From contig NZ_JAMXMV010000026.1 of assembly GCF_024055715.1 (NCBI RefSeq), positions 1-64,000 of the forward strand: a DNA stretch of 64,000 nt. The letters run 5' to 3'. Shown one piece after another: positions 1-64,000 of the stretch (its first letter is position 1; the number at the start of each line of letters is the position of its first letter). This DNA comes from Actinoallomurus soli (GTDB taxonomy: Bacteria; Actinomycetota; Actinomycetes; Streptosporangiales; Streptosporangiaceae). Below the pieces are notes generated by a model. That model made no database searches. It was not told the origin of the DNA and was given only the letters and a program-made list of their open reading frames with translations. The translations under genes were made by a program, and so were the position numbers.

Positions 1-88
1 CGCGGATCGCGGACGTCACGAAGGGGAGAAGCTCGGCGGCGCCGATCCGCGCCGCCGCGTCGGCGGCCGCGGCCACCCACCCCACCAC
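1..88 (-). CDS. Possible 5' part of an unidentified gene running off the left edge
   Basis: On the minus strand an open frame leaves the window at base 1. Read from a GTG at 88 it gives a run rich in Ala, Val and Leu that ends ...AAELLPFVTSAIR, which looks more like protein than the other five frames. The frame stays open further upstream through a run of twelve C at 100-111, so the true start is unknown and could also lie beyond that run. It would be the next gene downstream of the hexosaminidase on the same strand. No family is recognised, and this is a weak call. Confidence 0.25.
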   Translation of the reverse strand, partial: MVGWVAAAADAAARIGAAELLPFVTSAIR

Positions 89-166
89 CCCGGCGGCCGC
101 CCCCCCCCCCCGCCGATCCCACGGGACCGTCCCTGCCGCTCCCGGTCCGGCTCTACCGATCCGGCT

Positions 167-2989
167 CTACCGGACCAGCGCCCAGGAGGACGGGGACGTG
201 TCCGGAGCGGCCGACGTGTTCGCGCGCGTCGCCCGGTAGATCTCCCCCTGATGGTCCACCAGCGCGCCCGCCGGGTAGGCGGTGCCGGTCTGCCACACCG
301 TCAGGCCGACCGGCGAGATCCGGCTCGTACGCCCGTCGACGGCGCGGGTGCGCAGCAGCACGGTCGGGCCGGCCGTCACCGGTCCGGGGTACGGCCGCCA
401 GGAGGTGCCGTCGGTGGAGTACTCGATCGCCATGCCCGGGTTACGGACGTTGGCGGTGAGCATCCCGTTGCGCACCTGCCCGCCCGGCAGGGGGATGCGG
501 TAGTTCACGCCGACGCCCGGCAGTCCGACCGGCTTGTAGAAGGACAGCAGCGGGAAGGTGACCTGCCCGAGGGTGTTCGAGAAGACGTCCCACGCCGCCG
601 GCATCTGCGCCGTGTCCGGCGTGCGGCGGTTCCAGGCCCGCTCGGCGACGCCGAGGAGCTTGGGGAACGCCTGGTACTCCCGCAGGCCCTCCGACTTGCC
701 GTTCTCGGCGAACAGTTGCGCCTCCATCCCGAGGATGTTCTTGCGGCCCTCGGGCGTCAGCCTCTCCCAGCTCGGGTTCGGCTGGATCGGGTTGCCCCAG
801 CGGTCCTCCGTCGCGCTCGCGTACACGTCGTACGGCTGGTAGGTGAACGTGCTCTTCTCGTCCACGTAGTTGGCCCAGTAGTAACCGGGCTCGTCCGGGT
901 CCTTGTTGTAGGCCAGGTCCATGTACAGGTTCGTGGCGTGCGCCAGGATCACCTGCCGGCCGGTGTTCGCGAAGTGGTACGCCCAGGCCTCCCGGCCCCA
1001 GCCCCAGACGTTCTGCCAGGGCAGCGCGATGAAGTGGTCGAGGTTCAGCGTCCGCGGGTCGTCGCGGACGACGTCCTCCCACCCGGCGGTCGTCGGCGCG
1101 ACCGTCAGCGCGATCCGGTTCCACTTCGTGAAGAAGTAGTTCATCAGCGCGGCGTCGTCCTTGCCGGCCGTCTCCGGGTTGCTCTTGCAGGCGGGCGACC
1201 CCTGCCAGCGGTTCGGTCCCGGCGGCTCGTCGCCGCCCAGGTTGAAGGTGTTCAGCGGCGCGCCGGCCTCGGCGTACAGCTTCTTGACCTCGGTCGCGAC
1301 CTTGCCGAGGAACGCGTAGGTGCTCGGCAGGCACGGGTTGGCGAGGTTGTCGGTGTAGCCCTGGACGCTGACGTGGTTCGAGGTGTCCTTCGGATCCAGC
1401 AGCCGGTACGTCGCGTCGCCGGTCCGCTGGTAGCGGTGCTCCATCGACTGCACCGCGGCCCGCGCGTGCGCCGGGAAGTCGAACTCCGGGACGACCTGGA
1501 TGTGCCGCCGGTTCGCGTACTTCAGGATGTCGACGAAGTCGGCCGTCGTGTAGTAGCCGCTGCCCTTGCCGACGAAGTTCACCGTGTCCTGCTCGAACCC
1601 CTGGTACGCGGGCCTGCGCCCCAGGTTGGCCTCGGTGGCGTCGCGGGCCTTGTCCGTGACGCCGTCGCCGCCGCCGAGGTCGTTGCCCGAGCCCATGGCC
1701 TGGTGCAGCTGCGTGTTCCGGTCGAGGTCCAGGCCACGGTGCGCGCCGAAGCCGGTCAGCTCGGGGAGCCCGGGGATCTGCAGCCGCCAGCCCTCGTCGT
1801 CGGTGAGGTGGAAGTGCAGCCGGTTCAACTTCAGGTACGACATGAGATCGAGGAACTTCTCGATCGTCTGCCTGGTCTCGAAGTGCCGCGCGACGTCGAT
1901 GCCCATGCCGCGGTATCCGAACAGCGGGGCGTCGGCGATCGTCGCCTGCGGCACGGCGATCTGCGACGGCCGGGCGCCGCGGGCCGCCGCCGCGTACGCG
2001 GACACGGGGATGAGCTGGCGCAGCGTCTGCACCCCGTAGAGCACGCCGGCCGCGTCCTTGCCGACGATGTCCACGCCGTGGGCGGCCGCGCGCAGCGTGT
2101 AGCCCTCGGTGTCGGCCTTGCCGTCGTGGTCGACGTCCAGCTTCGGGTCCACCGACAGCCGGATCACGGTCCCGCCCCCGTCGCCGCGGCCGCCGCCCTT
2201 GACGACGTCGCGGAGCGCCGACCGCAGGTAGCCGGCCTCGCCGGACAGCCCGGCCGAGTGGCGGATCGCGGTCCGTCCGCTGATCGTCACCGTGCCCCGG
2301 CCGGCGGTGGCCGACAGGGGCTGCGGGACGAGCCGCTGCTGCAGGCTGAGGTTCGCCTTCTGCGCGGTGTCGTCGGCGTACCGCGTCGCCGCGGTCTGGA
2401 CGGGCCGGTTGTCGCCGGAGAACGCCTTGGTCTGCTTCGGATCGGCCGGATCCAGCAGTGCCTTGGCGGGCACCCACTCGGCGGCCCCGCCGCCGAAGGA
2501 GATGCTCCAGCCCGCGGGCGCGTCGGTCTTCTGGATCGCCCAGAGCTCGAAGTTCATGTCGATCTTGCGGCGCTCGCCCGGCTTGAGCGGTGCGAACCCG
2601 CTCGTGGGCGTCAGGGCGTAGAGGTCGCCGCTCTGCGCCCGGTCCGCCCGGGCGACCGCCAGGCCCTGGGCGGCGAGCTGCGCACGCGCGGTGTCCCCGG
2701 CCGCGCCGGACAGGACGGCGGCCGGCTGGCGCACGGAGTTGAAGTACAGGGTCCAGCCGCCCGCGAGGGAACACCGGCCGCCCCCGTTGGCCAGTGTGAG
2801 ACGGGCGAGGTAGTACTGCGCGTCGGTGACGGTGTGGTCGATCGGCTGGAAGGTGACGGACAGGTCCCGCCCGTGCGGGTGGCACGCGCCGGGCGTCGCG
2901 TGGGCGGGGGCCGTCGTGAAGACGAAGGACGAGGTCAGCGCGGTCGCCGCCAACAGGCGGAGCGCTGCCGATCTGATGGGGATGCTCAT
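167..2989 (-). CDS. Secreted beta-N-acetylhexosaminidase (GH20) with C-terminal chitin-binding module
   Basis: A 940-residue exo-glycosidase expected to release terminal N-acetylglucosamine from chitin oligomers outside the cell. Residues 1-31 form a Sec signal peptide ending in APAHA. About 40-190 resembles the chitobiase carbohydrate-binding domain and 220-345 the GH20b domain. The catalytic barrel starts near FGYRGMGIDVARHF and carries the acid pair Asp-Glu in FNLGGDEPP (about residue 583). The last 45 residues (WQTGTAYPAGALVDHQGEIY) are a CBM5/12-like chitin-binding module. The long N-terminal region and chitin-binding tail make it larger than plain GH20 enzymes. It is transcribed alone, divergent from a TetR gene. 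A 14-base tandem duplication (146-159 and 160-173) spans its stop codon. The family is certain; the natural substrate (chitin or peptidoglycan fragments) is inferred. Confidence 0.93.
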   Translation of the reverse strand: MSIPIRSAALRLLAATALTSSFVFTTAPAHATPGACHPHGRDLSVTFQPIDHTVTDAQYYLARLTLANGGGRCSLAGGWTLYFNSVRQPAAVLSGAAGDTARAQLAAQGLAVARADRAQSGDLYALTPTSGFAPLKPGERRKIDMNFELWAIQKTDAPAGWSISFGGGAAEWVPAKALLDPADPKQTKAFSGDNRPVQTAATRYADDTAQKANLSLQQRLVPQPLSATAGRGTVTISGRTAIRHSAGLSGEAGYLRSALRDVVKGGGRGDGGGTVIRLSVDPKLDVDHDGKADTEGYTLRAAAHGVDIVGKDAAGVLYGVQTLRQLIPVSAYAAAARGARPSQIAVPQATIADAPLFGYRGMGIDVARHFETRQTIEKFLDLMSYLKLNRLHFHLTDDEGWRLQIPGLPELTGFGAHRGLDLDRNTQLHQAMGSGNDLGGGDGVTDKARDATEANLGRRPAYQGFEQDTVNFVGKGSGYYTTADFVDILKYANRRHIQVVPEFDFPAHARAAVQSMEHRYQRTGDATYRLLDPKDTSNHVSVQGYTDNLANPCLPSTYAFLGKVATEVKKLYAEAGAPLNTFNLGGDEPPGPNRWQGSPACKSNPETAGKDDAALMNYFFTKWNRIALTVAPTTAGWEDVVRDDPRTLNLDHFIALPWQNVWGWGREAWAYHFANTGRQVILAHATNLYMDLAYNKDPDEPGYYWANYVDEKSTFTYQPYDVYASATEDRWGNPIQPNPSWERLTPEGRKNILGMEAQLFAENGKSEGLREYQAFPKLLGVAERAWNRRTPDTAQMPAAWDVFSNTLGQVTFPLLSFYKPVGLPGVGVNYRIPLPGGQVRNGMLTANVRNPGMAIEYSTDGTSWRPYPGPVTAGPTVLLRTRAVDGRTSRISPVGLTVWQTGTAYPAGALVDHQGEIYRATRANTSAAPDTSPSSWALVR

Positions 2990-3116
2990 CGTGGAAGGTG
3001 CCGCTCTCCTGGGAGTCCGGTAGGGGCCATCGTCGCCCGATGGCTGGGCGTTGAAGAGGCGCAGCGGGGGAGAGGGACGGTCACGGACCGTCGCGCGGCC
3101 AGGGCTCTAACACGAG

Positions 3117-3133
3117 ACAGGAAACTAACCTGT
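3117..3133. promoter_or_regulatory. Inverted repeat upstream of the hexosaminidase gene
   Basis: ACAGG-AAACTAA-CCTGT is a 5-base-arm inverted repeat in the most AT-rich part of the 246-base divergent spacer, about 130 bases upstream of the hexosaminidase start. Sugar-responsive regulators often bind such sites before chitinolytic genes, but I cannot assign a regulator. Confidence 0.35.
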
Positions 3134-3194
3134 TTAATTTTTGCGGCGCAATGAGCCGACCTGCTCCGGCCATGAAGATCGCGGTCAGGCCCTC

Positions 3195-3210
3195 TGACCA
3201 CGATCGGTCA
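3195..3210. promoter_or_regulatory. Candidate TetR operator (TGACC-N6-GGTCA)
   Basis: The inverted repeat TGACC-ACGATC-GGTCA ends 25 bases before the TetR start codon at 3236. A possible -10 hexamer TACGCT (3224-3229) lies between them, so a bound dimer would block transcription. Autoregulation is inferred from position. Confidence 0.45.
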
Positions 3211-3235
3211 ACGGACCCGGGTCTACGCTCGAACC

Positions 3236-4015
3236 GTGATCGACGGCGTACGAGACGAGGGAAGCGCACCACGCGGCGGCGACGACGCGCCCGGGGAAGA
3301 AGCGACGGCGGGCACGAACGCGCCCGCCCGGCACCCGCACGCGACGCCGAGCGGGCGGCCGGCTGCCACGTCGAGCGAGCGGCCGGCTGCCACGAAGCCG
3401 TTTGGCCAGGTCGCTGCGACGACGCCGAGCGGGCGGGCGGGGCGTGACCCGCGCCGCCGCCGGGCTCTGCTCGAGGCCGCGGACCGGATCATCCTCCGTG
3501 AGGGGCCGGAGGCGTCGATGGCCGCGATCGCGTCCGAGGCGGGCATCAGCAAACCAATCCTTTACCGGCACTTCGGCGACAAGTCCGGCCTCTACCAGGC
3601 CCTCGCCGAACGGCACACGCGAGCCCTGATGGACAGCGTACGGGCGGCCTTCCTGCGCCCCGGAGACATCCGCACGCGGTCGCGGGCGGCGATCGACACC
3701 TACCTCGCCGCCATCGCCGCCAACCGGCACCTCTACCGCTTCCTCGTGCACCGGGCCAGCGCCGAGGACACCGCCACGCACAGCGCGATGGGCACGGTCA
3801 TCCGCGGCCTCGGCGGCGAGATCGCCGACATCCTGCTCCGGGAGGGTCTGCTGCCCGACCCGGTCCGGGTGCACATCTGGAGCCACGCCACCGTGGGCAT
3901 GGTCCAGGCGGCGGGGGAGTGGTGGCTGGACCACCCCGACGTCCCGCGCGAGACGGTCACCGACGGCATCGTCGACCTCCTCCTCGACGGCCTCCCGGAG
4001 GCCACCCGCCGCTGA
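3236..4015 (+). CDS. TetR family transcriptional regulator with long N-terminal extension
   Basis: A 259-residue one-component repressor. The helix-turn-helix domain is near residues 70-125 (ALLEAADRIILREGPEASMA, then SKPILYRHFGDKSGLYQALA). The ligand-binding half follows to the C-terminus. The first ~65 residues are low-complexity and unusual for the family; they include a duplicated RPAAT segment, encoded by a direct repeat at about 3350-3395. No in-frame ATG precedes the HTH and no ribosome-binding site is seen, so GTG 3236 is taken as start. A TACGCT box 7 bases upstream would suit a leaderless message. Its ligand is unknown. Its targets may include itself or the divergent hexosaminidase. 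Confidence 0.85.
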   Translation: MIDGVRDEGSAPRGGDDAPGEEATAGTNAPARHPHATPSGRPAATSSERPAATKPFGQVAATTPSGRAGRDPRRRRALLEAADRIILREGPEASMAAIASEAGISKPILYRHFGDKSGLYQALAERHTRALMDSVRAAFLRPGDIRTRSRAAIDTYLAAIAANRHLYRFLVHRASAEDTATHSAMGTVIRGLGGEIADILLREGLLPDPVRVHIWSHATVGMVQAAGEWWLDHPDVPRETVTDGIVDLLLDGLPEATRR

Positions 4016-4148
4016 CCCCCGGGAGCGCAGCATGACGGTTCGGGCGGTTTGTCCGGGTGCGCCACGGGTAGGGCGAGCCGTGACAGGGGGCGAATCCAAC
4101 AGTGGCCGTCGCGAGACCGGTGTGCGTCTCGCGTGGGAGGGGGGCCAC

Positions 4149-4625
4149 ATGAGTGCTGCGGAGAGCGGGAAGACGGCCTCGGCGGTCTCCGAGTCCAAAG
4201 GCGGCGCGGTGACCGGCCGTACGAGCGGTGAGCTGGTCGGCGAGCACGGCAGGACGTCGATCGCGGACGCGGTCGTCGCCAAGGTCGCCGGCATGGCGAC
4301 CCGCGAGGTCCCAGGGGTGTACGCGATGGGCTCGGGCCTGTCCCGGGCGGTGGGAGCCGTCCGCGAACGTCTTCCCCGGGCCGGTGGTCCGAGCATCACC
4401 CGTGGCGTCATGGTCGAGGTGGGCGAACGGCAGACCGCGATCGACCTGGACATGATCGTCGAGTACGGCGTTTCCATCCCCGACCTCGCCAACGGCGTGC
4501 GGCGCAATGTCATCAGCGCCGTGGAGAAGATATGCGGACTCGAGGTGACCGAGGTCAACATCACCGTGGGCGACGTTCACCTCCCGGACGAAGAAGCCGA
4601 ACCGGCCGAGCCACGGGTCCAGTGA
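4149..4625 (+). CDS. Asp23/Gls24 family envelope stress protein (first copy)
   Basis: A 158-residue protein. The Asp23 domain occupies about residues 30-145 (TSIADAVVAKVAGMATREVP, then VMVEVGERQTAIDLDMIVEY), with an acidic tail. Known Asp23 proteins are abundant, membrane-associated through AmaP, and linked to cell-wall stress. I start it at ATG 4149 behind a GGGAGGGGGG ribosome-binding site rather than at the upstream start at 4032, which would add a non-homologous leader. It opens a seven-gene operon in which most neighbours overlap by four bases. Confidence 0.9.
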   Translation: MSAAESGKTASAVSESKGGAVTGRTSGELVGEHGRTSIADAVVAKVAGMATREVPGVYAMGSGLSRAVGAVRERLPRAGGPSITRGVMVEVGERQTAIDLDMIVEYGVSIPDLANGVRRNVISAVEKICGLEVTEVNITVGDVHLPDEEAEPAEPRVQ

Positions 4626-4933
4626 CGCTCTTCGGCGACCCCGTCGACACCGCCGAGGCCGGGAGGCTGGCCGACCGGATCAGGAAGGCCGTGACCGGCT
4701 GCGCGTCGGTCGCGCGACTCGCCGCGGGTCCGGTCGCCACCTATCTGCCCGGTCGCGCGGTCCAGGGAGTGGCCGTGGGAGAGGGCGAGGTGCGCATCGC
4801 GGTCGTGGCCGTCTACGACCGGCCGCTGGCCGAGGTCGCCGACCAGGTGCGAAGAGCAGCGCGGAGCGTGGTACCGGAGTGGCGGATCGATGTGGCCATC
4901 GACGACATCGAGGTTCCCGGGCGGCACGGGTGA
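4622..4933 (+). CDS. Small Asp23-operon protein of unknown function
   Basis: A 103-residue protein starting at a GTG that overlaps the previous stop (GTGA), so translation is probably coupled. It has a basic, helical N-terminus (AEAGRLADRIRKAVTGCASV) followed by an alternating beta-type segment (GVAVGEGEVRIAVVAVYDRP) and an amphipathic RRAARSVVPEWRIDVAIDDI. The pattern is that of a short, diverged Asp23-like fold (helix, two strands, helix, strand), but the conserved Asp23 residues are not clear. There is no signal or membrane segment. Its role is inferred only from the operon. Confidence 0.75.
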   Translation: MTLFGDPVDTAEAGRLADRIRKAVTGCASVARLAAGPVATYLPGRAVQGVAVGEGEVRIAVVAVYDRPLAEVADQVRRAARSVVPEWRIDVAIDDIEVPGRHG

Positions 4934-5166
4934 GAGCGGATCGGCACGACTTCAACCTCTGGGTGCGGGCCCATCACCCGGATGTGGGCGGAGACCCGGA
5001 GCGGTTCGCCGCCGGCCTGGAACGCTGGCGCGCCGGCGCCGCCACCGGCGTCGGCGCGAAGACGTGGGGGACGGGGAACGTGACGGTGTTCCGCTCCCGG
5101 GGCGGGCTGTGGCCGCTCGCCCGCTGGGCGAGGCGCCGGTGCGGGGCGAAACGGCACCTGGCGTGA
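4930..5166 (+). CDS. Microprotein with a J-domain-like HPD motif
   Basis: A 78-residue basic protein coupled to the gene before it by a GTGA overlap. Residues 8-33 read FNLWVRAHHPDVGGDPERF followed by a helix, which matches the helix II-HPD-helix III hairpin of DnaJ-type J domains. The remaining J-domain helices are absent. The C-terminus is basic and Trp/Arg-rich. The HPD tripeptide is the DnaK-contact site in true J proteins. Whether it works that way here is unknown, and it could equally be a chance resemblance in a conserved actinobacterial small protein. Its place in the Asp23 operon suggests an envelope-linked role. Confidence 0.7.
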   Translation: MRADRHDFNLWVRAHHPDVGGDPERFAAGLERWRAGAATGVGAKTWGTGNVTVFRSRGGLWPLARWARRRCGAKRHLA

Positions 5167-5179
5167 GGAATGCGGGGGT

Positions 5180-5380
5180 GTGAAAGGCATGGACGAACTG
5201 CGCTGGTGGCCGGTGGTCGGTCTGGCGTTCGGAACCGCGCTCGGATTCGCCGGTGCGTTCGGCGGCGTCGGCGCGTTCCTGATCGTGCTGGTGCTCGGGG
5301 TGGTCGGCCTCCTGACCGGGCGAGCGATCATGGGCGATCTGGACCTGCGCGAACTGATCGGCGGCCGGAGGCACTCGTGA
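5180..5380 (+). CDS. DUF2273-like small membrane protein
   Basis: A 66-residue protein with two hydrophobic segments (WWPVVGLAFGTALGFAGAFG and GAFLIVLVLGVVGLLTGRAI) and a charged tail. Size, topology and position between two Asp23-type genes match the DUF2273 proteins of Asp23/AmaP operons, which are probable membrane partners of Asp23. Either GTG 5180 or ATG 5189 could start it; the former sits behind a purine-rich GCGGGGGT. Its stop overlaps the next start. Confidence 0.8.
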   Translation: MKGMDELRWWPVVGLAFGTALGFAGAFGGVGAFLIVLVLGVVGLLTGRAIMGDLDLRELIGGRRHS

Positions 5381-5778
5381 ACCCCGCGCCGGCGGTGCCC
5401 GACGAGCGCGCCGCAACGGAGGCGGAGACCCGGGGTCACACCACGATCACCGCCCGGGTCGTGGAGAAGATAGCGTCCCGCGCCCTGACCGAGGTCGAGG
5501 GAGTCCGCGGGGCCGCCGGGCGGTTCGCGGGTCTCCCGTTCGGAGGCGGCACGGCGGCCGCCGCACCGCGCGTGCGGGCCCGCGTCGACGGTGGGCTGGC
5601 GATGCTGCGGATGCGGATCCGCGTCGCCTACCCGGCGCCGATCCGGCAGGTGACCCGTGATCTGCGCGCCCTCGTCATGTCCCGCGTCGGTGAACTGACC
5701 GGCCTGCGGGTACGCCAGGTCGACATCGACATCGCCCGGCTGACACCGCCCGGGCGAGCCGGCGGGCGGCCGCGGTGA
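5377..5778 (+). CDS. Asp23/Gls24 family protein (second copy)
   Basis: A 133-residue second Asp23 domain protein, starting at GTG 5377 in a GTGA overlap. The typical helix is ITARVVEKIASRALTEVEGV, followed by strands (RVRARVDGGLAMLRMRIRVA) and the C-terminal TGLRVRQVDIDIARL. It is shorter than the first copy and lacks the acidic tail, so the two copies are probably partners rather than duplicates. It is probably cytoplasmic and membrane-tethered through AmaP. An upstream extension to 5170 in the same frame was rejected because it would overlap the DUF2273 gene completely. Confidence 0.87.
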   Translation: MNPAPAVPDERAATEAETRGHTTITARVVEKIASRALTEVEGVRGAAGRFAGLPFGGGTAAAAPRVRARVDGGLAMLRMRIRVAYPAPIRQVTRDLRALVMSRVGELTGLRVRQVDIDIARLTPPGRAGGRPR

Positions 5779-6401
5779 CCGCCCCGGAGCAGGACCGCCC
5801 GGCCGAGGCGACCGCCCCGCTGCAGGGCCGGCCGCCCGCGGAGATGTCCCGCCGCGAGCGTCGGCGCGCGTTCCGGCCGCGCCGCGCGATCCCGGCCATC
5901 GTGACGGCCGCCGCGCTGGCCGCCGCCACCATCCTCATCGCCGTCGAGGTGATCACGGCGCTGGTGTCCCACCGCGCGGGCAACGTGCTGCCGGTGCCGT
6001 ACCTGGCGCGGCTCGGCCGCGACACGCGCTGGGCCGACCCGCTCGCACTGGCCGTGGCGGCCCTGATCGCGGCGCTCGGCCTGCTGCTGCTCCTGCTCGC
6101 GCTGTGGCCCGGACGCCCGCGGGTCATCGCGCTGGCCTTCGACGACCCCGCCGCGCTCGTGGGCATCACGGTGGCGGGGCTCCGGCGGCAACTCGCACAG
6201 GCCGCCCGGACGGTCGACGGCGTCACCGGCGCCCGCGTCAGGGTCCGGCGCGGCGGGGTACGGGTCCGGGCGGTGAGCCCGCTCCGTGACCCCCAGGGCC
6301 TGGCCGAGCAGGTGGAGCACGCCGTCACCGGGCGGATCCGGGAACTCGCGCCGCTGCACCCGCCGCGCGTACACGTCACCGTCCGCCACCGGGAGGACTG
6401 A
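5775..6401 (+). CDS. DUF6286-type membrane protein of the Asp23 operon
   Basis: A 208-residue protein starting at GTG 5775 in a GTGA overlap. The cytoplasmic N-terminus is proline- and arginine-rich. Two membrane helices follow (AIVTAAALAAATILIAVEVI and DPLALAVAALIAALGLLLLL), then a soluble C-terminal domain of about 90 residues (DDPAALVGITVAGLRRQLAQ) that resembles an Asp23-like fold. The size and architecture match the DUF6286 proteins encoded just before AmaP in actinobacteria. Function is unknown beyond its association with the envelope-stress operon. Confidence 0.8.
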   Translation: MTAPEQDRPAEATAPLQGRPPAEMSRRERRRAFRPRRAIPAIVTAAALAAATILIAVEVITALVSHRAGNVLPVPYLARLGRDTRWADPLALAVAALIAALGLLLLLLALWPGRPRVIALAFDDPAALVGITVAGLRRQLAQAARTVDGVTGARVRVRRGGVRVRAVSPLRDPQGLAEQVEHAVTGRIRELAPLHPPRVHVTVRHRED

Positions 6402-6404
6402 CCC

Positions 6405-6962
6405 ATGCTCCGCCGTACCGCACGCCGGAACCGCATCGGCCTGGCGATCATCGGGCTCATCCTGTTCCTCGGCGGCCTCACGGCGTTCATCCGTGGACTC
6501 GGCCTCTACCCCGGTGTCCTCGGAGCCGCCCGCAGACCGGTCACCGACCGGGCCACCCGTGCCTTCGTCGACGGTCATGTCTGGTTCTGGGCCGCACTGG
6601 CCGCGGTCGCCATCGTGATCGGAATGGCCGCCCTGCACTGGCTCATCACCCAGGCCGCCACCGGCGTCCAGCGGACGATCCGCCTGGAGGACGACCCGCG
6701 GGAGGGGATCACGGCTCTCCCCTCCCGCGTAGCCGGCGACGCCGTCCGGAACGACCTCCTCGACAGCCCCGACGTGCGGAGCGCGGCCGCGACGTTCACC
6801 GGAACCCCGGCGCACCCGTGTCTCCGCCTCACGATGACCCTGGAGCCGGACGCCGATCCGGCCGGCGTCGAGGACCTCATCCACCCGGCCCTCCGGCGGC
6901 TCCGCCAGAGCGTTCAGGCCCCGGACCTGCCCGCCATCGTCCGCATCCGCACCGGCCGCTGA
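6405..6962 (+). CDS. amaP: Alkaline shock response membrane anchor protein AmaP
   Basis: A 185-residue last gene of the operon, three bases after the previous stop and behind a GGGAGGA ribosome-binding site. Two membrane spans (RIGLAIIGLILFLGGLTAFI and WFWAALAAVAIVIGMAALHW) are followed by a cytoplasmic domain. In Staphylococcus AmaP recruits Asp23 to the membrane; here it would do the same for the two Asp23 copies. The family call comes from topology and operon position. It converges on the uvrA-like gene. Confidence 0.82.
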   Translation: MLRRTARRNRIGLAIIGLILFLGGLTAFIRGLGLYPGVLGAARRPVTDRATRAFVDGHVWFWAALAAVAIVIGMAALHWLITQAATGVQRTIRLEDDPREGITALPSRVAGDAVRNDLLDSPDVRSAAATFTGTPAHPCLRLTMTLEPDADPAGVEDLIHPALRRLRQSVQAPDLPAIVRIRTGR

Positions 6963-7017
6963 CCGGGCCCCGTGAGCCCCGCCACGCGCCTCGCCGCGCG
7001 GCCCCGCCGGCCGGCCG

Positions 7018-9321
7018 TCATTTCGGCGCCGAGTGCCCGGCCCGGCGGAGGTCCTCGGCGAGGCACCGGCCGGTATGCGATCCCTCGGCGGTGAGGAGGC
7101 CGTCCGGCCTGCCCTCGTACAGGACGCGCCCACCGTGCCGGCCGGCCTCCGGCCCCAGGTCGATGACCCAGTCGGCGTACTTGACGACGTCGAGGTCGTG
7201 CTCGATCACGATGACCGTGTTGCCGCCGTCCACCAGGCGGTCGAACAGGCGGAGCAGGCGGCGGGAGTCCGCCATGTGCAGCCCGGTGGTGGGCTCGTCG
7301 AAGACGTAGACGACGCCCCGGTCCCGCAGCCGGTGGGCGAGCTTGAGCCGTTGCCGTTCGCCGCCGGACAGGGTGGACAGCGGCTGCCCCAGGGTCAGGT
7401 AGCCGAGTCCCACCTCGCGGAGGAGGGAGAGCCTGCTGCGAATGCGGGCGTCGTCGAAGAAGCCGTGCGCATCCTCGGCCGTCATCGCGAGGACGTCGGC
7501 GATCGTCCTGCCCTGAAGCGTGTGACGCAGTGCCTCTTCGTTGTACCTGCGTCCGGCGCAGCGCTCGCACACGGTCGTCACCGGGTCCAGGAACGCCAGG
7601 TCCGTCTCGATGTATCCCCGGCCCTGGCATTCAGGGCACGCGCCGGTCGAGTTGAAGCTGAACAGTCCGGGGTCCGTGTCCGAGGTACGGGCGAACAACC
7701 GGCGGACGGCGTCCATCACGTCGAGGTACGTGGCCGGGGTGGAGCGCGTCGAGACGCCGATCGCGGACTGGTCCACCACGACGGTCTCCGGGTGCTGCGC
7801 CGTGAACACCTTGGAGATCAGGGTGCTCTTCCCGGATCCGGCCACGCCGGTCACGCAGGTCAGCACTCCGGTGGGAACGCCGACCGTGATGTCGCGCAGG
7901 TTGTGCAGGCCGGCGTTACGGATCGGCAGGGTGCCGGTGGGGGTTCGGTACTCCCCCTTCAACCCGGGCACGGTGAGGAGGCTCCGGCCGGTCGGCGTCC
8001 CGGCCCGGCGCAGCCCCTCGACGGTGCCTTCGTAGATCACCTGACCACCGTCGCCTCCCGCGCCCGGCCCCATGTCGACGACGTGGTCGGCGCTCTCGAT
8101 GACGGCCCGGTCGTGCTCGACGACCAGCACGGTGTTGCCCTTGTCGCGGAGGGCGCGCAGCAGGCCGGTCATCCGGCGCACGTCGCGCGGGTGCAGGCCG
8201 ACGCTGGGTTCGTCGAAGATGTAGGTGAGGTCGGCCAGGCTGCTGCGCAGGTGCCGTACCAGCTTCAGCCGTTGGGCCTCGCCGCCGGACAGGGTCGAGG
8301 TCTCCCGGTCCAGGCTGAGGTAACCGAGGCCGACCGCCTCCAGGCCTCGCAGGGCCGCCACGGCGGCCTCGGCGACGGGCCTGACGGCGGGCGCCTCGAT
8401 CCGGGCGAGCCGGGGGATCAGCTCACCGACCTCCAGGGCGGCGTAGTCGGCGATGTTGTCCCCGTCGATGCGCGAGTCCAGCGCCGCCCGGTTCAGGCGG
8501 GAGCCGCCGCAGACCGGGCATGGCCCCTCGACGACGACCTGTTCGACCGCCGTCCGATCCCTGGCCTTGAGACCGTCCAGCCCGTCCTTGAGATAGCGGC
8601 GTTCGAACCGGGGGACGATCCCCTCGTAGGCGTTCTTGTAGACGCCGTTGCGGCCCGTTCGGTCCACCGTGAACCCGCTGCCGTACAGCAGCAGTTCCCG
8701 GTCGGCGTCACTGAACTCACGGATCGGCAGATCCGGGTCGAACAGCCCGGACTCGGCGTACAGCTGCCACAGGAATGTGCCGGGCGCGAACGCCGGAAAC
8801 CGGATCGCGCCCTCGTTCAGGCTCTTGTCCTCGTCCAGCAGCCGGCCGAGGTCGACGCGGACCGTGGAGCCCAGGCCCTCGCACTCTTCGCACATCCCGC
8901 GCGGGTCGTTGAAGGAGTACGCGTGCGAGGGGCCGGCGCTGGGCCGTCCGTGGCGGGAGAACAGCACCCGCAGGATCGGGTTGATCTCGGTCATCGTGCC
9001 GACCGTCGACCGTGCGTTGCCGCCGACGGGCCGCTGGTCGATGACGACGGCCGTGGACAGGTTCTCGATGACCTCGGCGTCCGGTCGCTCGTACCGTGGC
9101 AGCCGGTTGCGGATGAACCACGGGAACGTCTCGTTCAGCTGCCGCTGCGACTCGACGGCGATCGTGCCGAAGACCATCGAGGACTTCCCCGAGCCGGAGA
9201 CGCCGGTGAAGACGGTCAGCCTGTGCTTCGGGATGCGCAGGTCCACGTTCTTGAGATTGTTCTGGCGGGCGCCGCCGAGGACGATCACGTCACCGGGATG
9301 AGCGCTCGGGTCATGCGTCAT
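7018..9321 (-). CDS. UvrA-like ABC ATPase of the short, drug-resistance (DrrC-like) class
   Basis: A 767-residue twin-ABC protein. Each half has a Walker A ([20 protein letters not shown]), a signature ([22 protein letters not shown]) and a Walker B ([26 protein letters not shown]). Zinc-binding cysteines are retained ([29 protein letters not shown]). It is about 180 residues shorter than repair UvrA, which fits loss of the UvrB-interaction and insertion region. This size is typical of DrrC, the daunorubicin self-resistance protein that removes intercalated drug from DNA. It is divergent from a MarR gene across a perfect palindrome, so it is probably drug-inducible. It is less likely to act in general nucleotide excision repair. 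Confidence 0.88.
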
Positions 9322-9376
9322 GGGTTCGTCCCCCCAGGGGTCAGCAGACCGGTGAGACCGGACCGGCTGGACACGG

Positions 9377-9404
9377 GATATGGTTTCCGATTGGAAACCA
9401 TATC
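9377..9404. promoter_or_regulatory. Perfect palindromic operator between uvrA-like and marR genes
   Basis: GATATGGTTTCC and its exact reverse complement are separated by GATT. The 12-base arms are perfect. The site lies 56 bases upstream of the uvrA-like start and 96 bases upstream of the marR start. Size and position suit a MarR dimer controlling both divergent genes. Confidence 0.75.
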
Positions 9405-9499
9405 GGCGTCCGCCCTCACAGCCCTCGCTAAGCCGCGCGCCTAGGATTGATCAGTGCCGGCGGATCCGCCGTCCTCGTCATCCGAACCGGGGGTCCTCC

Positions 9500-10003
9500 A
9501 TGACGACATCCGGCACCCCACCGGAGATGCCTCTCGGCGAGCCCGACGAACTGGAGAACGCCCTGTCCCATCTCCAGTGCGTCCTGGTGGCCCGGCGGGC
9601 GCTGACCAACCCCGAAGGGGTCACCTGGCAGCAGTACGACGTGCTCGAACTCCTGCGCATCCGCGGGCCGATGATGCCCTCGGCGCTCAGCACGGCCCTC
9701 GGCGTCTCCCGGCAGACGATCTCCAAGGCCCTCCGGGTCCTCAAGGACCTCGGACTCGTCGGCCAGGAGACGGCCGGCGCGGACCGGCGCGAGCTGACCA
9801 CGTTCCTCACCGCGGAGGGGCGCTCCTTCCTCGCCCGTGTCGCGCACCAGCGCCGGGAGAACGCCCGGACCGTGACGGCCGCTCTCACGCCGGCCGAACG
9901 CGCGCTGTTCACGGAGCTCTGCGCGAAGGCGACGGCGGCGATCGAGGCACTCAGCGGCGACGGCGCGTCCCTGCGAGCCGCGTCCTCGGCCCCTTCACCG
10001 TGA
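9500..10003 (+). CDS. MarR family transcriptional regulator
   Basis: A 167-residue winged-helix regulator. The DNA-binding region is VLELLRIRGPMMPSALSTAL with GVSRQTISKALRVLKDLGLV, then the wing QETAGADRRELTTFLTAEGR. The flanking helices form the dimer interface. ATG 9500 was chosen over upstream in-frame starts because it follows a G-rich stretch and gives a normal MarR length. It is divergent from the uvrA-like ATPase with a perfect palindrome between them, so it probably represses both genes until a DNA-binding drug or phenolic ligand binds. A strong hairpin follows its stop. Confidence 0.9.
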   Translation: MTTSGTPPEMPLGEPDELENALSHLQCVLVARRALTNPEGVTWQQYDVLELLRIRGPMMPSALSTALGVSRQTISKALRVLKDLGLVGQETAGADRRELTTFLTAEGRSFLARVAHQRRENARTVTAALTPAERALFTELCAKATAAIEALSGDGASLRAASSAPSP

Positions 10004-10004
10004 A

Positions 10005-10036
10005 ACGGCGGCCGCCCCGATCGGGGCGGCCGCCGT
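10005..10036. terminator. Bidirectional hairpin terminator
   Basis: A perfect self-complementary 32-base stretch: arm 10005-10020 pairs fully with 10021-10036 (ACGGCGGCCGCCCCGA and its reverse complement). It lies two bases after the marR stop and 21 bases before the stop of the convergent symporter gene. There is no T-run, which is common for actinobacterial terminators. Confidence 0.8.
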
Positions 10037-10057
10037 CTGCGCGGGAGACCGACCGGG

Positions 10058-11677
10058 TCAGGCGAGCTCCGCCTCGATCTCGCGGCTGCCCGCGGCGACC
10101 CGGGGGTCGCCCTCGTCGGCGTAGTAGTCGTCGGCGCGGGTGGCGTCGACGCCGTCCGCGGCCTTGACCGCCTTGAGCACGAGGGTCGCGACGATGGCGA
10201 CGACCAGGTTCACGAGCAGCGCCAGCATGCCGACGTAGACCGTCACCTTGCTGTCGAACCCGAGATCGCTGAGCGGGTACGCCGAGCCGCCGAAGTGCGC
10301 CTTGTGGGTGGCGGGGTTCGGGATCCGGTACAGCATCCACAGTCCCGTCGCGAGGCCCGCGACCCAGCCGGCCATGAGGCCGCCGCGGTGGAACCAGCGG
10401 GTGATCAGACCGAGGCCGACCGCCGGGAGCGTCTGCAGGATGATGACGCCGCCGATCAGCTGCAGGTCGATGGAGAACTGCGGGTCGAGCAGCAGGATGC
10501 ACGCGACCGCGCCGACCTTGACGACCAGCGAGACCAGCTTGCTGACCTTCGCCTCCTCGGCCTCGCTCGCGTTCCGGCGGAAGTACTCCCGGTAGATGTT
10601 GCGGGTGAACAGGTTCGCGGCGGCGATCGACATGATCGCGGCGGGGACGAGCGCGCCGATGCCGACGGCCGCGTACGCCACGCCGGCGAACCAGCTCGGG
10701 AACATGTGGTCGAACAACAGCGGGACGACCGTGTTGCTGTCCGGCTTGCCGCCGGAGGTGAGCGGCTTGATGCCACCCGCGATGGCCATGTAGCCGAGCA
10801 GCGCGATCAGGCCGAGCACGAAGCTGTACGCCGGCAGCGCCGCCATGTTCCGCTTGATGACGTTGCGGTTCTTGCTGGCCAGCACGCCGGTGACGCTGTG
10901 CGGGTACAGGAACAGCGCCAGCGCCGAGCCGAGCGCGAGCATCGCGTAGTTGAGCTGGTTGTTCGCGTTCAGCAGGGTGCCGTCCGCCGGGGCCGGCGTC
11001 TTGTCGAACTTCGTCTGCGCGGCGCCGAAGATGTGGCCCCAGCCGCCGAGCTTGTGCGGGATGTACAGCACCGCGACGATGATCACGATGTAGATCAGCG
11101 CGTCCTTGATGAACGCGATCAGCGCGGGCGCCCGCAGGCCCGACTGGTAGGTGTAGGCCGCCAGGATCGCGAACGCGATCACGATCGGCCAGTGGCCGGT
11201 CACGCCCATCGCCTTCAGGGTCGCCTGGATGCCGACGAGCTGCAGCGCGATGTACGGCATCGTCGCGACGATCCCGGTGATGGCGATGAGCAGCGCGAGC
11301 AGCGGCGAGCCGAAACGGGCGCGGACGAAGTCGGCGGGTGTGACGAAGCCGTGCACGTGCGACACCGACCACAGGCGGATCAGCACGAGGAAGACCAGCG
11401 GGTAGACGACGACCGTGTACGGCACGGCGTAGAAGCCGGCCGCGCCGGCGCCGAACACCAGCGCGGGCACCGCGACGAACGTGTAGGCGGTGTACAGGTC
11501 ACCGCCGATGAGGAACCAGGTGATCCACGAGCCGAAGCTGCGGCCGCCCAGGCCCCACTCGTCGAGGGTGTGCATGCTGTCCGGGCGGCGCCAGCGGGCC
11601 GCCACGAAGCCCAGCGCGCTGACCAGGACGAAGAGGACGATGAAGACGATGAGTTCGGTGAGGTGTCGGCTGGACAT
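10058..11677 (-). CDS. mctP: Sodium:solute symporter, MctP-like monocarboxylate/acetate permease
   Basis: A 539-residue SSF-family carrier with about thirteen membrane helices, beginning HLTELIVFIVLFVLVSALGF. The family-typical early segments are LDEWGLGGRSFGSWITWFLI and GGDLYTAYTFVAVPALVFGA. MctP-type members take up short monocarboxylates such as acetate, propionate, lactate or pyruvate. Directly upstream is a DUF3311 protein, the usual small partner of this subgroup; the stop-to-start gap is three bases, with a GGAGG ribosome-binding site inside the upstream gene. The exact substrate is not readable from the sequence. The C-terminus is acidic and cytoplasmic. Confidence 0.88.
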   Translation of the reverse strand: MSSRHLTELIVFIVLFVLVSALGFVAARWRRPDSMHTLDEWGLGGRSFGSWITWFLIGGDLYTAYTFVAVPALVFGAGAAGFYAVPYTVVVYPLVFLVLIRLWSVSHVHGFVTPADFVRARFGSPLLALLIAITGIVATMPYIALQLVGIQATLKAMGVTGHWPIVIAFAILAAYTYQSGLRAPALIAFIKDALIYIVIIVAVLYIPHKLGGWGHIFGAAQTKFDKTPAPADGTLLNANNQLNYAMLALGSALALFLYPHSVTGVLASKNRNVIKRNMAALPAYSFVLGLIALLGYMAIAGGIKPLTSGGKPDSNTVVPLLFDHMFPSWFAGVAYAAVGIGALVPAAIMSIAAANLFTRNIYREYFRRNASEAEEAKVSKLVSLVVKVGAVACILLLDPQFSIDLQLIGGVIILQTLPAVGLGLITRWFHRGGLMAGWVAGLATGLWMLYRIPNPATHKAHFGGSAYPLSDLGFDSKVTVYVGMLALLVNLVVAIVATLVLKAVKAADGVDATRADDYYADEGDPRVAAGSREIEAELA

Positions 11678-11680
11678 GCC

Positions 11681-11914
11681 TCAGTCCTCCTTCGAACCCG
11701 GGTCGCGCCGCGTCATCAGGTACACGACGGTCGTCGCCGCGACGCCGAGGATGATGAACGCGAACTGAGCCCAGTAGAAGAAGGGGAATCCGGCGAGCCG
11801 TGGCTTGTCCTTGTTGAAGAGGAAGGTCAGGAGCGGCACGACGACCGGAAGGACGAGCAGCCAGTTCCAGGGGCTGCGATCGCCGCGACGAGGCCTGGGT
11901 GTCGTCTCGGCCAA
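11681..11914 (-). CDS. DUF3311 small membrane partner of the symporter
   Basis: A 77-residue protein with two hydrophobic segments (PWNWLLVLPVVVPLLTFLFN and WAQFAFIILGVAATTVVYLM), matching DUF3311. Two TTG codons could start it. I prefer 11914 because AAGGAGG lies seven bases upstream; the TTG at 11938 would put that site inside the coding region. DUF3311 genes almost always precede MctP-type symporters and are thought to help carrier assembly or activity, but no biochemical role is established. Confidence 0.85.
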   Translation of the reverse strand: MAETTPRPRRGDRSPWNWLLVLPVVVPLLTFLFNKDKPRLAGFPFFYWAQFAFIILGVAATTVVYLMTRRDPGSKED

Positions 11915-12197
11915 GGGGGGTCCTCCTTGGTGCGTCAATTACGCGATAAGGCCGCCCAGGGGGCATTCCGGGCAGCCGTAATCGGATTTCTCACCACGAA
12001 TTCCACCAGCGCTAAGTCTCGGTTAGGTCTCGGCAGCGTACGGCTTCGGCCTCTGACGTGCTCGGGAACGCGCGCCCCCGGCCGACGCCCCCGGGGGTGC
12101 CGCCGGTCGACGCCCCCCGGGAGGTGCGGCCGGGCTCCGTGGTCCGTGCGGATCGTGTCTCGGTGGCGTCGTCGCCGCCGAAGGGTTCCGTGCTAAC

Positions 12198-12230
12198 TTG
12201 GTCGAATGACCAACTTGGTCGATCGACCAA
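12198..12230. promoter_or_regulatory. Two tandem palindromic operators overlapping the TetR start codon
   Basis: TTGGTC-GAAT-GACCAA (12198-12213) and TTGGTC-GATC-GACCAA (12215-12230) have identical six-base arms and are spaced 17 bases apart. The ATG of the TetR gene (12206) falls inside the first. Binding there would block initiation directly, which points to tight autoregulation of a message with little or no 5' leader. Confidence 0.75.
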
Positions 12231-12814
12231 ATTCGCCACGCGGCGACCGCCGCCGTGAGCAGCTGGTGGCCGCCGGGGTCGCGTTGCTGCAGCGCGACGG
12301 ATGGCCCGGCGTCACGACGCGCGCCGTGGCCGAACACGCCGGCGCCCGCCCCGGTCTGATCCACTATCACTTCGGTGGCCTGCCCGGCCTGCACGCGGTG
12401 ATCTTCCGCCGTGCGACGGACCTCATCATCGAGCCGTTGGTCACCGAGCTCCTGGCGGCTCCGGACGAGCGGGCGGCGCTGGCGAGGATGCGGACGATGA
12501 TGCCCCGGGTCCCGGCGGACGAGGCGACGACCAGGCTGGCCGCGGAGCTGATCGTGGGCGCGACGCGCGACCCCGCCCTCGGTGTGGTCCTCCGAGACGA
12601 GCTTCGCCGGGCCCGTGCGCTGATCGCGGACCGTCTCGGGGAGTTGCATCCGGCCTGGCCGCCGGCCCGGCTCGCCGGGGTGGCCACCCTGATCACGGCC
12701 TCGATCGACGGGCTGATGCTGCACCACATGATCGACTGTGAGCTTCCGGCCCGCGAGGCGCTGTCCGCGGTGGGGGAGCTGCTGGGCCACGAGAACGACC
12801 ACGGAGAGGACTGA
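12206..12814 (+). CDS. TetR family transcriptional regulator
   Basis: A 202-residue repressor with its HTH near the N-terminus (REQLVAAGVALLQRDGWPGV, RAVAEHAGARPGLIHYHFGG) and a C-terminal TetR ligand domain. An in-frame stop at 12194 and the position of the HTH leave ATG 12206 as the only sensible start, yet there is no ribosome-binding site and the start sits within two operator palindromes; a leaderless transcript is likely. The first residues (MTNLVDRPN) are partly the coding sense of the operators. It is followed after four bases by a deazaflavin-type nitroreductase gene, so the pair probably forms an autoregulated operon. Confidence 0.87.
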   Translation: MTNLVDRPNSPRGDRRREQLVAAGVALLQRDGWPGVTTRAVAEHAGARPGLIHYHFGGLPGLHAVIFRRATDLIIEPLVTELLAAPDERAALARMRTMMPRVPADEATTRLAAELIVGATRDPALGVVLRDELRRARALIADRLGELHPAWPPARLAGVATLITASIDGLMLHHMIDCELPAREALSAVGELLGHENDHGED

Positions 12815-12818
12815 GATC

Positions 12819-13301
12819 GTGGAGATCGTCAAGCACGTCGCCCCGCCGACCGGGCTGCGCCGCAGGCTGTGGCGCCTTCCCATCGGTCTGTACCGCATCG
12901 GGCTCGGGCCGCTGCTGGGACACCGCGTCATGCTGCTCACCCACACCGGCCGCGTCTCCGGCCGTCGCCGTCAGGCCGTGATCGAGATCGTCGAGCACGA
13001 CGGACACGGCTACGTCGCGGCGTCCGGGTTCGGGAGCCGCGCGGACTGGTACCGCAACGTCATGGCCACGCCCGAGGTCACGATCCAGGTCGGCGGGCGG
13101 ACCATCCCGGCGACCGCCACGCCGCTCGACACCGATGAGGGCGCGAGGATCATGGCCGCGTACGCGCCGCGCCACCCGGCTGCGGCCCGGCGCCTGTGTC
13201 AGATCATGGGCTTCGCCGTCGACGGCAGCGTAGAGGACTACCGCGAGGTCGGGCGGCACATCCCGTTCGTGCGATTCGTGCCGCGTGGGAGCCGTGCCTG
13301 A
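12819..13301 (+). CDS. Deazaflavin (F420)-dependent nitroreductase family protein
   Basis: A 160-residue protein of the DUF385/Ddn family, related to F420-binding quinone reductases of mycobacteria. Typical features are the LLTHTGRVSGRRRQAVIEIV segment, GYVAASGFGSRADWYRNVMA (the conserved W-x-N stretch) and a terminal PFVRFVPR. GTG 12819 follows GGAGAGGACTGA; a longer reading from 12738 would overlap the TetR gene. Members use reduced F420 to reduce quinones, nitro compounds or similar electrophiles, often for redox or xenobiotic protection. The substrate is unknown. Coupling to the TetR gene suggests induction by the substrate. Confidence 0.85.
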   Translation: MEIVKHVAPPTGLRRRLWRLPIGLYRIGLGPLLGHRVMLLTHTGRVSGRRRQAVIEIVEHDGHGYVAASGFGSRADWYRNVMATPEVTIQVGGRTIPATATPLDTDEGARIMAAYAPRHPAAARRLCQIMGFAVDGSVEDYREVGRHIPFVRFVPRGSRA

Positions 13302-13308
13302 GGGTCCG

Positions 13309-13329
13309 CCGGGACGTGGCATGTCCCGG
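13309..13329 (+). terminator. Hairpin terminator after the TetR-nitroreductase pair
   Basis: CCGGGAC and GTCCCGG pair perfectly around a seven-base loop, seven bases after the nitroreductase stop and upstream of the trp leader promoter region. Confidence 0.6.
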
Positions 13330-13365
13330 TGGCGCCGCCGGACCGGACCGGGTAGCCTTCGGCCT

Positions 13366-13404
13366 ATGCGAACCCAGTCGACCCAGTGGTGGTGGCGCCG
13401 CTAG
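13366..13404 (+). CDS. trpL: Tryptophan leader peptide (MRTQSTQWWWRR)
   Basis: A 12-residue reading frame with three consecutive Trp codons (TGG TGG TGG), a hallmark of ribosome-mediated attenuation of trp genes. A TAGCCT -10-like hexamer at 13353-13358 lies seven bases upstream, so the peptide may be translated from a nearly leaderless transcript. The stop TAG falls in the loop of a perfect hairpin, and a second hairpin follows before the fused anthranilate synthase gene. Stalling at the Trp codons when charged tRNA-Trp is scarce would favour read-through. Too short for ordinary gene finding. Confidence 0.85.
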   Translation: MRTQSTQWWWRR

Positions 13405-13460
13405 GCGGCGCGGGTTACGCATTCTCTGACACCGCAGCGACCGCCTTCGTCCGGCGGTCG
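13395..13460 (+). promoter_or_regulatory. Trp attenuator structures
   Basis: The first hairpin is GCGCCGC-TAG-GCGGCGC at 13395-13411, with the leader-peptide stop codon as its loop. The second is CGACCGCC-(7)-GGCGGTCG at 13438-13460, a candidate terminator though it lacks a T-run. A ribosome stalled at the Trp codons (13387-13395) would cover the first stem. I did not resolve the alternative pairing that would form the anti-terminator. Confidence 0.65.
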
Positions 13461-13504
13461 TGTCACCTCTCCGCCGGAGAAGGCCCGACATCGAGGGGCC
13501 GATC

Positions 13505-15655
13505 GTGGAGACGACGACGGAGTATGTGACGGCGGGGGGCGTACACGTCACACGCACCGACACGCCGGTGGACCCGGCACGCAAGAGCGACGCGCTCGAC
13601 GTCCTCGTCGAGGCCGTGGGGACGCGTCGTGGCGGCGTGCTCAGCTCGGGCATGGAGTACCCCGGCCGGTACAGCCGGTGGCACATGGCCTACGTCGACC
13701 CCTGCCTGGAGATCGTCGCGCGCGGCCGCCGGCTCGCGGTCCGCGCCCTGAACGACCGCGGTCGCGTGCTCCTGCCCGCCGTCTCCGCGGCCGTGTCCGC
13801 CACCGGCGAGCCCGTGGACGTCCCCGACGGCATCGAGGTGTTCGTCCCCTCCACCGACGAGGTGTTCACCGAGGAGGAGCGCAGCCGCCGCCCCACCGTC
13901 TTCACCGCGCTGCGCGCCGTCACCGACCTGTTCCGCGGCGAGGACCCCCACCTCGGCCTGTACGGCGCCTTCGGCTACGACCTGGCCTTCCAGTTCGAGC
14001 CCATCCGGCTGAACATCGACCGCCCGGCCGACCAACGCGACCTCGTCCTCCACCTCGCCGACGAGATGATCGTCGTGGACCGCAAGCGCGAGACCTCGGC
14101 TCGCATGTCGTACGACTTCGAGATCGGCGGCGTCAGCACCCGCGGCCTGCCCCGGGGGACCGAGCCCACGCCCGTGCCCCGCGCCGCCGAGCTGCCGCCG
14201 CAGCCGACACCGGGCGCCTACGCCGACGTGGTCCGCGAGGCCAAGGAGAAGTTCATCCGCGGCGACCTGTTCGAGGTCGTGCCCGGCCACGTGATGTACG
14301 CGCCATGCGAAGAGCCGGCGGCGTTCTTCGAGCGGCTCCGGGTCACGAACCCGGCCCCGTACGAGTTCTTCTTCAACCTCGGTGAGGGCGAGTACCTCGT
14401 CGGAGCGTCCCCGGAGATGTTCGTGCGCGTCACCGGGGACCGCGTCGAGACCTGCCCGATCTCCGGGACGATCCGGCGCGGCGGCGACCCGCTCGAGGAC
14501 GCCGACAACATCCGCGAGCTGCTCAACTCGGCCAAGGACGAGTCCGAGCTGACCATGTGCACCGACGTCGACCGCAACGACAAGTCGCGGGTCTGCGTCC
14601 CCGGCAGCGTCAGGGTAATCGGCCGGCGGCAGATCGAGATGTACTCCCGGCTGATCCACACCGTCGACCACATCGAGGGCCGGCTGCGCCCGGGCTACGA
14701 CGCGCTCGACGCGTTCCTCACCCACATGTGGGCGGTCACCGTGACCGGCGCGCCCAAGACCTGGGCGATGCAGTTCATCGAGGACCACGAGGAGACGCCC
14801 CGCCGGTGGTACGGCGGCGCCGTCGGCTGCATCGGCTTCGACGGCTCCATGAACACCGGCCTGACGCTGCGCACCGCGCAGATCCGGGACGGCGTCGCCG
14901 CCGTACGCGCCGGAGCGACCCTGCTGTACGACTCCGACCCCGACGCCGAGGAGCGCGAGACCTACCTGAAGGCACGGGCGCTGCTCGAGGCGCTGTCCCC
15001 GTCCGGCCGGGACGAGACCGCCGGCGGCGCTCCGGCGCGTGAAGGCGCCGGCGAGGGGATGACCGTCCTGCTCGTCGACCACCAGGACTCCTTCGTCAAC
15101 ACGCTCGCGGACTACTTCCGGCAGCAGGGCGCGGACGTGACCACGCTCCGGTTCGGATTTCCGGACAAGATGCTGGATGAGATCCGGCCCGACCTGGTCG
15201 TGCTGTCGCCCGGCCCCGGACGGCCGGCCGACTTCGACACCGCCGGCCTGCTCGACGCCGTCTACGCCAGGGAACTCCCGGTGTTCGGCGTCTGCCTCGG
15301 CCTGCAGGCCATGGTCGAGCACGCGGGCGGTGAGCTCGCCCTGCTGCCCGAGCCCGCCCACGGCAAGCCGGGCCGGGTGGTCGTCGACGGCGGCGACCTG
15401 TTCGCCGGGCTGCCGGACGAGTTCACCGCCGCCCGCTACCACTCGCTGCACGCCAAGGCGGAGCAGGTCCGCGGCGGGTTCACGGCCACCGCGATGCTCG
15501 ACGACGTCGTCATGGCGATCGAGGACCCGGCCAACGGGCGCTGGGCCGTCCAGTTCCACCCGGAGTCCATCCTCACCGCCACCGGGGAGACCGGGCACCG
15601 GATCATCGCCAACCTGCTGCGCCTGTGCCGCGAGGCCCGCCGGCCTGTGGCATGA
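13505..15655 (+). CDS. trpEG: Fused anthranilate synthase TrpE-TrpG
   Basis: A 716-residue bifunctional enzyme converting chorismate and glutamine to anthranilate, the first step of tryptophan synthesis. Residues 1-510 form the chorismate-binding TrpE part (EYLVGASPEMFVRVTGDRVE, PISGTIRRGGDPLEDADN, CTDVDRNDKSRVC). A glutamine amidotransferase follows from about 518 (MTVLLVDHQDSFVN) with catalytic Cys597 in FGVCLGLQ and His/Glu in VQFHPES. GTG 13505 with an upstream GAGGGG is preferred to GTG 13460, which lies at the base of the attenuator hairpin. The fusion type is known from Rhizobium, Azospirillum and some actinomycetes. The Trp-rich leader argues for a role in primary tryptophan synthesis. 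Confidence 0.94.
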   Translation: METTTEYVTAGGVHVTRTDTPVDPARKSDALDVLVEAVGTRRGGVLSSGMEYPGRYSRWHMAYVDPCLEIVARGRRLAVRALNDRGRVLLPAVSAAVSATGEPVDVPDGIEVFVPSTDEVFTEEERSRRPTVFTALRAVTDLFRGEDPHLGLYGAFGYDLAFQFEPIRLNIDRPADQRDLVLHLADEMIVVDRKRETSARMSYDFEIGGVSTRGLPRGTEPTPVPRAAELPPQPTPGAYADVVREAKEKFIRGDLFEVVPGHVMYAPCEEPAAFFERLRVTNPAPYEFFFNLGEGEYLVGASPEMFVRVTGDRVETCPISGTIRRGGDPLEDADNIRELLNSAKDESELTMCTDVDRNDKSRVCVPGSVRVIGRRQIEMYSRLIHTVDHIEGRLRPGYDALDAFLTHMWAVTVTGAPKTWAMQFIEDHEETPRRWYGGAVGCIGFDGSMNTGLTLRTAQIRDGVAAVRAGATLLYDSDPDAEERETYLKARALLEALSPSGRDETAGGAPAREGAGEGMTVLLVDHQDSFVNTLADYFRQQGADVTTLRFGFPDKMLDEIRPDLVVLSPGPGRPADFDTAGLLDAVYARELPVFGVCLGLQAMVEHAGGELALLPEPAHGKPGRVVVDGGDLFAGLPDEFTAARYHSLHAKAEQVRGGFTATAMLDDVVMAIEDPANGRWAVQFHPESILTATGETGHRIIANLLRLCREARRPVA

Positions 15656-15737
15656 GGGACCGGCCGTACGGGCCCAGGCCGCGAGGTCCGGCGGCGGCCC
15701 TGGCTTGAGTGGCCGGCCGTACGGGCATTGATCAGGC

Positions 15738-16874
15738 GTGAAGGCAGGCGACGCGCTCGACGAGGCACTGTCGATGCCGCTCGTCGACCAGCACTGCCAC
15801 GGCGTGCGCCGCGACGACCTCGACCGGGCCGCCTTCGAGAGCCTCATCACCGAAGGCGGCCCGTCGCCGGCCGGCACCACGCACTTCGACAGCCCGGTCG
15901 GCCTGGCGGTCCGCCGCTGGTGCGCGCCGGTCCTCGGCCTCGAACCGTACGCAGAGCCCGAGGCCTACCTCGACCGGCGGCGGGAGCTCGGTGCCGAGGA
16001 GGTGAACCGGCGGCTGCTGCGCGCCGCCGGGATCGCCGACTTCTGCGTCGACACGGGCCCGGCGGACGAGGCCATGCTGACGCCCGCGGAGATGGGGAGC
16101 CTCGGCGACGCGCGAGGCCACGAGGTCGTACGGATCGAGAAGGTCGCCGAGGACGTGGCGGGCCGCTGCCCACCGGCGACGGCGTACGCCGCCGAGCTCG
16201 CCGACGAGCTCGCGCGCCGCGCGGACCGGGCCGTCGGCCTCAAGACGGCCGTCGCCTACCGGTACGGGTTCGACTTCGATCCGCGCCCGCCCGCGCCCCG
16301 TGAGGTCACCCAGGCCGCCTCGCGCTGGCTCGCCGGGCCGAGGCGGCTCACCGACCCGGTGCTGCTGCGGCACGCGCTGTGGACCGGCGCGGACATCGCC
16401 GGCGACCGCGAGCTGCCGCTGCAGATCCACACCGGCATCGGCGACACCGACCTGACCCTGCACCGGGTGAACCCCGCGCTGCTCACCGACTTCATCCGGA
16501 TCGTGCCCGCGCCCATCGTCCTCCTGCACTGCTACCCCTACATCCGGGAGGCCGCCTACCTGGCCGCGGTGTTCCCGCACGTGCACGCCGACCTCGGCCT
16601 GACGGTCACCTACACCGCCGCGTCGTCGGCCCGGGTGATCGCCGAGTTCCTGGAGATGGCGCCGTTCCACAAGATCTTGTTCAGCACCGACTGCTACGGC
16701 CTCGCGGAGCTGTGCCACCTCGGCGCCCACTTCTTCCGGCGGAGCCTGGGCGCCGTGCTCACCGAGCGCGCGGGGGAGTGGTCCTCGGCCGACATCGTGC
16801 GCATCGCACGCCTGATCGGCGCCGACAACGCCCGCCGCCTGTACTCCCTGGATCAAAACCAGTGCCGCGTCTGA
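15738..16874 (+). CDS. Amidohydrolase family protein
   Basis: A 378-residue metal-dependent hydrolase of the amidohydrolase-2 type. Metal ligands are visible in order: HxH in VDQHCHG, a His in LQIHTGIGD, a His in VLLHCYPYIREA and the Asp in ILFSTDCYG. The start is GTG 15738. The nearest described architecture I recall is the amidohydrolase domain that precedes glutamine synthetase in FluG-like proteins, but there is no synthetase domain or neighbour here. The substrate is unknown. It stands alone between trpEG and the minus-strand aromatic cluster. Confidence 0.85.
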   Translation: MKAGDALDEALSMPLVDQHCHGVRRDDLDRAAFESLITEGGPSPAGTTHFDSPVGLAVRRWCAPVLGLEPYAEPEAYLDRRRELGAEEVNRRLLRAAGIADFCVDTGPADEAMLTPAEMGSLGDARGHEVVRIEKVAEDVAGRCPPATAYAAELADELARRADRAVGLKTAVAYRYGFDFDPRPPAPREVTQAASRWLAGPRRLTDPVLLRHALWTGADIAGDRELPLQIHTGIGDTDLTLHRVNPALLTDFIRIVPAPIVLLHCYPYIREAAYLAAVFPHVHADLGLTVTYTAASSARVIAEFLEMAPFHKILFSTDCYGLAELCHLGAHFFRRSLGAVLTERAGEWSSADIVRIARLIGADNARRLYSLDQNQCRV

Positions 16875-16929
16875 AGAGGTTCGCTTCGTTGACGATCTCG
16901 CGTAGATGACAGGCCGGCTCGCGATCGTG

Positions 16930-17880
16930 TCAGAGGTCGAGTACGAGCTGGGGCGTGCGGGACCGCGAGACACAGGGCAGGATCCGGTCGCCAGCCGCCT
17001 GCTCCTCTTCGGTCAGTATCGAGTCACGGTGGTCCGGTCGGCCGTCGAGGACGGCCGTCTCGCAGGTGCCGCAGGTGCCTTCCTCGCACGAGGTGAGCAC
17101 GTCGATGCCTGCCTCGATCAGCACATCGACGATGGAACGGCCGGCAGGCACCGCCAGCTCGGCGCCGGTCGAGGCGATTCGCACCGTGAACGGGGCATCC
17201 GGACCCGAGGAATCGATGTTCTTCGGCGAGAAACGTTCCGTTCGCAGTCGCATTCCGCGACGTGTGCACACTCCCTCGGCGGCGGAGATCAACGCCTCAG
17301 GACCGCAGCAGTAGACGTACGCCTCCCGGTCGACATCGTCGAGCGCGGAGTCGAGATCGATCAGACCGCATTCGTCGAAGGGGAACAGCCGCACCCGGCT
17401 CGCGTCGATGGCCTGAAGGTCTTTCACGTACGCCATGGACGCTCGCGTTCGGCCGCCATAGTGCAGCGCCCAGTCCGCGCAGTCGGCGGCAACCCGGCGG
17501 ATCATGGGCAGCAGCGGCGTGATCCCGATCCCGCCCGCCAGGAACACGTAGCCGGGGCCCGTTTCCAGCGGGAAGTGGTTGCGCGGGCCGCTGGCAAGGA
17601 CCCCGTCGCCCTCATGGAGCCGTTCGTGCAGCCATGCCGATCCGCCCTGGCCGTCGGCCTGTCGCAGGACGGCGATCCGGTAGCCGGTGCGATCGTCCGG
17701 GTCACCGCACAGCGAGTACTGGCGGACGATCCCGGCTCCGGTCACGACATCGATGTGGGCGCCTGGACACCAGGACGGCAGTTCGTCGCCGTCGACCGGG
17801 CGCAGCTCGAACTCGACCACGTCGAGCGCGACGGTCGTTCGCCTGCCGACGGCGAGCCGGAACTCGCGGGGACCGTTCAT
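16930..17880 (-). CDS. PDR/VanB-type flavin-iron-sulfur oxidoreductase
   Basis: A 316-residue electron-transfer protein. The N-terminal FMN-binding domain has the RQYSLCG motif, the NAD-binding domain has FLAGGIGITPLLPM, and the C-terminal 2Fe-2S domain has CEEGTCGTCETAVLDG with a distal Cys in RILPCVSR. Phthalate-dioxygenase reductases carry electrons from NADH to an oxygenase. Its ATG overlaps the stop of the cytochrome P450 gene (ATGA), so it is the likely redox partner of that P450, a split version of the fused P450-reductase layout of CYP116B enzymes. It is the last gene of the minus-strand cluster. Confidence 0.92.
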   Translation of the reverse strand: MNGPREFRLAVGRRTTVALDVVEFELRPVDGDELPSWCPGAHIDVVTGAGIVRQYSLCGDPDDRTGYRIAVLRQADGQGGSAWLHERLHEGDGVLASGPRNHFPLETGPGYVFLAGGIGITPLLPMIRRVAADCADWALHYGGRTRASMAYVKDLQAIDASRVRLFPFDECGLIDLDSALDDVDREAYVYCCGPEALISAAEGVCTRRGMRLRTERFSPKNIDSSGPDAPFTVRIASTGAELAVPAGRSIVDVLIEAGIDVLTSCEEGTCGTCETAVLDGRPDHRDSILTEEEQAAGDRILPCVSRSRTPQLVLDL

Positions 17881-19058
17881 GCGGCGTTCTCCGGGGTGAA
17901 GGCCACAGGTAGCGCGAAGTGGGTCATCAAAGATCCGCCGATCAGCCCGCTCTCGACCGGCTCTCTGTCGAGGCGGAGGTCGGGCAACCGGTCGAGAAGG
18001 CGGGTGAGGGTGATCCGGAGTTCGGCCCGGGCGAGGTGCTGGCCCTGGCAGACATGGGGTCCCGCGCCGAAGCTGACGTGCCGGTTCCGGGTGCGGTGCG
18101 GATCGAACTCCTCCGGGTCCGCGAATTCCCGCGGATCCCGGTTGGCGGCCGCGAGGTCGAGGAGGACTCGGCCGCCTTCGGCGAGTTCGTGGCCGCCGAC
18201 CTGGATCGGGCGCCGGAGTGTACGGGCGAACAGCTGCAGTGGTGTGGTCAGCCGCAGACTCTCCTCGATCACCTGTGGCAGTCGGCGCCGATCGGCGATG
18301 AGGTCGTCTCGCAGGCCGGGGACGGTCAGCACGTGCCGGATGAGGCCGCCGAGGGCCGAGCCCGTCGAGTGGTGGCCACCGAGGATATAGGCGAGCAGCA
18401 GCCCGGTGGCGCCCGCTTCGTCGATCTCCTTGCCGCTGACCACGCCGCCGGCGATCTCGGTGAGCATGTCGTCGCGAGGGTTCTCACGGCGGTCGGCCAA
18501 CCAGCGCTGTGTGTGGTCGGAGAACTCCGCGAAACGTGCCGGGAAGTCCTCGGAACCCGCAGCGGCGAACAACGCCGCCGCGACGCCGCGAGCGCGCACC
18601 GCCTCGGTCTGGTCCAGGCCGATCATCCGCCCGATCACGATCGCCGGCAGTGGCTCCGTGAGCCGGTCTACGAGGTCGGCTCTGCCGATGGTCGCGAAGT
18701 CGTCGATCAAAAGGTCGGCGACCTCGGTGATGACCGGTTCGAACGCCCGTACGGCGCGCGGGGTCAACGGGCCGTTCAGGACTCTGCGCCACTCGGAGTG
18801 TTCGGGCTCGTCGAACTCCAGGGCGGGGATCGGTGGCAGCAGCTCATTGGGCGGGATGTGCACACCGTCGGCCGAGGAGAACGACCCGGTGTCCGTCAGC
18901 GCCGCGCGGACGTTGTCGTAGCGGGTCAGGTAGTCGAATCCGCCATGCCGGTCGCTGTGCACGACCGGGCACGCTTCCCGCATCTCCGTGCGGGCACGAC
19001 GGACCTCATTGGCGGGCAAGGTTCCGTGGAGGTGATCGAAGGCGGGATCTGTTGTCAT
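17877..19058 (-). CDS. Cytochrome P450
   Basis: A 393-residue soluble bacterial P450. It has the ExxR helix (EESLRL) and the haem loop FGAGPHVCQGQHLARAEL, with the cysteine ligand near residue 336. The I-helix reads YILGGHHSTGSALGG (about residue 228). The usual acid-alcohol pair (Glu/Asp-Thr) is replaced by His-Ser, which may change oxygen activation. ATG 19058 has AAGGAG upstream; longer frames to 19199 add a low-complexity leader. The gene is coupled to the PDR reductase. It presumably hydroxylates or demethylates an aromatic or small hydrophobic acid in this cluster. The substrate is not identifiable. Confidence 0.92.
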   Translation of the reverse strand: MTTDPAFDHLHGTLPANEVRRARTEMREACPVVHSDRHGGFDYLTRYDNVRAALTDTGSFSSADGVHIPPNELLPPIPALEFDEPEHSEWRRVLNGPLTPRAVRAFEPVITEVADLLIDDFATIGRADLVDRLTEPLPAIVIGRMIGLDQTEAVRARGVAAALFAAAGSEDFPARFAEFSDHTQRWLADRRENPRDDMLTEIAGGVVSGKEIDEAGATGLLLAYILGGHHSTGSALGGLIRHVLTVPGLRDDLIADRRRLPQVIEESLRLTTPLQLFARTLRRPIQVGGHELAEGGRVLLDLAAANRDPREFADPEEFDPHRTRNRHVSFGAGPHVCQGQHLARAELRITLTRLLDRLPDLRLDREPVESGLIGGSLMTHFALPVAFTPENAA

Positions 19059-19222
19059 GACGGCTCCTTCCTCTGCGCTGGCGGCGGCGAGTGTGGTGGG
19101 GGTCGGCTCGACGGTCTGTCCGCTGCGCGCGGGCCTGTCCGCCGTGCGCGAGGCATGCGGGGTGGTCGACGGCGGGCGTGGGCGTCGTCGACCGGGCACT
19201 CGGCCGCGGCGCCCGGTGGGTG

Positions 19223-20893
19223 CTATCTCGGCGCGGCTCCGAGCGTTTCGGCGATCTCCCGCAGGCGGCGGCGGTCGATCTTTCCGACCTGGCTGACCCG
19301 CGGCATCTCAGGGAGCACGACCAGCCGCTCCGGCCACTTGTACTTGGCGACCTGGAGGCGGTCGAAGTGGGCGCGGACCTCGGCGAGATCGATCTCCAGT
19401 CCGTCCCGGGTCACGACGAAGGCGCAGGCCCGTTCGCCCAGCCGGACGTCGGGCATCGCCACCAGGGCAGCCTCGGCGATCGCATCGTGGGAGCCGAGGA
19501 GGAGTTCGACCTCCTCGGTGTTGATCTTCTCGCCACCGCGGCTGATCATGTTCTTGATGCGGCCCTCGACGGTGTAGCAACGGACGCCGGCGATCGTCCG
19601 CTCCGCCATGAGGTCGCCGCTGCGGTAGAAGCCGTCCGGGGTGAAGGCTCGCCGGTTATGTTCGGCCGCGTCGTAGTAACCGTGCAGGGTGTACGGGCCC
19701 CGGGCACACAGCTCGCCCACCTCGCCGGGCGCCACCTCCTTTTCGGTCCCGGGTTCGTACAGTCGGATCTCGTCCGCGGGCGAGATCGGTATCCCGACGC
19801 TCGCCGTGCGGGCCTCGATCGGGAAGTCGAGCGGGGTGGTGAGGCAGAGTCCCTCGCTCATGCCGAAGATCTGGCCGCACCAGATCCCGTGCGCGTCGAG
19901 CGCCGCCATGTACCGGGTGGGCACCTTCTTGCCGCTGAACAGAACCCGCCGGAGCGTGGTGGCGGCGGCCAGGCCCGGATCCAGGGCCAGCTCGAAGGCG
20001 AACGGACCGAGGAGGACGTCCGTCGCTCCGTTCCGGACGACGAGGTCGAGCGCGGCCGATGCATCGGGAACTCCCAGCACGAGAGTCGCCCCCACGCTAT
20101 GCGGACCCTGCAGGCCGATGATGATGCCCGCGTTGTGCACGATCGGCATCATGAACGCGATGCGGTCTCCGGGGCCCCATCCCATCGCGCGGGCGAGGCT
20201 CACACCGTAGTGCCAGTACGGGGCCTGCAGGCAGGGGATCACCTTCGGCACACCAGTGGTGCCACCGGAGAGCTGGAACGCGGCCAGCGACTGCATGCCG
20301 AGTCCGGCCTGGATGGCCTCGACGATCCCGCGGGCCTCGGCGTCGTCGATCTCGTCGCCGAGGCCGTCCAGCTCGACGGCTCGGGAGTCGTCGGCCGGGC
20401 CGTCGGAGACGAGGACCGTGCGCTCCATGCCGGCCGCCTCGGCCTGTTGGAAGGCGAATCCGACGAGGTCGAAGCGAGGGTCGCGGGCCGCGACGAGGTG
20501 CGCGATCGGACGGGTCTGGCGCGCGATCTCCCCGATCTCGTGCCCGCGGTGCAACGGCAGCGTGCACACGGGCACGAGGCCCGCCTTGAGCAGCGCGTAC
20601 CAGGCGATCACGGTGTTGGCGGTGTTGTGCACCTGCATCAGAACGGCACCGCCGGGCTCCAGCCCGAGCCGATGAAGGCCTGCGGCGCGCCGGTCGGTGA
20701 TGCGGTCCAGCTCGGCGAAGGTCAGCCGTGTGTCACCGCAGATCAGTGCCTCCCGGTCGGCGTGTGCCTGTGCCGTGATGTGCAGGTGCTCGGCGATGGT
20801 GGGCGATTCCCACAACCCCTCGCGGACGTAGCGGGCCTCCTCCTCGGCCGGGTAGAGGACGAGCTTGCCGGGGGTGTCGGGTGCGAGCGTCAT
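19223..20893 (-). CDS. Aryl-acid AMP/CoA ligase (DhbE/SdgA-like)
   Basis: A 556-residue ANL-superfamily adenylating enzyme. Motif A3 is QLSGGTTGVPKVIP (about residue 208) and A5 is FGMSEGLC. The TGD region is FYRSGDLM, and the C-terminal domain carries GRIKNMISRGGEKINTEEVE and the lysine in VSQVGKIDRR. The stretch LSGGTTG-PK-IP with a following HNAG is close to 2,3-dihydroxybenzoate/salicylate-AMP ligases. ATG 20893 with GAGGAG upstream is preferred to the frame's earlier start at 20929. Next to an aryl-CoA-type flavin hydroxylase, it most likely activates a benzoate-type acid as the first catabolic or modification step. No carrier protein is nearby, so CoA is the likely acceptor. Confidence 0.85.
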   Translation of the reverse strand: MTLAPDTPGKLVLYPAEEEARYVREGLWESPTIAEHLHITAQAHADREALICGDTRLTFAELDRITDRRAAGLHRLGLEPGGAVLMQVHNTANTVIAWYALLKAGLVPVCTLPLHRGHEIGEIARQTRPIAHLVAARDPRFDLVGFAFQQAEAAGMERTVLVSDGPADDSRAVELDGLGDEIDDAEARGIVEAIQAGLGMQSLAAFQLSGGTTGVPKVIPCLQAPYWHYGVSLARAMGWGPGDRIAFMMPIVHNAGIIIGLQGPHSVGATLVLGVPDASAALDLVVRNGATDVLLGPFAFELALDPGLAAATTLRRVLFSGKKVPTRYMAALDAHGIWCGQIFGMSEGLCLTTPLDFPIEARTASVGIPISPADEIRLYEPGTEKEVAPGEVGELCARGPYTLHGYYDAAEHNRRAFTPDGFYRSGDLMAERTIAGVRCYTVEGRIKNMISRGGEKINTEEVELLLGSHDAIAEAALVAMPDVRLGERACAFVVTRDGLEIDLAEVRAHFDRLQVAKYKWPERLVVLPEMPRVSQVGKIDRRRLREIAETLGAAPR

Positions 20894-20925
20894 CGCGTCT
20901 GTCTCCTCTGCGGTGCCGGGCGGGG

Positions 20926-22068
20926 TCAACGCAGGTCACGCTCGTAGCCGAGGACGACCTCGCGGTTCTCCCGGCGGAAGTCCCGGTAGGAGACGCGTCC
21001 CGTGCGCATCAGGTACTCGATCGCGAACTTCGTCGGATGGGTGATGGTGCGGGACGGGAGCCCCTCGTACCAGGCGATGCTGCGCTTCGCGGCGGTCTGG
21101 AAGGCGTCGGCGACGGGCTTGCGCACCCGCTCGAACTCCTTGAGGCCCACCTCGACGTCCCACCCCGCGCCGGCCAGCGCCTGCGTCAGGTAGACGGCGT
21201 CACGCATCGCGAACCGGGTGCCGGACCCGATCGATGGATGGACGGTGTGCAGGGCGTCCCCGATCAGGACGAGGTTGCGGTGGGTCCATCTCGCGCAACT
21301 GACGAACTTGGTCTGGAACCACGGCGAGTGGTTGCTTCGCAGCGGCGCGCCGTCCAGCGAGTCGCTGAAGAGCCGCTCGCACAGCTCGCGCGACTCGTCC
21401 TCGGTCATGTCGGCGAACCCGAGCCGGTCGAACGTCTCCTGACCGACCTCGACGGTGAAGTTGCTCATCTCGGCGGAGAACCGGGAGGCATGGACCATGA
21501 GGATCCCGTACTCGCTGTTCTGCAGGATGATCGAAGGCGGGTAGGGCTTCGGGGTCCCATACCAGGCCAGCCAGTTGCTGCCCAGCTCGACGCTGGGCAG
21601 GAAGTGCGCGGCGAAGCGCTCGCGGGTCTGGCTGTTGACGCCGTCGGCGCCGATCACGAGATCCCAGGCCGCCATGTCGCTTTCGGTCACCGATGCGTCG
21701 CAGTCGTGCTCGATGCTCACCCCGGCATCGAGAGCGAACCCCTCCAGCGTGGCCAGGAGCGACCAGCGGGCGTTGAGGTGGCTGCGGCCGACCTTGACCG
21801 GCACGCCGACACCGTCCAGGCTGAGGACCATCCGATCGTGGCGGGTCTCGGTCGTGAGTGCGTCGATCACATCCGCTGCGGCGGGCCGGAGCGCGTCGGC
21901 CGCGCTCTCGCTGAACGCCACGCCCCAGCCGTACGTCACGCCGTACGGGTTGCGCTCCCTGATGTGGATCGTGGCCGTGGGGATCGCTCGTTTGACGATG
22001 ATCGAGAAGAAGAGTCCCGCAGGCCCGGCGCCGACCACCAGAATTCTCAGGGGCTTCCCGGATGTCAC
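20926..22068 (-). CDS. FAD-dependent aryl-CoA hydroxylase (salicylyl-CoA 5-hydroxylase-like)
   Basis: A 380-residue flavin monooxygenase. The Rossmann motif is VVGAGPAGLFF, the DG motif DLVIGADGVNS, and the GD motif GDALHTVHPSIGSG. The end SYRDFRRENREVV and the SIGSG-R-AMRDA stretch are like SdgC and 2-aminobenzoyl-CoA-type monooxygenases, which act on CoA thioesters. The start is GTG 22068, overlapping the stop of the upstream flavoprotein gene. Downstream is an aryl-acid ligase, giving a probable two-step route: acid to aryl-CoA to hydroxylated aryl-CoA. A gentisate-type ring-cleavage dioxygenase is not recognised, unless the VOC protein serves. The exact ring position is unknown. Confidence 0.86.
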   Translation of the reverse strand: MTSGKPLRILVVGAGPAGLFFSIIVKRAIPTATIHIRERNPYGVTYGWGVAFSESAADALRPAAADVIDALTTETRHDRMVLSLDGVGVPVKVGRSHLNARWSLLATLEGFALDAGVSIEHDCDASVTESDMAAWDLVIGADGVNSQTRERFAAHFLPSVELGSNWLAWYGTPKPYPPSIILQNSEYGILMVHASRFSAEMSNFTVEVGQETFDRLGFADMTEDESRELCERLFSDSLDGAPLRSNHSPWFQTKFVSCARWTHRNLVLIGDALHTVHPSIGSGTRFAMRDAVYLTQALAGAGWDVEVGLKEFERVRKPVADAFQTAAKRSIAWYEGLPSRTITHPTKFAIEYLMRTGRVSYRDFRRENREVVLGYERDLR

Positions 22069-22646
22069 TGTCCGCCTCCCCGCCACAACACGACATGGTG
22101 GGCGACCCGCTCGCCCAGTGCCGCCGCCGTTCGCAAGTCGCTGTCCTGCATGCCTTCCAGGCCCTGGTCCGAGTTCGACTGCGCCATGGCCCCGGCGTAG
22201 GCGCCGAGCCGGTTCAGCTCGGAGGCGGACCCCGTACTGCGTCCGTTGCCGTCCAGCAGGCCGAGCCCGACCCACACCATTCCCTGCTGCATGGCGAAGA
22301 GCCAGAGCTGGGTGAGGGTGCTGAGCTTGTCCCCGGAGTGACCGCTGGAGTTGGTGAACCCGGCGGCGAGCTTGCCCTTCCACCCCTGAGCCAGCCAGAT
22401 CTTCGCGCTGGCCTCCATGAACGCCTTGAACACCGCCGAACCGCTGCCCATGTAGGTCGGGGTGCCGAAGATCAGCGCATCGCAGTGGTCGAGCTGATGG
22501 GGATCGGTGGCGACCTCCTCGGCGAAGTACAGCGCGACGTCGATGTCCGCGACCGAAGCGGCGCCTTCTCCCACCGCTCTGGCCTGCGCCGCGGTATGGC
22601 CGTAGCCACTGTCGTAGACGACTCCGATGGAGTGCATTTCCGTCAC
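22065..22646 (-). CDS. Flavodoxin/WrbA-like NAD(P)H:quinone reductase
   Basis: A 193-residue flavodoxin-fold protein. The FMN phosphate loop is YDSGYGHTAAQARAV, followed by ALIFGTPTYMGSGSAVFKAF and the conserved TNSSGHSGDKLSTLTQLW segment of NAD(P)H-dependent FMN reductases and WrbA. GTG 22646 follows a GGAGGA site and overlaps the preceding stop. In this cluster it may reduce quinones formed from hydroxylated aromatics, or supply reduced flavin. Which of these is unknown. Confidence 0.88.
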   Translation of the reverse strand: MTEMHSIGVVYDSGYGHTAAQARAVGEGAASVADIDVALYFAEEVATDPHQLDHCDALIFGTPTYMGSGSAVFKAFMEASAKIWLAQGWKGKLAAGFTNSSGHSGDKLSTLTQLWLFAMQQGMVWVGLGLLDGNGRSTGSASELNRLGAYAGAMAQSNSDQGLEGMQDSDLRTAAALGERVAHHVVLWRGGGQ

Positions 22647-23905
22647 CTGGTCCTCCGTGGTGGTGCGGTGGCGAAGCGGCCGTCCAGCCAGCGGTCGATG
22701 TGGACGGCGGCGGCGGCGTACCCGGTAGGTTCGCCCTCCGTGATGGGCTGGCCGAAGTGCTGGCCCCGGACGACATGACGGATCTTGTCTTCACCGGCCA
22801 GGGACTCGAACATCCGGGCGCCGGCGGTGGGGAGTGCGGCTTGGTCGCCGCTGAACTCCAGGTAAAGCGTCGGTAGCCGCACTCCGGCCGCGCACCGCAC
22901 GAAGTCCGCGTTGGTGTGGTTCGCCGACCAGGTCGACAACCATGCATCGGGAGTGGTCAGCCGGCCGAAGCCCACCAGGCCGTAGTTGGTCAGATCCGGG
23001 CGGCGGCCGAACAACGAGCCGTAGTGCCGGTCGTTCGGATCGATCGACAGGTCGACGTAGCAGGGGTCGGCGTCGGTGCGGTACGTGGTGATGACCCTCG
23101 GGGCGAGGCCGGTCCGCCGGTCGGCGGGATCCCCGGTGCGGGCGAACCGGGCCCGGGCCTCCGAGGCCTCGGCGGCGAGCTCGACGGCGCGGGCGTCGAT
23201 CCGGGCGATCCGATTCCTCTGGGCCGCACGGTACGCGCGGAGGAAGCCGACGTTGTAGCGGCTCGGCTCCGGCGGCTCGGCGAACCCGTTCCCCGGCGAG
23301 TACATGTCCAGCGAGGGATCCACCGACATGGGGTCCGACTCGTCCATGACGGACGGGTCGATGCAGTGCAGCAGCACCTGTCCCTGGCCCGGGTGCGGCG
23401 CGAGGAAGATCGCACCGTCCGGGACGGGCATCCGCGCGCCCGCCAGCGGGATCGGCCGGCCGGCCGGTGTCACGTCCAGCCGCAGCCCCGGCTCCAGGGA
23501 CGCCTGCTCGATGTAGAAGGCCGACAGCGTTCCGCCGCCGGAGTGACCGAAGGTCAGCACCGTGTCGAACCCGGTGTCCCTGAGGAACACGTGGCCCGCC
23601 GCCGCGTCCAGGACCGCCTGCTCGTGGACCAGGGTGAGGTCGTTGTTGGGCGAGCGGGAGCCCTGGGTCCAGACCGAGACGCCGCTGCGCAGGAGCAGCG
23701 GGATCATTGGATGGTGGGCCACCGATTGGCGTGGGTGCATGACGGTGACCGCCGTCGCCGCGCCGTCGAGGGAGTACAGCACTCCCTCGATCTGGGCGCC
23801 GTCGAAGGTGGTGAGCTGGTGCGTGCTCACCGTGACGCCGAGCGGCATCTCCGCCCTTTGGACGTCCCGGCCCGCGCCGAGCCGGTCCACCGCCGGCGGG
23901 CTCAT
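22643..23905 (-). CDS. Alpha/beta hydrolase, large cluster-encoded esterase
   Basis: A 420-residue alpha/beta hydrolase. The nucleophile elbow is TFGHSGGGTLSAF, and a probable catalytic His lies near the end (VVRGQHFGQPI). An N-terminal beta region precedes the fold and a long helical insert (about 235-300) forms a cap. ATG 23905 overlaps the small gene upstream (ATGA); a frame extending to 24010 would overlap that gene entirely. It probably hydrolyses an ester or thioester intermediate of the aromatic pathway. The substrate cannot be told from the sequence. Confidence 0.82.
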   Translation of the reverse strand: MSPPAVDRLGAGRDVQRAEMPLGVTVSTHQLTTFDGAQIEGVLYSLDGAATAVTVMHPRQSVAHHPMIPLLLRSGVSVWTQGSRSPNNDLTLVHEQAVLDAAAGHVFLRDTGFDTVLTFGHSGGGTLSAFYIEQASLEPGLRLDVTPAGRPIPLAGARMPVPDGAIFLAPHPGQGQVLLHCIDPSVMDESDPMSVDPSLDMYSPGNGFAEPPEPSRYNVGFLRAYRAAQRNRIARIDARAVELAAEASEARARFARTGDPADRRTGLAPRVITTYRTDADPCYVDLSIDPNDRHYGSLFGRRPDLTNYGLVGFGRLTTPDAWLSTWSANHTNADFVRCAAGVRLPTLYLEFSGDQAALPTAGARMFESLAGEDKIRHVVRGQHFGQPITEGEPTGYAAAAVHIDRWLDGRFATAPPRRTR

Positions 23906-24159
23906 CCACCGGCTCCTGTCGGCTCGACCACCAGCTCTGATTTGTCCCAGCGGCTCACCCGGCCGTCCTTCACCGCGGCGACCGCGCTGTACCAGACGGC
24001 GTTGCGACATCCCACGGCATTGCGGTCGATGCGGATCAGACCGGGTGCGGCGACCTCGAGGTAGGGGCCGCGCCGCCGGACGGTCACGTCGGGATCCTTG
24101 CCGGCGACCTCGGCCAGCGGGCGGAAGTCGGCGACGTCGAGGACGAACAGCGTGGTCAT
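23902..24159 (-). CDS. Small protein of unknown function in the aromatic cluster
   Basis: An 85-residue soluble protein with no signal or membrane segment, rich in alternating hydrophobic strands (TTLFVLDVADFRPLAEVAG; GPYLEVAAPGLIRIDRNAVG; AVWYSAVAAVKDGRVSRWDK). It overlaps both neighbours by four bases, so it is translated within the operon. No family is recognised. The all-strand pattern would suit a small accessory subunit or dimeric alpha-beta barrel protein. Confidence 0.75.
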   Translation of the reverse strand: MTTLFVLDVADFRPLAEVAGKDPDVTVRRRGPYLEVAAPGLIRIDRNAVGCRNAVWYSAVAAVKDGRVSRWDKSELVVEPTGAGG

Positions 24160-24767
24160 GCGAACGTCACCGGCTCCGGCTCGCCCGCGTAGCGCTCCGA
24201 GATGAGCTTCGCCTTCCGCGCGAAGAACTTCTCCAGGGATGGATCGGGCTCCGCTGCCACCTCCATGAGCGCGTCGACGCTCAGGTTGGCGTCGATGTCG
24301 TCCTCGACGGTGATCGCCCGCAGCGGACGGGTGATCTCCATCAGGTATCCGTTGGGATCGGTGACGTAGATCGACTCGACTGTCTCGTGCCGCACCTGCA
24401 GCTCGCACGGCCAGTCGCTCGCGTCCAGCCGGCGCCGGTATTCCAGCAGATCGTCCTCGGTGTCGACGTGGATCGCCAGGTGCCGGGCACGGTGGAGCAG
24501 ATCGGGGATCCCGGTGTCCCGGTAGGGCTCGACTCCGAAGTAGTAGAAGAACGCCAGCCGGTCGCCGCTGCCGATGTCGAAGAAGAAGTGGATGAAGTCC
24601 GGGTGGTCCCCGGGTCCCCACCCGAGTGCGCATGTCGCGTGGACGACGGGGAAGCCGAGGATGTCCCGGTAGAAGGTGATGGTGGCCCGCGGATCGAAGG
24701 TCGGGAACGCGGCGTGGTCCACGCCTCGCACCGTGTGCGCAAGCACGTCTTGCCCCGGCGATGACAT
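24156..24767 (-). CDS. VOC (vicinal oxygen chelate) family protein, possible ring-cleavage dioxygenase
   Basis: A 203-residue glyoxalase/extradiol-dioxygenase fold protein. Candidate metal ligands are His in VRGVDHAAFPT, His in ARHLAIHVDTEDD and Glu in DPNGYLMEITRPL, in the spacing usual for Fe- or Mn-dependent VOC enzymes. ATG 24767 with GAGGAG upstream is preferred to the start at 24833, which adds a basic leader. It is the first gene of the eight-gene minus-strand operon and sits next to a probable operator. Ring cleavage of a hydroxylated aromatic is a reasonable guess; isomerase or lyase activity is equally possible. Confidence 0.83.
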   Translation of the reverse strand: MSSPGQDVLAHTVRGVDHAAFPTFDPRATITFYRDILGFPVVHATCALGWGPGDHPDFIHFFFDIGSGDRLAFFYYFGVEPYRDTGIPDLLHRARHLAIHVDTEDDLLEYRRRLDASDWPCELQVRHETVESIYVTDPNGYLMEITRPLRAITVEDDIDANLSVDALMEVAAEPDPSLEKFFARKAKLISERYAGEPEPVTFA

Positions 24768-24826
24768 CTGCGTACTCCTCTCGCGACGAACTCGGTGACG
24801 GCGAGCGTAGAGCGACACTGTCGTAA

Positions 24827-24978
24827 CCGTCAATATTCTGACGGAGCTGTATCGATAGATCGCGCCGCCGAGAGATGTGAAGGCCCTCGCTCGGCGCTGG
24901 GGGCGGTCGCCTCTTGCCGGGCCGGTCTGAAACGAGCCCGATTGACACCACAGAACACTTGCGTCAGTATTACGACGA
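24827..24978. promoter_or_regulatory. Divergent control region with two matching inverted repeats
   Basis: The 389 bases between 24768 and 25156 hold no gene. Two related sites are visible: CCGTCA-ATATTC-TGACGG at 24827-24844, 60 bases upstream of the VOC gene, and GCGTCA-GTATTA-CGACGA at 24961-24978, on the side of the plus-strand hydrolase. They share CGTCA-N-TATT-NN-GACG. The region is more AT-rich than its surroundings. The TetR protein encoded at 26109 is the obvious candidate to bind both. Confidence 0.6.
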
Positions 24979-25156
24979 AACTGTCAGAAACTACCGGTCC
25001 GGTCTCTGCGGACCGGTTCCCGACATGGCGTGCCGCCGTCGCAGGCCCTCGCGGCCGAGATCCATCGACGCTGCCGGGTCATCGGTCGAGGCGTCGAGGT
25101 CAGCCTTGCTCGGATGGATGGACTGGACGCGTTCGACTGCGAAGGGGCGGCGGCAC

Positions 25157-26131
25157 ATGACCACAACGCCGATCGATCTCTCCGTCGACGGACGGAGGAT
25201 CACCGGCCTCGCGGCCGGTGGCGACGACGCGGAGTCTCCGCTGATCGTGGCGCTTCATGGCGGGGGGTACGGCTCCGGGTACTTCGACGTACCCGGTCAT
25301 TCCCTGCTCGACCTCGGTGAGGCGACGAGATTCCCCGTGTTCTCGCTCGACCGCCCCGGCTACGGCTGGAGCGACCCGCTTCCCGGCGGTAGGGCGACCT
25401 TCGGCGACAGCGCCGAGGTCTTGGACGCCGCGATCGGCGCACTATGGACGGACCATGGCGATGGGCGTCCGGGAGTGGTCCTGCTCTCCCACTCCATCGG
25501 CTCGGCCATAGCCGTGCATATCGCCGCACGCCGGCCTCGCTGGCCGCTGCTGGGAATCTCACTACACGGTGTGGGTGATCGGTCTCCCGAGCACATCATC
25601 AGTGCCTGGCGTGCCCTCCCCGCGCACGGGCCGGTGGAACTCCCACGCGAACAACGACGCGCTCTGCTGTACGGCCCGGCGGGGACTGTCGACGTCGAGG
25701 CCGTGGAAGCGGCGAAGGCATCGGTGGAGCCCATACCTCTTGAGGAGATGCTCGAAATCGTCGGGGCCTGGCCGGAGAACGTGGCAGAGCTCGCAGCCGA
25801 GGTCGTCGTTCCCGTGCAGTACACGCTCGCCGAATACGACGGCCTATGGGTCGTCGACGCGAGTCGCGTCGAGACGTTCGCCGGGTATTTCACGTCCGCC
25901 CCGTGGGTAGAGGCCAAGCTTCAGGCGGGTGCCGGTCACAACCTCGACCACCATCGCCTCTCTCGCGCCCTCCACCTCAGGCAGCTGGCCTTCGCATGGG
26001 AGTGCGCAGCGCGGCCGACCGCCGCCGGTGACTATGATGACCGGCTGACGGGCAGGAACGGCGCGCATGACGGACCGGCATCCCAGGCTCACAGGCGAGG
26101 GGTAGGTAGTGACGACCGCGCGGGACTCTAA
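25157..26131 (+). CDS. Alpha/beta hydrolase divergent from the aromatic operon
   Basis: A 324-residue hydrolase. The oxyanion region is LIVALHGGGYGSGYF and the nucleophile segment LLSHSIGSAIAVH, where the first Gly of GxSxG is Ser. A late His in AGAGHNLDHHRLS is the likely catalytic base. ATG 25157 gives a compact fold; an 81-residue extension from 24914 would read through the operator region. The C-terminal ~35 residues (after RPTAAGDYDD) are polar and overlap the TetR gene by 23 bases. It is probably co-regulated with the minus-strand aromatic genes. Its substrate is unknown. Confidence 0.82.
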   Translation: MTTTPIDLSVDGRRITGLAAGGDDAESPLIVALHGGGYGSGYFDVPGHSLLDLGEATRFPVFSLDRPGYGWSDPLPGGRATFGDSAEVLDAAIGALWTDHGDGRPGVVLLSHSIGSAIAVHIAARRPRWPLLGISLHGVGDRSPEHIISAWRALPAHGPVELPREQRRALLYGPAGTVDVEAVEAAKASVEPIPLEEMLEIVGAWPENVAELAAEVVVPVQYTLAEYDGLWVVDASRVETFAGYFTSAPWVEAKLQAGAGHNLDHHRLSRALHLRQLAFAWECAARPTAAGDYDDRLTGRNGAHDGPASQAHRRGVGSDDRAGL

Positions 26132-26873
26132 TGCGCAGGGACGGTCCGGTGGCCGCCCGGAGTCACGCCGCGCCGCAGCGCCCCGACGTAAACTCCTCAT
26201 GAGCGAGATCGTCGAGCAGGCCATCCGCATCTTCGCTGAACGCGGCTACGACGGGACCACCCTGCAGGATGTCGCGGACGCGGTCGGGCTCAGTCGCCCC
26301 AACCTCTACAACTATGTCAAGAGCAAGGAAGAATTGCTCGTGGCGATGGTCGAGGCGACGACTGAGAGCGCGGCGAACTCGCTGCGGGAAGTTCGGCGAC
26401 GCACCGATCTCGACTCGACGCAGAAGCTGCGGATGATCGTCCGCGCCTTGGTCCTGCGCCGTGCCGAGCAACCGGCGCAGTTCCGTGCGCTCGATCGCAG
26501 CGACCAGGCGCTGCCTCCGGAGATCGCGAAAAAGCACCTCCAGGGCCGTCGTGCCGTCCTCCAGGAGATCACGAGCGTCATAGAGGAGGGGATCACGGCC
26601 GGCCGCTTTCGCCCCGTCGACGCACGCATCACAGCCCTGTCGATCATCGGCATGTGCAACTGGGTGGCATGGTGGTTCCATCCTTCTCCGGATCACCCCG
26701 CCGAACCGGTGGCCGAACAGATCGCGGAGAACGCGGTGGCAATGGTGGCTCGAGAGGCCGGGCGCATACCGGATGCGCCGACGCCGCTCGGCGCCGTCGC
26801 GCTCCTTCGGCAGGATCTCGACTACCTGACCCGTCTCCTCAACGCACAGGGCGGGCCAGGAGACCTTGATTAG
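26109..26873 (+). CDS. TetR family regulator of the aromatic cluster
   Basis: A 254-residue regulator. The HTH is EQAIRIFAERGYDGTTLQDV with DAVGLSRPNLYNYVKSKEEL, and the C-terminal domain is like TetR_C members that sense acyl or aryl-CoA-type ligands. The start is GTG 26109 behind AGGGGTAG; ATG 26200 would leave only one residue before the first HTH helix. It overlaps the hydrolase gene, so the two form an operon. The paired inverted repeats at 24827 and 24961 are its probable targets. Its stop overlaps that of the convergent molybdoenzyme gene by three to four bases. Confidence 0.87.
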   Translation: MTTARDSNAQGRSGGRPESRRAAAPRRKLLMSEIVEQAIRIFAERGYDGTTLQDVADAVGLSRPNLYNYVKSKEELLVAMVEATTESAANSLREVRRRTDLDSTQKLRMIVRALVLRRAEQPAQFRALDRSDQALPPEIAKKHLQGRRAVLQEITSVIEEGITAGRFRPVDARITALSIIGMCNWVAWWFHPSPDHPAEPVAEQIAENAVAMVAREAGRIPDAPTPLGAVALLRQDLDYLTRLLNAQGGPGDLD

Positions 26874-28954
26874 CCATTCGGCCGCCTCCCGAGCTCCAGG
26901 CCTGTGGTACTAGAGCCTGTCTCAAGGCCCTGGCGCGGCTCGATCTCGACGCGGTTGTCGTGGAAGACGGCGCCGTGGCCCATGTCGGAGTCGCGCTCGT
27001 CGACGGTCGCGTTGACGGTCGCGCCGCCGGTCAACTTCGCCCAGCGGCCCTTCGACGTCGCCGCCACGCCCGGCCGTACGCGGTCGGAGACCTGCGCCAC
27101 GGCGTCGAACGCGCCACGGGCGTTCGACACCCGGATGGGCGCCCCGTCCGGGATGCCGCGCGCGGCGGCGTCGTCCGGGTGCACGGTGACCGTCGGCGCG
27201 CCGGCGCGCCGGCGCAGCTCCGGGTTGTTGCCGAACGTCGTGTTGAGGAAGTGGTGCGGCGCCGCCGAGATGAGCACCAGCCCGTCGCCGGGATCGGCCG
27301 GCGGGGTGTACCCGGGCAGCGGGTCGTGCCCGACCCGGGTCGCCCGCACCGAGTAGAACTCCAACCTCCCCGACGTCGTCGGGAACCCGTCGGCGAAGGG
27401 CAGGAACGGCCGCGCGACGTTCAGCCGGGCGAACCCCTCCTTCCGCAGCGTCTCGACCGTGATCCCGGCGAGCGACGGGTGCGGGGAGTCGAGGAGCTGC
27501 CGCGCCAGATCCTCGTCGGAGTCGTACAGGCTCGGCTCGGTCAGGCCCATCCGGCGCCCCAGGCGTCGGAACGTCTCCGAGGTCGACAGGCACTCCCCGG
27601 GCGGCGCGACCGCCGGTTCGTTCCAGACGAGGTACAGGTGGCCGTACCCGGCGATGACGTCCAGGTGCTCGGTCTGCATCGTCGCGGGCAGCACGATGTC
27701 GGCGTAGTCGGTCGTGTCGGTGAGGAAGTGCTCCAGCACCACGGTGAACAGGTCCTCGCGTGCCAGGCCCCGGCGTACCTTCGTCTGGTGCGGGTTGCTG
27801 CCGACCGGGTTCGCGGCGATGACGAACAGCGCCTTGACCGGCGGGTCGTCGACGTCGAGCAGCCCCTCGCCGAGCCGTGTCATCGTCAGGGAGCGCACCG
27901 GGTGCGGCAACAGGTCGATGCGCACCAGCTTCGGCAGGTTCAGCGTGAAATGCCCGCTGGTCGAGTAGCACAGGCCACCGCCGGGCAGCGCCCAGTCGCC
28001 GGTCACGCCCGGCAGGCAGGCGAGCGTGCGCAGCGCCATCCCGCCGCCCGCGTGCCGCTGCATGCCCTGCGTGGCGCGGATCGCGGTCGGCCGGGTCCGG
28101 GCGATGCGCCGGCCGAGCGCGACGATCCGCTCCTCCGGCAGGCCGGTGATCCGCGCGACGCGGTCGGGCGGGAACTCCTCGATCCGCGCCCGGAACTCCT
28201 CCCACCCCAGCGTGTGCCGGTCGATGAAGTCCTGATCGTGCGCGCCGAGCCCCACGATCACGTGCATCAGACCGAGGGCGAGAGCCGCGTCCGTGCCGGG
28301 CAACGGGGCCAGGTGCTCGTCGGCCTGCGCGGCCGTGCGCGTGCGCACCGGGTCGATGGCGACGACGTACGCGCCGTCGCGCCGGGCGTCCTGGATGAAC
28401 TTCCATACGTGGTGGCCGCTGGTCAGCGGGTTGGTGCCCCAGAGGATGATCAGCTTGGAGCGGGCGAAGTCCTCCGGGTCCATGCCGCCGGCCGTGCCGA
28501 GCGTGTACTTCAGCCCGGTGCTGCCGGCGATGGAGCAGATCGTCGGTTCGTGGACCGACGCGCCGAGCACGTTGAAGAACCGGCGGCCCGCGAAGCCCTC
28601 CAGACCCTGGATGTAGCCGAGGGACCCGGTGCCGTGGAACGGCCAGATCGCCTGCCCGCCGTACGTCTCCAGGACCTCGCCGAGCCGCGAGGCGATCTCG
28701 TCGAGGGCCTCGTCCCAGCTGATCCGCTCGAACCGGCCCTCGCCCTTCCGGCCCACGCGGCGCAGCGGATGCAGGATCCGGTCGGGGGCCCTGGTCTGCT
28801 CCAGGTAGCGGTTCACCTTGACGCACAGCGCCCCGCGCGTCACCGGGTGCGCGGGGTTGCCGCGCATGCCGACGGCCTCGCCGTCCTCCACGTCGACCAC
28901 CCAGGAGCAACCGTCCGGGCAGTCCAGCGGGCACGCGCCCCAGATTTTGGTCAA
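26870..28954 (-). CDS. Molybdopterin-dependent oxidoreductase
   Basis: A 694-residue Mo/W-bis-MGD enzyme of the DMSO-reductase superfamily. The N-terminal Fe4-S4 motif is CPLDCPDGC...C (ACPLDCPDGCSW with Cys in RGALCVK). Cofactor regions include ILWGTNPLTSGHHVWK and DPVRTRTAAQADEHL. The C-terminal dinucleotide-binding domain starts near LVLISAAPHHFLNTTFGNNP. There is no Tat signal, so it is cytoplasmic. TTG 28954 overlaps the upstream stop (TTGA) and follows GGGAGAGG. The substrate is unknown: the sequence looks like uncharacterised assimilatory-type members rather than clear nitrate reductase or formate dehydrogenase. It is paired with a small orphan protein. Confidence 0.9.
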   Translation of the reverse strand: MTKIWGACPLDCPDGCSWVVDVEDGEAVGMRGNPAHPVTRGALCVKVNRYLEQTRAPDRILHPLRRVGRKGEGRFERISWDEALDEIASRLGEVLETYGGQAIWPFHGTGSLGYIQGLEGFAGRRFFNVLGASVHEPTICSIAGSTGLKYTLGTAGGMDPEDFARSKLIILWGTNPLTSGHHVWKFIQDARRDGAYVVAIDPVRTRTAAQADEHLAPLPGTDAALALGLMHVIVGLGAHDQDFIDRHTLGWEEFRARIEEFPPDRVARITGLPEERIVALGRRIARTRPTAIRATQGMQRHAGGGMALRTLACLPGVTGDWALPGGGLCYSTSGHFTLNLPKLVRIDLLPHPVRSLTMTRLGEGLLDVDDPPVKALFVIAANPVGSNPHQTKVRRGLAREDLFTVVLEHFLTDTTDYADIVLPATMQTEHLDVIAGYGHLYLVWNEPAVAPPGECLSTSETFRRLGRRMGLTEPSLYDSDEDLARQLLDSPHPSLAGITVETLRKEGFARLNVARPFLPFADGFPTTSGRLEFYSVRATRVGHDPLPGYTPPADPGDGLVLISAAPHHFLNTTFGNNPELRRRAGAPTVTVHPDDAAARGIPDGAPIRVSNARGAFDAVAQVSDRVRPGVAATSKGRWAKLTGGATVNATVDERDSDMGHGAVFHDNRVEIEPRQGLETGSSTTGLELGRRPNG

Positions 28955-29454
28955 ACCTCTCCCTCGAAACGCTCGGCCAGGTAGGCGTCGATGTCGGCGC
29001 CGTCGTCGTTGGCGAGGACGTGCCGCAGCCAGGCGCGCCGCTCGAAGTCGGTGACGGCCAGCTCCCTCGCGCTGCCGATGGCCGGTGTCGGATGCGGCCG
29101 CATCGCGCCGAGCCGGTTCGGCAGGGCCGAGAATATCCGCTGGTGGATCTCGCTTTCCCCGGCCCACCAGTCGTAGAGGGCGTAGGCGTAGTCCGGGGCG
29201 TCGTGGACGATGACGAAGCCGACGCCGTACCGGTCCATGTCGTGCGGCTCCTCGCCGCCGCTGTGCGCCGCCGGCCGCGGCAGCGCGGTCGGAACGAGCA
29301 GCTCGGCCGTCCTCACCAGCTCCGGCCGGGGCCGCTCGCCGTTCGCGGCGATGCCGTAGAACTTCAGCCGCCAGCCGGCCGACTCGTGCAGCTTGAGGAA
29401 GCCGACCGGCCGGGGTCGATGGGCGCCGGTCCTGGTGATCGTGGTCTGGGTCAC
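28951..29454 (-). CDS. Orphan protein coupled to the molybdoenzyme
   Basis: A 167-residue soluble protein starting at GTG 29454 behind GAGGAGG. Its stop overlaps the TTG start of the molybdopterin oxidoreductase. Notable segments are GFLKLHESAGWRLKFYGIAA, GVGFVIVHDAPDYAYALYDW and WWAGESEIHQRIF. There are no cysteines, membrane spans or nucleotide motifs. No family is recognised. Tight coupling suggests a subunit, chaperone or substrate-pathway partner of the molybdoenzyme. Confidence 0.78.
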   Translation of the reverse strand: MTQTTITRTGAHRPRPVGFLKLHESAGWRLKFYGIAANGERPRPELVRTAELLVPTALPRPAAHSGGEEPHDMDRYGVGFVIVHDAPDYAYALYDWWAGESEIHQRIFSALPNRLGAMRPHPTPAIGSARELAVTDFERRAWLRHVLANDDGADIDAYLAERFEGEV

Positions 29455-29598
29455 GGTTCCTCCTCGGACAGGTGCTCATTCAGTTATACCTGTCATCACC
29501 GTCCCGCCCCGACGTCGATTACAGTACGTGGCCGCCGGGCCGTCACCACGGCGGGCTAGAGTGGCGCCCGAGGGCAACGGGCGATTAGGAGGCGACCG

Positions 29599-30318
29599 GT
29601 GGAGGACCAGATCGAGTTCCGCAGCGACGTGACGGTTGAGCTGATCAAGCATGCCGCCTCGGACGCCGATGTCATCTGGGCCGCCCGGGTCTCCACGAAG
29701 GGTGAGAACTCCCTCGCCGACGTCCAGGCCGACCCGGAGCGTTCGAAGGGTCTGATCAACTTCCTGATGCGCGACCGGCACGGCACGCCCTTCGAGCACT
29801 CGTCGATGACCTTCTACGTGCAGGCGCCGATCTTCGTCTTCCGCGAGTTCATGCGGCACCGCACGTTCAGCTACAACGAGGAGAGCGGGCGGTACCGCGA
29901 GCTCCGGCCGGTCTTCTACGTTCCGGGGGCGGAACGGAAGCTCGTCCAGGTGGGCAAGCCCGGGAAGTACGACTTCGTCGAGGGGACTCCCGAGCAGCAC
30001 AAGCTGGCCGTCGAGGCCACTCAGGAGGCCTGTCGGCAGGCGTACGCCGCGTACCGGGAGATGCTCGACGCGGGCGTCGCCCGGGAGGTGGCGCGGACCG
30101 TCCTCCCCGTCGGGCTCTACTCGTCGATGTACGCGACCTGCAACGCCCGGGCCCTGATGAACTTCCTGTCGCTGCGCACCCGACGCGACGACTCGGCCTT
30201 CCCGTCGTTCCCGCAGCGGGAGATCGAGATGGTGGCCGAGAAGATGGAAGAGGAGTGGGCGAAGATCATGCCGCTGACCCACGCCGCCTTCGAGGCCAAC
30301 CGCAGGGTCGCCCCCTGA
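29599..30318 (+). CDS. thyX: FAD-dependent thymidylate synthase ThyX
   Basis: A 239-residue flavoenzyme that makes dTMP from dUMP using methylenetetrahydrofolate and NADPH. The signature RHRTFSYNEESGRY (residues 86-99) matches the ThyX motif RHRxxSxNExSxRY. Other typical stretches are GTPFEHSSMTFYVQAPIFVF and the C-terminal NFLSLRTRRDDSAFPSF. GTG 29599 has TAGGAGG upstream. It is transcribed alone and converges on an SDR gene. Confidence 0.97.
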   Translation: MEDQIEFRSDVTVELIKHAASDADVIWAARVSTKGENSLADVQADPERSKGLINFLMRDRHGTPFEHSSMTFYVQAPIFVFREFMRHRTFSYNEESGRYRELRPVFYVPGAERKLVQVGKPGKYDFVEGTPEQHKLAVEATQEACRQAYAAYREMLDAGVAREVARTVLPVGLYSSMYATCNARALMNFLSLRTRRDDSAFPSFPQREIEMVAEKMEEEWAKIMPLTHAAFEANRRVAP

Positions 30319-30336
30319 CCACCGCGCGTCCGGGGA

Positions 30337-31104
30337 TCAGAAGAAACGGCGGGCGCTGGGGTGGTCCTGCGCGCCGTCGACGGGGACGTTGGCGCCGTTG
30401 ATCCCGCTCGCCCGCGGGGACAGCAGGAAGCAGGCGGCGTCGGCGACCTCGTCCAGCGTGACCAGCCGGCCGGCGGGGAAGTCCTCCCGGGCGAAGGCCG
30501 CGAGTCGTTCCGGATGCGCCGCGCCGAACTCCGCCCAGCCGCCGCCCTCGAAGTAGGTCGACCCCGGGCTGAGGGCGTTGACCCGGATGCGGCGGCTCGC
30601 CAGCTCCTGGGCGAGCGTCGCCGCGAGGTGGATCTCGGCGGCCTTGGCGGAGGCGTAGGAGGACTTCGGGCCCGGCTTCCAGCCGGTGATCGAGGAGACG
30701 ATCACGACGGAGCCTCCGCCGCGCCGTTCGAAGTGGGGGACGGCGCAGCGGACCGCGTGCGCGGCGTGCAGGACGTTCAGCGCGTAGGTCGCCGCCCAGT
30801 CGTCGGGCGTCGAGTCCAGGAGGTCACCGCCCTGCGCGCCACCGGCGTTGGCCACCAGCAGGTCGAGGCCGCCCAGCCGCTCGGCGGCGTCGTCGATCGC
30901 CCGGCGCAGTTGGTCGGGATCGGTGACGTCGGCGGCCGTCCCGTACGCGCCGAGCTCCGCCGCCGCCTTCTCCAGGCGTTCGGGGGACCGCGCGCAGACG
31001 GCCACCGACGCGCCCTCGGCGATGAGCGAGCGGGCGATCCCGTACCCGATGCCCGACGAGCCACCGGTGATGAACGCCGTCTTTCCCGACAGGCCGAGGT
31101 CCAC
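30337..31104 (-). CDS. SDR family oxidoreductase
   Basis: A 255-residue short-chain dehydrogenase/reductase. The cofactor motif is TGGSSGIGYGIA, with NAGG. The catalytic Ser is in VSSITGW and the Tyr-Lys pair in SYASAKAAEIHL, followed by RVNALSPGSTYFEGGGW. The start is GTG 31104 behind GGGGGGACG. It lies 46 bases downstream of a PaaI-type thioesterase gene on the same strand, so the two probably form an operon. The substrate is unknown; fatty-acyl or polyketide-like ketones are possible. Confidence 0.9.
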   Translation of the reverse strand: MDLGLSGKTAFITGGSSGIGYGIARSLIAEGASVAVCARSPERLEKAAAELGAYGTAADVTDPDQLRRAIDDAAERLGGLDLLVANAGGAQGGDLLDSTPDDWAATYALNVLHAAHAVRCAVPHFERRGGGSVVIVSSITGWKPGPKSSYASAKAAEIHLAATLAQELASRRIRVNALSPGSTYFEGGGWAEFGAAHPERLAAFAREDFPAGRLVTLDEVADAACFLLSPRASGINGANVPVDGAQDHPSARRFF

Positions 31105-31150
31105 AGGCGTCCCCCCGATCGTCCTTGAGTTCCCGGCAAGCTTAGGACCC

Positions 31151-31546
31151 TCAGGCGTGGAGCACGGCCTGGGTCTGGGTGGTCTGGGCGACTCTGCGGC
31201 CGTCGGTGTCGTACAGGTCGGTCTGGACGACGATGGTGGTCCGGCCCCTGTGCAGGGGGCGGGCCACCGCGCGTACCTCGCCACCCTGTACGCCGCGGAA
31301 GAACCGCGTGCTCGTCTCGACCGTGGTGGTGTTCGCGCCCGGCGGCAGGTTGAGGAAGGCGCAGGCGGCGCCGACGCTGTCGGCGAGCGTGACGAGCGCG
31401 CCGCCGTGCAGGACGCCGCCGGCGGTGCAGCGCTCCGGCGCCCAGGGGAGCCGGCCGGTGACCTCCTCGGCGGACGCCGACTCGATCACCACTCCGGCGG
31501 TGCCGGCGAACGGCATGGCGGCCAGGAGATCGTCAGGAGAGATCAT
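31151..31546 (-). CDS. PaaI family hotdog-fold thioesterase
   Basis: A 131-residue hotdog thioesterase. The motif GGVLHGGALVTLADSVGAAC matches the HGG-x-x-x-x-x-D active-site helix of PaaI/YbgC-like enzymes, followed by TTTVETSTRFFRGVQGG. These enzymes hydrolyse acyl- or aryl-CoA esters. It leads an operon with the SDR gene. A TTACC-N5-GGTAA site lies 35 bases upstream of its ATG. Confidence 0.9.
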   Translation of the reverse strand: MISPDDLLAAMPFAGTAGVVIESASAEEVTGRLPWAPERCTAGGVLHGGALVTLADSVGAACAFLNLPPGANTTTVETSTRFFRGVQGGEVRAVARPLHRGRTTIVVQTDLYDTDGRRVAQTTQTQAVLHA

Positions 31547-31579
31547 GATGACAGTCTGCCGACGGCCGTAGGCGGGTCC

Positions 31580-31596
31580 ATTACCTCGCGGGTAAT
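31580..31596. promoter_or_regulatory. Inverted repeat ATTACC-TCGCG-GGTAAT
   Basis: Six-base arms around a five-base spacer, just upstream of the thioesterase-SDR operon. The core TTACC-N5-GGTAA recurs exactly before the XRE regulator gene at 35975, so both may be bound by that regulator. Confidence 0.55.
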
Positions 31597-31988
31597 CGAC
31601 GCGCAGGGCGCCGGCCGATTCTTGACGTCCGGTGGGGGTTCTGCGTTCAATGTGCGTCGGTGCCGCACCGCGCGTACGTACGAGAGCCCTGACGAAGGAC
31701 GACGGGCCAGGCCGCGTACGAGCGGGCGAGCACCGCGAGAGCCCGAAGGGGATGATGCAGGTGGCCGCCTACCGCATGGATCGCGCCTAGCCGCATCCGA
31801 CGCCGTTCGCGTCGTTCCGTCCCGCGCCTCTGCCCGCGTGCCGGGTCTCGAATGCGTCTCCTCATCGCGTCCGTTCTCCTCGTGGCCGTCGCCTTTCGCC
31901 GCCACGTGCCCTTGGCCGGACGGGCGCGTCGTTTCACCGTTCGATCGTCGTTCGTTCTTGCCATGCGGCAACGCAGCGAAGGAGAGCC
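31597..31988. other. Intergenic region without a supported gene
   Basis: Between the repeat at 31580 and the esterase start I see no credible coding region. A 12-codon open frame (31752-31790) after AAGGGG is too short to support. The 3' end carries the ribosome-binding site GAAGGAG of the esterase gene. Confidence 0.5.
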
Positions 31989-32855
31989 TTGACCATCAAT
32001 CGCGTCACCGTCCCCGACACCTTCGACACCGTGCTCACCGCGCTGAGCGGCCTGAGCGCGGGTCCGCCGCCGCTGCCGCCGGGCACCGACACGGCCGGGC
32101 CGTTCGCGTTGCCAGTGCCGGGCCGCTGGGCGAACGCCTCGGGCCGCACGCCGCAGGAGGCGGGCGTCGTCCTGTACGTGCACGGCGGTGGCTTCGAGCA
32201 GTGCAACCCCGAGCTCGAGAAGCTGATGGCCCACCACCTGTCGAGGGCGACCGGCCGCCCGGTGTTCGGCGTGGACTACTCGCTGGGCCCCGCGCATCCC
32301 TTCCCGGTGGCGCGCGACGAGGTGGTCACCGTGTACCGCGCGCTGCTGGCCGAGGGCGTCCCTGCCGAACGGACGGTCCTGTTCGGCGAGTCGGCGGGCG
32401 CGACGATCGCGCTGGAGACGCTGCTCACGTTGCGCGCGGAGGGCGTGCCGCTCCCCGGCGCGGTGGTCCCGGTCTCGGCGATCACGGACTTCACGTTGAC
32501 GAGTCCGTCGATCGACGCTCCGGCGGGCCGGGACGTCATCGGCCGGGAGGTCCTGGAGCGCATCGTCGGCCGGTACCTGAACGGGCGGCCGAACGACCGG
32601 GCGCCCCAGTCGCCCATCCACGGCGACCTGGCGGGCCTGCCGCGCATGCTCCTGGTGGCCGGCGGCGACGAGGTCCTGCTGGACGACTCCCGGCGCTACG
32701 CGGAGGCGGCGGCCGAGGCGGGCGTCGAGGTCACGCTGGACGTCTACGAGGGAATGCCGCACGCGTTCCACATCGCGGTCCTGCCGGATCCGCAGCTCCC
32801 GGTGGGCGCCGTCTTCCTGGAGCGCCTGTCCGCCTGGCTGGAGGAGGGCCGGTAG
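31989..32855 (+). CDS. HSL-family alpha/beta hydrolase (esterase)
   Basis: A 288-residue esterase of the hormone-sensitive-lipase group. The oxyanion-hole motif is YVHGGGFEQCN, the nucleophile is in LFGESAGATIA, the acid Asp is in LLVAGGDEVLLDD, and the His is in YEGMPHAFHIA. TTG 31989 follows GAAGGAGAGCC at ideal spacing. There is no signal peptide, so it is cytoplasmic. It is transcribed alone after a 390-base gap. It probably hydrolyses short acyl esters; the natural substrate is unknown. Confidence 0.92.
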   Translation: MTINRVTVPDTFDTVLTALSGLSAGPPPLPPGTDTAGPFALPVPGRWANASGRTPQEAGVVLYVHGGGFEQCNPELEKLMAHHLSRATGRPVFGVDYSLGPAHPFPVARDEVVTVYRALLAEGVPAERTVLFGESAGATIALETLLTLRAEGVPLPGAVVPVSAITDFTLTSPSIDAPAGRDVIGREVLERIVGRYLNGRPNDRAPQSPIHGDLAGLPRMLLVAGGDEVLLDDSRRYAEAAAEAGVEVTLDVYEGMPHAFHIAVLPDPQLPVGAVFLERLSAWLEEGR

Positions 32856-32957
32856 CGGGAACGCCGTGGCCGGCGGCACGGCTTCCGTCGGCGGCCGTCG
32901 TCCGCGCGTACCCGCCCGGGCCCGGGGGACCGGTCGCCGTACGGAGGGCGATCGACG

Positions 32958-34334
32958 TCAGCGGCCGGCGAGGTCGAGGGCGACCGCGGCGGTCCAGGAC
33001 TGGGGTCTGCTGCCGAGCGGGTGCGCGGTGAAGGGCTGGTAGTACTCCGCGAACACCCCGTCGGTGAGCTGGTGCAGCGCGGCCTCGCGCAGCCGGTCCG
33101 CGGCGTCGTGCTCTCCCGAGCGCTCCAGGCCCCAGACGAGCAGGAGGTTCATCGGCGGCCACTGCGGGCCCCGCCAGTACCGCGCGACGTCGAACTCGGG
33201 CGCCGCCGGGCTGGTGCTGGGCGGCAGGGGATAGGCGAGGTCCGGGTTGCCGCACCATGCCGGGGAGTGCAGCAGGTCGACGAGGCGGCGCCGGCGGTCC
33301 GTGTCCAGGCCACCGGACAGCAGCGGCGCGAACCCGGCGATGGTCCTCGTGCGCAGCGTCGTGTCGGTGCGCAGGTCCACGTCGGCGGCGAACCCGTCCT
33401 CATCGGTCGTGCCGAGCACGCCACGGCGGAAGCGTGCGGCGTAACCGAGCAGCTCGTCGCCGGCGCCCAGGCCGAGCTCGTCGCCGACGCGGGCGAGGTC
33501 CTCGTTCGCGGCCGCGAAGATCGCGCTGGCGAACACGTCGGCGACGCGGAAGCTCAGCGACTTGCGGGCCAGCTCGTCGTCGTAGCGCGCCTGTCGCAGC
33601 TCCTCGATCAGCCACTGGTACTTGACATAGTCCGCGTCGGTCGGGCGCTGTGACTGCTCGCCCAGGGCCTCCAGGTCGGAGCGGCGGAACGGCCGGAAGT
33701 CAGGGTCGGGGACCACGTCGGCGTACGGCACGTCCCAGCGGGGTGAGTTGTCCATCCCGCTCTCCCAGCCGTGGTAGATCATCAGCAGGCCGCGGCCGTC
33801 GGCGTCCCGCTGCTCCGCCAGGTACCGGTGCCAGGCGAGCAGCCGCGGCCACAGCGCGCGGACGCGGGTGAGGACGTCGCGCCGCTCGGTGGCGCCGGCG
33901 CCGCGGACCGCGTCGAGGATTCGGAGCAGGGCCGACGCGTGCACCGGCGGCTGGATCAGGCCGCTGGTCGCGGCGTGGCCGGGGGCGTGCGGGGAGGTCT
34001 CCTGTGCCGCCCAGCGGTCCGGCCCCGGTTCGTACAGTGGGGCGTTCGCGGAGAAGACGATGTGCGGGACCATGCCGTTGCCCCACTGTGCGGCGAACAG
34101 CGTCTCGAGCTCCGTCAGCGCTCGGCTCGGCGAGATCCGCGCCAGCCCGACCGCGATGAACGCCGCGTCCCAGCTCCACATGTGCGGGTAGAGCCGGGGC
34201 GCGGCCACCGTGAGGGAGCCGCGGTCGTTCGCGCGCAGCACCGCCGCGGCCTGCTCGGCGACCTCCGCGCGGCTCAGTCTCCTGACCACCCAGAGCCGAT
34301 GGCGGTCGGGGCTCGGTCTGTCGCTGTCGGCCAT
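32958..34334 (-). CDS. GH63-like glycosidase, probable glucosylglycerate hydrolase
   Basis: A 458-residue (alpha/alpha)6-barrel protein of the MGH1/GH63 type. Characteristic stretches are LYPHMWSWDAAFIAVGLARI, QWGNGMVPHIVFSANA, YHGWESGMDNSPRWD and FDVARYWRGPQWPPMNLLLV. Size and motifs match mannosylglycerate/glucosylglycerate hydrolases, which recycle this compatible solute; in actinobacteria the glucosyl form is the known substrate. There is no signal peptide. A ROK regulator gene lies 225 bases upstream on the same strand. Assignment between glucosyl- and mannosylglycerate is by taxonomy only. Confidence 0.8.
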   Translation of the reverse strand: MADSDRPSPDRHRLWVVRRLSRAEVAEQAAAVLRANDRGSLTVAAPRLYPHMWSWDAAFIAVGLARISPSRALTELETLFAAQWGNGMVPHIVFSANAPLYEPGPDRWAAQETSPHAPGHAATSGLIQPPVHASALLRILDAVRGAGATERRDVLTRVRALWPRLLAWHRYLAEQRDADGRGLLMIYHGWESGMDNSPRWDVPYADVVPDPDFRPFRRSDLEALGEQSQRPTDADYVKYQWLIEELRQARYDDELARKSLSFRVADVFASAIFAAANEDLARVGDELGLGAGDELLGYAARFRRGVLGTTDEDGFAADVDLRTDTTLRTRTIAGFAPLLSGGLDTDRRRRLVDLLHSPAWCGNPDLAYPLPPSTSPAAPEFDVARYWRGPQWPPMNLLLVWGLERSGEHDAADRLREAALHQLTDGVFAEYYQPFTAHPLGSRPQSWTAAVALDLAGR

Positions 34335-34559
34335 CTCGCTGTCTCCACACCCAGAAACTTAGTCCGCCATGACGGCGACTTCGTCCACGATCACGGACAT
34401 AGTCGCACGGACCGATCCTGCGCTCCTCTTCCAGCCCTGGCAAGTAGCCCACGTGTAACCGCTGTGTAACTTCCGTAACGCCGGGGAAACGAGCGCGGCA
34501 CTCGGCTCGATCGCGAGGTACGAGGCCGGGGATCGACCCTGAGCGGGCGCGGGCGGAGC

Positions 34560-35753
34560 TCAGCAGCCGGCGCGCAGCGACTCGGCCGCGGCGATCCGGG
34601 CGTCGACCGCCGCGGGGGAGAAGACCCGGTCGATGACCATCGAGGCGGCCCCGACCACCCCGGCGCGTCCGCCGAGGCGCCCCTCGCCGATCTGCAGCCC
34701 GCGCGTCGAGCGGTACTGCACGCCGCGGAAGACGACCTCGCGGATCTCGCCCACCAGGTGCTCGCCCGCCCCCGCCAGCGATCCGGCGATGATGAGAGAG
34801 CCGGGATTCACGACGCTCACGACCACGGCCAGGACCTCCCCGAGAGTGCGCCCGGCCTCCCGCGTGAGGCGGACCGCCTCCGGGTGGCCGGCCAGCGCGA
34901 GACGTGCCACGTCGGACGCGTCGCGGACCGCGGGGTCGCCGGCGGCGAGCTCCCGGGCGAGCGCGGCGCCGCTCGCCACCGCGGCGAGGCAGCCGCGCGA
35001 TCCGCACGAGCACACCACGTCCTCCCGGCCGGGGACCCGCACGTGGCCGATCTCACCCGCCGCTCCGCCGACGCCGCGCAGCACCCGGCCGTCCTCGACG
35101 ATCCCGGCGCCGATGCCGGTCGCGACCTTGACGAGCAGGACCGGGGGCGTGTCCGGGCCGGCGGCGGTGTACTCGCCGAGCGCCATGACGTTCGCGTCGT
35201 TGTCCAGCATGATCGGACCGGGGAACTCCGCGGCCAGTGCGGCCGGGATGTCGTACCGCTCCCATCCCGGGGCGATCGGCGTCTGGACCGTACGGCCCGT
35301 GCGAACGTCCACCGGGGCCGGCAGGCCGACGCCGACCCCGCAGACCTCGGCGACCGATCGGCCGCAGTCGGCGAGGAGGTCCCGGAACCGGGACGTCACC
35401 CACGCGATGGCCTTCTCCGGGCCCTCGGCGCTGAGCGGCCGTCCGGTCGTCTCGCCGAGCGCCCGGCCGGCGAGGTCCGTGACCGAGACCCGGCCGTGCG
35501 TCGCCCCGATGTCGGCGGCGAGCACCACGGCGGACCCCTCGTCGATCTCCAGGAGACTGGGCCTGCGGCCCCCGGTCGAGGCGTCGACGCCTCCCTCGCG
35601 GACGTAGCCGGCGCTGACGAGTTGGTCGACACGCTGCGCGACCGTGGACCGGGACAGTCCGGTCAGCTCCATGAGGTCGCGGCGGGTGCGCGCCGCGCCG
35701 GCCCGGATGAACTGCAGGAGGTGGCCGGCCGAGGGCGCGCTGACATTCGGCAT
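34560..35753 (-). CDS. ROK family transcriptional regulator
   Basis: A 397-residue protein. An N-terminal winged HTH (ARTRRDLMELTGLSRSTVAQ, VDQLVSAGYVREGG) is fused to a sugar-kinase-like ROK domain (VLAADIGATHGRVSVTDLAG). The ROK zinc motif is present (GAAGEIGHVRVPG, then CSCGSRGCL). ATG 35753 follows GAGAGGGGG; an overlapping ATG at 35757 is in another frame. Such proteins repress sugar-use genes and respond to sugars or sugar phosphates. It may control the downstream glycosidase. Confidence 0.88.
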   Translation of the reverse strand: MPNVSAPSAGHLLQFIRAGAARTRRDLMELTGLSRSTVAQRVDQLVSAGYVREGGVDASTGGRRPSLLEIDEGSAVVLAADIGATHGRVSVTDLAGRALGETTGRPLSAEGPEKAIAWVTSRFRDLLADCGRSVAEVCGVGVGLPAPVDVRTGRTVQTPIAPGWERYDIPAALAAEFPGPIMLDNDANVMALGEYTAAGPDTPPVLLVKVATGIGAGIVEDGRVLRGVGGAAGEIGHVRVPGREDVVCSCGSRGCLAAVASGAALARELAAGDPAVRDASDVARLALAGHPEAVRLTREAGRTLGEVLAVVVSVVNPGSLIIAGSLAGAGEHLVGEIREVVFRGVQYRSTRGLQIGEGRLGGRAGVVGAASMVIDRVFSPAAVDARIAAAESLRAGC

Positions 35754-35974
35754 CCATCGACCCCCTCTCCTCGGCCTGATTTTCCCACGAGGCACGGCCC
35801 GTCCGCGCCGCCCGCCCGCCACGCCCCGCGCACGCCATCCCATGCCGCGCCGTCCGCCATGCCGCGTCGTCTGTCGGGCCGCGCCGCTCGCCATCCCGCG
35901 CCGCGCCGTCCGGCAGGCACGCCGCCCGCCAGGCCGCGCCTGCGTCCGTCCGGAGGCCTGCGTCATCGCTTTCG

Positions 35975-35989
35975 TTACCTGCCAGGTAA
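35975..35989. promoter_or_regulatory. Palindrome TTACCTG-C-CAGGTAA before the XRE regulator
   Basis: Perfect seven-base arms around one base, 38 bases before the XRE-MmyB gene. It shares TTACC-N5-GGTAA with the site at 31580. It is probably an autoregulatory operator. The rest of the spacer from 35754 is GC-rich low-complexity sequence with repeated CCGCGCCGTCCG-like units. Confidence 0.65.
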
Positions 35990-36027
35990 TGGTCGCGGGC
36001 GGGAAGGGCCGATAGCGTCTGCTGATC

Positions 36028-36831
36028 ATGGTCACCACAACACCCACCCGCCCCGTCGGCGACCTGCTGCGCGACTGGCGCCGCCGCCGGCGGCTCAGCC
36101 AGCTCGAACTGGCCCTCGACGCCGACGTCTCCACCCGTCACCTCAGCTTCGTCGAGACGGGACGCTCCCAGCCGAGCCGCGAGATGGTCCTGCGGCTGGC
36201 CGAGCGCCTCGACGTCCCTCTGCGCGAGCGCAACGACCTGCTGATCGCGGCCGGGTACGCGCCGGTGTACTCGCAGCGGTCGATCGACGCCCCCGAGATG
36301 GGCCCGGCCCGGATGGCCCTGAACAGGGTCCTGGACGGCCACGAACCGTACCCGGCCCTGGTGGTCGACCGGTTCTGGAACCTGGTGATGGCCAACAACG
36401 CCGCCATGCTGTTCCTGGAGGACGTGCCCGCCGAGCTGGTCCGGCCGCCGGTCAACGTCCACCGCCTCGCCCTGCACCCCGAGGGCCTGGCGTCCCGGGT
36501 GGTCAACCTGCCGGAGGTGCGGGCGCATCTGATCGCCCGGATGGCGCGTCAGGTGTCGCTCACCGGAGACCCCGAACTCGCCGCGCTGCACGAGGAGACC
36601 AAGGCGTACGGCCCGGTCACCGAGGAGGACGCGGTCCATCAGCCGGCCCACGACATCGCACTGCCCACGATCCTGCGGTACGGCGACGGCGTGCTCAGCT
36701 TCTTCAGCACGGTGACGACGTTCGGCGCGGCCGCGGACGTCACCCTCGCCGAGCTGGCCGTCGAGGCTTTCTTCCCCGCCGACGACGAGACCGCCGCGGT
36801 GCTCCGTCGCCGCGCGGAGTCGGGCGAATAG
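36028..36831 (+). CDS. XRE family regulator with MmyB-type ligand-binding domain
   Basis: A 267-residue regulator. The HTH is DLLRDWRRRRRLSQLELALD with ADVSTRHLSFVETGRSQPSR. A PAS-like MmyB domain follows (PALVVDRFWNLVMANNAAML, then VNVHRLALHPEGLASRVVNL). Members of this family are abundant in actinobacteria, may bind fatty acids, and usually repress a nearby oxidoreductase or hydrolase. The TTACC-N5-GGTAA palindromes at 35975 and 31580 suggest it controls itself and the thioesterase-SDR operon about 4.5 kb away. Confidence 0.9.
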   Translation: MVTTTPTRPVGDLLRDWRRRRRLSQLELALDADVSTRHLSFVETGRSQPSREMVLRLAERLDVPLRERNDLLIAAGYAPVYSQRSIDAPEMGPARMALNRVLDGHEPYPALVVDRFWNLVMANNAAMLFLEDVPAELVRPPVNVHRLALHPEGLASRVVNLPEVRAHLIARMARQVSLTGDPELAALHEETKAYGPVTEEDAVHQPAHDIALPTILRYGDGVLSFFSTVTTFGAAADVTLAELAVEAFFPADDETAAVLRRRAESGE

Positions 36832-36892
36832 GGGCTGCCCTCTCCGCCGAGGGTCGCCCTCTCCCCAGGGGCCGTGTTCTCGCGCCGGGGCG

Positions 36893-38068
36893 TCAGCGGT
36901 CCGGGGAGTCGTAGTGGATCCGCCCGGCGGGGACGCCGAGCTCCTGCAGGTTCGTGACCGTTCGGGAGACCATCCCGGCAGGCCCGGAGACGTACACGTC
37001 GTGACCGGACCAGTCCCGGAGCCGGTCCAGGACGTCGGACACCGGCCCTCGCACGCCGTCGAAGGCCGGACCCTCCGAGACGACCGGAAGCGGGTGGAAC
37101 CGCGGGCACCGATCCGCGAGCGCGCGGAGGGCCGGCAGGTCGTACAGTTCCGCGGACGTGCGGGCCCCGAACACCAGGTGGACGTCGCGTCCCTCCCGTG
37201 CCCGCAGGACCTCCTCCGCCAGCGCCTTGAGGGGGCCCAGACCGGTGCCGCCCGCCACGCACAGGACGTCGCGGTCGGACTCGGCGTCCAGGACCATGCC
37301 GCCGGAGGCGCGCCCGAGCAGCAGCGCGTCACCGACCCGCGTGTGGCGGACGAGCGCGCCGCTGACCCAGCCGGCGGGCAGCGCCCGTACGTGGAAGCGC
37401 AGCAGCCCGTCCTCGGTGGGGGCGTTGGCGATCGAGTAGGTGCGCCAGACCCGGGGCCAGCGAGCGGTCTGAACCGAGACGTACTGCCCGGCCCGGTAGG
37501 GGAGAGGCTCGGTCGGTCGGACGGCCAGCACCGCGATGTCCGGAGTCCGGCGGTCGTGCTCGACGACCTCCCCGACCCACCAGGGCGGTGTCTGCGCGGC
37601 GTCATCCTCAGCGGCCTGAATCATGATCGAGGCGGCGGTGTCGAACATCGCCGTCCAGGCCGCCTCCATCTCCGCCGTCCAGGCCTGGCCGGCGTACGCA
37701 CGGAGCGTCGCCAGGATCGCCCGGCCCATCGCCTCGTAGTGATCGGGGGCGATTCCGAATTTGCGATGGTCCCGGCCGAGCCGGGTGAGGAAGCGCGTGA
37801 AGGTCTCTGGATTGTCCAGGCTTGCGGTGATTTGAGAAAGGGCGTCGAACATTCGATGGCGCTGTGCGGCCATGCTCGAGGGAAAGAGGGTGCGGAGTCG
37901 CGGGTTCTCCGCGAAGAGGCGTCCGTAGAAATAGGCGATGCTCTTTTCCGCGTGCGGCTCGATGAGTGCGTAGATCTCCTTGATCACCCTAGGCTTCAGG
38001 GATTCCAGTGATTCCACTGCTCGTTCCCGTCGTTCGTTCCGCGCTGCCCCGTACCACGAGTTTCGCAT
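36893..38068 (-). CDS. Flavohaemoprotein (globin plus FAD/NAD reductase)
   Basis: A 391-residue protein. The globin domain (about 15-150) has a B10-type Tyr in IAYFYGRLFAENPRLRTLFP and the proximal His in DHRKFGIAPDHYEAMG. The ferredoxin-reductase part has the FAD motif RTYSIANAP and NAD-binding VAGGTGLGPLKAL. Flavohaemoglobins turn nitric oxide into nitrate with NAD(P)H and O2. The length and domain order are normal. The ATG at 38068 has only a weak ribosome-binding site, and a slightly shorter start is possible. It probably protects against nitrosative stress. Confidence 0.88.
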   Translation of the reverse strand: MRNSWYGAARNERRERAVESLESLKPRVIKEIYALIEPHAEKSIAYFYGRLFAENPRLRTLFPSSMAAQRHRMFDALSQITASLDNPETFTRFLTRLGRDHRKFGIAPDHYEAMGRAILATLRAYAGQAWTAEMEAAWTAMFDTAASIMIQAAEDDAAQTPPWWVGEVVEHDRRTPDIAVLAVRPTEPLPYRAGQYVSVQTARWPRVWRTYSIANAPTEDGLLRFHVRALPAGWVSGALVRHTRVGDALLLGRASGGMVLDAESDRDVLCVAGGTGLGPLKALAEEVLRAREGRDVHLVFGARTSAELYDLPALRALADRCPRFHPLPVVSEGPAFDGVRGPVSDVLDRLRDWSGHDVYVSGPAGMVSRTVTNLQELGVPAGRIHYDSPDR

Positions 38069-38457
38069 CTCACCAGGGAGAACATCAACCGGTTGGAGGG
38101 ATCGAATCCCGAGATGTACGAAGAGTAATCAACTGTGGATTTCGCGGGACCGGAGACTAAATGTCGGGGATTTTCGGATACTGATCGGTATCAAACTGGC
38201 TGTGGCGCACGCCTGGCTGCATACTGGGAACGGTAGAAGAAATATCTACGAGTTTGAAGGAATCTCTACTTTGGATCGCCCTCGCGTACGCGAGGATGTT
38301 CCCGCGACTCCGGGTCCTTCGGGCGTACGGGGCGAGAGTCCCGGGGGCCGGGCGGCCCGGACGCGCGCGACGCGGCGCGCGCGGCGTCACCCGGTGCGGC
38401 ATGCGCCATGATGGCCCGGACCGGCGAGACACCCGCAGGACTTGGGAGGAGCTCTGG
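38069..38457. other. Relatively AT-rich divergent control region
   Basis: These 389 bases hold no supported gene. The stretch 38100-38280 is AT-richer than the surroundings and contains GATAC-TGATCG-GTATC (38177-38192), a candidate operator for the flavohaemoprotein gene. The 3' part (38300-38440) is extremely GC-rich and ends with the GGGAGGAG ribosome-binding site of the PuuD-like gene. Confidence 0.5.
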
Positions 38458-39186
38458 ATGGCAGGGTCGACGTACGGCGCGGGGCCCGCCCTCATCGGCA
38501 TCACCACCGAGCTGGAGCCCGCCCGCTGGAGCGACTGGGTACGAGAGGCCGCGCTGCTGCCCGTCTCCTACCTCCGCGCGATCGAGCGTGTCCGCGCCGT
38601 GCCCGTCCTCATCCCGCCGTCGATCCGTGCCGCCGTCGCCGCGCACGTCGAGCGCCTCGACGGACTGGTCATCGCGGGCGGTGCCGACCTCGACCCGAGT
38701 CTGTACGGCGAGCCGCCGCACGAGCGCACCGGTCCACCGCAGCCGCACCGGGACGGTTTCGAACTCGCCCTGCTGCGCGCGGCGATCGACGCGGACCTGC
38801 CCTTCCTGGCCATCGGACGCGGCATGCAGGCTCTCAACCTGCTCCGGGAGGGCAGCCTGATCCAGCACCTGCCCGACGTCGTCGGCGGAGACGCCCACGC
38901 CCCGGCCTCCGGGTGGACGGGCCGGCACCGGGTACAGCTCAGCGCCTCCAGCGCCCTGGGCCGGATCCTCGGCGAGCAGGTGGAGGTGCCGACCCGTCAC
39001 CACCAGGCGATCAAGCGCCTGGGCAAGGGCCTGGTCGCGGTCGGCTGGGCCGAGGACCAGGTCGTCGAGGCGGTGGAGCTGCAGGGATACCGGTTCGGCA
39101 TCGGCGTGCAGTGGCATCCGGAGGAGGGGGAGGACCTCCGCCTGTTCGAGGCCTTGGTCCGCGTCGCCTCCGGCGGCCGTCTCTGA
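38458..39186 (+). CDS. PuuD-like class I amidotransferase fold protein lacking the nucleophile Cys
   Basis: A 242-residue protein of the gamma-glutamyl-GABA hydrolase (peptidase C26) family. The fold motifs are [34 protein letters not shown] and [10 protein letters not shown], with the His220/Glu222 pair intact. The nucleophile elbow, normally G-[IV]-C-R-G-x-Q, reads FLAIGRGMQ: codon 120 is GGA (Gly) where Cys is expected. Unless the base call is wrong, it cannot act by the usual thioester mechanism. ATG 38458 has GGGAGGAG upstream. It could be a binding or regulatory pseudoenzyme. It stands alone before a crotonase gene. Confidence 0.85.
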
Positions 39187-39283
39187 GCGGTCCCAGCCCC
39201 AGGCCTCCGGCCGACCGCCGGTCCCGGCCGCCGGGAAGATCTCCTGGATAGGCTCGGGCCACTTGGAGCGGAGGTTCGGACCG

Positions 39284-40069
39284 ATGAACTACGAATCGTA
39301 CGAGCGGCTGCGGATCGACTGGGCGCGGGAGGGCGTCCTTCGCGTGACGATCAGCGCCCCCGAGCGGCTCAACGCCGTCGACGCGACCGGCCATCGGGAG
39401 CTCGCGCAGATCTGGCGGGACGCCGACGCCGACGACGAGGTGCGCGCCGTGCTGATCCGCGGTGAGGGCACGGCGTTCTCCGCCGGCGGAGACCTGGCGA
39501 TGATCGAGGACATGATGGCGGACTACGAGGTTCGCTCCCGGGTCCTGCGCGAGGCGCGCGACATCGTCTACAACGTCATCAACTGCGGCAAGCCGGTCGT
39601 CAGCGCGATCCAGGGACCGGCGGTCGGCGCGGGCCTGGCGGTGGCCCTGCTCGCCGACATCTCGGTCGCGGGCCGGACCGCCAGGATCATCGACGGGCAC
39701 ACACGGCTCGGCGTCGCCGCCGGTGACCACGCCGCCGTGGTCTGGCCGCTGCTGTGCGGCATGGCCAAGGCGAAGTACCACCTCCTGCTCTGCGAACCGC
39801 TCAGCGGCGAGGAGGCCGAGCGCATCGGGCTCGTCAGCGTCTGCGTCGACGACGACGCCGTGCACGACAAGGCCCTCGAGATCGCCGGGCGCCTGGCCGA
39901 CGGCGCCGCCCAGGCCATCGGGTTCACCAAGTACGCCCTCAACAACTGGCTGCGGACGGCGGGTCCCGCCTTCGACGCGTCACTGGCCCTGGAGTTCTAC
40001 GGCTTCGCAGGCCCCGATCTGCGCGAGGGGGTGCAGGCCCTCCGGGAGAAGCGCCCGCCCCACTTCTGA
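39284..40069 (+). CDS. Enoyl-CoA hydratase/isomerase family protein
   Basis: A 261-residue crotonase-fold protein. The oxyanion-hole segments are [15 protein letters not shown] and [20 protein letters not shown]. Near the second catalytic position, where hydratases have Glu, it reads [19 protein letters not shown], so activity may differ from simple hydration. ATG 39284 has GGAGG upstream. It is convergent with a TetR gene that probably has its own promoter. A role in fatty-acid or aromatic acyl-CoA breakdown is likely but unproven. Confidence 0.88.
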
Positions 40070-40108
40070 CCACGGCGAGGCGCCCGACCTGCGGACGAGG
40101 GTTCCGGC

Positions 40109-40717
40109 CTACGACGAGGAGGCCGCCGACGGGCCGGTCGCGCCCGAGGCCGCGTCCGGCTGGCGCAGATAGCGCGCGACCAGCCGTGCCATACGCTCGG
40201 CGACGACGTCCACGGGATCCGTGGGCAGCATCACGTGGCTGATCGTCAGGCGGATGACCGCGTCGACGATCTCGGCCAGGTCGGTCGCGTCGAGCCACGG
40301 CCACTGGCGTGCGGCATGGCTGATGATGCGCTCGCGTGCCGCGAACAGCACCGGCTCGGCGTGCGTGGTCATCAGGGGCAGCAGGTCCTCGCTGCCCTCG
40401 CCGGTCAGTGTGGCCTTCTTCAGCGGGTCGTCCGCGGCGGTCCGCAGCGTGTACGACACGGCGGCCGCCACCGCGGAGTACAGGTCGGCGTGGTCGGACA
40501 ACGCGGCGTCCACGCCGTCGAGGTAGCGCTCGTTCTCCCGGAGGTTGAGGGCCTGCGCCAGCCCCCACTTGTCCCCGAACTCGTTGTAGACCGTCTGCCG
40601 GCTGACCCCCACCGCGTCCGCGACGTCCTGCATCCGGACGCGCCGGAACCCGCGCTCGATGATCAGGCCGGCGGCGGCGTCGAGCAGGTCTTCGCGGAGC
40701 CGGCGATGTTGCTGCAT
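40109..40717 (-). CDS. TetR family transcriptional regulator
   Basis: A 202-residue regulator. The HTH is LREDLLDAAAGLIIERGFRR with DAVGVSRQTVYNEFGDKWGL. The C-terminal domain resembles regulators of lipid or acyl-CoA genes. It starts at ATG 40717 and ends 39 bases from the convergent crotonase gene. The C-terminus is Ala/Ser-rich. Ligand and targets are unknown. Confidence 0.88.
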   Translation of the reverse strand: MQQHRRLREDLLDAAAGLIIERGFRRVRMQDVADAVGVSRQTVYNEFGDKWGLAQALNLRENERYLDGVDAALSDHADLYSAVAAAVSYTLRTAADDPLKKATLTGEGSEDLLPLMTTHAEPVLFAARERIISHAARQWPWLDATDLAEIVDAVIRLTISHVMLPTDPVDVVAERMARLVARYLRQPDAASGATGPSAASSS

Positions 40718-40818
40718 GATTCCAGATTCCCAGAGAGACGGCGGTGCGGGAACATTCGTGTCATCCGACCGGTGGCGCGGTGCGTCCTTCCTTTTGTGGC
40801 GGCGAGAGGAGAGACGTG

Positions 40819-41157
40819 ATGAAGGTATGGCCTCTGGGCAAGTCTCACCGCCCGGTCACCCCGCACCTGTCGCGTCGTCATGGGTCCGGCCTCGCGGGCT
40901 GGGCGATCCGCGACGAGAAACTGCTGGTCGAAACCAGGTTCGGCGGCGACCAGGAGCTGTATCGCGCCTGGCGGGACCGTCTATGGCGGGAGATGCACGA
41001 CGCCGTGCACGAATCCCGGCCGGTACGCAAGACCGCCGAAGATGAGGAAATTGTCGTGATGAAGGCATTCGGCGGCGACTGGGCGCAGTACCGTGTCTGT
41101 CGTGACCGGCTGCAAGAAGAGCTGTGGCAGATCATGAAGGTCACCGACCGGCGCTGA
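40819..41157 (+). CDS. Small protein with an internal repeat, unknown function
   Basis: A 112-residue soluble, basic and Trp-rich protein. The sequence ETRFGGDQELYRAWRDRLWR (about residues 37-56) recurs as MKAFGGDWAQYRVCRDRLQE (about 79-98), a duplicated helix pair with the FGGD-x-x-x-YR-x-x-RDRL pattern. ATG 40819 has GGAGAGACG upstream. A strong hairpin terminator follows. No family is recognised. The repeat suggests a small two-fold binding module. Confidence 0.75.
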   Translation: MKVWPLGKSHRPVTPHLSRRHGSGLAGWAIRDEKLLVETRFGGDQELYRAWRDRLWREMHDAVHESRPVRKTAEDEEIVVMKAFGGDWAQYRVCRDRLQEELWQIMKVTDRR

Positions 41158-41176
41158 GAAAGCGCCCCACGGACCG

Positions 41177-41217
41177 CCGCGTGGCCGGGGTCATCCCCCC
41201 GATCCCCGGCCGCGCGG
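41177..41217 (+). terminator. Strong hairpin terminator
   Basis: The left arm CCGCGTGGCCGGGG (41177-41190) pairs with CCCCGGCCGCGCGG (41204-41217), 14 pairs with one G-U, starting 20 bases after the repeat-protein stop. A second, longer-loop inverted repeat (CCTGGCAGG at 41257, CCTGCCAGG at 41293) lies between it and the convergent P450 gene and may end that transcript. Confidence 0.8.
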
Positions 41218-41382
41218 CCCTCGGCCTGGTTTAAGTAGATCATTGCAGGTCGGAGTCCTGGCAGGGGCAGGCCGCGACGAGAGCGCAGTGCTCCTGCCAG
41301 GGTCGGCCACGGGCCGGAGAGCATCAGTGCGCGACCCGACGGTACGACGGTCAGGTCCATCGCTGCGGGAGTATCCAACACG

Positions 41383-42624
41383 TCACCAGGTGACGGGCAG
41401 CTCGTAGATCCCGTAGACGAGGGTGTCGTGCCTGAACTTGATCCGAGCCGGATCGATGGCCAGGGCGAGCGTCGGAATGCGCCGGTACAGAGTGCCGTAG
41501 ACGACCTGGAGCTCCAGCCTGGCCAGGGGCCGGCCGAGGCACTGGTGGACGCCGAACCCGAAGGCCATGTGCCCTCGGGCATCGCGGTGCACGTCGAGCC
41601 GGTCCGCGTTGGGGAATACGGTCTCGTCGCGGTTGGCGACCTCGTTGGGGACGATGATGCCCTCACCCGCGCGGATGACCGTGCCGGCGATCTCGATGTC
41701 CTCCATGGCCACCCGGCGGACTCCGTTGTGCACGGGGGACAGGTACCGCAGCATCTCCTCGACGGTGCGCGCGATCGAGTTCGGATCGTCCGTCGCCCGG
41801 ACCTCGGTGAGCTGTTCCGGGTGCGTCAGGAGGGCGTATGTGCCGAGAGCGATCATATTCGCGGTGGTCGCGTGCCCGGCGATGAGCAGCAGCAGTCCCA
41901 TGAACGCCAGGTCCGGCCGGGAGAGCCTCCCGGTGGCGACGTGCTCGGCGGCTACCCGGGACAGCAGGTCGTCACCGGGCTCGGCCAGTTTGCGCTCGAC
42001 CAGGCGGTCGAGGTACATGAGCAGCTCTTCCTGCGTCTTCCCCGCGACCTCCGGCGGGGTGTCGTGAGTGATCAGCGTCCCGCTGGCCCGCTGGAAGTAG
42101 TCGTGGTCGGTGTACGGGACGCCGAGGAGCCGGCAGATCACCAAGGAGGTCAGCGGCAGGGCGAACGCGGTGACGAGGTCGACCGGGGACGGGCCGGCCA
42201 GCAACTCGTCGATGAGGTCGTCAACGAGGCTCTGAACACCGGGTCGCATCCTCTCGATCCGCTTGACGCTGAAGGCCTCGGTGACCATGCGGCGCTGCTG
42301 CGCGTGCTCCGGGTCGTCCATGAACATGAAGCTGAAGGGCTGTTCGCGATGCATGTACGTGGCAGGAGTCAGATGCGGGTAACCGTCCGCGCGCGGGTTC
42401 GTACTGAGCCGCCGGTCCGTCAGGAGGGCACGCTGCTCGGCGTGCCGGGTAACGAGCCAGGGGGTGCTGCCGTCCCATAGGCGCACCCGCACTAGCGGCC
42501 CCTCGGCCCGCATGGCGGCCAGGTCCGGCGGCGGGTCGAGCGGGCACCCCTCCGCGCGCGGCATCGGGTAGTCGGGAATGTCGTCCGGTTCCCGGTCGGG
42601 ACGTTCGGTCAGTGATCGCGCCAT
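41383..42624 (-). CDS. Cytochrome P450 at the edge of the polyketide cluster
   Basis: A 413-residue P450 of the CYP105/107-like actinomycete type. It has the C-helix segment DPEHAQQRRMVTEAF, ExxR in EEMLRYL, and the haem loop FGFGVHQCLGRPLARLEL with Cys near residue 362. The I-helix reads LLIAGHATTANMIAL; the acidic residue of AGxE/DTT is replaced by Ala, while both Thr are kept. Its promoter lies in the duplicated segment before SARP copy 1, so it may be under SARP control. It is a candidate tailoring oxidase for the polyketide. No ferredoxin gene is adjacent. Confidence 0.9.
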   Translation of the reverse strand: MARSLTERPDREPDDIPDYPMPRAEGCPLDPPPDLAAMRAEGPLVRVRLWDGSTPWLVTRHAEQRALLTDRRLSTNPRADGYPHLTPATYMHREQPFSFMFMDDPEHAQQRRMVTEAFSVKRIERMRPGVQSLVDDLIDELLAGPSPVDLVTAFALPLTSLVICRLLGVPYTDHDYFQRASGTLITHDTPPEVAGKTQEELLMYLDRLVERKLAEPGDDLLSRVAAEHVATGRLSRPDLAFMGLLLLIAGHATTANMIALGTYALLTHPEQLTEVRATDDPNSIARTVEEMLRYLSPVHNGVRRVAMEDIEIAGTVIRAGEGIIVPNEVANRDETVFPNADRLDVHRDARGHMAFGFGVHQCLGRPLARLELQVVYGTLYRRIPTLALAIDPARIKFRHDTLVYGIYELPVTW

Positions 42625-42739
42625 GGGACCACACCTCCACGGTAAGCGGGGCTGGGCTCGGCATCCGACGTATCTGCGCCTCGCATAATTGATCCCCCGC
42701 CGGCAGGACGTGACAACCGACAGTGAAATCCTGATGCTT

Positions 42740-44058
42740 TGGGCATCGTATGCATCTCCAGATGCCTCAATGCATGGCTGCTCATTTCAACACGGTTGGC
42801 CATGCGGCTTGTTCCGGTCTTAATCAACTCTAAAGTTCCTGGATGTGGGCGTTTCGCGGCCGGTCGTTGAAAGATGAGCAGGTCCTTGCCCTGTCGTCCG
42901 CGAGGCCTGGTCTCGAGGCGGCCGTCTCATGCGATGACGATGCGCCACATAAGAGCGCGACCGGCACATCAAGATCACATATCATCTGCCCAATGTCGCC
43001 CCTGGAGGGATGGCGACACTTCAGCCCGGGGGAAGGGTTGATTGGCGTCTTGTGTTGACAGCTTTGACTAACTGTTTTAAACTGATCTTGTGACCGCCGA
43101 TGTTCACTTTGAGGATCGGGGCGGCATCGGCAAACTCCAAAGTGGATCTCGGCATAGTGGTCCACTGCCGATCGTGAGTGGGGAACCTTCGCGTGAGTAT
43201 GTCCGTCAATCGGCCATCAGGAGTGTGGAGCTTCGTGGCGTGAGCGGCGCAGGCGACACGGACAGAAAATCGATTCGGCATCGAGACCGGCAAGAGGAAT
43301 CCTTGCATGCGCTATGAGATCCTAGGGCCCCTACGAATCGTGTCCGGAGGCAGGGAATTCGAGCTGCGATCACACAAAATGCAGGTCCTTCTGGCGACGT
43401 TACTGGTCCGTTACGACCAAGTGGTGCCGGCCGACCGACTCCTCGGCGAACTGTGGGGGCAGGATCCACCGCGGCGAGCGGACGCAAGCCTCTACGTGTA
43501 CATATCGCAGCTGCGAAAATTCATCTCCAGCGTCGAACGGGCGGAAAGTAAGATCCTGACCAAATCGCCTGGATACATGCTGAGCATAGGAGCGGCGGAG
43601 CTCGACTTCGAAAGGTTCTACGACCTGCTGTCCAAGGGTCGCGAACTGTACGCGGATGGGCACCCGCAGGAGGCGGCCGCCGTTCTGTCGGAGGCGATCG
43701 AGTTGCACCGCGGGCCGGTGCTGGGCGGGCTTCCGTGCGGCCCCACGGTCACCAACTTCGCGACGCTGGTGGAGGAGTTGCGACTTGAGTGCCTCGAGAT
43801 ACTCATAGAGGCGAATCTCGCCCTCGGCCGTCATCGGGAGATGATAGGGCTGCTGTACTCACTGACCGCCGAGCACCCGCTGCGCGAAGTGTTCTACGAG
43901 CTTCTCATGACCGCACTGCACCGCTGCGGACGAAGCGCCGACGCCCTTCGCACCTATCACCACGCCCGGACCCTCATCGTGGAAGAACTCGGTGTGGATC
44001 CCGGCAGGCCACTGCGTGAGCTCCATCAGACCATCCTGACGGACGACGCGAAGGAGCG
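42740..44058. repeat. Segmental duplication, copy 1 (control region plus SARP gene)
   Basis: This segment matches 50318-51535. The non-coding part (42740-43306) is diverged but alignable: shared blocks include CTCATTTCAACACGGT, GGTCTTAATCAACTCTAAAG and TCTTGTGTTGACA. Copy 1 has extra sequence at about 43110-43250. The last 401 bases (43658-44058) differ from copy 2 at a single position. It starts with the small palindrome GCATCT-CC-AGATGC. It also contains the promoter side of the minus-strand P450, so the duplication carries bidirectional control sequence. Confidence 0.9.
43055..43083 (+). promoter_or_regulatory. Consensus-like promoter for SARP copy 1
   Basis: TTGACA (43055-43060), a 17-base spacer and TAAACT (43078-43083). 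This is unusually close to the general sigma-70/HrdB consensus for such GC-rich DNA. It lies 224 bases before the SARP start, leaving a long untranslated leader. Confidence 0.65.
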
Positions 44059-44119
44059 AGCCGGCGGCAGGCGTTCTAGCGTGGCCCTGCCCGGGCTCGG
44101 CAGAAGGGGCGACCTGTGA
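43307..44119 (+). CDS. SARP-family pathway activator, copy 1
   Basis: A 270-residue regulator. The N-terminal OmpR-type DNA-binding domain is residues 1-95 (MRYEILGPLRIVSGGREFEL; RRADASLYVYISQLRKFISS). The bacterial transcriptional activation domain is about 100-248 (LHRGPVLGGLPCGPTVTNFA; LREVFYELLMTALHRCGRSA). SARPs activate antibiotic biosynthesis genes. ATG 43307 is preceded by AAGAGGAAT. Its stop overlaps the start of the type II thioesterase (GTGA). It differs from copy 2 by twelve residues in the shared region and has its own C-terminus. It is the probable activator of the tetronate-type cluster. Confidence 0.93.
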   Translation: MRYEILGPLRIVSGGREFELRSHKMQVLLATLLVRYDQVVPADRLLGELWGQDPPRRADASLYVYISQLRKFISSVERAESKILTKSPGYMLSIGAAELDFERFYDLLSKGRELYADGHPQEAAAVLSEAIELHRGPVLGGLPCGPTVTNFATLVEELRLECLEILIEANLALGRHREMIGLLYSLTAEHPLREVFYELLMTALHRCGRSADALRTYHHARTLIVEELGVDPGRPLRELHQTILTDDAKERAGGRRSSVALPGLGRRGDL

Positions 44120-44865
44120 CGGAGCCGGACGGCCGCTGGATCCGCAGGTTCCGGCCAGTCCAAGACGCGCGCGCCACACTGGTGTGTTTTCCCTTCGCAG
44201 GCGGGTCGGCGAGTTACTTTTTTCCTCTTTCCCGGGCACTGCCGGCCTGGGTCGAGGTCTGCGCGGTCCAGTACCCGGGACGGCAGGACCGCAGGAGCGA
44301 GTGCTGCATTGAGGACATCGTCGTGCTCGCGGATCGCATAGCCGAGGCCCTTCGGGGCTGGCCGAGGCGGGATATGGTGTTGCTCGGGCACAGCATGGGC
44401 GCCACGGTGGCGTTCGAGGTGGCCCGCAGGCTTGAGTTCTCGGGAAGTGTCGGGCCTTCGCCCACCCGCCTGATCGCGTCTGCCCGCCGAGCGCCCACGA
44501 TTCCCACCGAAACGCTGGTGCATCGTCGCACTGACAGCGAGATAATGTCTGAAATGCGGCGCCTGCAGTCCTCGAGTACAGCTGCGATCATCGACGATGA
44601 ATTACTGAGTTCCTTCCTTCCCGCGATTCGGGCGGACTTCAAGGCGATCGAGACGTATGTATGTGCGGCCGACACTGAGATCGGCTGTCCCATAACGGCC
44701 TTCGCCGGGGAGGCCGACCCCGTTACGTCGCTAGACCAGGTCACGGCATGGGCCGAGTGCACGAGCGGAGAATTCGATCTCCGGGTCTTTCCTGGCGGTC
44801 ATTTCTTCCTGGATGGCTGGAGTAGCGCGAATGTAGCTGTGATCGAAGAATATCTTGTTGTCTAG
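44116..44865 (+). CDS. Type II thioesterase (PKS editing)
   Basis: A 249-residue alpha/beta hydrolase of the GrsT/TEII class. It has FPFAGGSASYFFPLSRALP near the N-terminus, the nucleophile in LLGHSMGATVAFEVA, the Asp in FAGEADPVTS and the His in FPGGHFFLDGW. TEII enzymes remove aberrant acyl groups from carrier proteins. It starts at GTG 44116 overlapping the SARP stop, so regulator and editor are co-transcribed. A decayed copy of this gene follows SARP copy 2. It strongly supports a PKS cluster. Confidence 0.93.
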   Translation: MTEPDGRWIRRFRPVQDARATLVCFPFAGGSASYFFPLSRALPAWVEVCAVQYPGRQDRRSECCIEDIVVLADRIAEALRGWPRRDMVLLGHSMGATVAFEVARRLEFSGSVGPSPTRLIASARRAPTIPTETLVHRRTDSEIMSEMRRLQSSSTAAIIDDELLSSFLPAIRADFKAIETYVCAADTEIGCPITAFAGEADPVTSLDQVTAWAECTSGEFDLRVFPGGHFFLDGWSSANVAVIEEYLVV

Positions 44866-45034
44866 TGACTTCCCCCTGAGCTGTGCCGCTCGGAAGCTCG
44901 GTTCAGCGATACGAGCCGCGAGGACCAGGGGGCATCAACGATCGTAATGCGGCCTCCTTGCTCAGTCCGCGTAACTCCCTCTTCGCTCGGAAACAATCAG
45001 GTACCAGCCGCATTCCCCGTGGGAGACTAACGGA

Positions 45035-45640
45035 ATGATGATGGACTATCCGGAGCATCTGCTGGTCCGCGAGGCGGCGCCGCCCTACCAGGATGAGGGG
45101 CCGCATGCGCTGTGGCATTTCAGCGATGACGATTCGCTGGGGCTGTTCGAGCCGCGCGCGTCGACGAAGTCCGGCGCGCCGCGGCTGGTGTGGGCGGTGG
45201 ATTCGCGGCACGCGCCCATGTTCTGGTTCCCCCGGGACTGCCTGCGCGGGTGCATCTGGCCTGTCTCGACGACCACGGAGGAGGACCGGGAGAGGTTCTT
45301 CGGACAGAGCGCGGCGAACCGGATCCACGTCATGGAGGCGGACGGGCTGCGGCGGATGCGCGACTGCCGCCTGTACGCCTACCGGCTTCCGGGGGAGACG
45401 TTCCGGCCGGACGACGTCGTAGGCGGCTTCTGGGTCTCCGACCAGCAGGTGGAGGCGATCGAGCGGGTGGTCGTCGACGACTTGATCGGCAGGCACGCCG
45501 CCGCCGGCATCGAGTTGCGGATCACGCCGCGGATCTGGCCGCTCTGGGAACGGGTCATCGAGTCGACCGTCGAGTTCAGCGGCTCACGGGGCCTGCCCTA
45601 CCGGAGGACACTGGAGAACCCGGGCGCACCCGGGGAGTGA
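45035..45640 (+). CDS. DUF6886-like protein
   Basis: A 201-residue soluble protein. Recognisable stretches are HALWHFSDDDSLGLFEPRAS, RLVWAVDSRHAPMFWFPRDC and RIHVMEADGLRRMRDCRLYA, like the widespread uncharacterised DUF6886 family (W-x-F-S-x-D near the N-terminus, then APxxWFPRDCP-like). Two adjacent ATGs could start it; GGGAGAC lies upstream. No catalytic function is known. It does not look pathway-specific and may be a passenger in the cluster region. Confidence 0.75.
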   Translation: MMMDYPEHLLVREAAPPYQDEGPHALWHFSDDDSLGLFEPRASTKSGAPRLVWAVDSRHAPMFWFPRDCLRGCIWPVSTTTEEDRERFFGQSAANRIHVMEADGLRRMRDCRLYAYRLPGETFRPDDVVGGFWVSDQQVEAIERVVVDDLIGRHAAAGIELRITPRIWPLWERVIESTVEFSGSRGLPYRRTLENPGAPGE

Positions 45641-45745
45641 GATGCCCTCGGAGCGCCGCCGGGGTCGTGAAGGCGCGGCCCGCGAGGCCGAGCGCCTGCG
45701 GGCCGCGCACGTCGGCCTCGCGGTCGCCGGTGAAGACCGCCCCCC
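45636..45745 (-). pseudogene. Possible remnant of a HAD-family hydrolase
   Basis: On the minus strand a stretch reads AVFTGDREADVRGPQALGLA followed by FTTPAALRGHL. This is the C-terminal motif IV region of HAD phosphatases (GDxxxD, then G-x-x-F-x-x-P-x-x-L). No upstream HAD motifs or start are present, and the frame runs into the 3' end of the DUF6886 gene. It looks like the tail of a deleted gene. The remaining part of the 281-base gap holds only the palindromes before the MFS gene. Confidence 0.4.
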
Positions 45746-45887
45746 GCCTCGGCACACACCCGGGGCATGGGGGTAGATCGCCGGATCCGGTCGGGTCATG
45801 CCGGCGCGGCGCTGGTCGTCCGGCCGGCAGGGGAGATCCCGACCTGATCGTGACTCTGTCTTCACCGTGAGTCGAGGGCAATCGTTT

Positions 45888-45909
45888 GTTGTAACACAAC
45901 AATTGTTGT
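45888..45909. promoter_or_regulatory. Overlapping palindromes before the MFS exporter gene
   Basis: GTTGT-AAC-ACAAC (45888-45900) overlaps ACAAC-AATT-GTTGT (45896-45909), giving three regularly spaced half-sites of TTGT type. They end 12 bases before the ATG at 45922. This is the kind of site bound by MarR repressors, and a MarR gene follows in the same operon. Confidence 0.65.
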
Positions 45910-45921
45910 ACGGTAACGGTC

Positions 45922-47361
45922 ATGCTTTCTGTCGAACCTTCGCAAACGCTGTCGCCGCGCGGGCGGACCATCGTGCTCTTAACCTGCTTCCTGAGCGTGC
46001 TCGTGGCGGGGCTGGACACGACGATCGCCAATGTGGCGTTGCCCTCGATTCAGAAGGCACTGCACGCGCCGGTCAGTGGCCTGCAGTGGGTGGTCGACGC
46101 CTACACGCTGGTCATCGCCTGCCTGTTGATCTTCTCGGGTTCGGTGGCCGATCGGTTCGGCCGGCGCCGGGTGTTCCAGGTCGGGCTGGGGTTCTTCTCG
46201 CTCGGTTCCCTGCTGTGCGGCCTCGCGCCCTCCCTGGGAGCCCTGGTCGCCTTCCGCGCGCTCCAGGCGGTGGGCGGCGCGATGCTGAACCCGGTCGCGA
46301 TGTCGATCATCGCCACCACCTTCACCGACCAGAACGAACGCGCTCGCGCGGTGGGCGCATGGGGAGCGGTGGCGGGTCTGAGCGGGGCCGGCGGCCCCGT
46401 GCTCGGCGGGCTGCTGGTCAGCGGCCTCGGATGGCGATCCATCTTCTGGGTCAACGTGCCGGTCGGTGCTCTGGCCATCTACCTGACCCAGAGGTTCGTC
46501 CCCGAATCCAGGGCGGCGAGCGGCAAGCGGTTCGACCCTCTCGGCCAGCTGCTCGTCGTCACCTTCCTCGGCCCGGTCACCGCCGCCGTCATCGAAGGCC
46601 CCCGGCACGGCTGGAGCTCACCGTTCATCGTCGCACTGTTCGTCCTGGCCGCCGTCTCGGTGTCCGGGCTGGTCGTGATCGAGTCCCGACGCGCCGGGCC
46701 GCTGGTGGACATCCGGTTCTTCCGGAGTCCGGCGTTCTCGGGAGCGGCGATCATTGCGGTGGTCGCCTTGATGACCCTGGGCGGGTTCTTGTTCCTCAAC
46801 ACTCTCTACCTGCAAGATGTCCGCGGCTACAGCGCGCTGCACGCCGGCCTGCTCACCATTCCGATGGCCGCCGCGCTGGCGGTATGCGCGATGATCTCGG
46901 GACGCGTCGTGGCCGCCCGGGGCCCCAGGCCGGCGCTCGTGCTGGCCGGGCTGCTGCTGACGGCGGGGACCGGCCTGCTCATCGGGACCGGACGCGAGAC
47001 CGGGGTCTGGTACCTCATACTCGCCTATCTGCTGTTCGGTGCCGGCTTCGGCCTGGTCGGCACCCCGATGACCAACACCGCCTTGTCAGGGATGCCACGT
47101 GACCAGGCCGGGGTCGCCGGAGCGATCGCCTCGACATGCCGCCAGACCGGCGGCGCGATCGGCGTGGCGGTGTGCGGTTCGATCGTCGCGGGCGGCTCGG
47201 CAGGGTTCGTGGCGTCGAGTCATATCGCCTGGGCCCTGCTGGCCGGCTGCGGTATCGCGACGGTGCTGCTCGGCCTAGTCTCGACCGGGCGCTGGGCCCG
47301 AGCCCGGGCCGAACGCAGCGGCCTGCAACTGGGCACGCAGGCCATGGAGGCGACCCGATGA
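45922..47361 (+). CDS. MFS drug exporter, DHA2 (EmrB/QacA) family
   Basis: A 479-residue efflux pump with 14 predicted membrane helices. Motifs are LDTTIANVALPSIQKAL in helix 1 (the D-x-T-[IV]-V-N-x-ALP motif), SVADRFGRRRVFQVGLGFFS (motif A) and GAVAGLSGAGGPVLGGLL (motif C). It exports drugs by proton antiport. The start codon lies immediately downstream of paired palindromes, without a clear ribosome-binding site. It overlaps the MarR gene by four bases (ATGA). It could export the cluster product or be a general efflux system. Confidence 0.92.
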   Translation: MLSVEPSQTLSPRGRTIVLLTCFLSVLVAGLDTTIANVALPSIQKALHAPVSGLQWVVDAYTLVIACLLIFSGSVADRFGRRRVFQVGLGFFSLGSLLCGLAPSLGALVAFRALQAVGGAMLNPVAMSIIATTFTDQNERARAVGAWGAVAGLSGAGGPVLGGLLVSGLGWRSIFWVNVPVGALAIYLTQRFVPESRAASGKRFDPLGQLLVVTFLGPVTAAVIEGPRHGWSSPFIVALFVLAAVSVSGLVVIESRRAGPLVDIRFFRSPAFSGAAIIAVVALMTLGGFLFLNTLYLQDVRGYSALHAGLLTIPMAAALAVCAMISGRVVAARGPRPALVLAGLLLTAGTGLLIGTGRETGVWYLILAYLLFGAGFGLVGTPMTNTALSGMPRDQAGVAGAIASTCRQTGGAIGVAVCGSIVAGGSAGFVASSHIAWALLAGCGIATVLLGLVSTGRWARARAERSGLQLGTQAMEATR

Positions 47362-47873
47362 ACCTCGAGCCGACGAACGCCGATCCAGCGGGCCCCGACG
47401 AGACCACCACCGACGGCGCCTCGACGGTGCCGGCCCTGGCGAAACAGGCCTGGACGGAAATGCAGGCCTTCGTCACCGGCGAGGACCGCCGTCGTGCCCT
47501 GCGGGCAGAGCTGGACCTCGGCCCGGGGAGGGCGGGCGTACTCATCAGACTCGTCCACGGCCCGATGACACTGCGGGAGATCGCAGAGACCGCCGACGTC
47601 GACCCCCCTGCCGCGACCATCGCCGTGGACCAGCTCCAACGACGCGGACTCGTCCGGAGGGATCCGCACCCCGAGGACAACCGCCGCAAGCTCGTCCGCC
47701 TCACCGACGCCGGACTGCAGGCAGCCGAGACGGCCCGGGCGATCCTCACGGACCCGCCCCCCGCGCTCACCGCACTTGACGCGGACGACCTAGCCGGCCT
47801 TATCCGCGTCCTGGCCACACTGAACTCCGGTCCCCGGTCGGCGCCGGCCGCGTCCGACCGAGGAAGCAGCTGA
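47358..47873 (+). CDS. MarR family regulator of the MFS exporter
   Basis: A 171-residue winged-helix regulator. The HTH is MTLREIAETADVDPPAATIA with VDQLQRRGLVRRDPHPEDNR and the wing KLVRLTDAGLQ. ATG 47358 overlaps the exporter stop, so the regulator is co-expressed with the pump and probably represses it through the palindromes at 45888. The N-terminal ~25 residues and the C-terminus are disordered-looking. The inducer is unknown. Confidence 0.9.
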   Translation: MNLEPTNADPAGPDETTTDGASTVPALAKQAWTEMQAFVTGEDRRRALRAELDLGPGRAGVLIRLVHGPMTLREIAETADVDPPAATIAVDQLQRRGLVRRDPHPEDNRRKLVRLTDAGLQAAETARAILTDPPPALTALDADDLAGLIRVLATLNSGPRSAPAASDRGSS

Positions 47874-47893
47874 CCACCGAAGGCGGGAAATCC

Positions 47894-48481
47894 ATGGCAC
47901 TTCTCGGCGCCCTCCTCCGCAACAGACGCCCCCACGAACGGCATCACGCATGGAACCATCCCCGGCTCACCGCCCCGGACACCATTGAGGTCACCAGCCG
48001 TGACTTCACCCACGAACACCCGCTCGACCTTCGGCACGCCGGGAAGCGCGTGGGCGGCGAGAACCTCTCCCCGCACCTGGCCTGGAGCGAGCCACCGCCC
48101 GCCACCGCCGAGTTGTTGCTGCTGGTCGAGGACCTCGACGCCCCGCTAGGTTCCAGGCCTCCCGTCCACTGCATGGCCATCATCGATCCAGCCGGCCTCC
48201 AGACACCGAACGAACTCCCTGCCGGCGCCCTCAGCAAAGACGACCCCGCCCCTGGAGTCACGCTGCTGCGCCCCACCATCGGACGCGGCTACGTCGGACC
48301 CGAACCTCTCAAAGGCCATGGAGAACACCGCTACGTCTTCCAGATCTACGCTCTCGGTGACAGTCTCTTGAACCATCCCGACCGCGACGCGTTCCTCAAG
48401 TCCCGGCCCCGCGCCCTTCTCGACTCCATCGGCTCCCGAGTACTCGCACGCGGCCGCATCACCGGCACCCACGAGCGCTAG
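47894..48481 (+). CDS. YbhB/YbcL family (PEBP-like) protein
   Basis: A 195-residue phosphatidylethanolamine-binding-protein fold. Typical elements are IEVTSRDFTHEHPLDLRHAG, GGENLSPHLAWSEPPPATAE, LLVEDLDAPL with PPVHCMAIID, and GPEPLKGHGEHRYVFQIYAL. The conserved D-x-D-A-P and P-P-x-G-H-G-x-H-R-Y positions of the ligand pocket are present. Bacterial members have no settled function. It follows the MarR gene by 20 bases and may be in the same operon. Confidence 0.9.
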   Translation: MALLGALLRNRRPHERHHAWNHPRLTAPDTIEVTSRDFTHEHPLDLRHAGKRVGGENLSPHLAWSEPPPATAELLLLVEDLDAPLGSRPPVHCMAIIDPAGLQTPNELPAGALSKDDPAPGVTLLRPTIGRGYVGPEPLKGHGEHRYVFQIYALGDSLLNHPDRDAFLKSRPRALLDSIGSRVLARGRITGTHER

Positions 48482-48613
48482 ACCCATGGCCTGACGAATG
48501 TGCTGTTCGTGATCCCGTGAGCCCCTCGTGCCGTCCGACGCGGAGGAGGGGCTGGTCGGCCAGGACCGCGGTGGACTGGGCGGCCCGGCGTCACCCTGTC
48601 GCGTTCCAAGCGC

Positions 48614-50164
48614 TCACTGCGGCGGGTTGCCATGCTTGCGCACGGGGAGGTCAGCACGCTTGGAACGCAGCATCCGCAGCGAGCGGATGAGCACCTCGCG
48701 GGTCTCCGCCGGGTCGATCACGTCGTCCACGAGTCCGCGCTCGGCGGCGTGGTACGGGTGCATCAGCTCCGCTTTGTACTCTTTGATCAGGCGCTGGCGA
48801 ACGGCTTCAGGGTCGTCGGCAGCGGCGATCTGGCGCCGGAAGATCACGTTCGCGGCGCCCTCCGCCCCCATCACCGCTATCTCATTGGTGGGCCACGCGA
48901 ACGAGAGATCCGCTCCGACCGAGCGGGAGTCCATGACGATGTACGCGCCGCCGTACGCCTTCCGCACGATGAGCTGGATTCGTGGCACGGTCGCGTTGCA
49001 GTACGCGTAGAGCAGCTTGGCGCCATGGCGGATGATTCCGCCGTGTTCCTGCCTCACTCCGGGCAGGAAGCCGGGTACGTCAAGGATGGTCACGATGGGA
49101 ATGTTGAAGGCATCGCACATCTGCACGAACCGTGCCGCCTTCTCGCTCGCGCTGATGTCGAGCACGCCTGCCAGCGACTGCGGCTGGTTGGCGACGATGC
49201 CGACGACCTGGCCGTCCAAGCGGGCGAGGGCCACGATCACGTTGGTCGCCCAGCGGGCATGGACCTCCAAGTAATCACCTTCGTCGACGATCACCTCGAT
49301 CACCGCGCACATGTCGTAGGGCTGAGTGCCGTCAGCGGGTACGAGGTCGAGCAACTCCTCACACCGCCGGTCCGCCGGGTCGCGGGCCAGGGTCGCGGGC
49401 GGCACCTCGTGATTGTTCTGCGGCAGCAGAGAGAGGAGATAGCGCACATCTTCCATGCAGTCGCGCTCGTCGTCGTAGGCGAAATGAGCCACTCCTGACA
49501 GTTCGGCGTGCACATCGGCGCCGCCCAGGTCGTTCTGCGAGATCTCCTCGCCGGTCACAGCTCGCACTACGTCGGGTCCTGTGATGAACATCTGGGAGGT
49601 CTCTCTGACCATGAACACGAAGTCGGTCAGCGCCGGCGCGTACGCCGCCCCGCCCGCGCAGGGGCCGAGCATCACGCTGATCTGCGGGATGACGCCGGAC
49701 GCCTGGGTATTGCGGGTGAAGATGCCGCCGTAGCCGGCGAGCGCGGTGACGCCTTCCTGGATGCGGGCGCCCGCTCCGTCATTGAGTGAGATCAAAGGTG
49801 CCCCGGCGGCCAGGGCCATGTCCATGATCTTGTGAATCTTCTGTGCGTGGGCCTCACCGAGTGCGCCGCCGAAGATGCGGAAGTCATGGGCGTAGACGAA
49901 TGCCGTCCGGCCGTGCACGGTGCCCCAACCGGTGATCACGCCATCGGTGTGCGGCCTGTTCTCCTCCATGCCGAAACCGGTCGCCCGGTGTCGGCGAAGT
50001 GGTTCCACCTCGTGAAACGTGCCCTCGTCGAGGAGCAGCGTGATCCGCTCGCGCGCTGTCAGCTTGCCCTTCGCGTGCTGGCTGTCCGTGGCGCGCTGGC
50101 TGGGGCCAGCGATGACTTGTGCCCGGATCTCGTGAAGCAGTTGGCGGGCGTGTTCGGCCGTCAT
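48614..50164 (-). CDS. Acyl-CoA carboxylase beta subunit (carboxyltransferase)
   Basis: A 516-residue carboxyltransferase of acetyl/propionyl-CoA carboxylases. The N-half has GEAHAQKIHKIMDMALAAGA, PLISLNDGAGARIQEGV and ISVMLGPCAGGAAYAPALTD. The C-half has DVPGFLPGVRQEHGGIIRHG, GAKLLYAYCNATVP and KAYGGAYIVMDSRS. With a biotinylated alpha subunit encoded elsewhere it makes malonyl- or methylmalonyl-CoA. In a PKS cluster it would supply extender units. Its promoter region lies in duplication copy 2, mirroring the P450 before copy 1, so both minus-strand genes may be under SARP control. Confidence 0.95.
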   Translation of the reverse strand: MTAEHARQLLHEIRAQVIAGPSQRATDSQHAKGKLTARERITLLLDEGTFHEVEPLRRHRATGFGMEENRPHTDGVITGWGTVHGRTAFVYAHDFRIFGGALGEAHAQKIHKIMDMALAAGAPLISLNDGAGARIQEGVTALAGYGGIFTRNTQASGVIPQISVMLGPCAGGAAYAPALTDFVFMVRETSQMFITGPDVVRAVTGEEISQNDLGGADVHAELSGVAHFAYDDERDCMEDVRYLLSLLPQNNHEVPPATLARDPADRRCEELLDLVPADGTQPYDMCAVIEVIVDEGDYLEVHARWATNVIVALARLDGQVVGIVANQPQSLAGVLDISASEKAARFVQMCDAFNIPIVTILDVPGFLPGVRQEHGGIIRHGAKLLYAYCNATVPRIQLIVRKAYGGAYIVMDSRSVGADLSFAWPTNEIAVMGAEGAANVIFRRQIAAADDPEAVRQRLIKEYKAELMHPYHAAERGLVDDVIDPAETREVLIRSLRMLRSKRADLPVRKHGNPPQ

Positions 50165-50317
50165 CGACTCTCGTCCAATTCGTCCGGTCCTGCGGTAGGC
50201 CGTCCTACGTCGGCTCGCGGAGCTTCAGCGGACGCCGGGGAATCCGGTAGGCCGGCCGACTCTGGGGGCGGGTGCATTCGATGCCGATGTTCACAGGGGA
50301 CCCTAAAGGCTACCTTT

Positions 50318-51535
50318 CGGCATCTTATGCAGCTCGAGATGCTTCAATGCACGGCCCCTCATTTCAACACGGTCGGCCATGCGGCTTGGTTCGGTCTTAA
50401 TCAACTCTAAAGTCGCTGGGTGGAGGCGTTCGCGGCCGGTCGCTGAAAGGTGAGCAGTTCCTTGCTCTGTCATACGTGAGGCCGGCTCGCAAGGCGGCCG
50501 TCTCATGCGATGACTACGCGCCACATAAGAGCACGATCGTCACATCGAAATCACATGCCATCTGTGCAACGCCGACCCTTAGGGGGGTGCCGACGCTTTG
50601 CCTCGGGGCGAGTGGCTGGATAGGGTGTCTTGTGTTGACACGCAAAACCCGCTGTCTTAATGTGATCTTGTAAGTGACGACTTCGCCGGGAAGAGTGTGG
50701 CTGCAGCCGTAAGCTCCAGGACGGACCTCGGCGTACGGGCAGGAAATCGATTCGCCATCGAGAACGGCAAGAGGAATCCTTGCATGCGCTATGAGATCCT
50801 AGGGCCCCTACGAATCGTGTCCGGAGGCAAAGAATTCGAGCTGCGATCACACAAAATGCAGGTCCTTCTGGCGACGTTACTGGTCCGTTACGACCAAGTG
50901 GTGCCGGCCGACCGACTTCGCAGTGAACTGTGGGGGCAGGATCCACCGCGGCGAGCGGACGCAAGCCTCTACGTATACATATCGCAGCTGCGAAAATTCA
51001 TCTCCAGTGTCGAGAAGGCGGAAAGTGAGATCCTCACAAAATCGCCTGGATACATGCTTGGCATAGGGGCGGCGGAGTTCGACTTCGAGAAGTTCCATGA
51101 CCTGCTGTCCAAGGGTCGCGAACTGTATGAGGAAGGGCACCCGCAGGAGGCGGCCGCCGTTCTGTCGGAGGCGATCGAGTTGCACCGCGGGCCGGTGCTG
51201 GGCGGGCTTCCGTGCGGCCCCACGGTCACCAACTTCGCGACGCTGGTGGAGGAGTTGCGACTTGAGTGCCTCGAGATACTCATAGAGGCGAATCTCGCCC
51301 TCGGCCGTCATCGGGAGATGGTAGGGCTGCTGTACTCACTGACCGCCGAGCACCCGCTGCGCGAAGTGTTCTACGAGCTTCTCATGACCGCACTGCACCG
51401 CTGCGGACGAAGCGCCGACGCCCTTCGCACCTATCACCACGCCCGGACCCTCATCGTGGAAGAACTCGGTGTGGATCCCGGCAGGCCACTGCGTGAGCTC
51501 CATCAGACCATCCTGACGGACGACGCGAAGGAGCG
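50318..51535. repeat. Segmental duplication, copy 2 (control region plus SARP gene)
   Basis: The counterpart of 42740-44058, in the same orientation 7.6 kb away. The control part is diverged, shortened near 50690-50730, and retains the -35/-10 pair. The last 401 bases (51135-51535) are identical to copy 1 except one base. Homology to the thioesterase gene continues in pieces to about 51756. The 619-base gap 50165-50783 before the SARP gene contains no other coding region. Confidence 0.9.
50635..50663 (+). promoter_or_regulatory. Promoter for SARP copy 2
   Basis: TTGACA (50635-50640), a 17-base spacer and TAATGT (50658-50663), at the position matching the promoter of copy 1. The hexamers are kept while the spacer has diverged, which supports function. 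Confidence 0.65.
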
Positions 51536-51662
51536 GCCCGGCGGGAGAGGGTTCAACGGACGACATGGCCGAGTCCCTTCGGGGCCGGGCGAGGCGCGCC
51601 ATGGAATCACTCGGGCACAGCACAGGCGCCACGGTGGCGTTCGTGGTGGCCCTCAGGTCTGA
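50784..51662 (+). CDS. SARP-family pathway activator, copy 2, with altered C-terminus
   Basis: A 292-residue near-duplicate of the SARP at 43307: same OmpR-type DNA-binding domain and activation domain, with twelve substitutions, mostly in residues 15-125 (for example RLLGELWG to RLRSELWG). After TDDAKER the sequence changes, and the last ~40 residues (GFNGRHGRVPSGPGEARHGI and on) are out-of-frame translation of decayed thioesterase DNA. ATG 50784 is in the conserved context; a longer reading from 50697 is not matched in copy 1. Both DNA-binding domains look functional, so two paralogous activators may act on the cluster. Confidence 0.9.
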   Translation: MRYEILGPLRIVSGGKEFELRSHKMQVLLATLLVRYDQVVPADRLRSELWGQDPPRRADASLYVYISQLRKFISSVEKAESEILTKSPGYMLGIGAAEFDFEKFHDLLSKGRELYEEGHPQEAAAVLSEAIELHRGPVLGGLPCGPTVTNFATLVEELRLECLEILIEANLALGRHREMVGLLYSLTAEHPLREVFYELLMTALHRCGRSADALRTYHHARTLIVEELGVDPGRPLRELHQTILTDDAKERPGGRGFNGRHGRVPSGPGEARHGITRAQHRRHGGVRGGPQV

Positions 51663-51756
51663 GCCCCCGGGTTCGAGCCAACAGGGCGTGCCGGGCCTTC
51701 ACCTATCCGCCTGCGGTCATTTCCTCTGGACGGCCGCGTTGCGAATACATCCCTAA
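51562..51756 (+). pseudogene. Decayed type II thioesterase fragment
   Basis: An open frame of about 63 residues reads MAESLRGRARRAMESLGHST then GATVAFVVALRSEPPGS and, near its end, CGHFLWTAAL. These match ALRGWPRRDMVLLGHSMGATVAFEVARRLE and GGHFFLDGW of the intact thioesterase at 44116. The N-terminal ~80 residues and the middle ~130 residues (with the catalytic Asp) are missing. The GHSMG elbow has become GHSTG. It follows SARP copy 2 in the same order as the intact pair, so it is a remnant of the duplication. Confidence 0.85.
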
Positions 51757-51883
51757 TCGAGAGACACCTCGCCGTTCAGTGGCTCCTCGTCACCTCATCT
51801 GGGTGATCGCTAAATGACTTAGCCTGGCTTTAGGCGGTGTTGCCAGCATAGAAGTGCGCATCTCGCCAGGAGGTTACTGTCAT

Positions 51884-53797
51884 ATGGCGTCACGTGAGGC
51901 GACGACCGGCCGGAACTCCGGGTCGGCAACCGACTTCTTCGGGCTCTTTCGCGCCGGGGACCTGGCTGTCCGCTACCCCGAGGTCCCGGCCCTGCTCGCG
52001 GGACTGGACGGCCTGGAGATGATACGCGCCGGGCAACTGCTCAGCCGGCTTGATCCTGCGGCGGTACTCAGCGCCCATCCGGGTACGAAGACCATCCGGG
52101 TCGCGATCACCGGCCATGGTGAAGTGGCGCAGTTGCAGCCGGCTCTTACGGCGGAGCTCGCGCGCCATGGACTGCTGGCCCGGTCGGTGGTGGCCCCGTT
52201 CGACAGCTACATCTTCGACTTGGCCGATCCGGCCAGTCGGCTTTACGCGGACAGGCCCGATATCACGATATGCCTGCTGGACGCGACGGTCGTCTTCGAC
52301 GAAGTTCCCGTGCCCTGGTGCCCTGAAGACGTGCGGCGGGTCTTCTCGGAAAAGCTGCGAACATTCGAGCAGATCGCAGCGACCTTCGCGATGAGTGGCC
52401 ACGGCACGCTCGTGCTGAACACGATGCCCCTTCCCTATCAGTCTGCCGCCCAACTCGTCGACTACCGGTCGCGTGCCGCGCTTGGCGTGTTGTGGAGAGA
52501 AGGCAACGCCGAGCTGCTGAGGCTCATGGAATCCAACCCTGCGCTCGTCGTGTTGGACCTAGAGCCGATGGCGGAGGATGTGCGCCTTACCGATCAGCGC
52601 CTCAGGGTATATGCGAGTGCACCTTTCACCACCGAGCTGACGGCCAATTACGCCCGGGAGATCGGCCATTTGGCCAGTGGGCTGGCCGGCCAGGGGCGGA
52701 AGTGCCTCGTGCTGGACCTGGACGGCACGATATGGGATGGCGTGCTCGGAGAAGACGGCGTCGATGGCATCGCGATTTCCGACAGCTACCGTGGGCAGGC
52801 CTTTCAGACGTTCCAGCAGATCATCAAGCAGCTCGGCGCGCGAGGCGTCCTGCTGGCCGTGGTGAGCAAGAACGAGGCGTCCGTGGTTCGCGAGGCCCTG
52901 CGGGACCGGCCGGACATGACGCTGCGCGAGGAGGACTTCGTCCGCATCGTCGCCAACTGGCGTCCGAAGCATGAGAATCTCGCTGAGATCGCCCAGGCCC
53001 TGAACCTGGGTCTGGACAGCTTCGTGTTCGTGGATGACAGCCCGTACGAGTGCGGGCTGGTGCGCCGAGAACTGCCGGCGGTCGCCGTCATCTGCGTCGA
53101 TGGCGACCCTGCGCTGCACGCGGGGCGGCTGCTGCGGGACGGATGGTTCAGTACCCGCGATTCCACCGACGAAGACCGTGGCCGGACCGCGAGATACCGT
53201 GACGAGCTGGTGCGGAAGGACTTCCTGGATAGCTTTGAGTCCATCGAGGACTATCTGCGAGAACTCCAGATCGTCGTGCGCGTGCGTTCCGCCGAATCCG
53301 GCGATGTGCCGCGGCTGTCGCAGCTCACGCTGCGCACCAACCAGTTCAATCTCACCACGCGGCGCATGCAGCAGTCGGAGGTGAGCGCTCTGCTTCAAGA
53401 CCCCGGCTGGATGGTGCTGGCCATCAACGCGAGCGACCGATTCGGCGACAAAGGCCTTGTGGGCGCCATCTTCGCTCGCCGCCAAGCGGATGTGATCTAC
53501 ATCGATAACTTCGTGTTGAGCTGCCGTGTCTTTTCACGCGGGATCGAGCAGGGCTGCCTGGCCGCGCTTCTCGACCATGCGATCGCCAGCGGCGTGACCG
53601 CGGTTTTCGGCGAGTACCGGCCAACGGCGAAGAACGGCATCGTCGGCGATCTGTATCCGCGATACGGGTTCCGGCCCGTGCCGGCCGCGACCATCGGCGA
53701 CAAGACCGCCAGGTTCCGGCATGACCTCCGCGAGCCGCTCGAACGGCCTGTGCACCTGCAGATGGAAGAAGACTTTTCAGGAGGCCTCTCGTCGTGA
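51884..53797 (+). CDS. FkbH-like HAD protein, glyceryl-ACP synthase
   Basis: A 637-residue protein. An N-terminal SGNH-like domain is followed by the HAD-IIIC domain with nucleophile Asp278 and Asp280 in LDLDGTIWDGVLGEDG, AVVSKNEASVVREAL and SFVFVDDSPYEC. The C-terminal GNAT-like region includes LTLRTNQFNLTTRRMQ. FkbH proteins dephosphorylate 1,3-bisphosphoglycerate and load D-glyceryl onto a carrier protein. ATG 51884 has AGGAGG upstream. A free-standing ACP gene overlaps its 3' end. Without the dehydrogenase and methyltransferase genes of methoxymalonyl-ACP pathways, and with KAS III and E2-type genes adjacent, tetronate formation is the best fit. Confidence 0.93.
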   Translation: MASREATTGRNSGSATDFFGLFRAGDLAVRYPEVPALLAGLDGLEMIRAGQLLSRLDPAAVLSAHPGTKTIRVAITGHGEVAQLQPALTAELARHGLLARSVVAPFDSYIFDLADPASRLYADRPDITICLLDATVVFDEVPVPWCPEDVRRVFSEKLRTFEQIAATFAMSGHGTLVLNTMPLPYQSAAQLVDYRSRAALGVLWREGNAELLRLMESNPALVVLDLEPMAEDVRLTDQRLRVYASAPFTTELTANYAREIGHLASGLAGQGRKCLVLDLDGTIWDGVLGEDGVDGIAISDSYRGQAFQTFQQIIKQLGARGVLLAVVSKNEASVVREALRDRPDMTLREEDFVRIVANWRPKHENLAEIAQALNLGLDSFVFVDDSPYECGLVRRELPAVAVICVDGDPALHAGRLLRDGWFSTRDSTDEDRGRTARYRDELVRKDFLDSFESIEDYLRELQIVVRVRSAESGDVPRLSQLTLRTNQFNLTTRRMQQSEVSALLQDPGWMVLAINASDRFGDKGLVGAIFARRQADVIYIDNFVLSCRVFSRGIEQGCLAALLDHAIASGVTAVFGEYRPTAKNGIVGDLYPRYGFRPVPAATIGDKTARFRHDLREPLERPVHLQMEEDFSGGLSS

Positions 53798-54021
53798 ATA
53801 GCCTCGAGGAGCTGATCACGCTCATCCAAGACGAGCTCGGAATCGCTGTGACGGCCGACGACGCCGGCCGCAGCCTCGATGAGATCCCAGGATGGGACTC
53901 GGTCCATCTGTTGTGGCTGGTCACCGTTGTCGAGCGGCGCACGGGGCGGCCGGCGTCGCTTCCCGACCTGCTGGAGGCGCGTGACATCGAGGGCCTGTAC
54001 ACCGTCCTGGAGGGAGCGTGA
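53794..54021 (+). CDS. Stand-alone acyl carrier protein for the glyceryl unit
   Basis: A 75-residue ACP. The phosphopantetheine site is Ser36 in IPGWDSVHLLWLV. It starts at GTG 53794 overlapping the FkbH stop and ends overlapping the acyltransferase start, so the three genes are translationally coupled. By analogy to AbyA3/Agg3/RkE-type carriers it would hold the glyceryl thioester used in tetronate ring formation. Confidence 0.93.
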   Translation: MNSLEELITLIQDELGIAVTADDAGRSLDEIPGWDSVHLLWLVTVVERRTGRPASLPDLLEARDIEGLYTVLEGA

Positions 54022-54773
54022 GGTACCCGGCCATGGCGGCCGAACGCCGCCATACCTTGTATTTCCTGGGCGAGACCCGGGCGTTCTCGCCCGTCTTCCT
54101 TGATTCCGAGATTGACATGACGGCCGTCCTCGGCCATCGGGCAGCGGAACGGGACGCGGGGCGTTCGCTGTCGGTCGTGTCGTACGTGGTCCATGCGGTA
54201 AGTCACGCCATGGCCCGCCACCCCGAGGCCAACGCGGCCGTCCGCGGGCGTCTCCGGCCACGCCTGGCGAAGTATGCCGACGTGAACGCCAAGGTGACAT
54301 TCGACAAGAACATGAACGGGCACCGCGTTGTCCTCTCAGCCGTCCTGCGTGGTGCCCAGAGCGCGACTCTTGATGAGATACAGGCGTGGCTTGAGGTACA
54401 TCGTGAGAGCGATCCGATGTCGGCCCCTGAATTCGCGGGAGTGCGCCTGCTCCACCGGCTGCCGGCCTGGCTTGGCCGGCCGGCCTTCCAGATACGGTCG
54501 CGGTCGCTCGCCCAGCGCCCGACGCTGTTCGGCACCGTCGCCGTGACGTCACTCGGCCACCGGCCGGTCGACGGCTTTCATTCCGTCGGCGGGACGACCG
54601 TCACCTTCGGCGTGGGGCGCATAGCGGATCGGCCGGTCGTGCGCGAGCAGCAGGTGACCGCCGTCCCGGTCATGCGGCTGAGCATGGCGTTCGACCATCG
54701 GGTGATCGACGGGGCGGAGGCGGCCGATGTGCTGGCCGACGTGAAAGCCGGCCTGGAGGGCTTCGCCGAGTGA
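54018..54773 (+). CDS. E2-type acyltransferase (tetronate O-acyltransferase)
   Basis: A 251-residue protein consisting of only the catalytic domain of 2-oxoacid dehydrogenase acyltransferases (E2). The motif is SMAFDHRVIDGAEAADVL (HRxxDG). There is no lipoyl or subunit-binding domain. Homologous enzymes in agglomerin and abyssomicin pathways (Agg4, AbyA4) acetylate the hydroxymethyl group of the tetronate so that it can be eliminated. The start overlaps the ACP stop. It ends 17 bases from the convergent KAS III gene. The function is inferred from the gene set. Confidence 0.87.
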   Translation: MRYPAMAAERRHTLYFLGETRAFSPVFLDSEIDMTAVLGHRAAERDAGRSLSVVSYVVHAVSHAMARHPEANAAVRGRLRPRLAKYADVNAKVTFDKNMNGHRVVLSAVLRGAQSATLDEIQAWLEVHRESDPMSAPEFAGVRLLHRLPAWLGRPAFQIRSRSLAQRPTLFGTVAVTSLGHRPVDGFHSVGGTTVTFGVGRIADRPVVREQQVTAVPVMRLSMAFDHRVIDGAEAADVLADVKAGLEGFAE

Positions 54774-54790
54774 GTGTCCGTTCAGCGAGA

Positions 54791-55825
54791 TCAGATCCGC
54801 TCGAACGCGAAGCCGGCTTTTATCCACTTGCTGGACTCCACGGCGAGACCCAGGGCGCGGTCGCCCGGTGCCATCTCGGTAAGCGCGTGCTCGACCTGGA
54901 TGAACGGAAGGGCGTTTCCCGTGTTACCGGTATCGACCACGCAAGAGATCTCCTCTGCTCCCGGGACACCGAGGCCATCGACGATTGCAGGGGTCATTCT
55001 GCCGGACAGCTGGGGTGGCAAGATGAAGTCGAAATCGGACTTCTCCCATTTCAGGTCCTCGAGCAGCTCCCGCATGATCTCGGCGGTCATGACCGGCACC
55101 GATTCCTCGATGGCCTTGTATTCCTCGGCCGCTGGCGGACGTCCGGAGTGGCGGTCGGCCAGCCCGTACCATTCCAGCGTCTGGCCTGGTTCCCGGCCGA
55201 GGCCGGTCAGCCGGGTGAACACACGGTGCAGGACGGCGCGGCCGCCTGCCCGACCACCGGACCGCAGCACCAACGCACCGGCTCCGTCGCCGAAGAGGAG
55301 GAGGTTCACCAGCTGGGGCGGCGGCATGCTGGAGATGCTCATGGCGGGGTCGAAGTGCTTGGCCGTCGTGTCCCCGCCGATCACCAGCGCGGTCTGGTAT
55401 CGCCCGGTCAGTATCAGGTGGTATGCGACATCGAGCGCTTGTACGGCCCCTGAGCACCCGGACTGCAGCTGGTATGTCGGCACGTCGTTGATTCCGAGCC
55501 GCTCTGCGACCATGTTGACCGTCGCGGGCATGAGCATGTCCGGGGTCGCGGTCCCCATGACCATGAAGTCGACCTCTGCCGGTGCGATCCCGGCGGCCGT
55601 GAGGGCCACGCTCGCGGCGTCGGCCGCCAAGTCGGTCAGAGATGCCTGCTGCTCGCCGGTATCAAGGTCGCGTGCGAGATGCCGGGTGCGCGTGCCGATG
55701 AAGTGGTCGACCCACTGCTCCCAGACCTTGTCCATCTTGAAGTGCCGTGCCAGCCGAGCGTTGTCCACCGGCTTTCCAGGCAGCGCACTTCCGGCCGACA
55801 ATATGCGGACCTCTGGTTCTTCCAT
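54791..55825 (-). CDS. KAS III-like ketosynthase for tetronate ring formation
   Basis: A 344-residue FabH-fold condensing enzyme. The nucleophile Cys124 is in YQLQSGCSGAVQALDVA, and LLLFGDGAGALVLR is the typical glycine-rich stretch. The Asn is in VDTGNTGNALPF (about residue 301). At the usual IPHQAN position the sequence is ILPPQLSG (about residue 270), so the catalytic His is replaced by Pro. Known relatives (AbyA1, Agg1, RkD) join glyceryl-ACP to the polyketide and close the tetronate ring. It lies downstream of the PKS on the same strand with a 78-base gap. A role as the fatty-acid FabH is unlikely given the context. Confidence 0.88.
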   Translation of the reverse strand: MEEPEVRILSAGSALPGKPVDNARLARHFKMDKVWEQWVDHFIGTRTRHLARDLDTGEQQASLTDLAADAASVALTAAGIAPAEVDFMVMGTATPDMLMPATVNMVAERLGINDVPTYQLQSGCSGAVQALDVAYHLILTGRYQTALVIGGDTTAKHFDPAMSISSMPPPQLVNLLLFGDGAGALVLRSGGRAGGRAVLHRVFTRLTGLGREPGQTLEWYGLADRHSGRPPAAEEYKAIEESVPVMTAEIMRELLEDLKWEKSDFDFILPPQLSGRMTPAIVDGLGVPGAEEISCVVDTGNTGNALPFIQVEHALTEMAPGDRALGLAVESSKWIKAGFAFERI

Positions 55826-55903
55826 GTATTTTATTATTCGATTCCCCTCTAAAAGGGGCCTTGGGTGCGCCTGTTGGATCGGCCTGGCCTCGCCTGCGGC
55901 TCA

Positions 55904-58900
55904 TCAGCTGCCCAGTTCCTTGTCCAGCGCGTCGAAGAGCTCATCGTCGGTCGCCGTATCGAGGTCGGCCGAGTCGCCTCCCGAGGGCGCGTACCGCTGC
56001 AGAAGCGTGCGCAAGCCGGCGATCAGCGGCCCGCGTTCATCGGGCGAGGCCGCCGCCACGATGGCCGTCTCCAGCGTTCGCAGGACCTTGGCAGGCGCCT
56101 CTGCCAGGGGCACGGTGGCGGCCGCGTCGCCGCTCAGCCTGGACTGCAGGCACTCCGTCAGGAGCGCGGCGGTCGGATAGTCGAATACCAGGGTGTTCGG
56201 CAGCTCCATGCCCGTTGCGGCTGCCAGCCTGTTGCGCAACTCCAGGGCCGTCAGCGAGTCGAAGCCGAGGTCGAGCAGCCCCCTGTCGGGGGCGATGGCC
56301 GCCGGTTCCGGGTGATCGAGCACGAGGGCTATCTGCTCCTGGACGAAGCCCAAGATCGCCGCGCCCCGCTCTTCGCGGGGCCGTTCCGCCAGGGCGCGCG
56401 CGAAGCGCGCCGGGTGGTCATGTCGCCGTGCGGCGGGCTGCTTCGTGGCCACGAGGCCCCGGTAGACCGCGGGCAGGTCCTTCAGCCGGCCGAGCGCGGT
56501 GGTGTCGAGGACGGCCGGCACGAGGAGGGACCGGTCGGGCACGGTGAGGGCGGCGTCGAACAGTTCGAGCGCCCGCTGGGCCGGCATCGGCGCGACTCCC
56601 CGGCGGGCGATCCGCCGCCGCTGTGTCTCGTCGAGCGCTGCCGCCATACCCTCGGCGCCGTCCCACATGCCCCATGCGAGCGACAGCCCGGCCTGCCCGC
56701 GGGCCCGGCGACGGGCGGCGATGGCGTCGAGGAAACCATTCGCCGCGGCGTAGTTCGACTGACCCGGGTTGCCCGCGACGCCGGCGATTGAGGAAAGCAG
56801 CACGAAGGCCGTGATGGGCAGGTCCGAGGTGAGTTCGCTCAGGTGCCAGGCGCCGTCTACCTTCGGCCTGAGCACCGTGTCGAATTCCGCTGCCGTGAGG
56901 TCGGCCAGCAGGCCATCGGCCACCGCGCCGGCGGCGTGGACGATGGCCCGGAGGGGCCGCTCTGCGGGAATGCCGGCGAGCAGTCCGGCGATGGCGGCCC
57001 GGTCGCCGACGTCGCAGGCGACGACTTGTGCCTGCGCACCGTCACGCGCCAGGTCCGCCAGCAGTTCGCTGACGGCCGGCCTGGTCATGCCGCCTCGGGA
57101 TGCCAGCAGCAAGTGGCGGACGCCATGCGCGGCGGCGAGGTGCCGGGCGATCTGCCCGCCTACCATCCCGCTGGCCCCGGTGATGAGGACGGTGCCCTCA
57201 GGGCCGAACGCGGCCGGCGGTTCCGCGGGCCCGACAGGGCCGGTGACCGGGACCAGCCGCGGCACCCGGCACTGCCCGGCTCGGACCGCTACTTGCGGAT
57301 CGTCGCCGGCCAGCGCCCGGGCCAGGGCATCGGCAGACGAGCCGCCGTCGACATCTATCACCTGAAGGCGCCCTGGATGCTCGCCTTGGGCGGCTCGTAC
57401 CAGGCCCCAGACGGCTGCGTGGGCGAGATCGGGCACGTCTTCGTCCCCTGCGGCGATGGCGCCCCGGGTGATCAGGGCCAGCCGGGCCGTGCTGAGCTCG
57501 GCTGCCGCCAGCCACTCCCGGATGACGGACGCGGCCCGCTCGGTGGCCAGGCGAACCGCAGTGGGAAGATCCCGCTCGGAGCCTTCCCCATCCGCGTCGC
57601 CGTCATGGCCTGGCCCGTACACCGGCACCGCCACCGTGCCCGGGACCGGGGTCCCCTCCGACAGCGCCGCGCGCAGGGCGGCCAGGCTCGCATGGCGAGG
57701 CGCCTCCAGACCGAGTCCGGTGTCGCCGAGGACGGCCAGCGTGGGGGGCGCGGTCGTGGTGCCGGCGGCCGGCATCCAGTCCACGCCGAACAGGTCGCCG
57801 GCCGCGCCCGTGCTTGCGGGCCTGCCGATCGGGGTCGGCCGGGTCACCAGGGAGCCGACCGTCAGGACCGGAGTGCCGTTTCCGTCGGTGGCGGTGAGCG
57901 CGATTCCGGACCCCGTCCGGGTGAGCCGTACGCGGAGCGCTCCGGCGCTGGTGGTCCGCAGGCGGACACCGGACCAGGAGAACGGGACCTCGGCCGAGCC
58001 GGTGAGTTCAGCCGCTCGAGAGGCCCCGGGCAGGACCGCGTCGACGAGCATGGCATGCAGGGCGGCATCGAGCAGAGCCGGATGCACCATGAAGCCAGTG
58101 CCGTCCACGTCGTCGGCCAGGGCCACCTCGGCGTACAGGTCACTGCCGTCTCGCCACATCGCCCGTAGGCCCTGGAACGCCGGCCCGTACTCATGGCCCT
58201 GCTCGGACATGCGCTCGTACGCCTCGGCCACGTCTACCGGCTGGGCGCCCGGCTGCGGCCATGGCGCGGCAGGCTCGGACGGTTCCGGCGGTCCGGAGCC
58301 GAGCACGCCGACGGCATTGCGCGTCCAGGCCGACTCGCGTTCGGTTCCGGAGTCACGTGAGAACACGCTCAACCGCCGCCGCCCGGCTTCGTCGGGCTCA
58401 TCCAGCGTGACCTGGATCGTGACGGACCCCTGGTCGGGCAGCATGACCGGTGCTTCCAGGGTCAATTCCTCGATCGTGTCGCATGCGGCCTTGGCCCCGA
58501 CGCTGGCCGCCAGCTCCAGGATCGCGGTGCCGGGCAGGACCACCGCGCCGCCTACTGCGTGATCGGCGACCCACGGGTGGGTGCGCGTCGAGACCTGTCC
58601 CGCGTACGCCAAGGTAGCCGTGCCCGCTAGGGTGACATCCGCTCCGAGCAATGGATGATCCGCGGGCGCGAGGCCGATCGCGGCCAGGTCTCCGTGGTCG
58701 GGGGCTCCAGTGAGCCAGTGCCGGCGGCGCTGGAAGGCATAGGTGGGCAGGTCGGCCCGGCGCGCGCCCGCGTCGGTGAAGAAGCGTGACCAGTCGGCCT
58801 GGACCCCGCGGACGTGGGCCCGGGCCAGGCCGGTGACGATTTCGCGGGCCTCGGGGCGGCCCCGTCGCATGAGGGGGATGAACTCGGCCCGTCCCGCGGT

Positions 58901-61900
58901 GGCCGGGTCCACGGCCTCCTGGGCCATGGCCGACAAGGCGCCACCGGGGCCGAGTTCCAGGTACGTGCGGACCTGCTCGCCATCCAGCCTGGCCACGGCG
59001 GCGCCGAAGCGCACCGTTCCCCGGGCCTGCCGGGCCCAGTGGTCCGGGGAGCTCAGCTCATCGTCGCTGATCCGCTCTCCGGTCAAGGTCGACACGACGG
59101 GAACGGCAGCCCGCCGGTAGGTCAGGCCCGAGGCGACCGCGCGCAACTCGTCCAGGATCGGGTCCATCAGCGGCGAATGGAAGGCGTGGCTGACTTGCAA
59201 CCGCCGTGCTCGGCGGCCCGCGCGCTCGATGACGTGGGTCACCTCGTCGATCGAGGCCTCGTCGCCGGAAAGGACGACCGACGCGGCGCCATTGACCGCG
59301 GCGAGTCCTACCCGGTGGGCGAGCCCGTCAGTCCACTGAAGAACCTCCTCTTCCGACGCCCGCACCGCGAGCATCGCCCCTCCGGCCGGAAGCGCCTGCA
59401 TGAGCCGGCCCCGCCCGGCTACCAGCGTGCACGCGTCGGCCAGGGGCAGCACCCCGGAGACATGGGCGGCGGTGATCTCCCCGATGGAGTGCCCGGCCAC
59501 CAGGTCGGGGCGCACGCCCCAGTCTTCCAGCAGCCGGAACAGCGCTGTGCCCGTGGCGAACAGCGCGGCCTGGGTGAACACGGTCTGATGGAGGAGCGCG
59601 GCCTCGGGCGAGCCCTCGGCGGCGAACATCGCATCCCGCAGCGGCCGGTCGAGGTGCGCGTCGAGATGCTCGCACACGGCGTCCAGGGCCGCCGCGTAGG
59701 CGGAGAAGGACCGGTAGAGCTCGCTTCCCATGCCCGCATGCTGGCTGCCCTGCCCGCTGAACAGGAACGCCGTGCCGCCGGTCACCACCGAGCCCAGGAC
59801 GACGCCGGGTGCAGCCTCGCCTCGGCCGAGTGCTGTCACCGCTTTCCTCAGGTCGGCCGCACTGGCGCCGATCGCCACCGCGCGACGGCTCAGGGCGGCG
59901 CGGCCGGCGGCCAGCGTGTACCCCACGTCCACCGCGCGCAGCCCGGCATCCGACTGGGCGAGCCGGGCGGCCTGCGCGGTGAGGGCCGCCTCGCCGGCCG
60001 CCGACAGCGGCCACGGGATGACCGGCGGTTCCTCTCCGGCGGGGGCCTGGGCGCCGTTGGCCTCGGTCGGCTGGCGGATGATCACATGGGCGTTGGTCCC
60101 GCTGATGCCGAACGAGGACACCGCGGCTCGGCGGAGGCGGCCCGTCGCCGGCCACGGCACCGGGTCGGTCACGAGGCAGACCTGACCGGCCTCCCAGTCG
60201 ATGTGCGGGGACGGCGCGTCGACGTGCAAGGTCCGGGGAACCTGACCGTGCCGCATCGCCATGACCATCTTGATGATGCCGGCGACTCCCGCGGCCGCTT
60301 GCGTGTGCCCGATGTTGGACTTCACCGAACCGATGAGGACGGGCCCGGTGGTCCGGTCCTTCCCGTAGGTGGCCGCGATGGCCCGGGCCTCTATGGGATC
60401 CCCGAGTGCCGTTCCGGTGCCGTGCGCCTCGACCACGTCGATGTCGCCCGGTGACAGGCCGCCGGCCGCCAGCGCCTGCCGGATGACCCGCTCCTGGGCG
60501 GGCCCGTTGGGCGCGGTCAGGCCGTTGCTGGCGCCATCCTGGTTGACCGCGGAGCCGTCCAGCACCGCGAGCACCTCGTGCCCGTTGCGGCGGGCATCGG
60601 TCAGGCGTTCCAGCAGCAGCAGACCGACGCCTTCCGACCAGGCGGTGCCGTCCGCGCCCGCGGCGAAGGCCTTGCACCGCCCGTCAGGGGACAGCCCGCG
60701 CTGACGGCTGAACTCGATGAACAGGGTCGGATGGGCCATGACGGTAACGCCCCCGGCCAGGGCGAGGTCGCATTCGCCCTGCCGTAGCGCCTGAGCGGCG
60801 AGGTGAACGGCCACGAGCGAAGACGAGCACGCGGTGTCCACGGTGACGGCCGGTCCCTGCAGGCCGAACGCGTAGGCGACCCGCCCGGATGCCACACTCG
60901 CCGTGCTGCCGATCGAGAGATAGCCCTCCAGGCCGGCGGGAGCGCCCCTGACCTTGGACGCGTAGTCGTTGTGCATGACGCCTGCGAACACTCCGGTCTG
61001 GGTGTTGCGCAGGGACGTGGGGTCGATCCCCGCCCGCTCAAGCGTCTCCCAGGTGACCTCCAGCAGCAGGCGCTGCTGCGGATCCATGGCCACCGCCTCA
61101 CGCCCGCTGATGCCGAACAGCTCCTGGTCGAACCGCGTGGCGTCCTCGAGGAACCCTCCCTCGCGGGTGTAGGACGTCCCGGGGTGATCTGGATCAGGGT
61201 GATACAGCCGTTCCAGGTCCCAGCCTCGGTCGGTGGGGAAGCCCGATATGGTGTCGGCGCCGGTGGCAACGATCTGCCACAGGTCTTCCGGGCCGGCCGC
61301 GCCGGGGTAGCGGCAGGCCATGCTGACGATGGCGATGGCATCGTCGCCGACATGCGCCGTCGGCCGGGGGGCGGTGCCCGCGGTGGCCGTGTCCGCCAGC
61401 TCGGCTCGCAGGAAGTCCGAGAGCCGGTCCACGGTCGGATGATCGAAGATCGCGGTGATCGGGAGCCGGTACCCGGTTGCCGCGGTCAGCTGATTGCGCA
61501 GCTCCACGGCGGTGAGGGAGTCAGAGCCCAGGTCACTGAACGGCACGTCCACAGGAATGTCCGCCGCTTCGGCATGCCCCAGCACGTTCGCGGCGCTGCC
61601 CCGGACCAGTTCCCGTACGGCTCGTGCCCGCTCTTGGTCGGGAAGCCGGGCCAGGCGCTCCGCGAAGGAGGCGGAAGCGGACCCCGTCCTGGGGACGGCT
61701 CGCCTCAGGGCGGGCACCAGTCTTCCCAACAGCGGCGGCAAGGTGCCGTCGGCGGCCCGGGCGCGGAGGGCGGGCATGTCAAGGGCGGCCGGCACCACAG
61801 TGGGCCGGTTCGCGGCGAGGCTCGCGTCGAGGAGTGCGAGTCCGGTCTCCGTCGTCATCGGCTTGATGCCCGCGCGGTTCAGGCGCGCCCGGTCCCGGTC

Positions 61901-64000
61901 GCTCAGGTGCCCCGTCATCCCGCTTGCCTCTGACCACAGGCCCCAGGCCAGTGACGTGGCCGGCAGGCCGGCCTCCCGGCGGTACGACGCGAGGGCGTCC
62001 AGGAAGGCGTTGGCCGCGCCGTAGCCGGACTGCCCGGGAGAGCCGAGGGTGCCCGCCAGCGAGGAGAAGAGCACGAACGCCGATGGGCCGGCGTCCCGTG
62101 TCAGGTCGTGCAGGAGCCAGGCGCCCGTCGCCTTGGGGCGCATCACCGCCGTGAGGCGTTCCGGATTCATGGCCGCCACGGTGGCGTCGTCAAGGATTCC
62201 GGCGGTGTGGATCACCGCGGTCAGCGGCCGGTCCGGGGGGATGCCCGCGAGCAGGTCGGCGAGCGCATCGCGGTTCGCCACGTCACACGGGGCGAGAGCG
62301 ACCTCGGCTCCGGCCTCAGTCAGGCCCCTCACCAGTTCGGCGGCGCCCTCGGCCGCCGGCCCCTGACGGCTGACGAGCAGCAGATGGCGCGCGCCGTAGG
62401 AATGGACCAGGTGACGTGCCACGAGCCGGCCGAGTGTGCCGGTCGCCCCGGTCACCAGGACCGTGCCCGCCAGCGGCGCGCCCGCGAGCGGTGACGCGGC
62501 GTGCTCCGGGGCGGACGCGACCCGGTCCAGTTGAGGAAGGAGCACCTGCCGGCCGCGGATCGCCAGCTCAGGTTGACCGGTGCGCAGAGCCGCGGCGATG
62601 AGCGCGTCGGTCGTTGCCCAGTCATCGACGTCGACGAGCCCGAACCGGTCCGGATGCTCTGCCTGGGCCGCCCGGATCAGCCCCCAGGCGGCCGCGGCGG
62701 CCGGGTCGCCCGCCTCACCCTCGCCGGCGGCCATCGCCCGGCGCGTGACCACCACGAGCCGGGTAGCGGCGAGCAGGTCGTCGGCCACCCACTCCTGGAC
62801 GAGGTGGAGCAACCCTTCCGTGAGGTTCAGCGCGGCCGCTCCACGGTCGTCGTTCCCCGGGACGGCGACGGGCGCCAGGACGATCGGAGGCATCCCGCCG
62901 TCAGGAGCGGCCGCGGCTCGGATCCCCGTCAGGCTCTCCCGGGTTCCCAGGGGCGCCGGAAGGCCGAGGCCACGGGGGTCCAGGACGGCCCACGACGGGT
63001 TCTCCCCGCGGCCGGCAGGCGGGGCGGCATGCCAGGAGACTCCGAAGAGTGCCTGTTCCCGTGGGCTGCCGGTCGGCCTCAGCCGGTCCGGGGCGACGGG
63101 GCGCAGCGTGATGGAGTCGGCTGAGATGACCGGGGAGCCATCGGCATCGTATCCCGTGAGCTGGTAGGCGCCCGCAGGGCCAGGCGATAGGCGGATGCGC
63201 AGGAAGGAGGCGTCCAAGGCGTGCAGCCGCACGCCCGTCCAGGAGAAGGGAAGCGGCACGGTGCCCGGCTCGCCGGCGACGATGTGGTCGAGCGCCAGCG
63301 GGTGCAGCGCGGCGTCCAGCAGCGCCGGATGCAACCCGAAGCCATCCGGGACGATCGAGTCCGGCAACGCCACCTCGGCGTACATGTCACCGTCGAGCCG
63401 CCACAGGGCCTGCAGTCCCTGGAAAGCGGGACCGTACTCCAGGCCCGCGCCGGCGAGCGAGTCGTACGCGCGGTCCAGATCGACGGCGGTGGCGCCGGCG
63501 GGCGGCCAGGCCGTCCGGCTTTCCGCGGGGGCCTCGTCGGCGGAGCCGAGCGTCCCGGACGCGTGCCGGACCCATGTCGGCCCGGCCGGCTCCGCGCTGC
63601 CCTCAGGGGCGGCGGATGCGGTGCCCTCAGGGGCGGAGAATATGGTGACGGCTCGCCGTCCATCCTGGTCGGGGCCGTCAAGGATGACCTGGAACCGGAC
63701 GGAACCGTGCTCTGGCAGCACCAGTGGTGCCTCCAGCGTCAGCTCGTCGAGCCGGCCGAGCCCGGCGCGGTGGCCCGCCCGGATGGCCAGACTGGCGAAG
63801 GCGGTGCCCGGGAGCAGGACGGTGTTGTCGACCGTGTGGTCGGCCAGCCACGGGTGCGCGCGCAGCGACAGCCGGCCGGTCAGTATGGTCGTGTCCCGGT
63901 CGGCCAGAGTGGTCGCGTCGGCGATCATCGGGTGCGCCTCGGCAAGCGGGTCGCCGTTGGCCGGGTCGGCGCCGACGCCGTGCCCCGCAAGCCACAGGCG
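55904..64000 (-). CDS. Modular type I polyketide synthase (N-terminus beyond the window)
   Basis: The last 2,698 residues of a PKS; the frame stays open to the right edge. Reading 5' to 3' on the minus strand there are two modules. Module A (KS-AT outside): DH about 63900-63110 (WLADHTVDNTVLLPG, LLDAALHPL), KR about 62470-61770 (TGATGTLG, LDD, GYGAAN), ACP about 61610-61410 (Ser near 61517). Module B: KS about 61345-60080 (TACSSSL, EAHGTGT, KSNIGHT), AT about 59780-58720 (GHSIGE, HAFHSP, so malonyl-CoA), DH about 58650-57840 (ADHAVGGAVVLPG), KR about 57195-56480 (TGASGMVG, NYAAAN), ACP about 56340-56150 (LGFDSL). A short C-terminal docking region (DELFDALDKELG) follows and there is no thioesterase, so another PKS or the KAS III accepts the chain. 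Both modules should leave a double bond. Confidence 0.95.
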   Translation of the reverse strand, partial: RLWLAGHGVGADPANGDPLAEAHPMIADATTLADRDTTILTGRLSLRAHPWLADHTVDNTVLLPGTAFASLAIRAGHRAGLGRLDELTLEAPLVLPEHGSVRFQVILDGPDQDGRRAVTIFSAPEGTASAAPEGSAEPAGPTWVRHASGTLGSADEAPAESRTAWPPAGATAVDLDRAYDSLAGAGLEYGPAFQGLQALWRLDGDMYAEVALPDSIVPDGFGLHPALLDAALHPLALDHIVAGEPGTVPLPFSWTGVRLHALDASFLRIRLSPGPAGAYQLTGYDADGSPVISADSITLRPVAPDRLRPTGSPREQALFGVSWHAAPPAGRGENPSWAVLDPRGLGLPAPLGTRESLTGIRAAAAPDGGMPPIVLAPVAVPGNDDRGAAALNLTEGLLHLVQEWVADDLLAATRLVVVTRRAMAAGEGEAGDPAAAAAWGLIRAAQAEHPDRFGLVDVDDWATTDALIAAALRTGQPELAIRGRQVLLPQLDRVASAPEHAASPLAGAPLAGTVLVTGATGTLGRLVARHLVHSYGARHLLLVSRQGPAAEGAAELVRGLTEAGAEVALAPCDVANRDALADLLAGIPPDRPLTAVIHTAGILDDATVAAMNPERLTAVMRPKATGAWLLHDLTRDAGPSAFVLFSSLAGTLGSPGQSGYGAANAFLDALASYRREAGLPATSLAWGLWSEASGMTGHLSDRDRARLNRAGIKPMTTETGLALLDASLAANRPTVVPAALDMPALRARAADGTLPPLLGRLVPALRRAVPRTGSASASFAERLARLPDQERARAVRELVRGSAANVLGHAEAADIPVDVPFSDLGSDSLTAVELRNQLTAATGYRLPITAIFDHPTVDRLSDFLRAELADTATAGTAPRPTAHVGDDAIAIVSMACRYPGAAGPEDLWQIVATGADTISGFPTDRGWDLERLYHPDPDHPGTSYTREGGFLEDATRFDQELFGISGREAVAMDPQQRLLLEVTWETLERAGIDPTSLRNTQTGVFAGVMHNDYASKVRGAPAGLEGYLSIGSTASVASGRVAYAFGLQGPAVTVDTACSSSLVAVHLAAQALRQGECDLALAGGVTVMAHPTLFIEFSRQRGLSPDGRCKAFAAGADGTAWSEGVGLLLLERLTDARRNGHEVLAVLDGSAVNQDGASNGLTAPNGPAQERVIRQALAAGGLSPGDIDVVEAHGTGTALGDPIEARAIAATYGKDRTTGPVLIGSVKSNIGHTQAAAGVAGIIKMVMAMRHGQVPRTLHVDAPSPHIDWEAGQVCLVTDPVPWPATGRLRRAAVSSFGISGTNAHVIIRQPTEANGAQAPAGEEPPVIPWPLSAAGEAALTAQAARLAQSDAGLRAVDVGYTLAAGRAALSRRAVAIGASAADLRKAVTALGRGEAAPGVVLGSVVTGGTAFLFSGQGSQHAGMGSELYRSFSAYAAALDAVCEHLDAHLDRPLRDAMFAAEGSPEAALLHQTVFTQAALFATGTALFRLLEDWGVRPDLVAGHSIGEITAAHVSGVLPLADACTLVAGRGRLMQALPAGGAMLAVRASEEEVLQWTDGLAHRVGLAAVNGAASVVLSGDEASIDEVTHVIERAGRRARRLQVSHAFHSPLMDPILDELRAVASGLTYRRAAVPVVSTLTGERISDDELSSPDHWARQARGTVRFGAAVARLDGEQVRTYLELGPGGALSAMAQEAVDPATAGRAEFIPLMRRGRPEAREIVTGLARAHVRGVQADWSRFFTDAGARRADLPTYAFQRRRHWLTGAPDHGDLAAIGLAPADHPLLGADVTLAGTATLAYAGQVSTRTHPWVADHAVGGAVVLPGTAILELAASVGAKAACDTIEELTLEAPVMLPDQGSVTIQVTLDEPDEAGRRRLSVFSRDSGTERESAWTRNAVGVLGSGPPEPSEPAAPWPQPGAQPVDVAEAYERMSEQGHEYGPAFQGLRAMWRDGSDLYAEVALADDVDGTGFMVHPALLDAALHAMLVDAVLPGASRAAELTGSAEVPFSWSGVRLRTTSAGALRVRLTRTGSGIALTATDGNGTPVLTVGSLVTRPTPIGRPASTGAAGDLFGVDWMPAAGTTTAPPTLAVLGDTGLGLEAPRHASLAALRAALSEGTPVPGTVAVPVYGPGHDGDADGEGSERDLPTAVRLATERAASVIREWLAAAELSTARLALITRGAIAAGDEDVPDLAHAAVWGLVRAAQGEHPGRLQVIDVDGGSSADALARALAGDDPQVAVRAGQCRVPRLVPVTGPVGPAEPPAAFGPEGTVLITGASGMVGGQIARHLAAAHGVRHLLLASRGGMTRPAVSELLADLARDGAQAQVVACDVGDRAAIAGLLAGIPAERPLRAIVHAAGAVADGLLADLTAAEFDTVLRPKVDGAWHLSELTSDLPITAFVLLSSIAGVAGNPGQSNYAAANGFLDAIAARRRARGQAGLSLAWGMWDGAEGMAAALDETQRRRIARRGVAPMPAQRALELFDAALTVPDRSLLVPAVLDTTALGRLKDLPAVYRGLVATKQPAARRHDHPARFARALAERPREERGAAILGFVQEQIALVLDHPEPAAIAPDRGLLDLGFDSLTALELRNRLAAATGMELPNTLVFDYPTAALLTECLQSRLSGDAAATVPLAEAPAKVLRTLETAIVAAASPDERGPLIAGLRTLLQRYAPSGGDSADLDTATDDELFDALDKELGS

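Follow-up and report, generated by a model that had tools for sequence, protein, structure and literature searches.

Tetronate genes beside a modular polyketide synthase of Actinoallomurus soli suggest a pathway to a decalin tetronate spread over several contigs

We analysed a window of 64,000 nucleotides from Actinoallomurus soli (positions 1 to 64,000 of contig NZ_JAMXMV010000026.1, here C18) in which genes for an FkbH-like protein, an acyl carrier protein (ACP), an E2-like acyltransferase and a KAS III adjoin a type I polyketide synthase (PKS), as an earlier note on this DNA had described. The P450, two SARPs, type II thioesterase, exporter and carboxylase that it placed nearby lie at 41383-51662, the exporter being of the MFS type and the carboxylase a carboxyltransferase. 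The features, with putative roles drawn from known enzyme families, are:

41383..42624, minus strand, cytochrome P450 (PF00067)
43307..44119, plus strand, SARP regulator (NCBIfam SARP models, scores under their cut-offs)
44116..44865, plus strand, type II thioesterase (PF00975)
45922..47361, plus strand, MFS exporter (PF07690)
48614..50164, minus strand, acyl-CoA carboxyltransferase of PccB type, probably for extender supply (PF01039, 661 bits)
50697..51662, plus strand, SARP regulator (PF03704, PF00486)
51884..53797, plus strand, FkbH-like glyceryl transferase/phosphatase (TIGR01686, 312 bits against a cut-off of 147)
53794..54021, plus strand, stand-alone ACP, putative glyceryl carrier (PF00550, 20.7 bits, marginally below the cut-off of 20.8; GWDSV motif)
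54018..54773, plus strand, E2-like acyltransferase with a putative AbyA4/Agg4 role (PF00198, 80.6 bits)
54791..55825, minus strand, KAS III-like putative tetronate synthase (solved-structure match, residue signature, clade)
55904..64000, minus strand, 3′ part of the first type I PKS protein (domain annotation; whole gene C18:55904-74965)

FkbH was assigned the ATG at 51884 and the stop at 53797, the longest frame opening at 51854 (647 amino acids from there), and adjacent genes in the FkbH/ACP/E2 run overlap by 4 bp each. KAS III lies on the same strand as the PKS, starting 78 bases past the PKS stop and ending 17 bases from E2. Between 40 and 56 kb the 4-kb bins have a G+C content of 0.645-0.684, against 0.684-0.747 elsewhere in the window. 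The carboxyltransferase is 76 % identical to one within the A. wychmicini tetronate locus, homologues of the MFS exporter are present in 13 of 28 relatives' loci, and the P450 shares 44-46 % identity with P450s beside the E2/eliminase genes of L051, L052 and L055, three near-alike loci. A codon-bias script called the relatives' genes, and it missed a number of starts as well as several small genes, namely ACPs and part of the E2 genes. The small genes seen in the A. soli cluster encode DUF6886, PEBP-family and DUF5753 proteins; none was the best match of any gene in the 28 relatives' loci, and with these assignments an unnoticed barrel protein in the cluster was rejected.

Residues D288/D290, K372 and D394/D395 of FkbH are invariant across 15 aligned sequences including its own, and the stand-alone ACP is 42-58 % identical to ACPs of other tetronate loci; FkbH and a stand-alone ACP are together the pair expected of a glycerate-utilising (tetronate) cluster. 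The E2 catalytic motif DHRVIDG is intact. Searching with E2 returned 27 full-length homologues (39-66 % identity, 161-340 bits) from 24 of 393 other genomes, below which came a single partial match (100 bits) and then ordinary E2s at ≤ 54 bits, a clear score gap, as distinct from a tree, that supports grouping it with tetronate-linked proteins. The best solved relative of KAS III is 5by7 at 427 bits, the runner-up reaching 105 bits. Cys124 and Asn301 are kept and, by motif, Pro replaces the FabH His in 19 of 19 aligned rows, its own included. A tree in which one G268 protein was entered twice with different ends places KAS III in a tetronate clade with support of 100/100 against six other KAS III proteins of the same genome, these controls being long-branched. 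Neither KAS III, by tree, nor E2, by score gap, falls outside the tetronate groups, a placement that the earlier note had named as counting against its reading.

FkbH and a free ACP are common to tetronate formation and methoxymalonyl-ACP extender supply, as set out in the available part of PMC7489565, and in the latter case KAS III and E2 would be coincidental neighbours. We consider this highly improbable and rejected it. Methoxymalonyl-ACP supply calls for two dehydrogenases, an O-methyltransferase and an AT to match, and such partner genes nearby were the other condition that the earlier note had named against its reading. No FkbI/FkbK-type dehydrogenase or O-methyltransferase turned up in the genes that we inspected around the cassette, at 36.9-55.9 kb and C18:75-79 kb; the motifs of the nine AT domains are without exception HAFH (malonyl) or YASH (methylmalonyl), and the five-gene tetronate set recurs in a row in Actinomadura litoris.

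On contig C45 we found the gene for an AbyA5-type eliminase (match to AbyA5 structure 4ywf, E 6.5e-97), the fifth of the tetronate set and presumably linked to the window; with E2 it would complete the E2 and AbyA5/Agg5-type pair of tetronate clusters. Its homologues occur in 20 of 28 E2 neighbourhoods, in 19 of them beside E2. C45 also carries a chain-terminating PKS module and deoxysugar genes (an NDP-hexose 2,3-dehydratase and a GFO/IDH oxidoreductase), the latter typical of class II spirotetronate clusters and again presumably linked. Glycosyltransferases and sugar genes, with an O-methyltransferase among them, are present on C42, a contig that may or may not belong to the cluster.

Two successive DH-KR modules had been reported in the window, which contains one of them in full and the DH, KR and ACP of the other. 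Extension to the right identified this PKS as the chain-starting protein, with a KSQ-AT-ACP loading module (malonyl) followed by three DH-KR modules, M1 (malonyl), M2 (methylmalonyl) and M3 (malonyl). In the DH motifs of M2 and M4 the usual Gly is replaced by Asn or Asp, and activity of these domains is therefore assumed. C18 also carries two flavoproteins and further PKS. The terminal module (L042:2449-6528) is KS-AT-broken KR-ACP, with Ser-Ser in its ACP, and has no TE, the β-keto ending expected of tetronate clusters. Among the compared loci, its KS is closest to those of the A. wychmicini and A. kijaniata terminal modules. From the KS and AT matches of the genome, C45-C52-C18 is the sole linear join seen for the broken PKS protein, and we infer that the contigs connect in this way. 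C52 is possibly present in more than one copy. Because the assembly is fragmented, with 98 % completeness, a gene may have been missed. Comparison of docking ends did not separate the orders C-D-B-E and C-B-D-E, and the order C-D-B-E was therefore drawn from colinearity with A. litoris and from chain chemistry.

The A. litoris NEAU-AAG5 cluster (G395:C35) lies on one 449 kb contig as KASIII-FkbH-ACP-E2-eliminase-PKS(C,D,B,E)-FMO2, colinear with the proposed A. soli arrangement, and suggests how the broken contigs may join. The two share KASIII, FkbH, ACP, E2 and eliminase (55-62.5 % identity), an identical loading module and eight-module order with the exception of one AT type, an FMO2 homologue (54 % identity) and a genome without a PF18678 match. 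Seven of nine module pieces had their positional counterpart as best match, M1 matching best elsewhere and M2 being tied. In contrast to A. soli, the M1 AT of A. litoris is methylmalonyl by motif, its five tetronate genes are side by side, and within the 120 kb read it has a single FMO and no deoxysugar homologue. Of the nine genes annotated after its FMO2, three encode transport proteins and five others an SDR, a P450, a TetR regulator, a SnoaL-like protein and a luciferase-like monooxygenase; the ninth has no Pfam match at 1e-5. We know of no product of this cluster or of other clusters of the FMO2 type, and among the matches listed the literature gave none for A. litoris or for Frankia tetronates. 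Five operon genes (the fifth by probable linkage), the tree and signature of KAS III and the colinear A. litoris cluster together support the tetronate assignment first made from the window.

We consider it probable that A. soli has a complete tetronate pathway split over C18, C52 and C45 (perhaps also C42), and that its product is a non-spiro decalin tetronate, perhaps glycosylated. The chain would begin on the KSQ module of the PKS protein that adjoins the tetronate genes and pass through eight modules in the order C-D-B-E; the terminal module, without working reduction, would leave it as a β-ketoacyl-ACP. FkbH would convert a glycolytic C3 phosphate into glyceryl-ACP, placing a glycerate C3 unit on the ACP; KAS III would combine this with the β-ketoacyl chain and release an acyl tetronate; E2 would acetylate the tetronate CH2OH, and the AbyA5-type enzyme would eliminate acetate to form an exocyclic methylene. 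The predicted chain is CH3-CH=CH-CH=C(Me)-CH=CH-CH=CH-CH2-CH(Me)-CH2-CH2-CH=C(Me)-CO-(5-methylene-tetronate), C24H30O4. By module logic, the product would thus combine a tetraene and a four-carbon tether with an α-methyl-enoyl tetronate that bears an exocyclic methylene, the pattern that ChlE3 closes to a decalin; by our reading, a four-carbon tether and α-methyl-enoyl unit also feature in the ChlE3 substrate whose synthesis is described in the available part of PMC13273814. The flavoprotein FMO2 would most likely perform a ChlE3-like trans-decalin closure between C4=C5 and C10-C13, with later tailoring by P450s, FMO1 and sugars.

In the flavoprotein tree, a split with support of 98/97 puts FMO2 on the side of the cyclases and away from OxyS, PgaE, FlsO1, 4k5r and rifampin monooxygenase. 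The clade to which it belongs is uncharacterised and neighbours that of the ChlE3/PyrE3/KijA/TedJ/Tmn9 cyclases (33 proteins supplied, L211 dropped as too incomplete; neighbour relations of the FMO2 clade partly resolved). By motif, FMO2 and its six closest relatives carry TPF where PyrE3, TedJ, ChlE3 and KijA have AHF, the His of which contacts substrate in PyrE3/TedJ, and GTQ where many aligned proteins read GGQ after the AGDAAH stretch. Both changes would suit an ordinary monooxygenase, leaving an acyl tetronate without decalin, its chain linear or otherwise cyclised. We regard this as improbable, given the placement of FMO2 and the decalin pattern of the predicted chain. The His is also not a strict requirement, since Tmn9 (VRF) and the A. 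wychmicini protein (AFF) lack it within the characterised cyclase clade; Tmn9 is grouped with PyrE3-like cyclases in the available text of PMC7489565 too.

The spirotetronate option raised by the earlier note gained no support. An AbyU/PyrI4/ChlL-family spirocyclase, expected of class II spirotetronate clusters, was not found in the A. soli genome, with the broken assembly as a caveat, either with Pfam PF18678, a search in which control genomes gave no match either while the model did match relatives' genomes in a separate search, or with a 13-sequence profile at E up to 1, which recovered its positive controls at 1e-34 and 8e-33; a hidden spirocyclase was rejected on these two results. PF18678 matched 23 of 37 other E2-bearing genomes (13 of 16 in one set; 10 of 21 in a second, nine above cut-off). 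Its absence is thus not rare, as the other 14, A. litoris among them, had no match. No spirocyclase was found in A. litoris, whose cluster is contiguous, or in G162, G207 or G347, apart from a single weak profile match in G162 (E 0.1). It is nevertheless conceivable, if rather unlikely, that FMO2 forms the decalin of a class II spirotetronate whose spiro ring is closed by an unassembled, too-diverged or other-family cyclase (e.g. FMO1 or FMO2): every gene for the exocyclic methylene dienophile is present, a terminal diene C14-C17 is predicted, and the deoxysugar genes fit class II compounds, which often bear oligosaccharides according to the available part of PMC6521127. However, a ring closed from C14 onto the methylene or the spiro carbon would by our count have only 7-8 atoms, and the chain is probably too short for the usual spiro macrocycle. 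A non-spiro decalin tetronate is most likely, because no spirocyclase was found and the chain is short. More tentatively, and with somewhat less than even confidence, A. soli, A. litoris, G207, G162, G347 and perhaps G268 may form a scattered tetronate subfamily with an exocyclic methylene and no spirocyclase, in which the FMO2 clade closes the decalin or performs both cycloadditions, giving a scaffold unlike known spirotetronates.

Some tetronates are antibiotics that act on resistant Gram-positive bacteria, and tetronate ring closure supplies several of the few Diels-Alder reactions in nature for which enzymes are known. The class II systems of chlorothricin, A. kijaniata and A. wychmicini (the latter two presumably making kijanimicin and wychimicins) resemble A. 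soli in their tetronate genes, a flavoprotein near the terminal PKS module, the four-carbon tether pattern, deoxysugars and a terminal KS of 68-70 % identity, but they possess a spirocyclase (ChlL in chlorothricin) and their flavoproteins are only 42-44 % identical to FMO2. Abyssomicin (AbyA1-A5, AbyU; class I) shares the five-gene set, including the AbyA5 match, whereas in A. soli an AbyU-family gene was not found and an FMO2-type flavoprotein is present. A survey of abyssomicin clusters took AbyU as its marker, according to the available part of PMC7176366, and clusters without AbyU would therefore escape such a search. The polyether tetronates (tetronomycin with Tmn9, tetronasin, tetromadurin) likewise have five tetronate genes and a PyrE3-like flavoprotein. 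They require a VstJ-like cyclase, and tetromadurin also an epoxidase and epoxide hydrolase, as described in the available part of PMC7489565; here a VstJ-family gene was not found, nor an epoxide hydrolase among the annotated cluster genes. Like the proposed product, tetrodecamycin is a tetronate with an exocyclic methylene, an FAD-dependent decalin enzyme (TedJ) and no spiro ring, a non-spiro trans-decalin in the available part of PMC12380092; this likeness is one of product and enzyme, and TedJ belongs to the characterised cyclase clade with Tmn9 while FMO2 lies in another. If FMO2 is a cyclase, the family would be extended by a clade whose active site is altered, and if the product is non-spiro, this series of genomes would offer a new decalin tetronate scaffold, for which the contiguous A. 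litoris cluster is directly testable.

Four neighbouring tetronate-type genes, encoding FkbH, a stand-alone acyl carrier protein (ACP), an E2 acyltransferase and a KAS III, had been read from the window in an earlier note, and we could confirm all four as real and in place, along with the P450, SARPs, type II thioesterase, carboxylase and exporter proposed nearby:

51884-53797, + strand, FkbH (TIGR01686, 312 bits; cut-off 147)
53794-54021, + strand, stand-alone ACP (slightly below the Pfam cut-off, GWDS motif present)
54018-54773, + strand, E2 acyltransferase (catalytic DHRVIDG motif present)
54791-55825, - strand, KAS III (same orientation as the PKS with its stop at 55904)
within 41383-51662, P450, two SARPs, type II thioesterase, MFS exporter and carboxyltransferase

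The FkbH/ACP and ACP/E2 junctions overlap by 4 bp, and G+C content is 0.645-0.684 in the 40-56 kb bins compared with 0.684-0.747 in the remaining bins of the window. A flavohaemoglobin-like protein with globin and FAD/NAD domains is encoded outside the cluster at 36893-38068.

The tests that the earlier note had set against its own tetronate reading were run and did not refute it. Methoxymalonyl units, the alternative it named, are not indicated by the AT domains, as HAFH or YASH motifs occur in 9/9 of them. Of the 393 other genomes searched, 24 contain full-length homologues of the E2 protein, 27 in all (39-66% identity, 161-340 bits). Below these come a single partial match in G276 (64% over 81 residues, 100 bits) and then ordinary E2 enzymes, none above 54 bits; by this score gap rather than by a tree the protein was judged not to lie outside the tetronate group. 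The KAS III is very close to the solved structure 5by7 (427 bits; second-best structure 105 bits) and retains the active-site Cys and Asn, with Pro by motif at the position of the catalytic FabH His in 19/19 aligned rows, our own included; LPPQL is common to 18 of the 19 tetronate rows, whereas the FabH-like protein of the same genome (L001) reads PHQAN. A tree built from 23 tetronate-linked rows (with one protein entered twice) and six other KAS III, used as long-branched controls, placed the tetronate-linked proteins in one clade apart from the six with support of 100/100. The identification of a tetronate cluster was right.

The window is the beginning of contig C18 (96,494 bp), and the PKS extends beyond it and probably onto contig C45 (12,475 bp), which opens within a PKS protein immediately after its KS:

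C18, stop 55904, running to 74965, PKS protein C: KSQ loading module, M1 (malonyl, DH-KR), M2 (methylmalonyl, DH-KR), M3 (malonyl, DH-KR)
C18 75074-75931, DUF5753 protein
C18 76295-77785, flavoprotein FMO1
C18 77761-79299, flavoprotein FMO2
C18 79486-91383, PKS protein B: malonyl DH-ER-KR, then methylmalonyl DH-KR
C18 91437-96494, running off the contig, end of a further PKS protein: methylmalonyl DH-ER-KR
C45, the rest in order: 363-aa alpha/beta hydrolase, terminal PKS module E, P450, HAD protein, aldo-keto reductase, NDP-hexose 2,3-dehydratase, GFO/IDH oxidoreductase

An AT-DH-KR-ACP stretch followed by part of a KS makes up contig C52 (4,004 bp). No other loose PKS ends turned up when the genome was searched for KS and AT domains, a survey with contig sizes for C10, C18, C22, C42, C45 and C52, so we infer C45-C52-C18 as the only linear join visible for the broken protein (D). 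Elsewhere in the genome, an adjacent pair of KS matches with four FMO2 homologues within 30 kb (C60, 298018-325539) suggests a type II aromatic polyketide cluster, and two KAS III matches lie beside a type I PKS match and a flavoprotein-like gene at C22, 494000-512000 (L045).

Docking ends by themselves gave no decision on the PKS order. The complete cluster of Actinomadura litoris (G395:C35), on a single contig, carries KAS III (62.5% identity), FkbH (59%), ACP (58%), E2 (62%) and an eliminase (55%), followed by a loading-M-M-M protein, a protein with malonyl DH-KR and methylmalonyl DH-ER-KR modules, a malonyl DH-ER-KR and methylmalonyl DH-KR protein, a terminal KS-AT-ACP and an FMO2 homologue (54%). 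By analogy this points to the order C-D-B-E, from which it differs by one changed AT, and the positional counterpart scored best for 7/9 module pieces (M2 ties, and M1 scores best against another piece). D-like, B-like and E-like proteins are also present in G207, where some DH motifs were unmatched and no ACP was found on the E-like piece. Our own terminal KS is nearest to those of A. wychmicini and A. kijaniata among the loci compared, a set without A. litoris C35. The alternative order C-B-D-E would leave no dienophile at C4=C5. A second A. litoris tetronate locus (G395:C23; L076, L235) has FkbH, KAS III, E2 and its own FMO.

In the terminal module (L042:2449-6528), the usual Asp preceding the pantetheine Ser is missing from the ACP. 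By our script's rule Ser, Thr or Asn occupies this position in 7/7 distinct terminal KS-AT-ACP modules, or 6/6 without our own, which was admitted only through a by-name exception for its KR remnants; four additional KR-remnant modules, terminal-looking in our judgement, have Ser. Other distinct ACPs following a KR have Asp in 56/58 cases by rule (the two unscored read FDS by eye), and among 16 loading ACPs Asp occurs in 13, Glu and Ser in one each, and one was unscored. The terminal Ser/Thr/Asn may be a feature by which the tetronate KAS III recognises this ACP. The C45 hydrolase matches the AbyA5 crystal structure (E 6.5e-97) and has homologues in 20/28 E2 neighbourhoods (beside E2 in 19 cases); on this basis it is taken as the probable missing fifth tetronate gene.

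The order C-D-B-E would give the chain CH3-CH=CH-CH=C(Me)-CH=CH-CH=CH-CH2-CH(Me)-CH2-CH2-CH=C(Me)-CO-CH2-CO-S-ACP, which tetronate formation and acetate elimination would convert to C24H30O4; the DH domains in M2 and M4, whose motifs deviate from HxxxG, are assumed to be active. The predicted chain would match the synthetic substrate of ChlE3, which, as read from its synthesis in PMC13273814, has an alpha-methyl-enoyl group, a four-carbon tether and a diene.

The best solved relatives of FMO2, the candidate decalin cyclase, are ChlE3 (319 bits) and Tmn9 (6ui5, 311), followed by ordinary oxygenases (288-280), PyrE3 (273) and TedJ (8r1r, 267), the names of 6ui5 and 8r1r being those in PMC12380092; those of FMO1 are PgaE and 4k2x, named OxyS in PMC7489565. 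In a tree including 32 of 33 supplied proteins, FMO1 was placed on the side of the monooxygenases, in a group with G162 and G347 proteins (100/100), and FMO2 fell on the cyclase side (98/97), in a clade (100/97) with proteins of G347, G395, G207, G162, G268 and a second locus of G394. This clade neighbours that of ChlE3, PyrE3, KijA (our label for L080:5325-6797), TedJ and Tmn9 (100/98), with deeper forks only partly resolved. FMO2 and its six closest relatives read TPF in place of the AHF of PyrE3, ChlE3, KijA and TedJ; the His is also missing from Tmn9 (VRF) and the A. wychmicini protein (AFF). By our own matching of motif to residue, this position would be the substrate-contacting His described for PyrE3 and TedJ in PMC12380092. 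On sequence grounds FMO2 belongs to a clade that is unstudied and adjoins that of known cyclases.

The spirotetronate option of the earlier note found no such backing. PF18678, which we take to be the family of AbyU and ChlL, has matches in spirotetronate producers and none in our genome, where a 13-protein spirocyclase profile also returned nothing at E up to 1 (positive controls: A. wychmicini gene 1e-34, A. kijaniata gene 8e-33); a non-spiro product is most likely. Other E2-bearing genomes had PF18678 in 13/16 of one set and 10/21 of another (nine above cut-off), and as it was not found in 14 of them (G162, G100, G395, G250, G347, G207, G251, G056, G339, G198, G371, G089, G249 and G316) absence alone is not rare. 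Six genomes encode an FMO2-clade protein linked to a PKS or to tetronate genes, and five of them (our own, G347, G395, G207 and G162) lack PF18678, numbers too few for a statistical claim; the sixth, G268, has it on a different contig from its clade member. G394, which has PF18678, was excluded because no tetronate gene was seen within 20 kb around its clade member. Draft assemblies may miss genes; the A. litoris cluster is however contiguous, and PF18678 was found nowhere in that genome, which has two tetronate loci. Tandem AOC_like (AbyU-family) gene pairs, each within ~1 kb, occur at G268:C161 and G284:C80.

Deoxysugar genes are present on C45 (the NDP-hexose 2,3-dehydratase and GFO/IDH oxidoreductase), and contig C42 (12,740 bp), with two EryCIII-like glycosyltransferases, RmlA, RmlB, an O-methyltransferase and a DesI-type aminotransferase (672 bits; cut-off 650), fits as a candidate for the sugar-pathway genes that are missing, its linkage to the cluster being putative. 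A further FAD_binding_3 monooxygenase lies on C42 (L173:10631-12496).

The predicted product is most likely a non-spiro decalin tetronate, perhaps with a sugar attached. The tetronate genes are standard, and the cluster is a variation on known tetronate clusters in which a short PKS, with no spirocyclase found, is accompanied by a flavoprotein of an unstudied clade.
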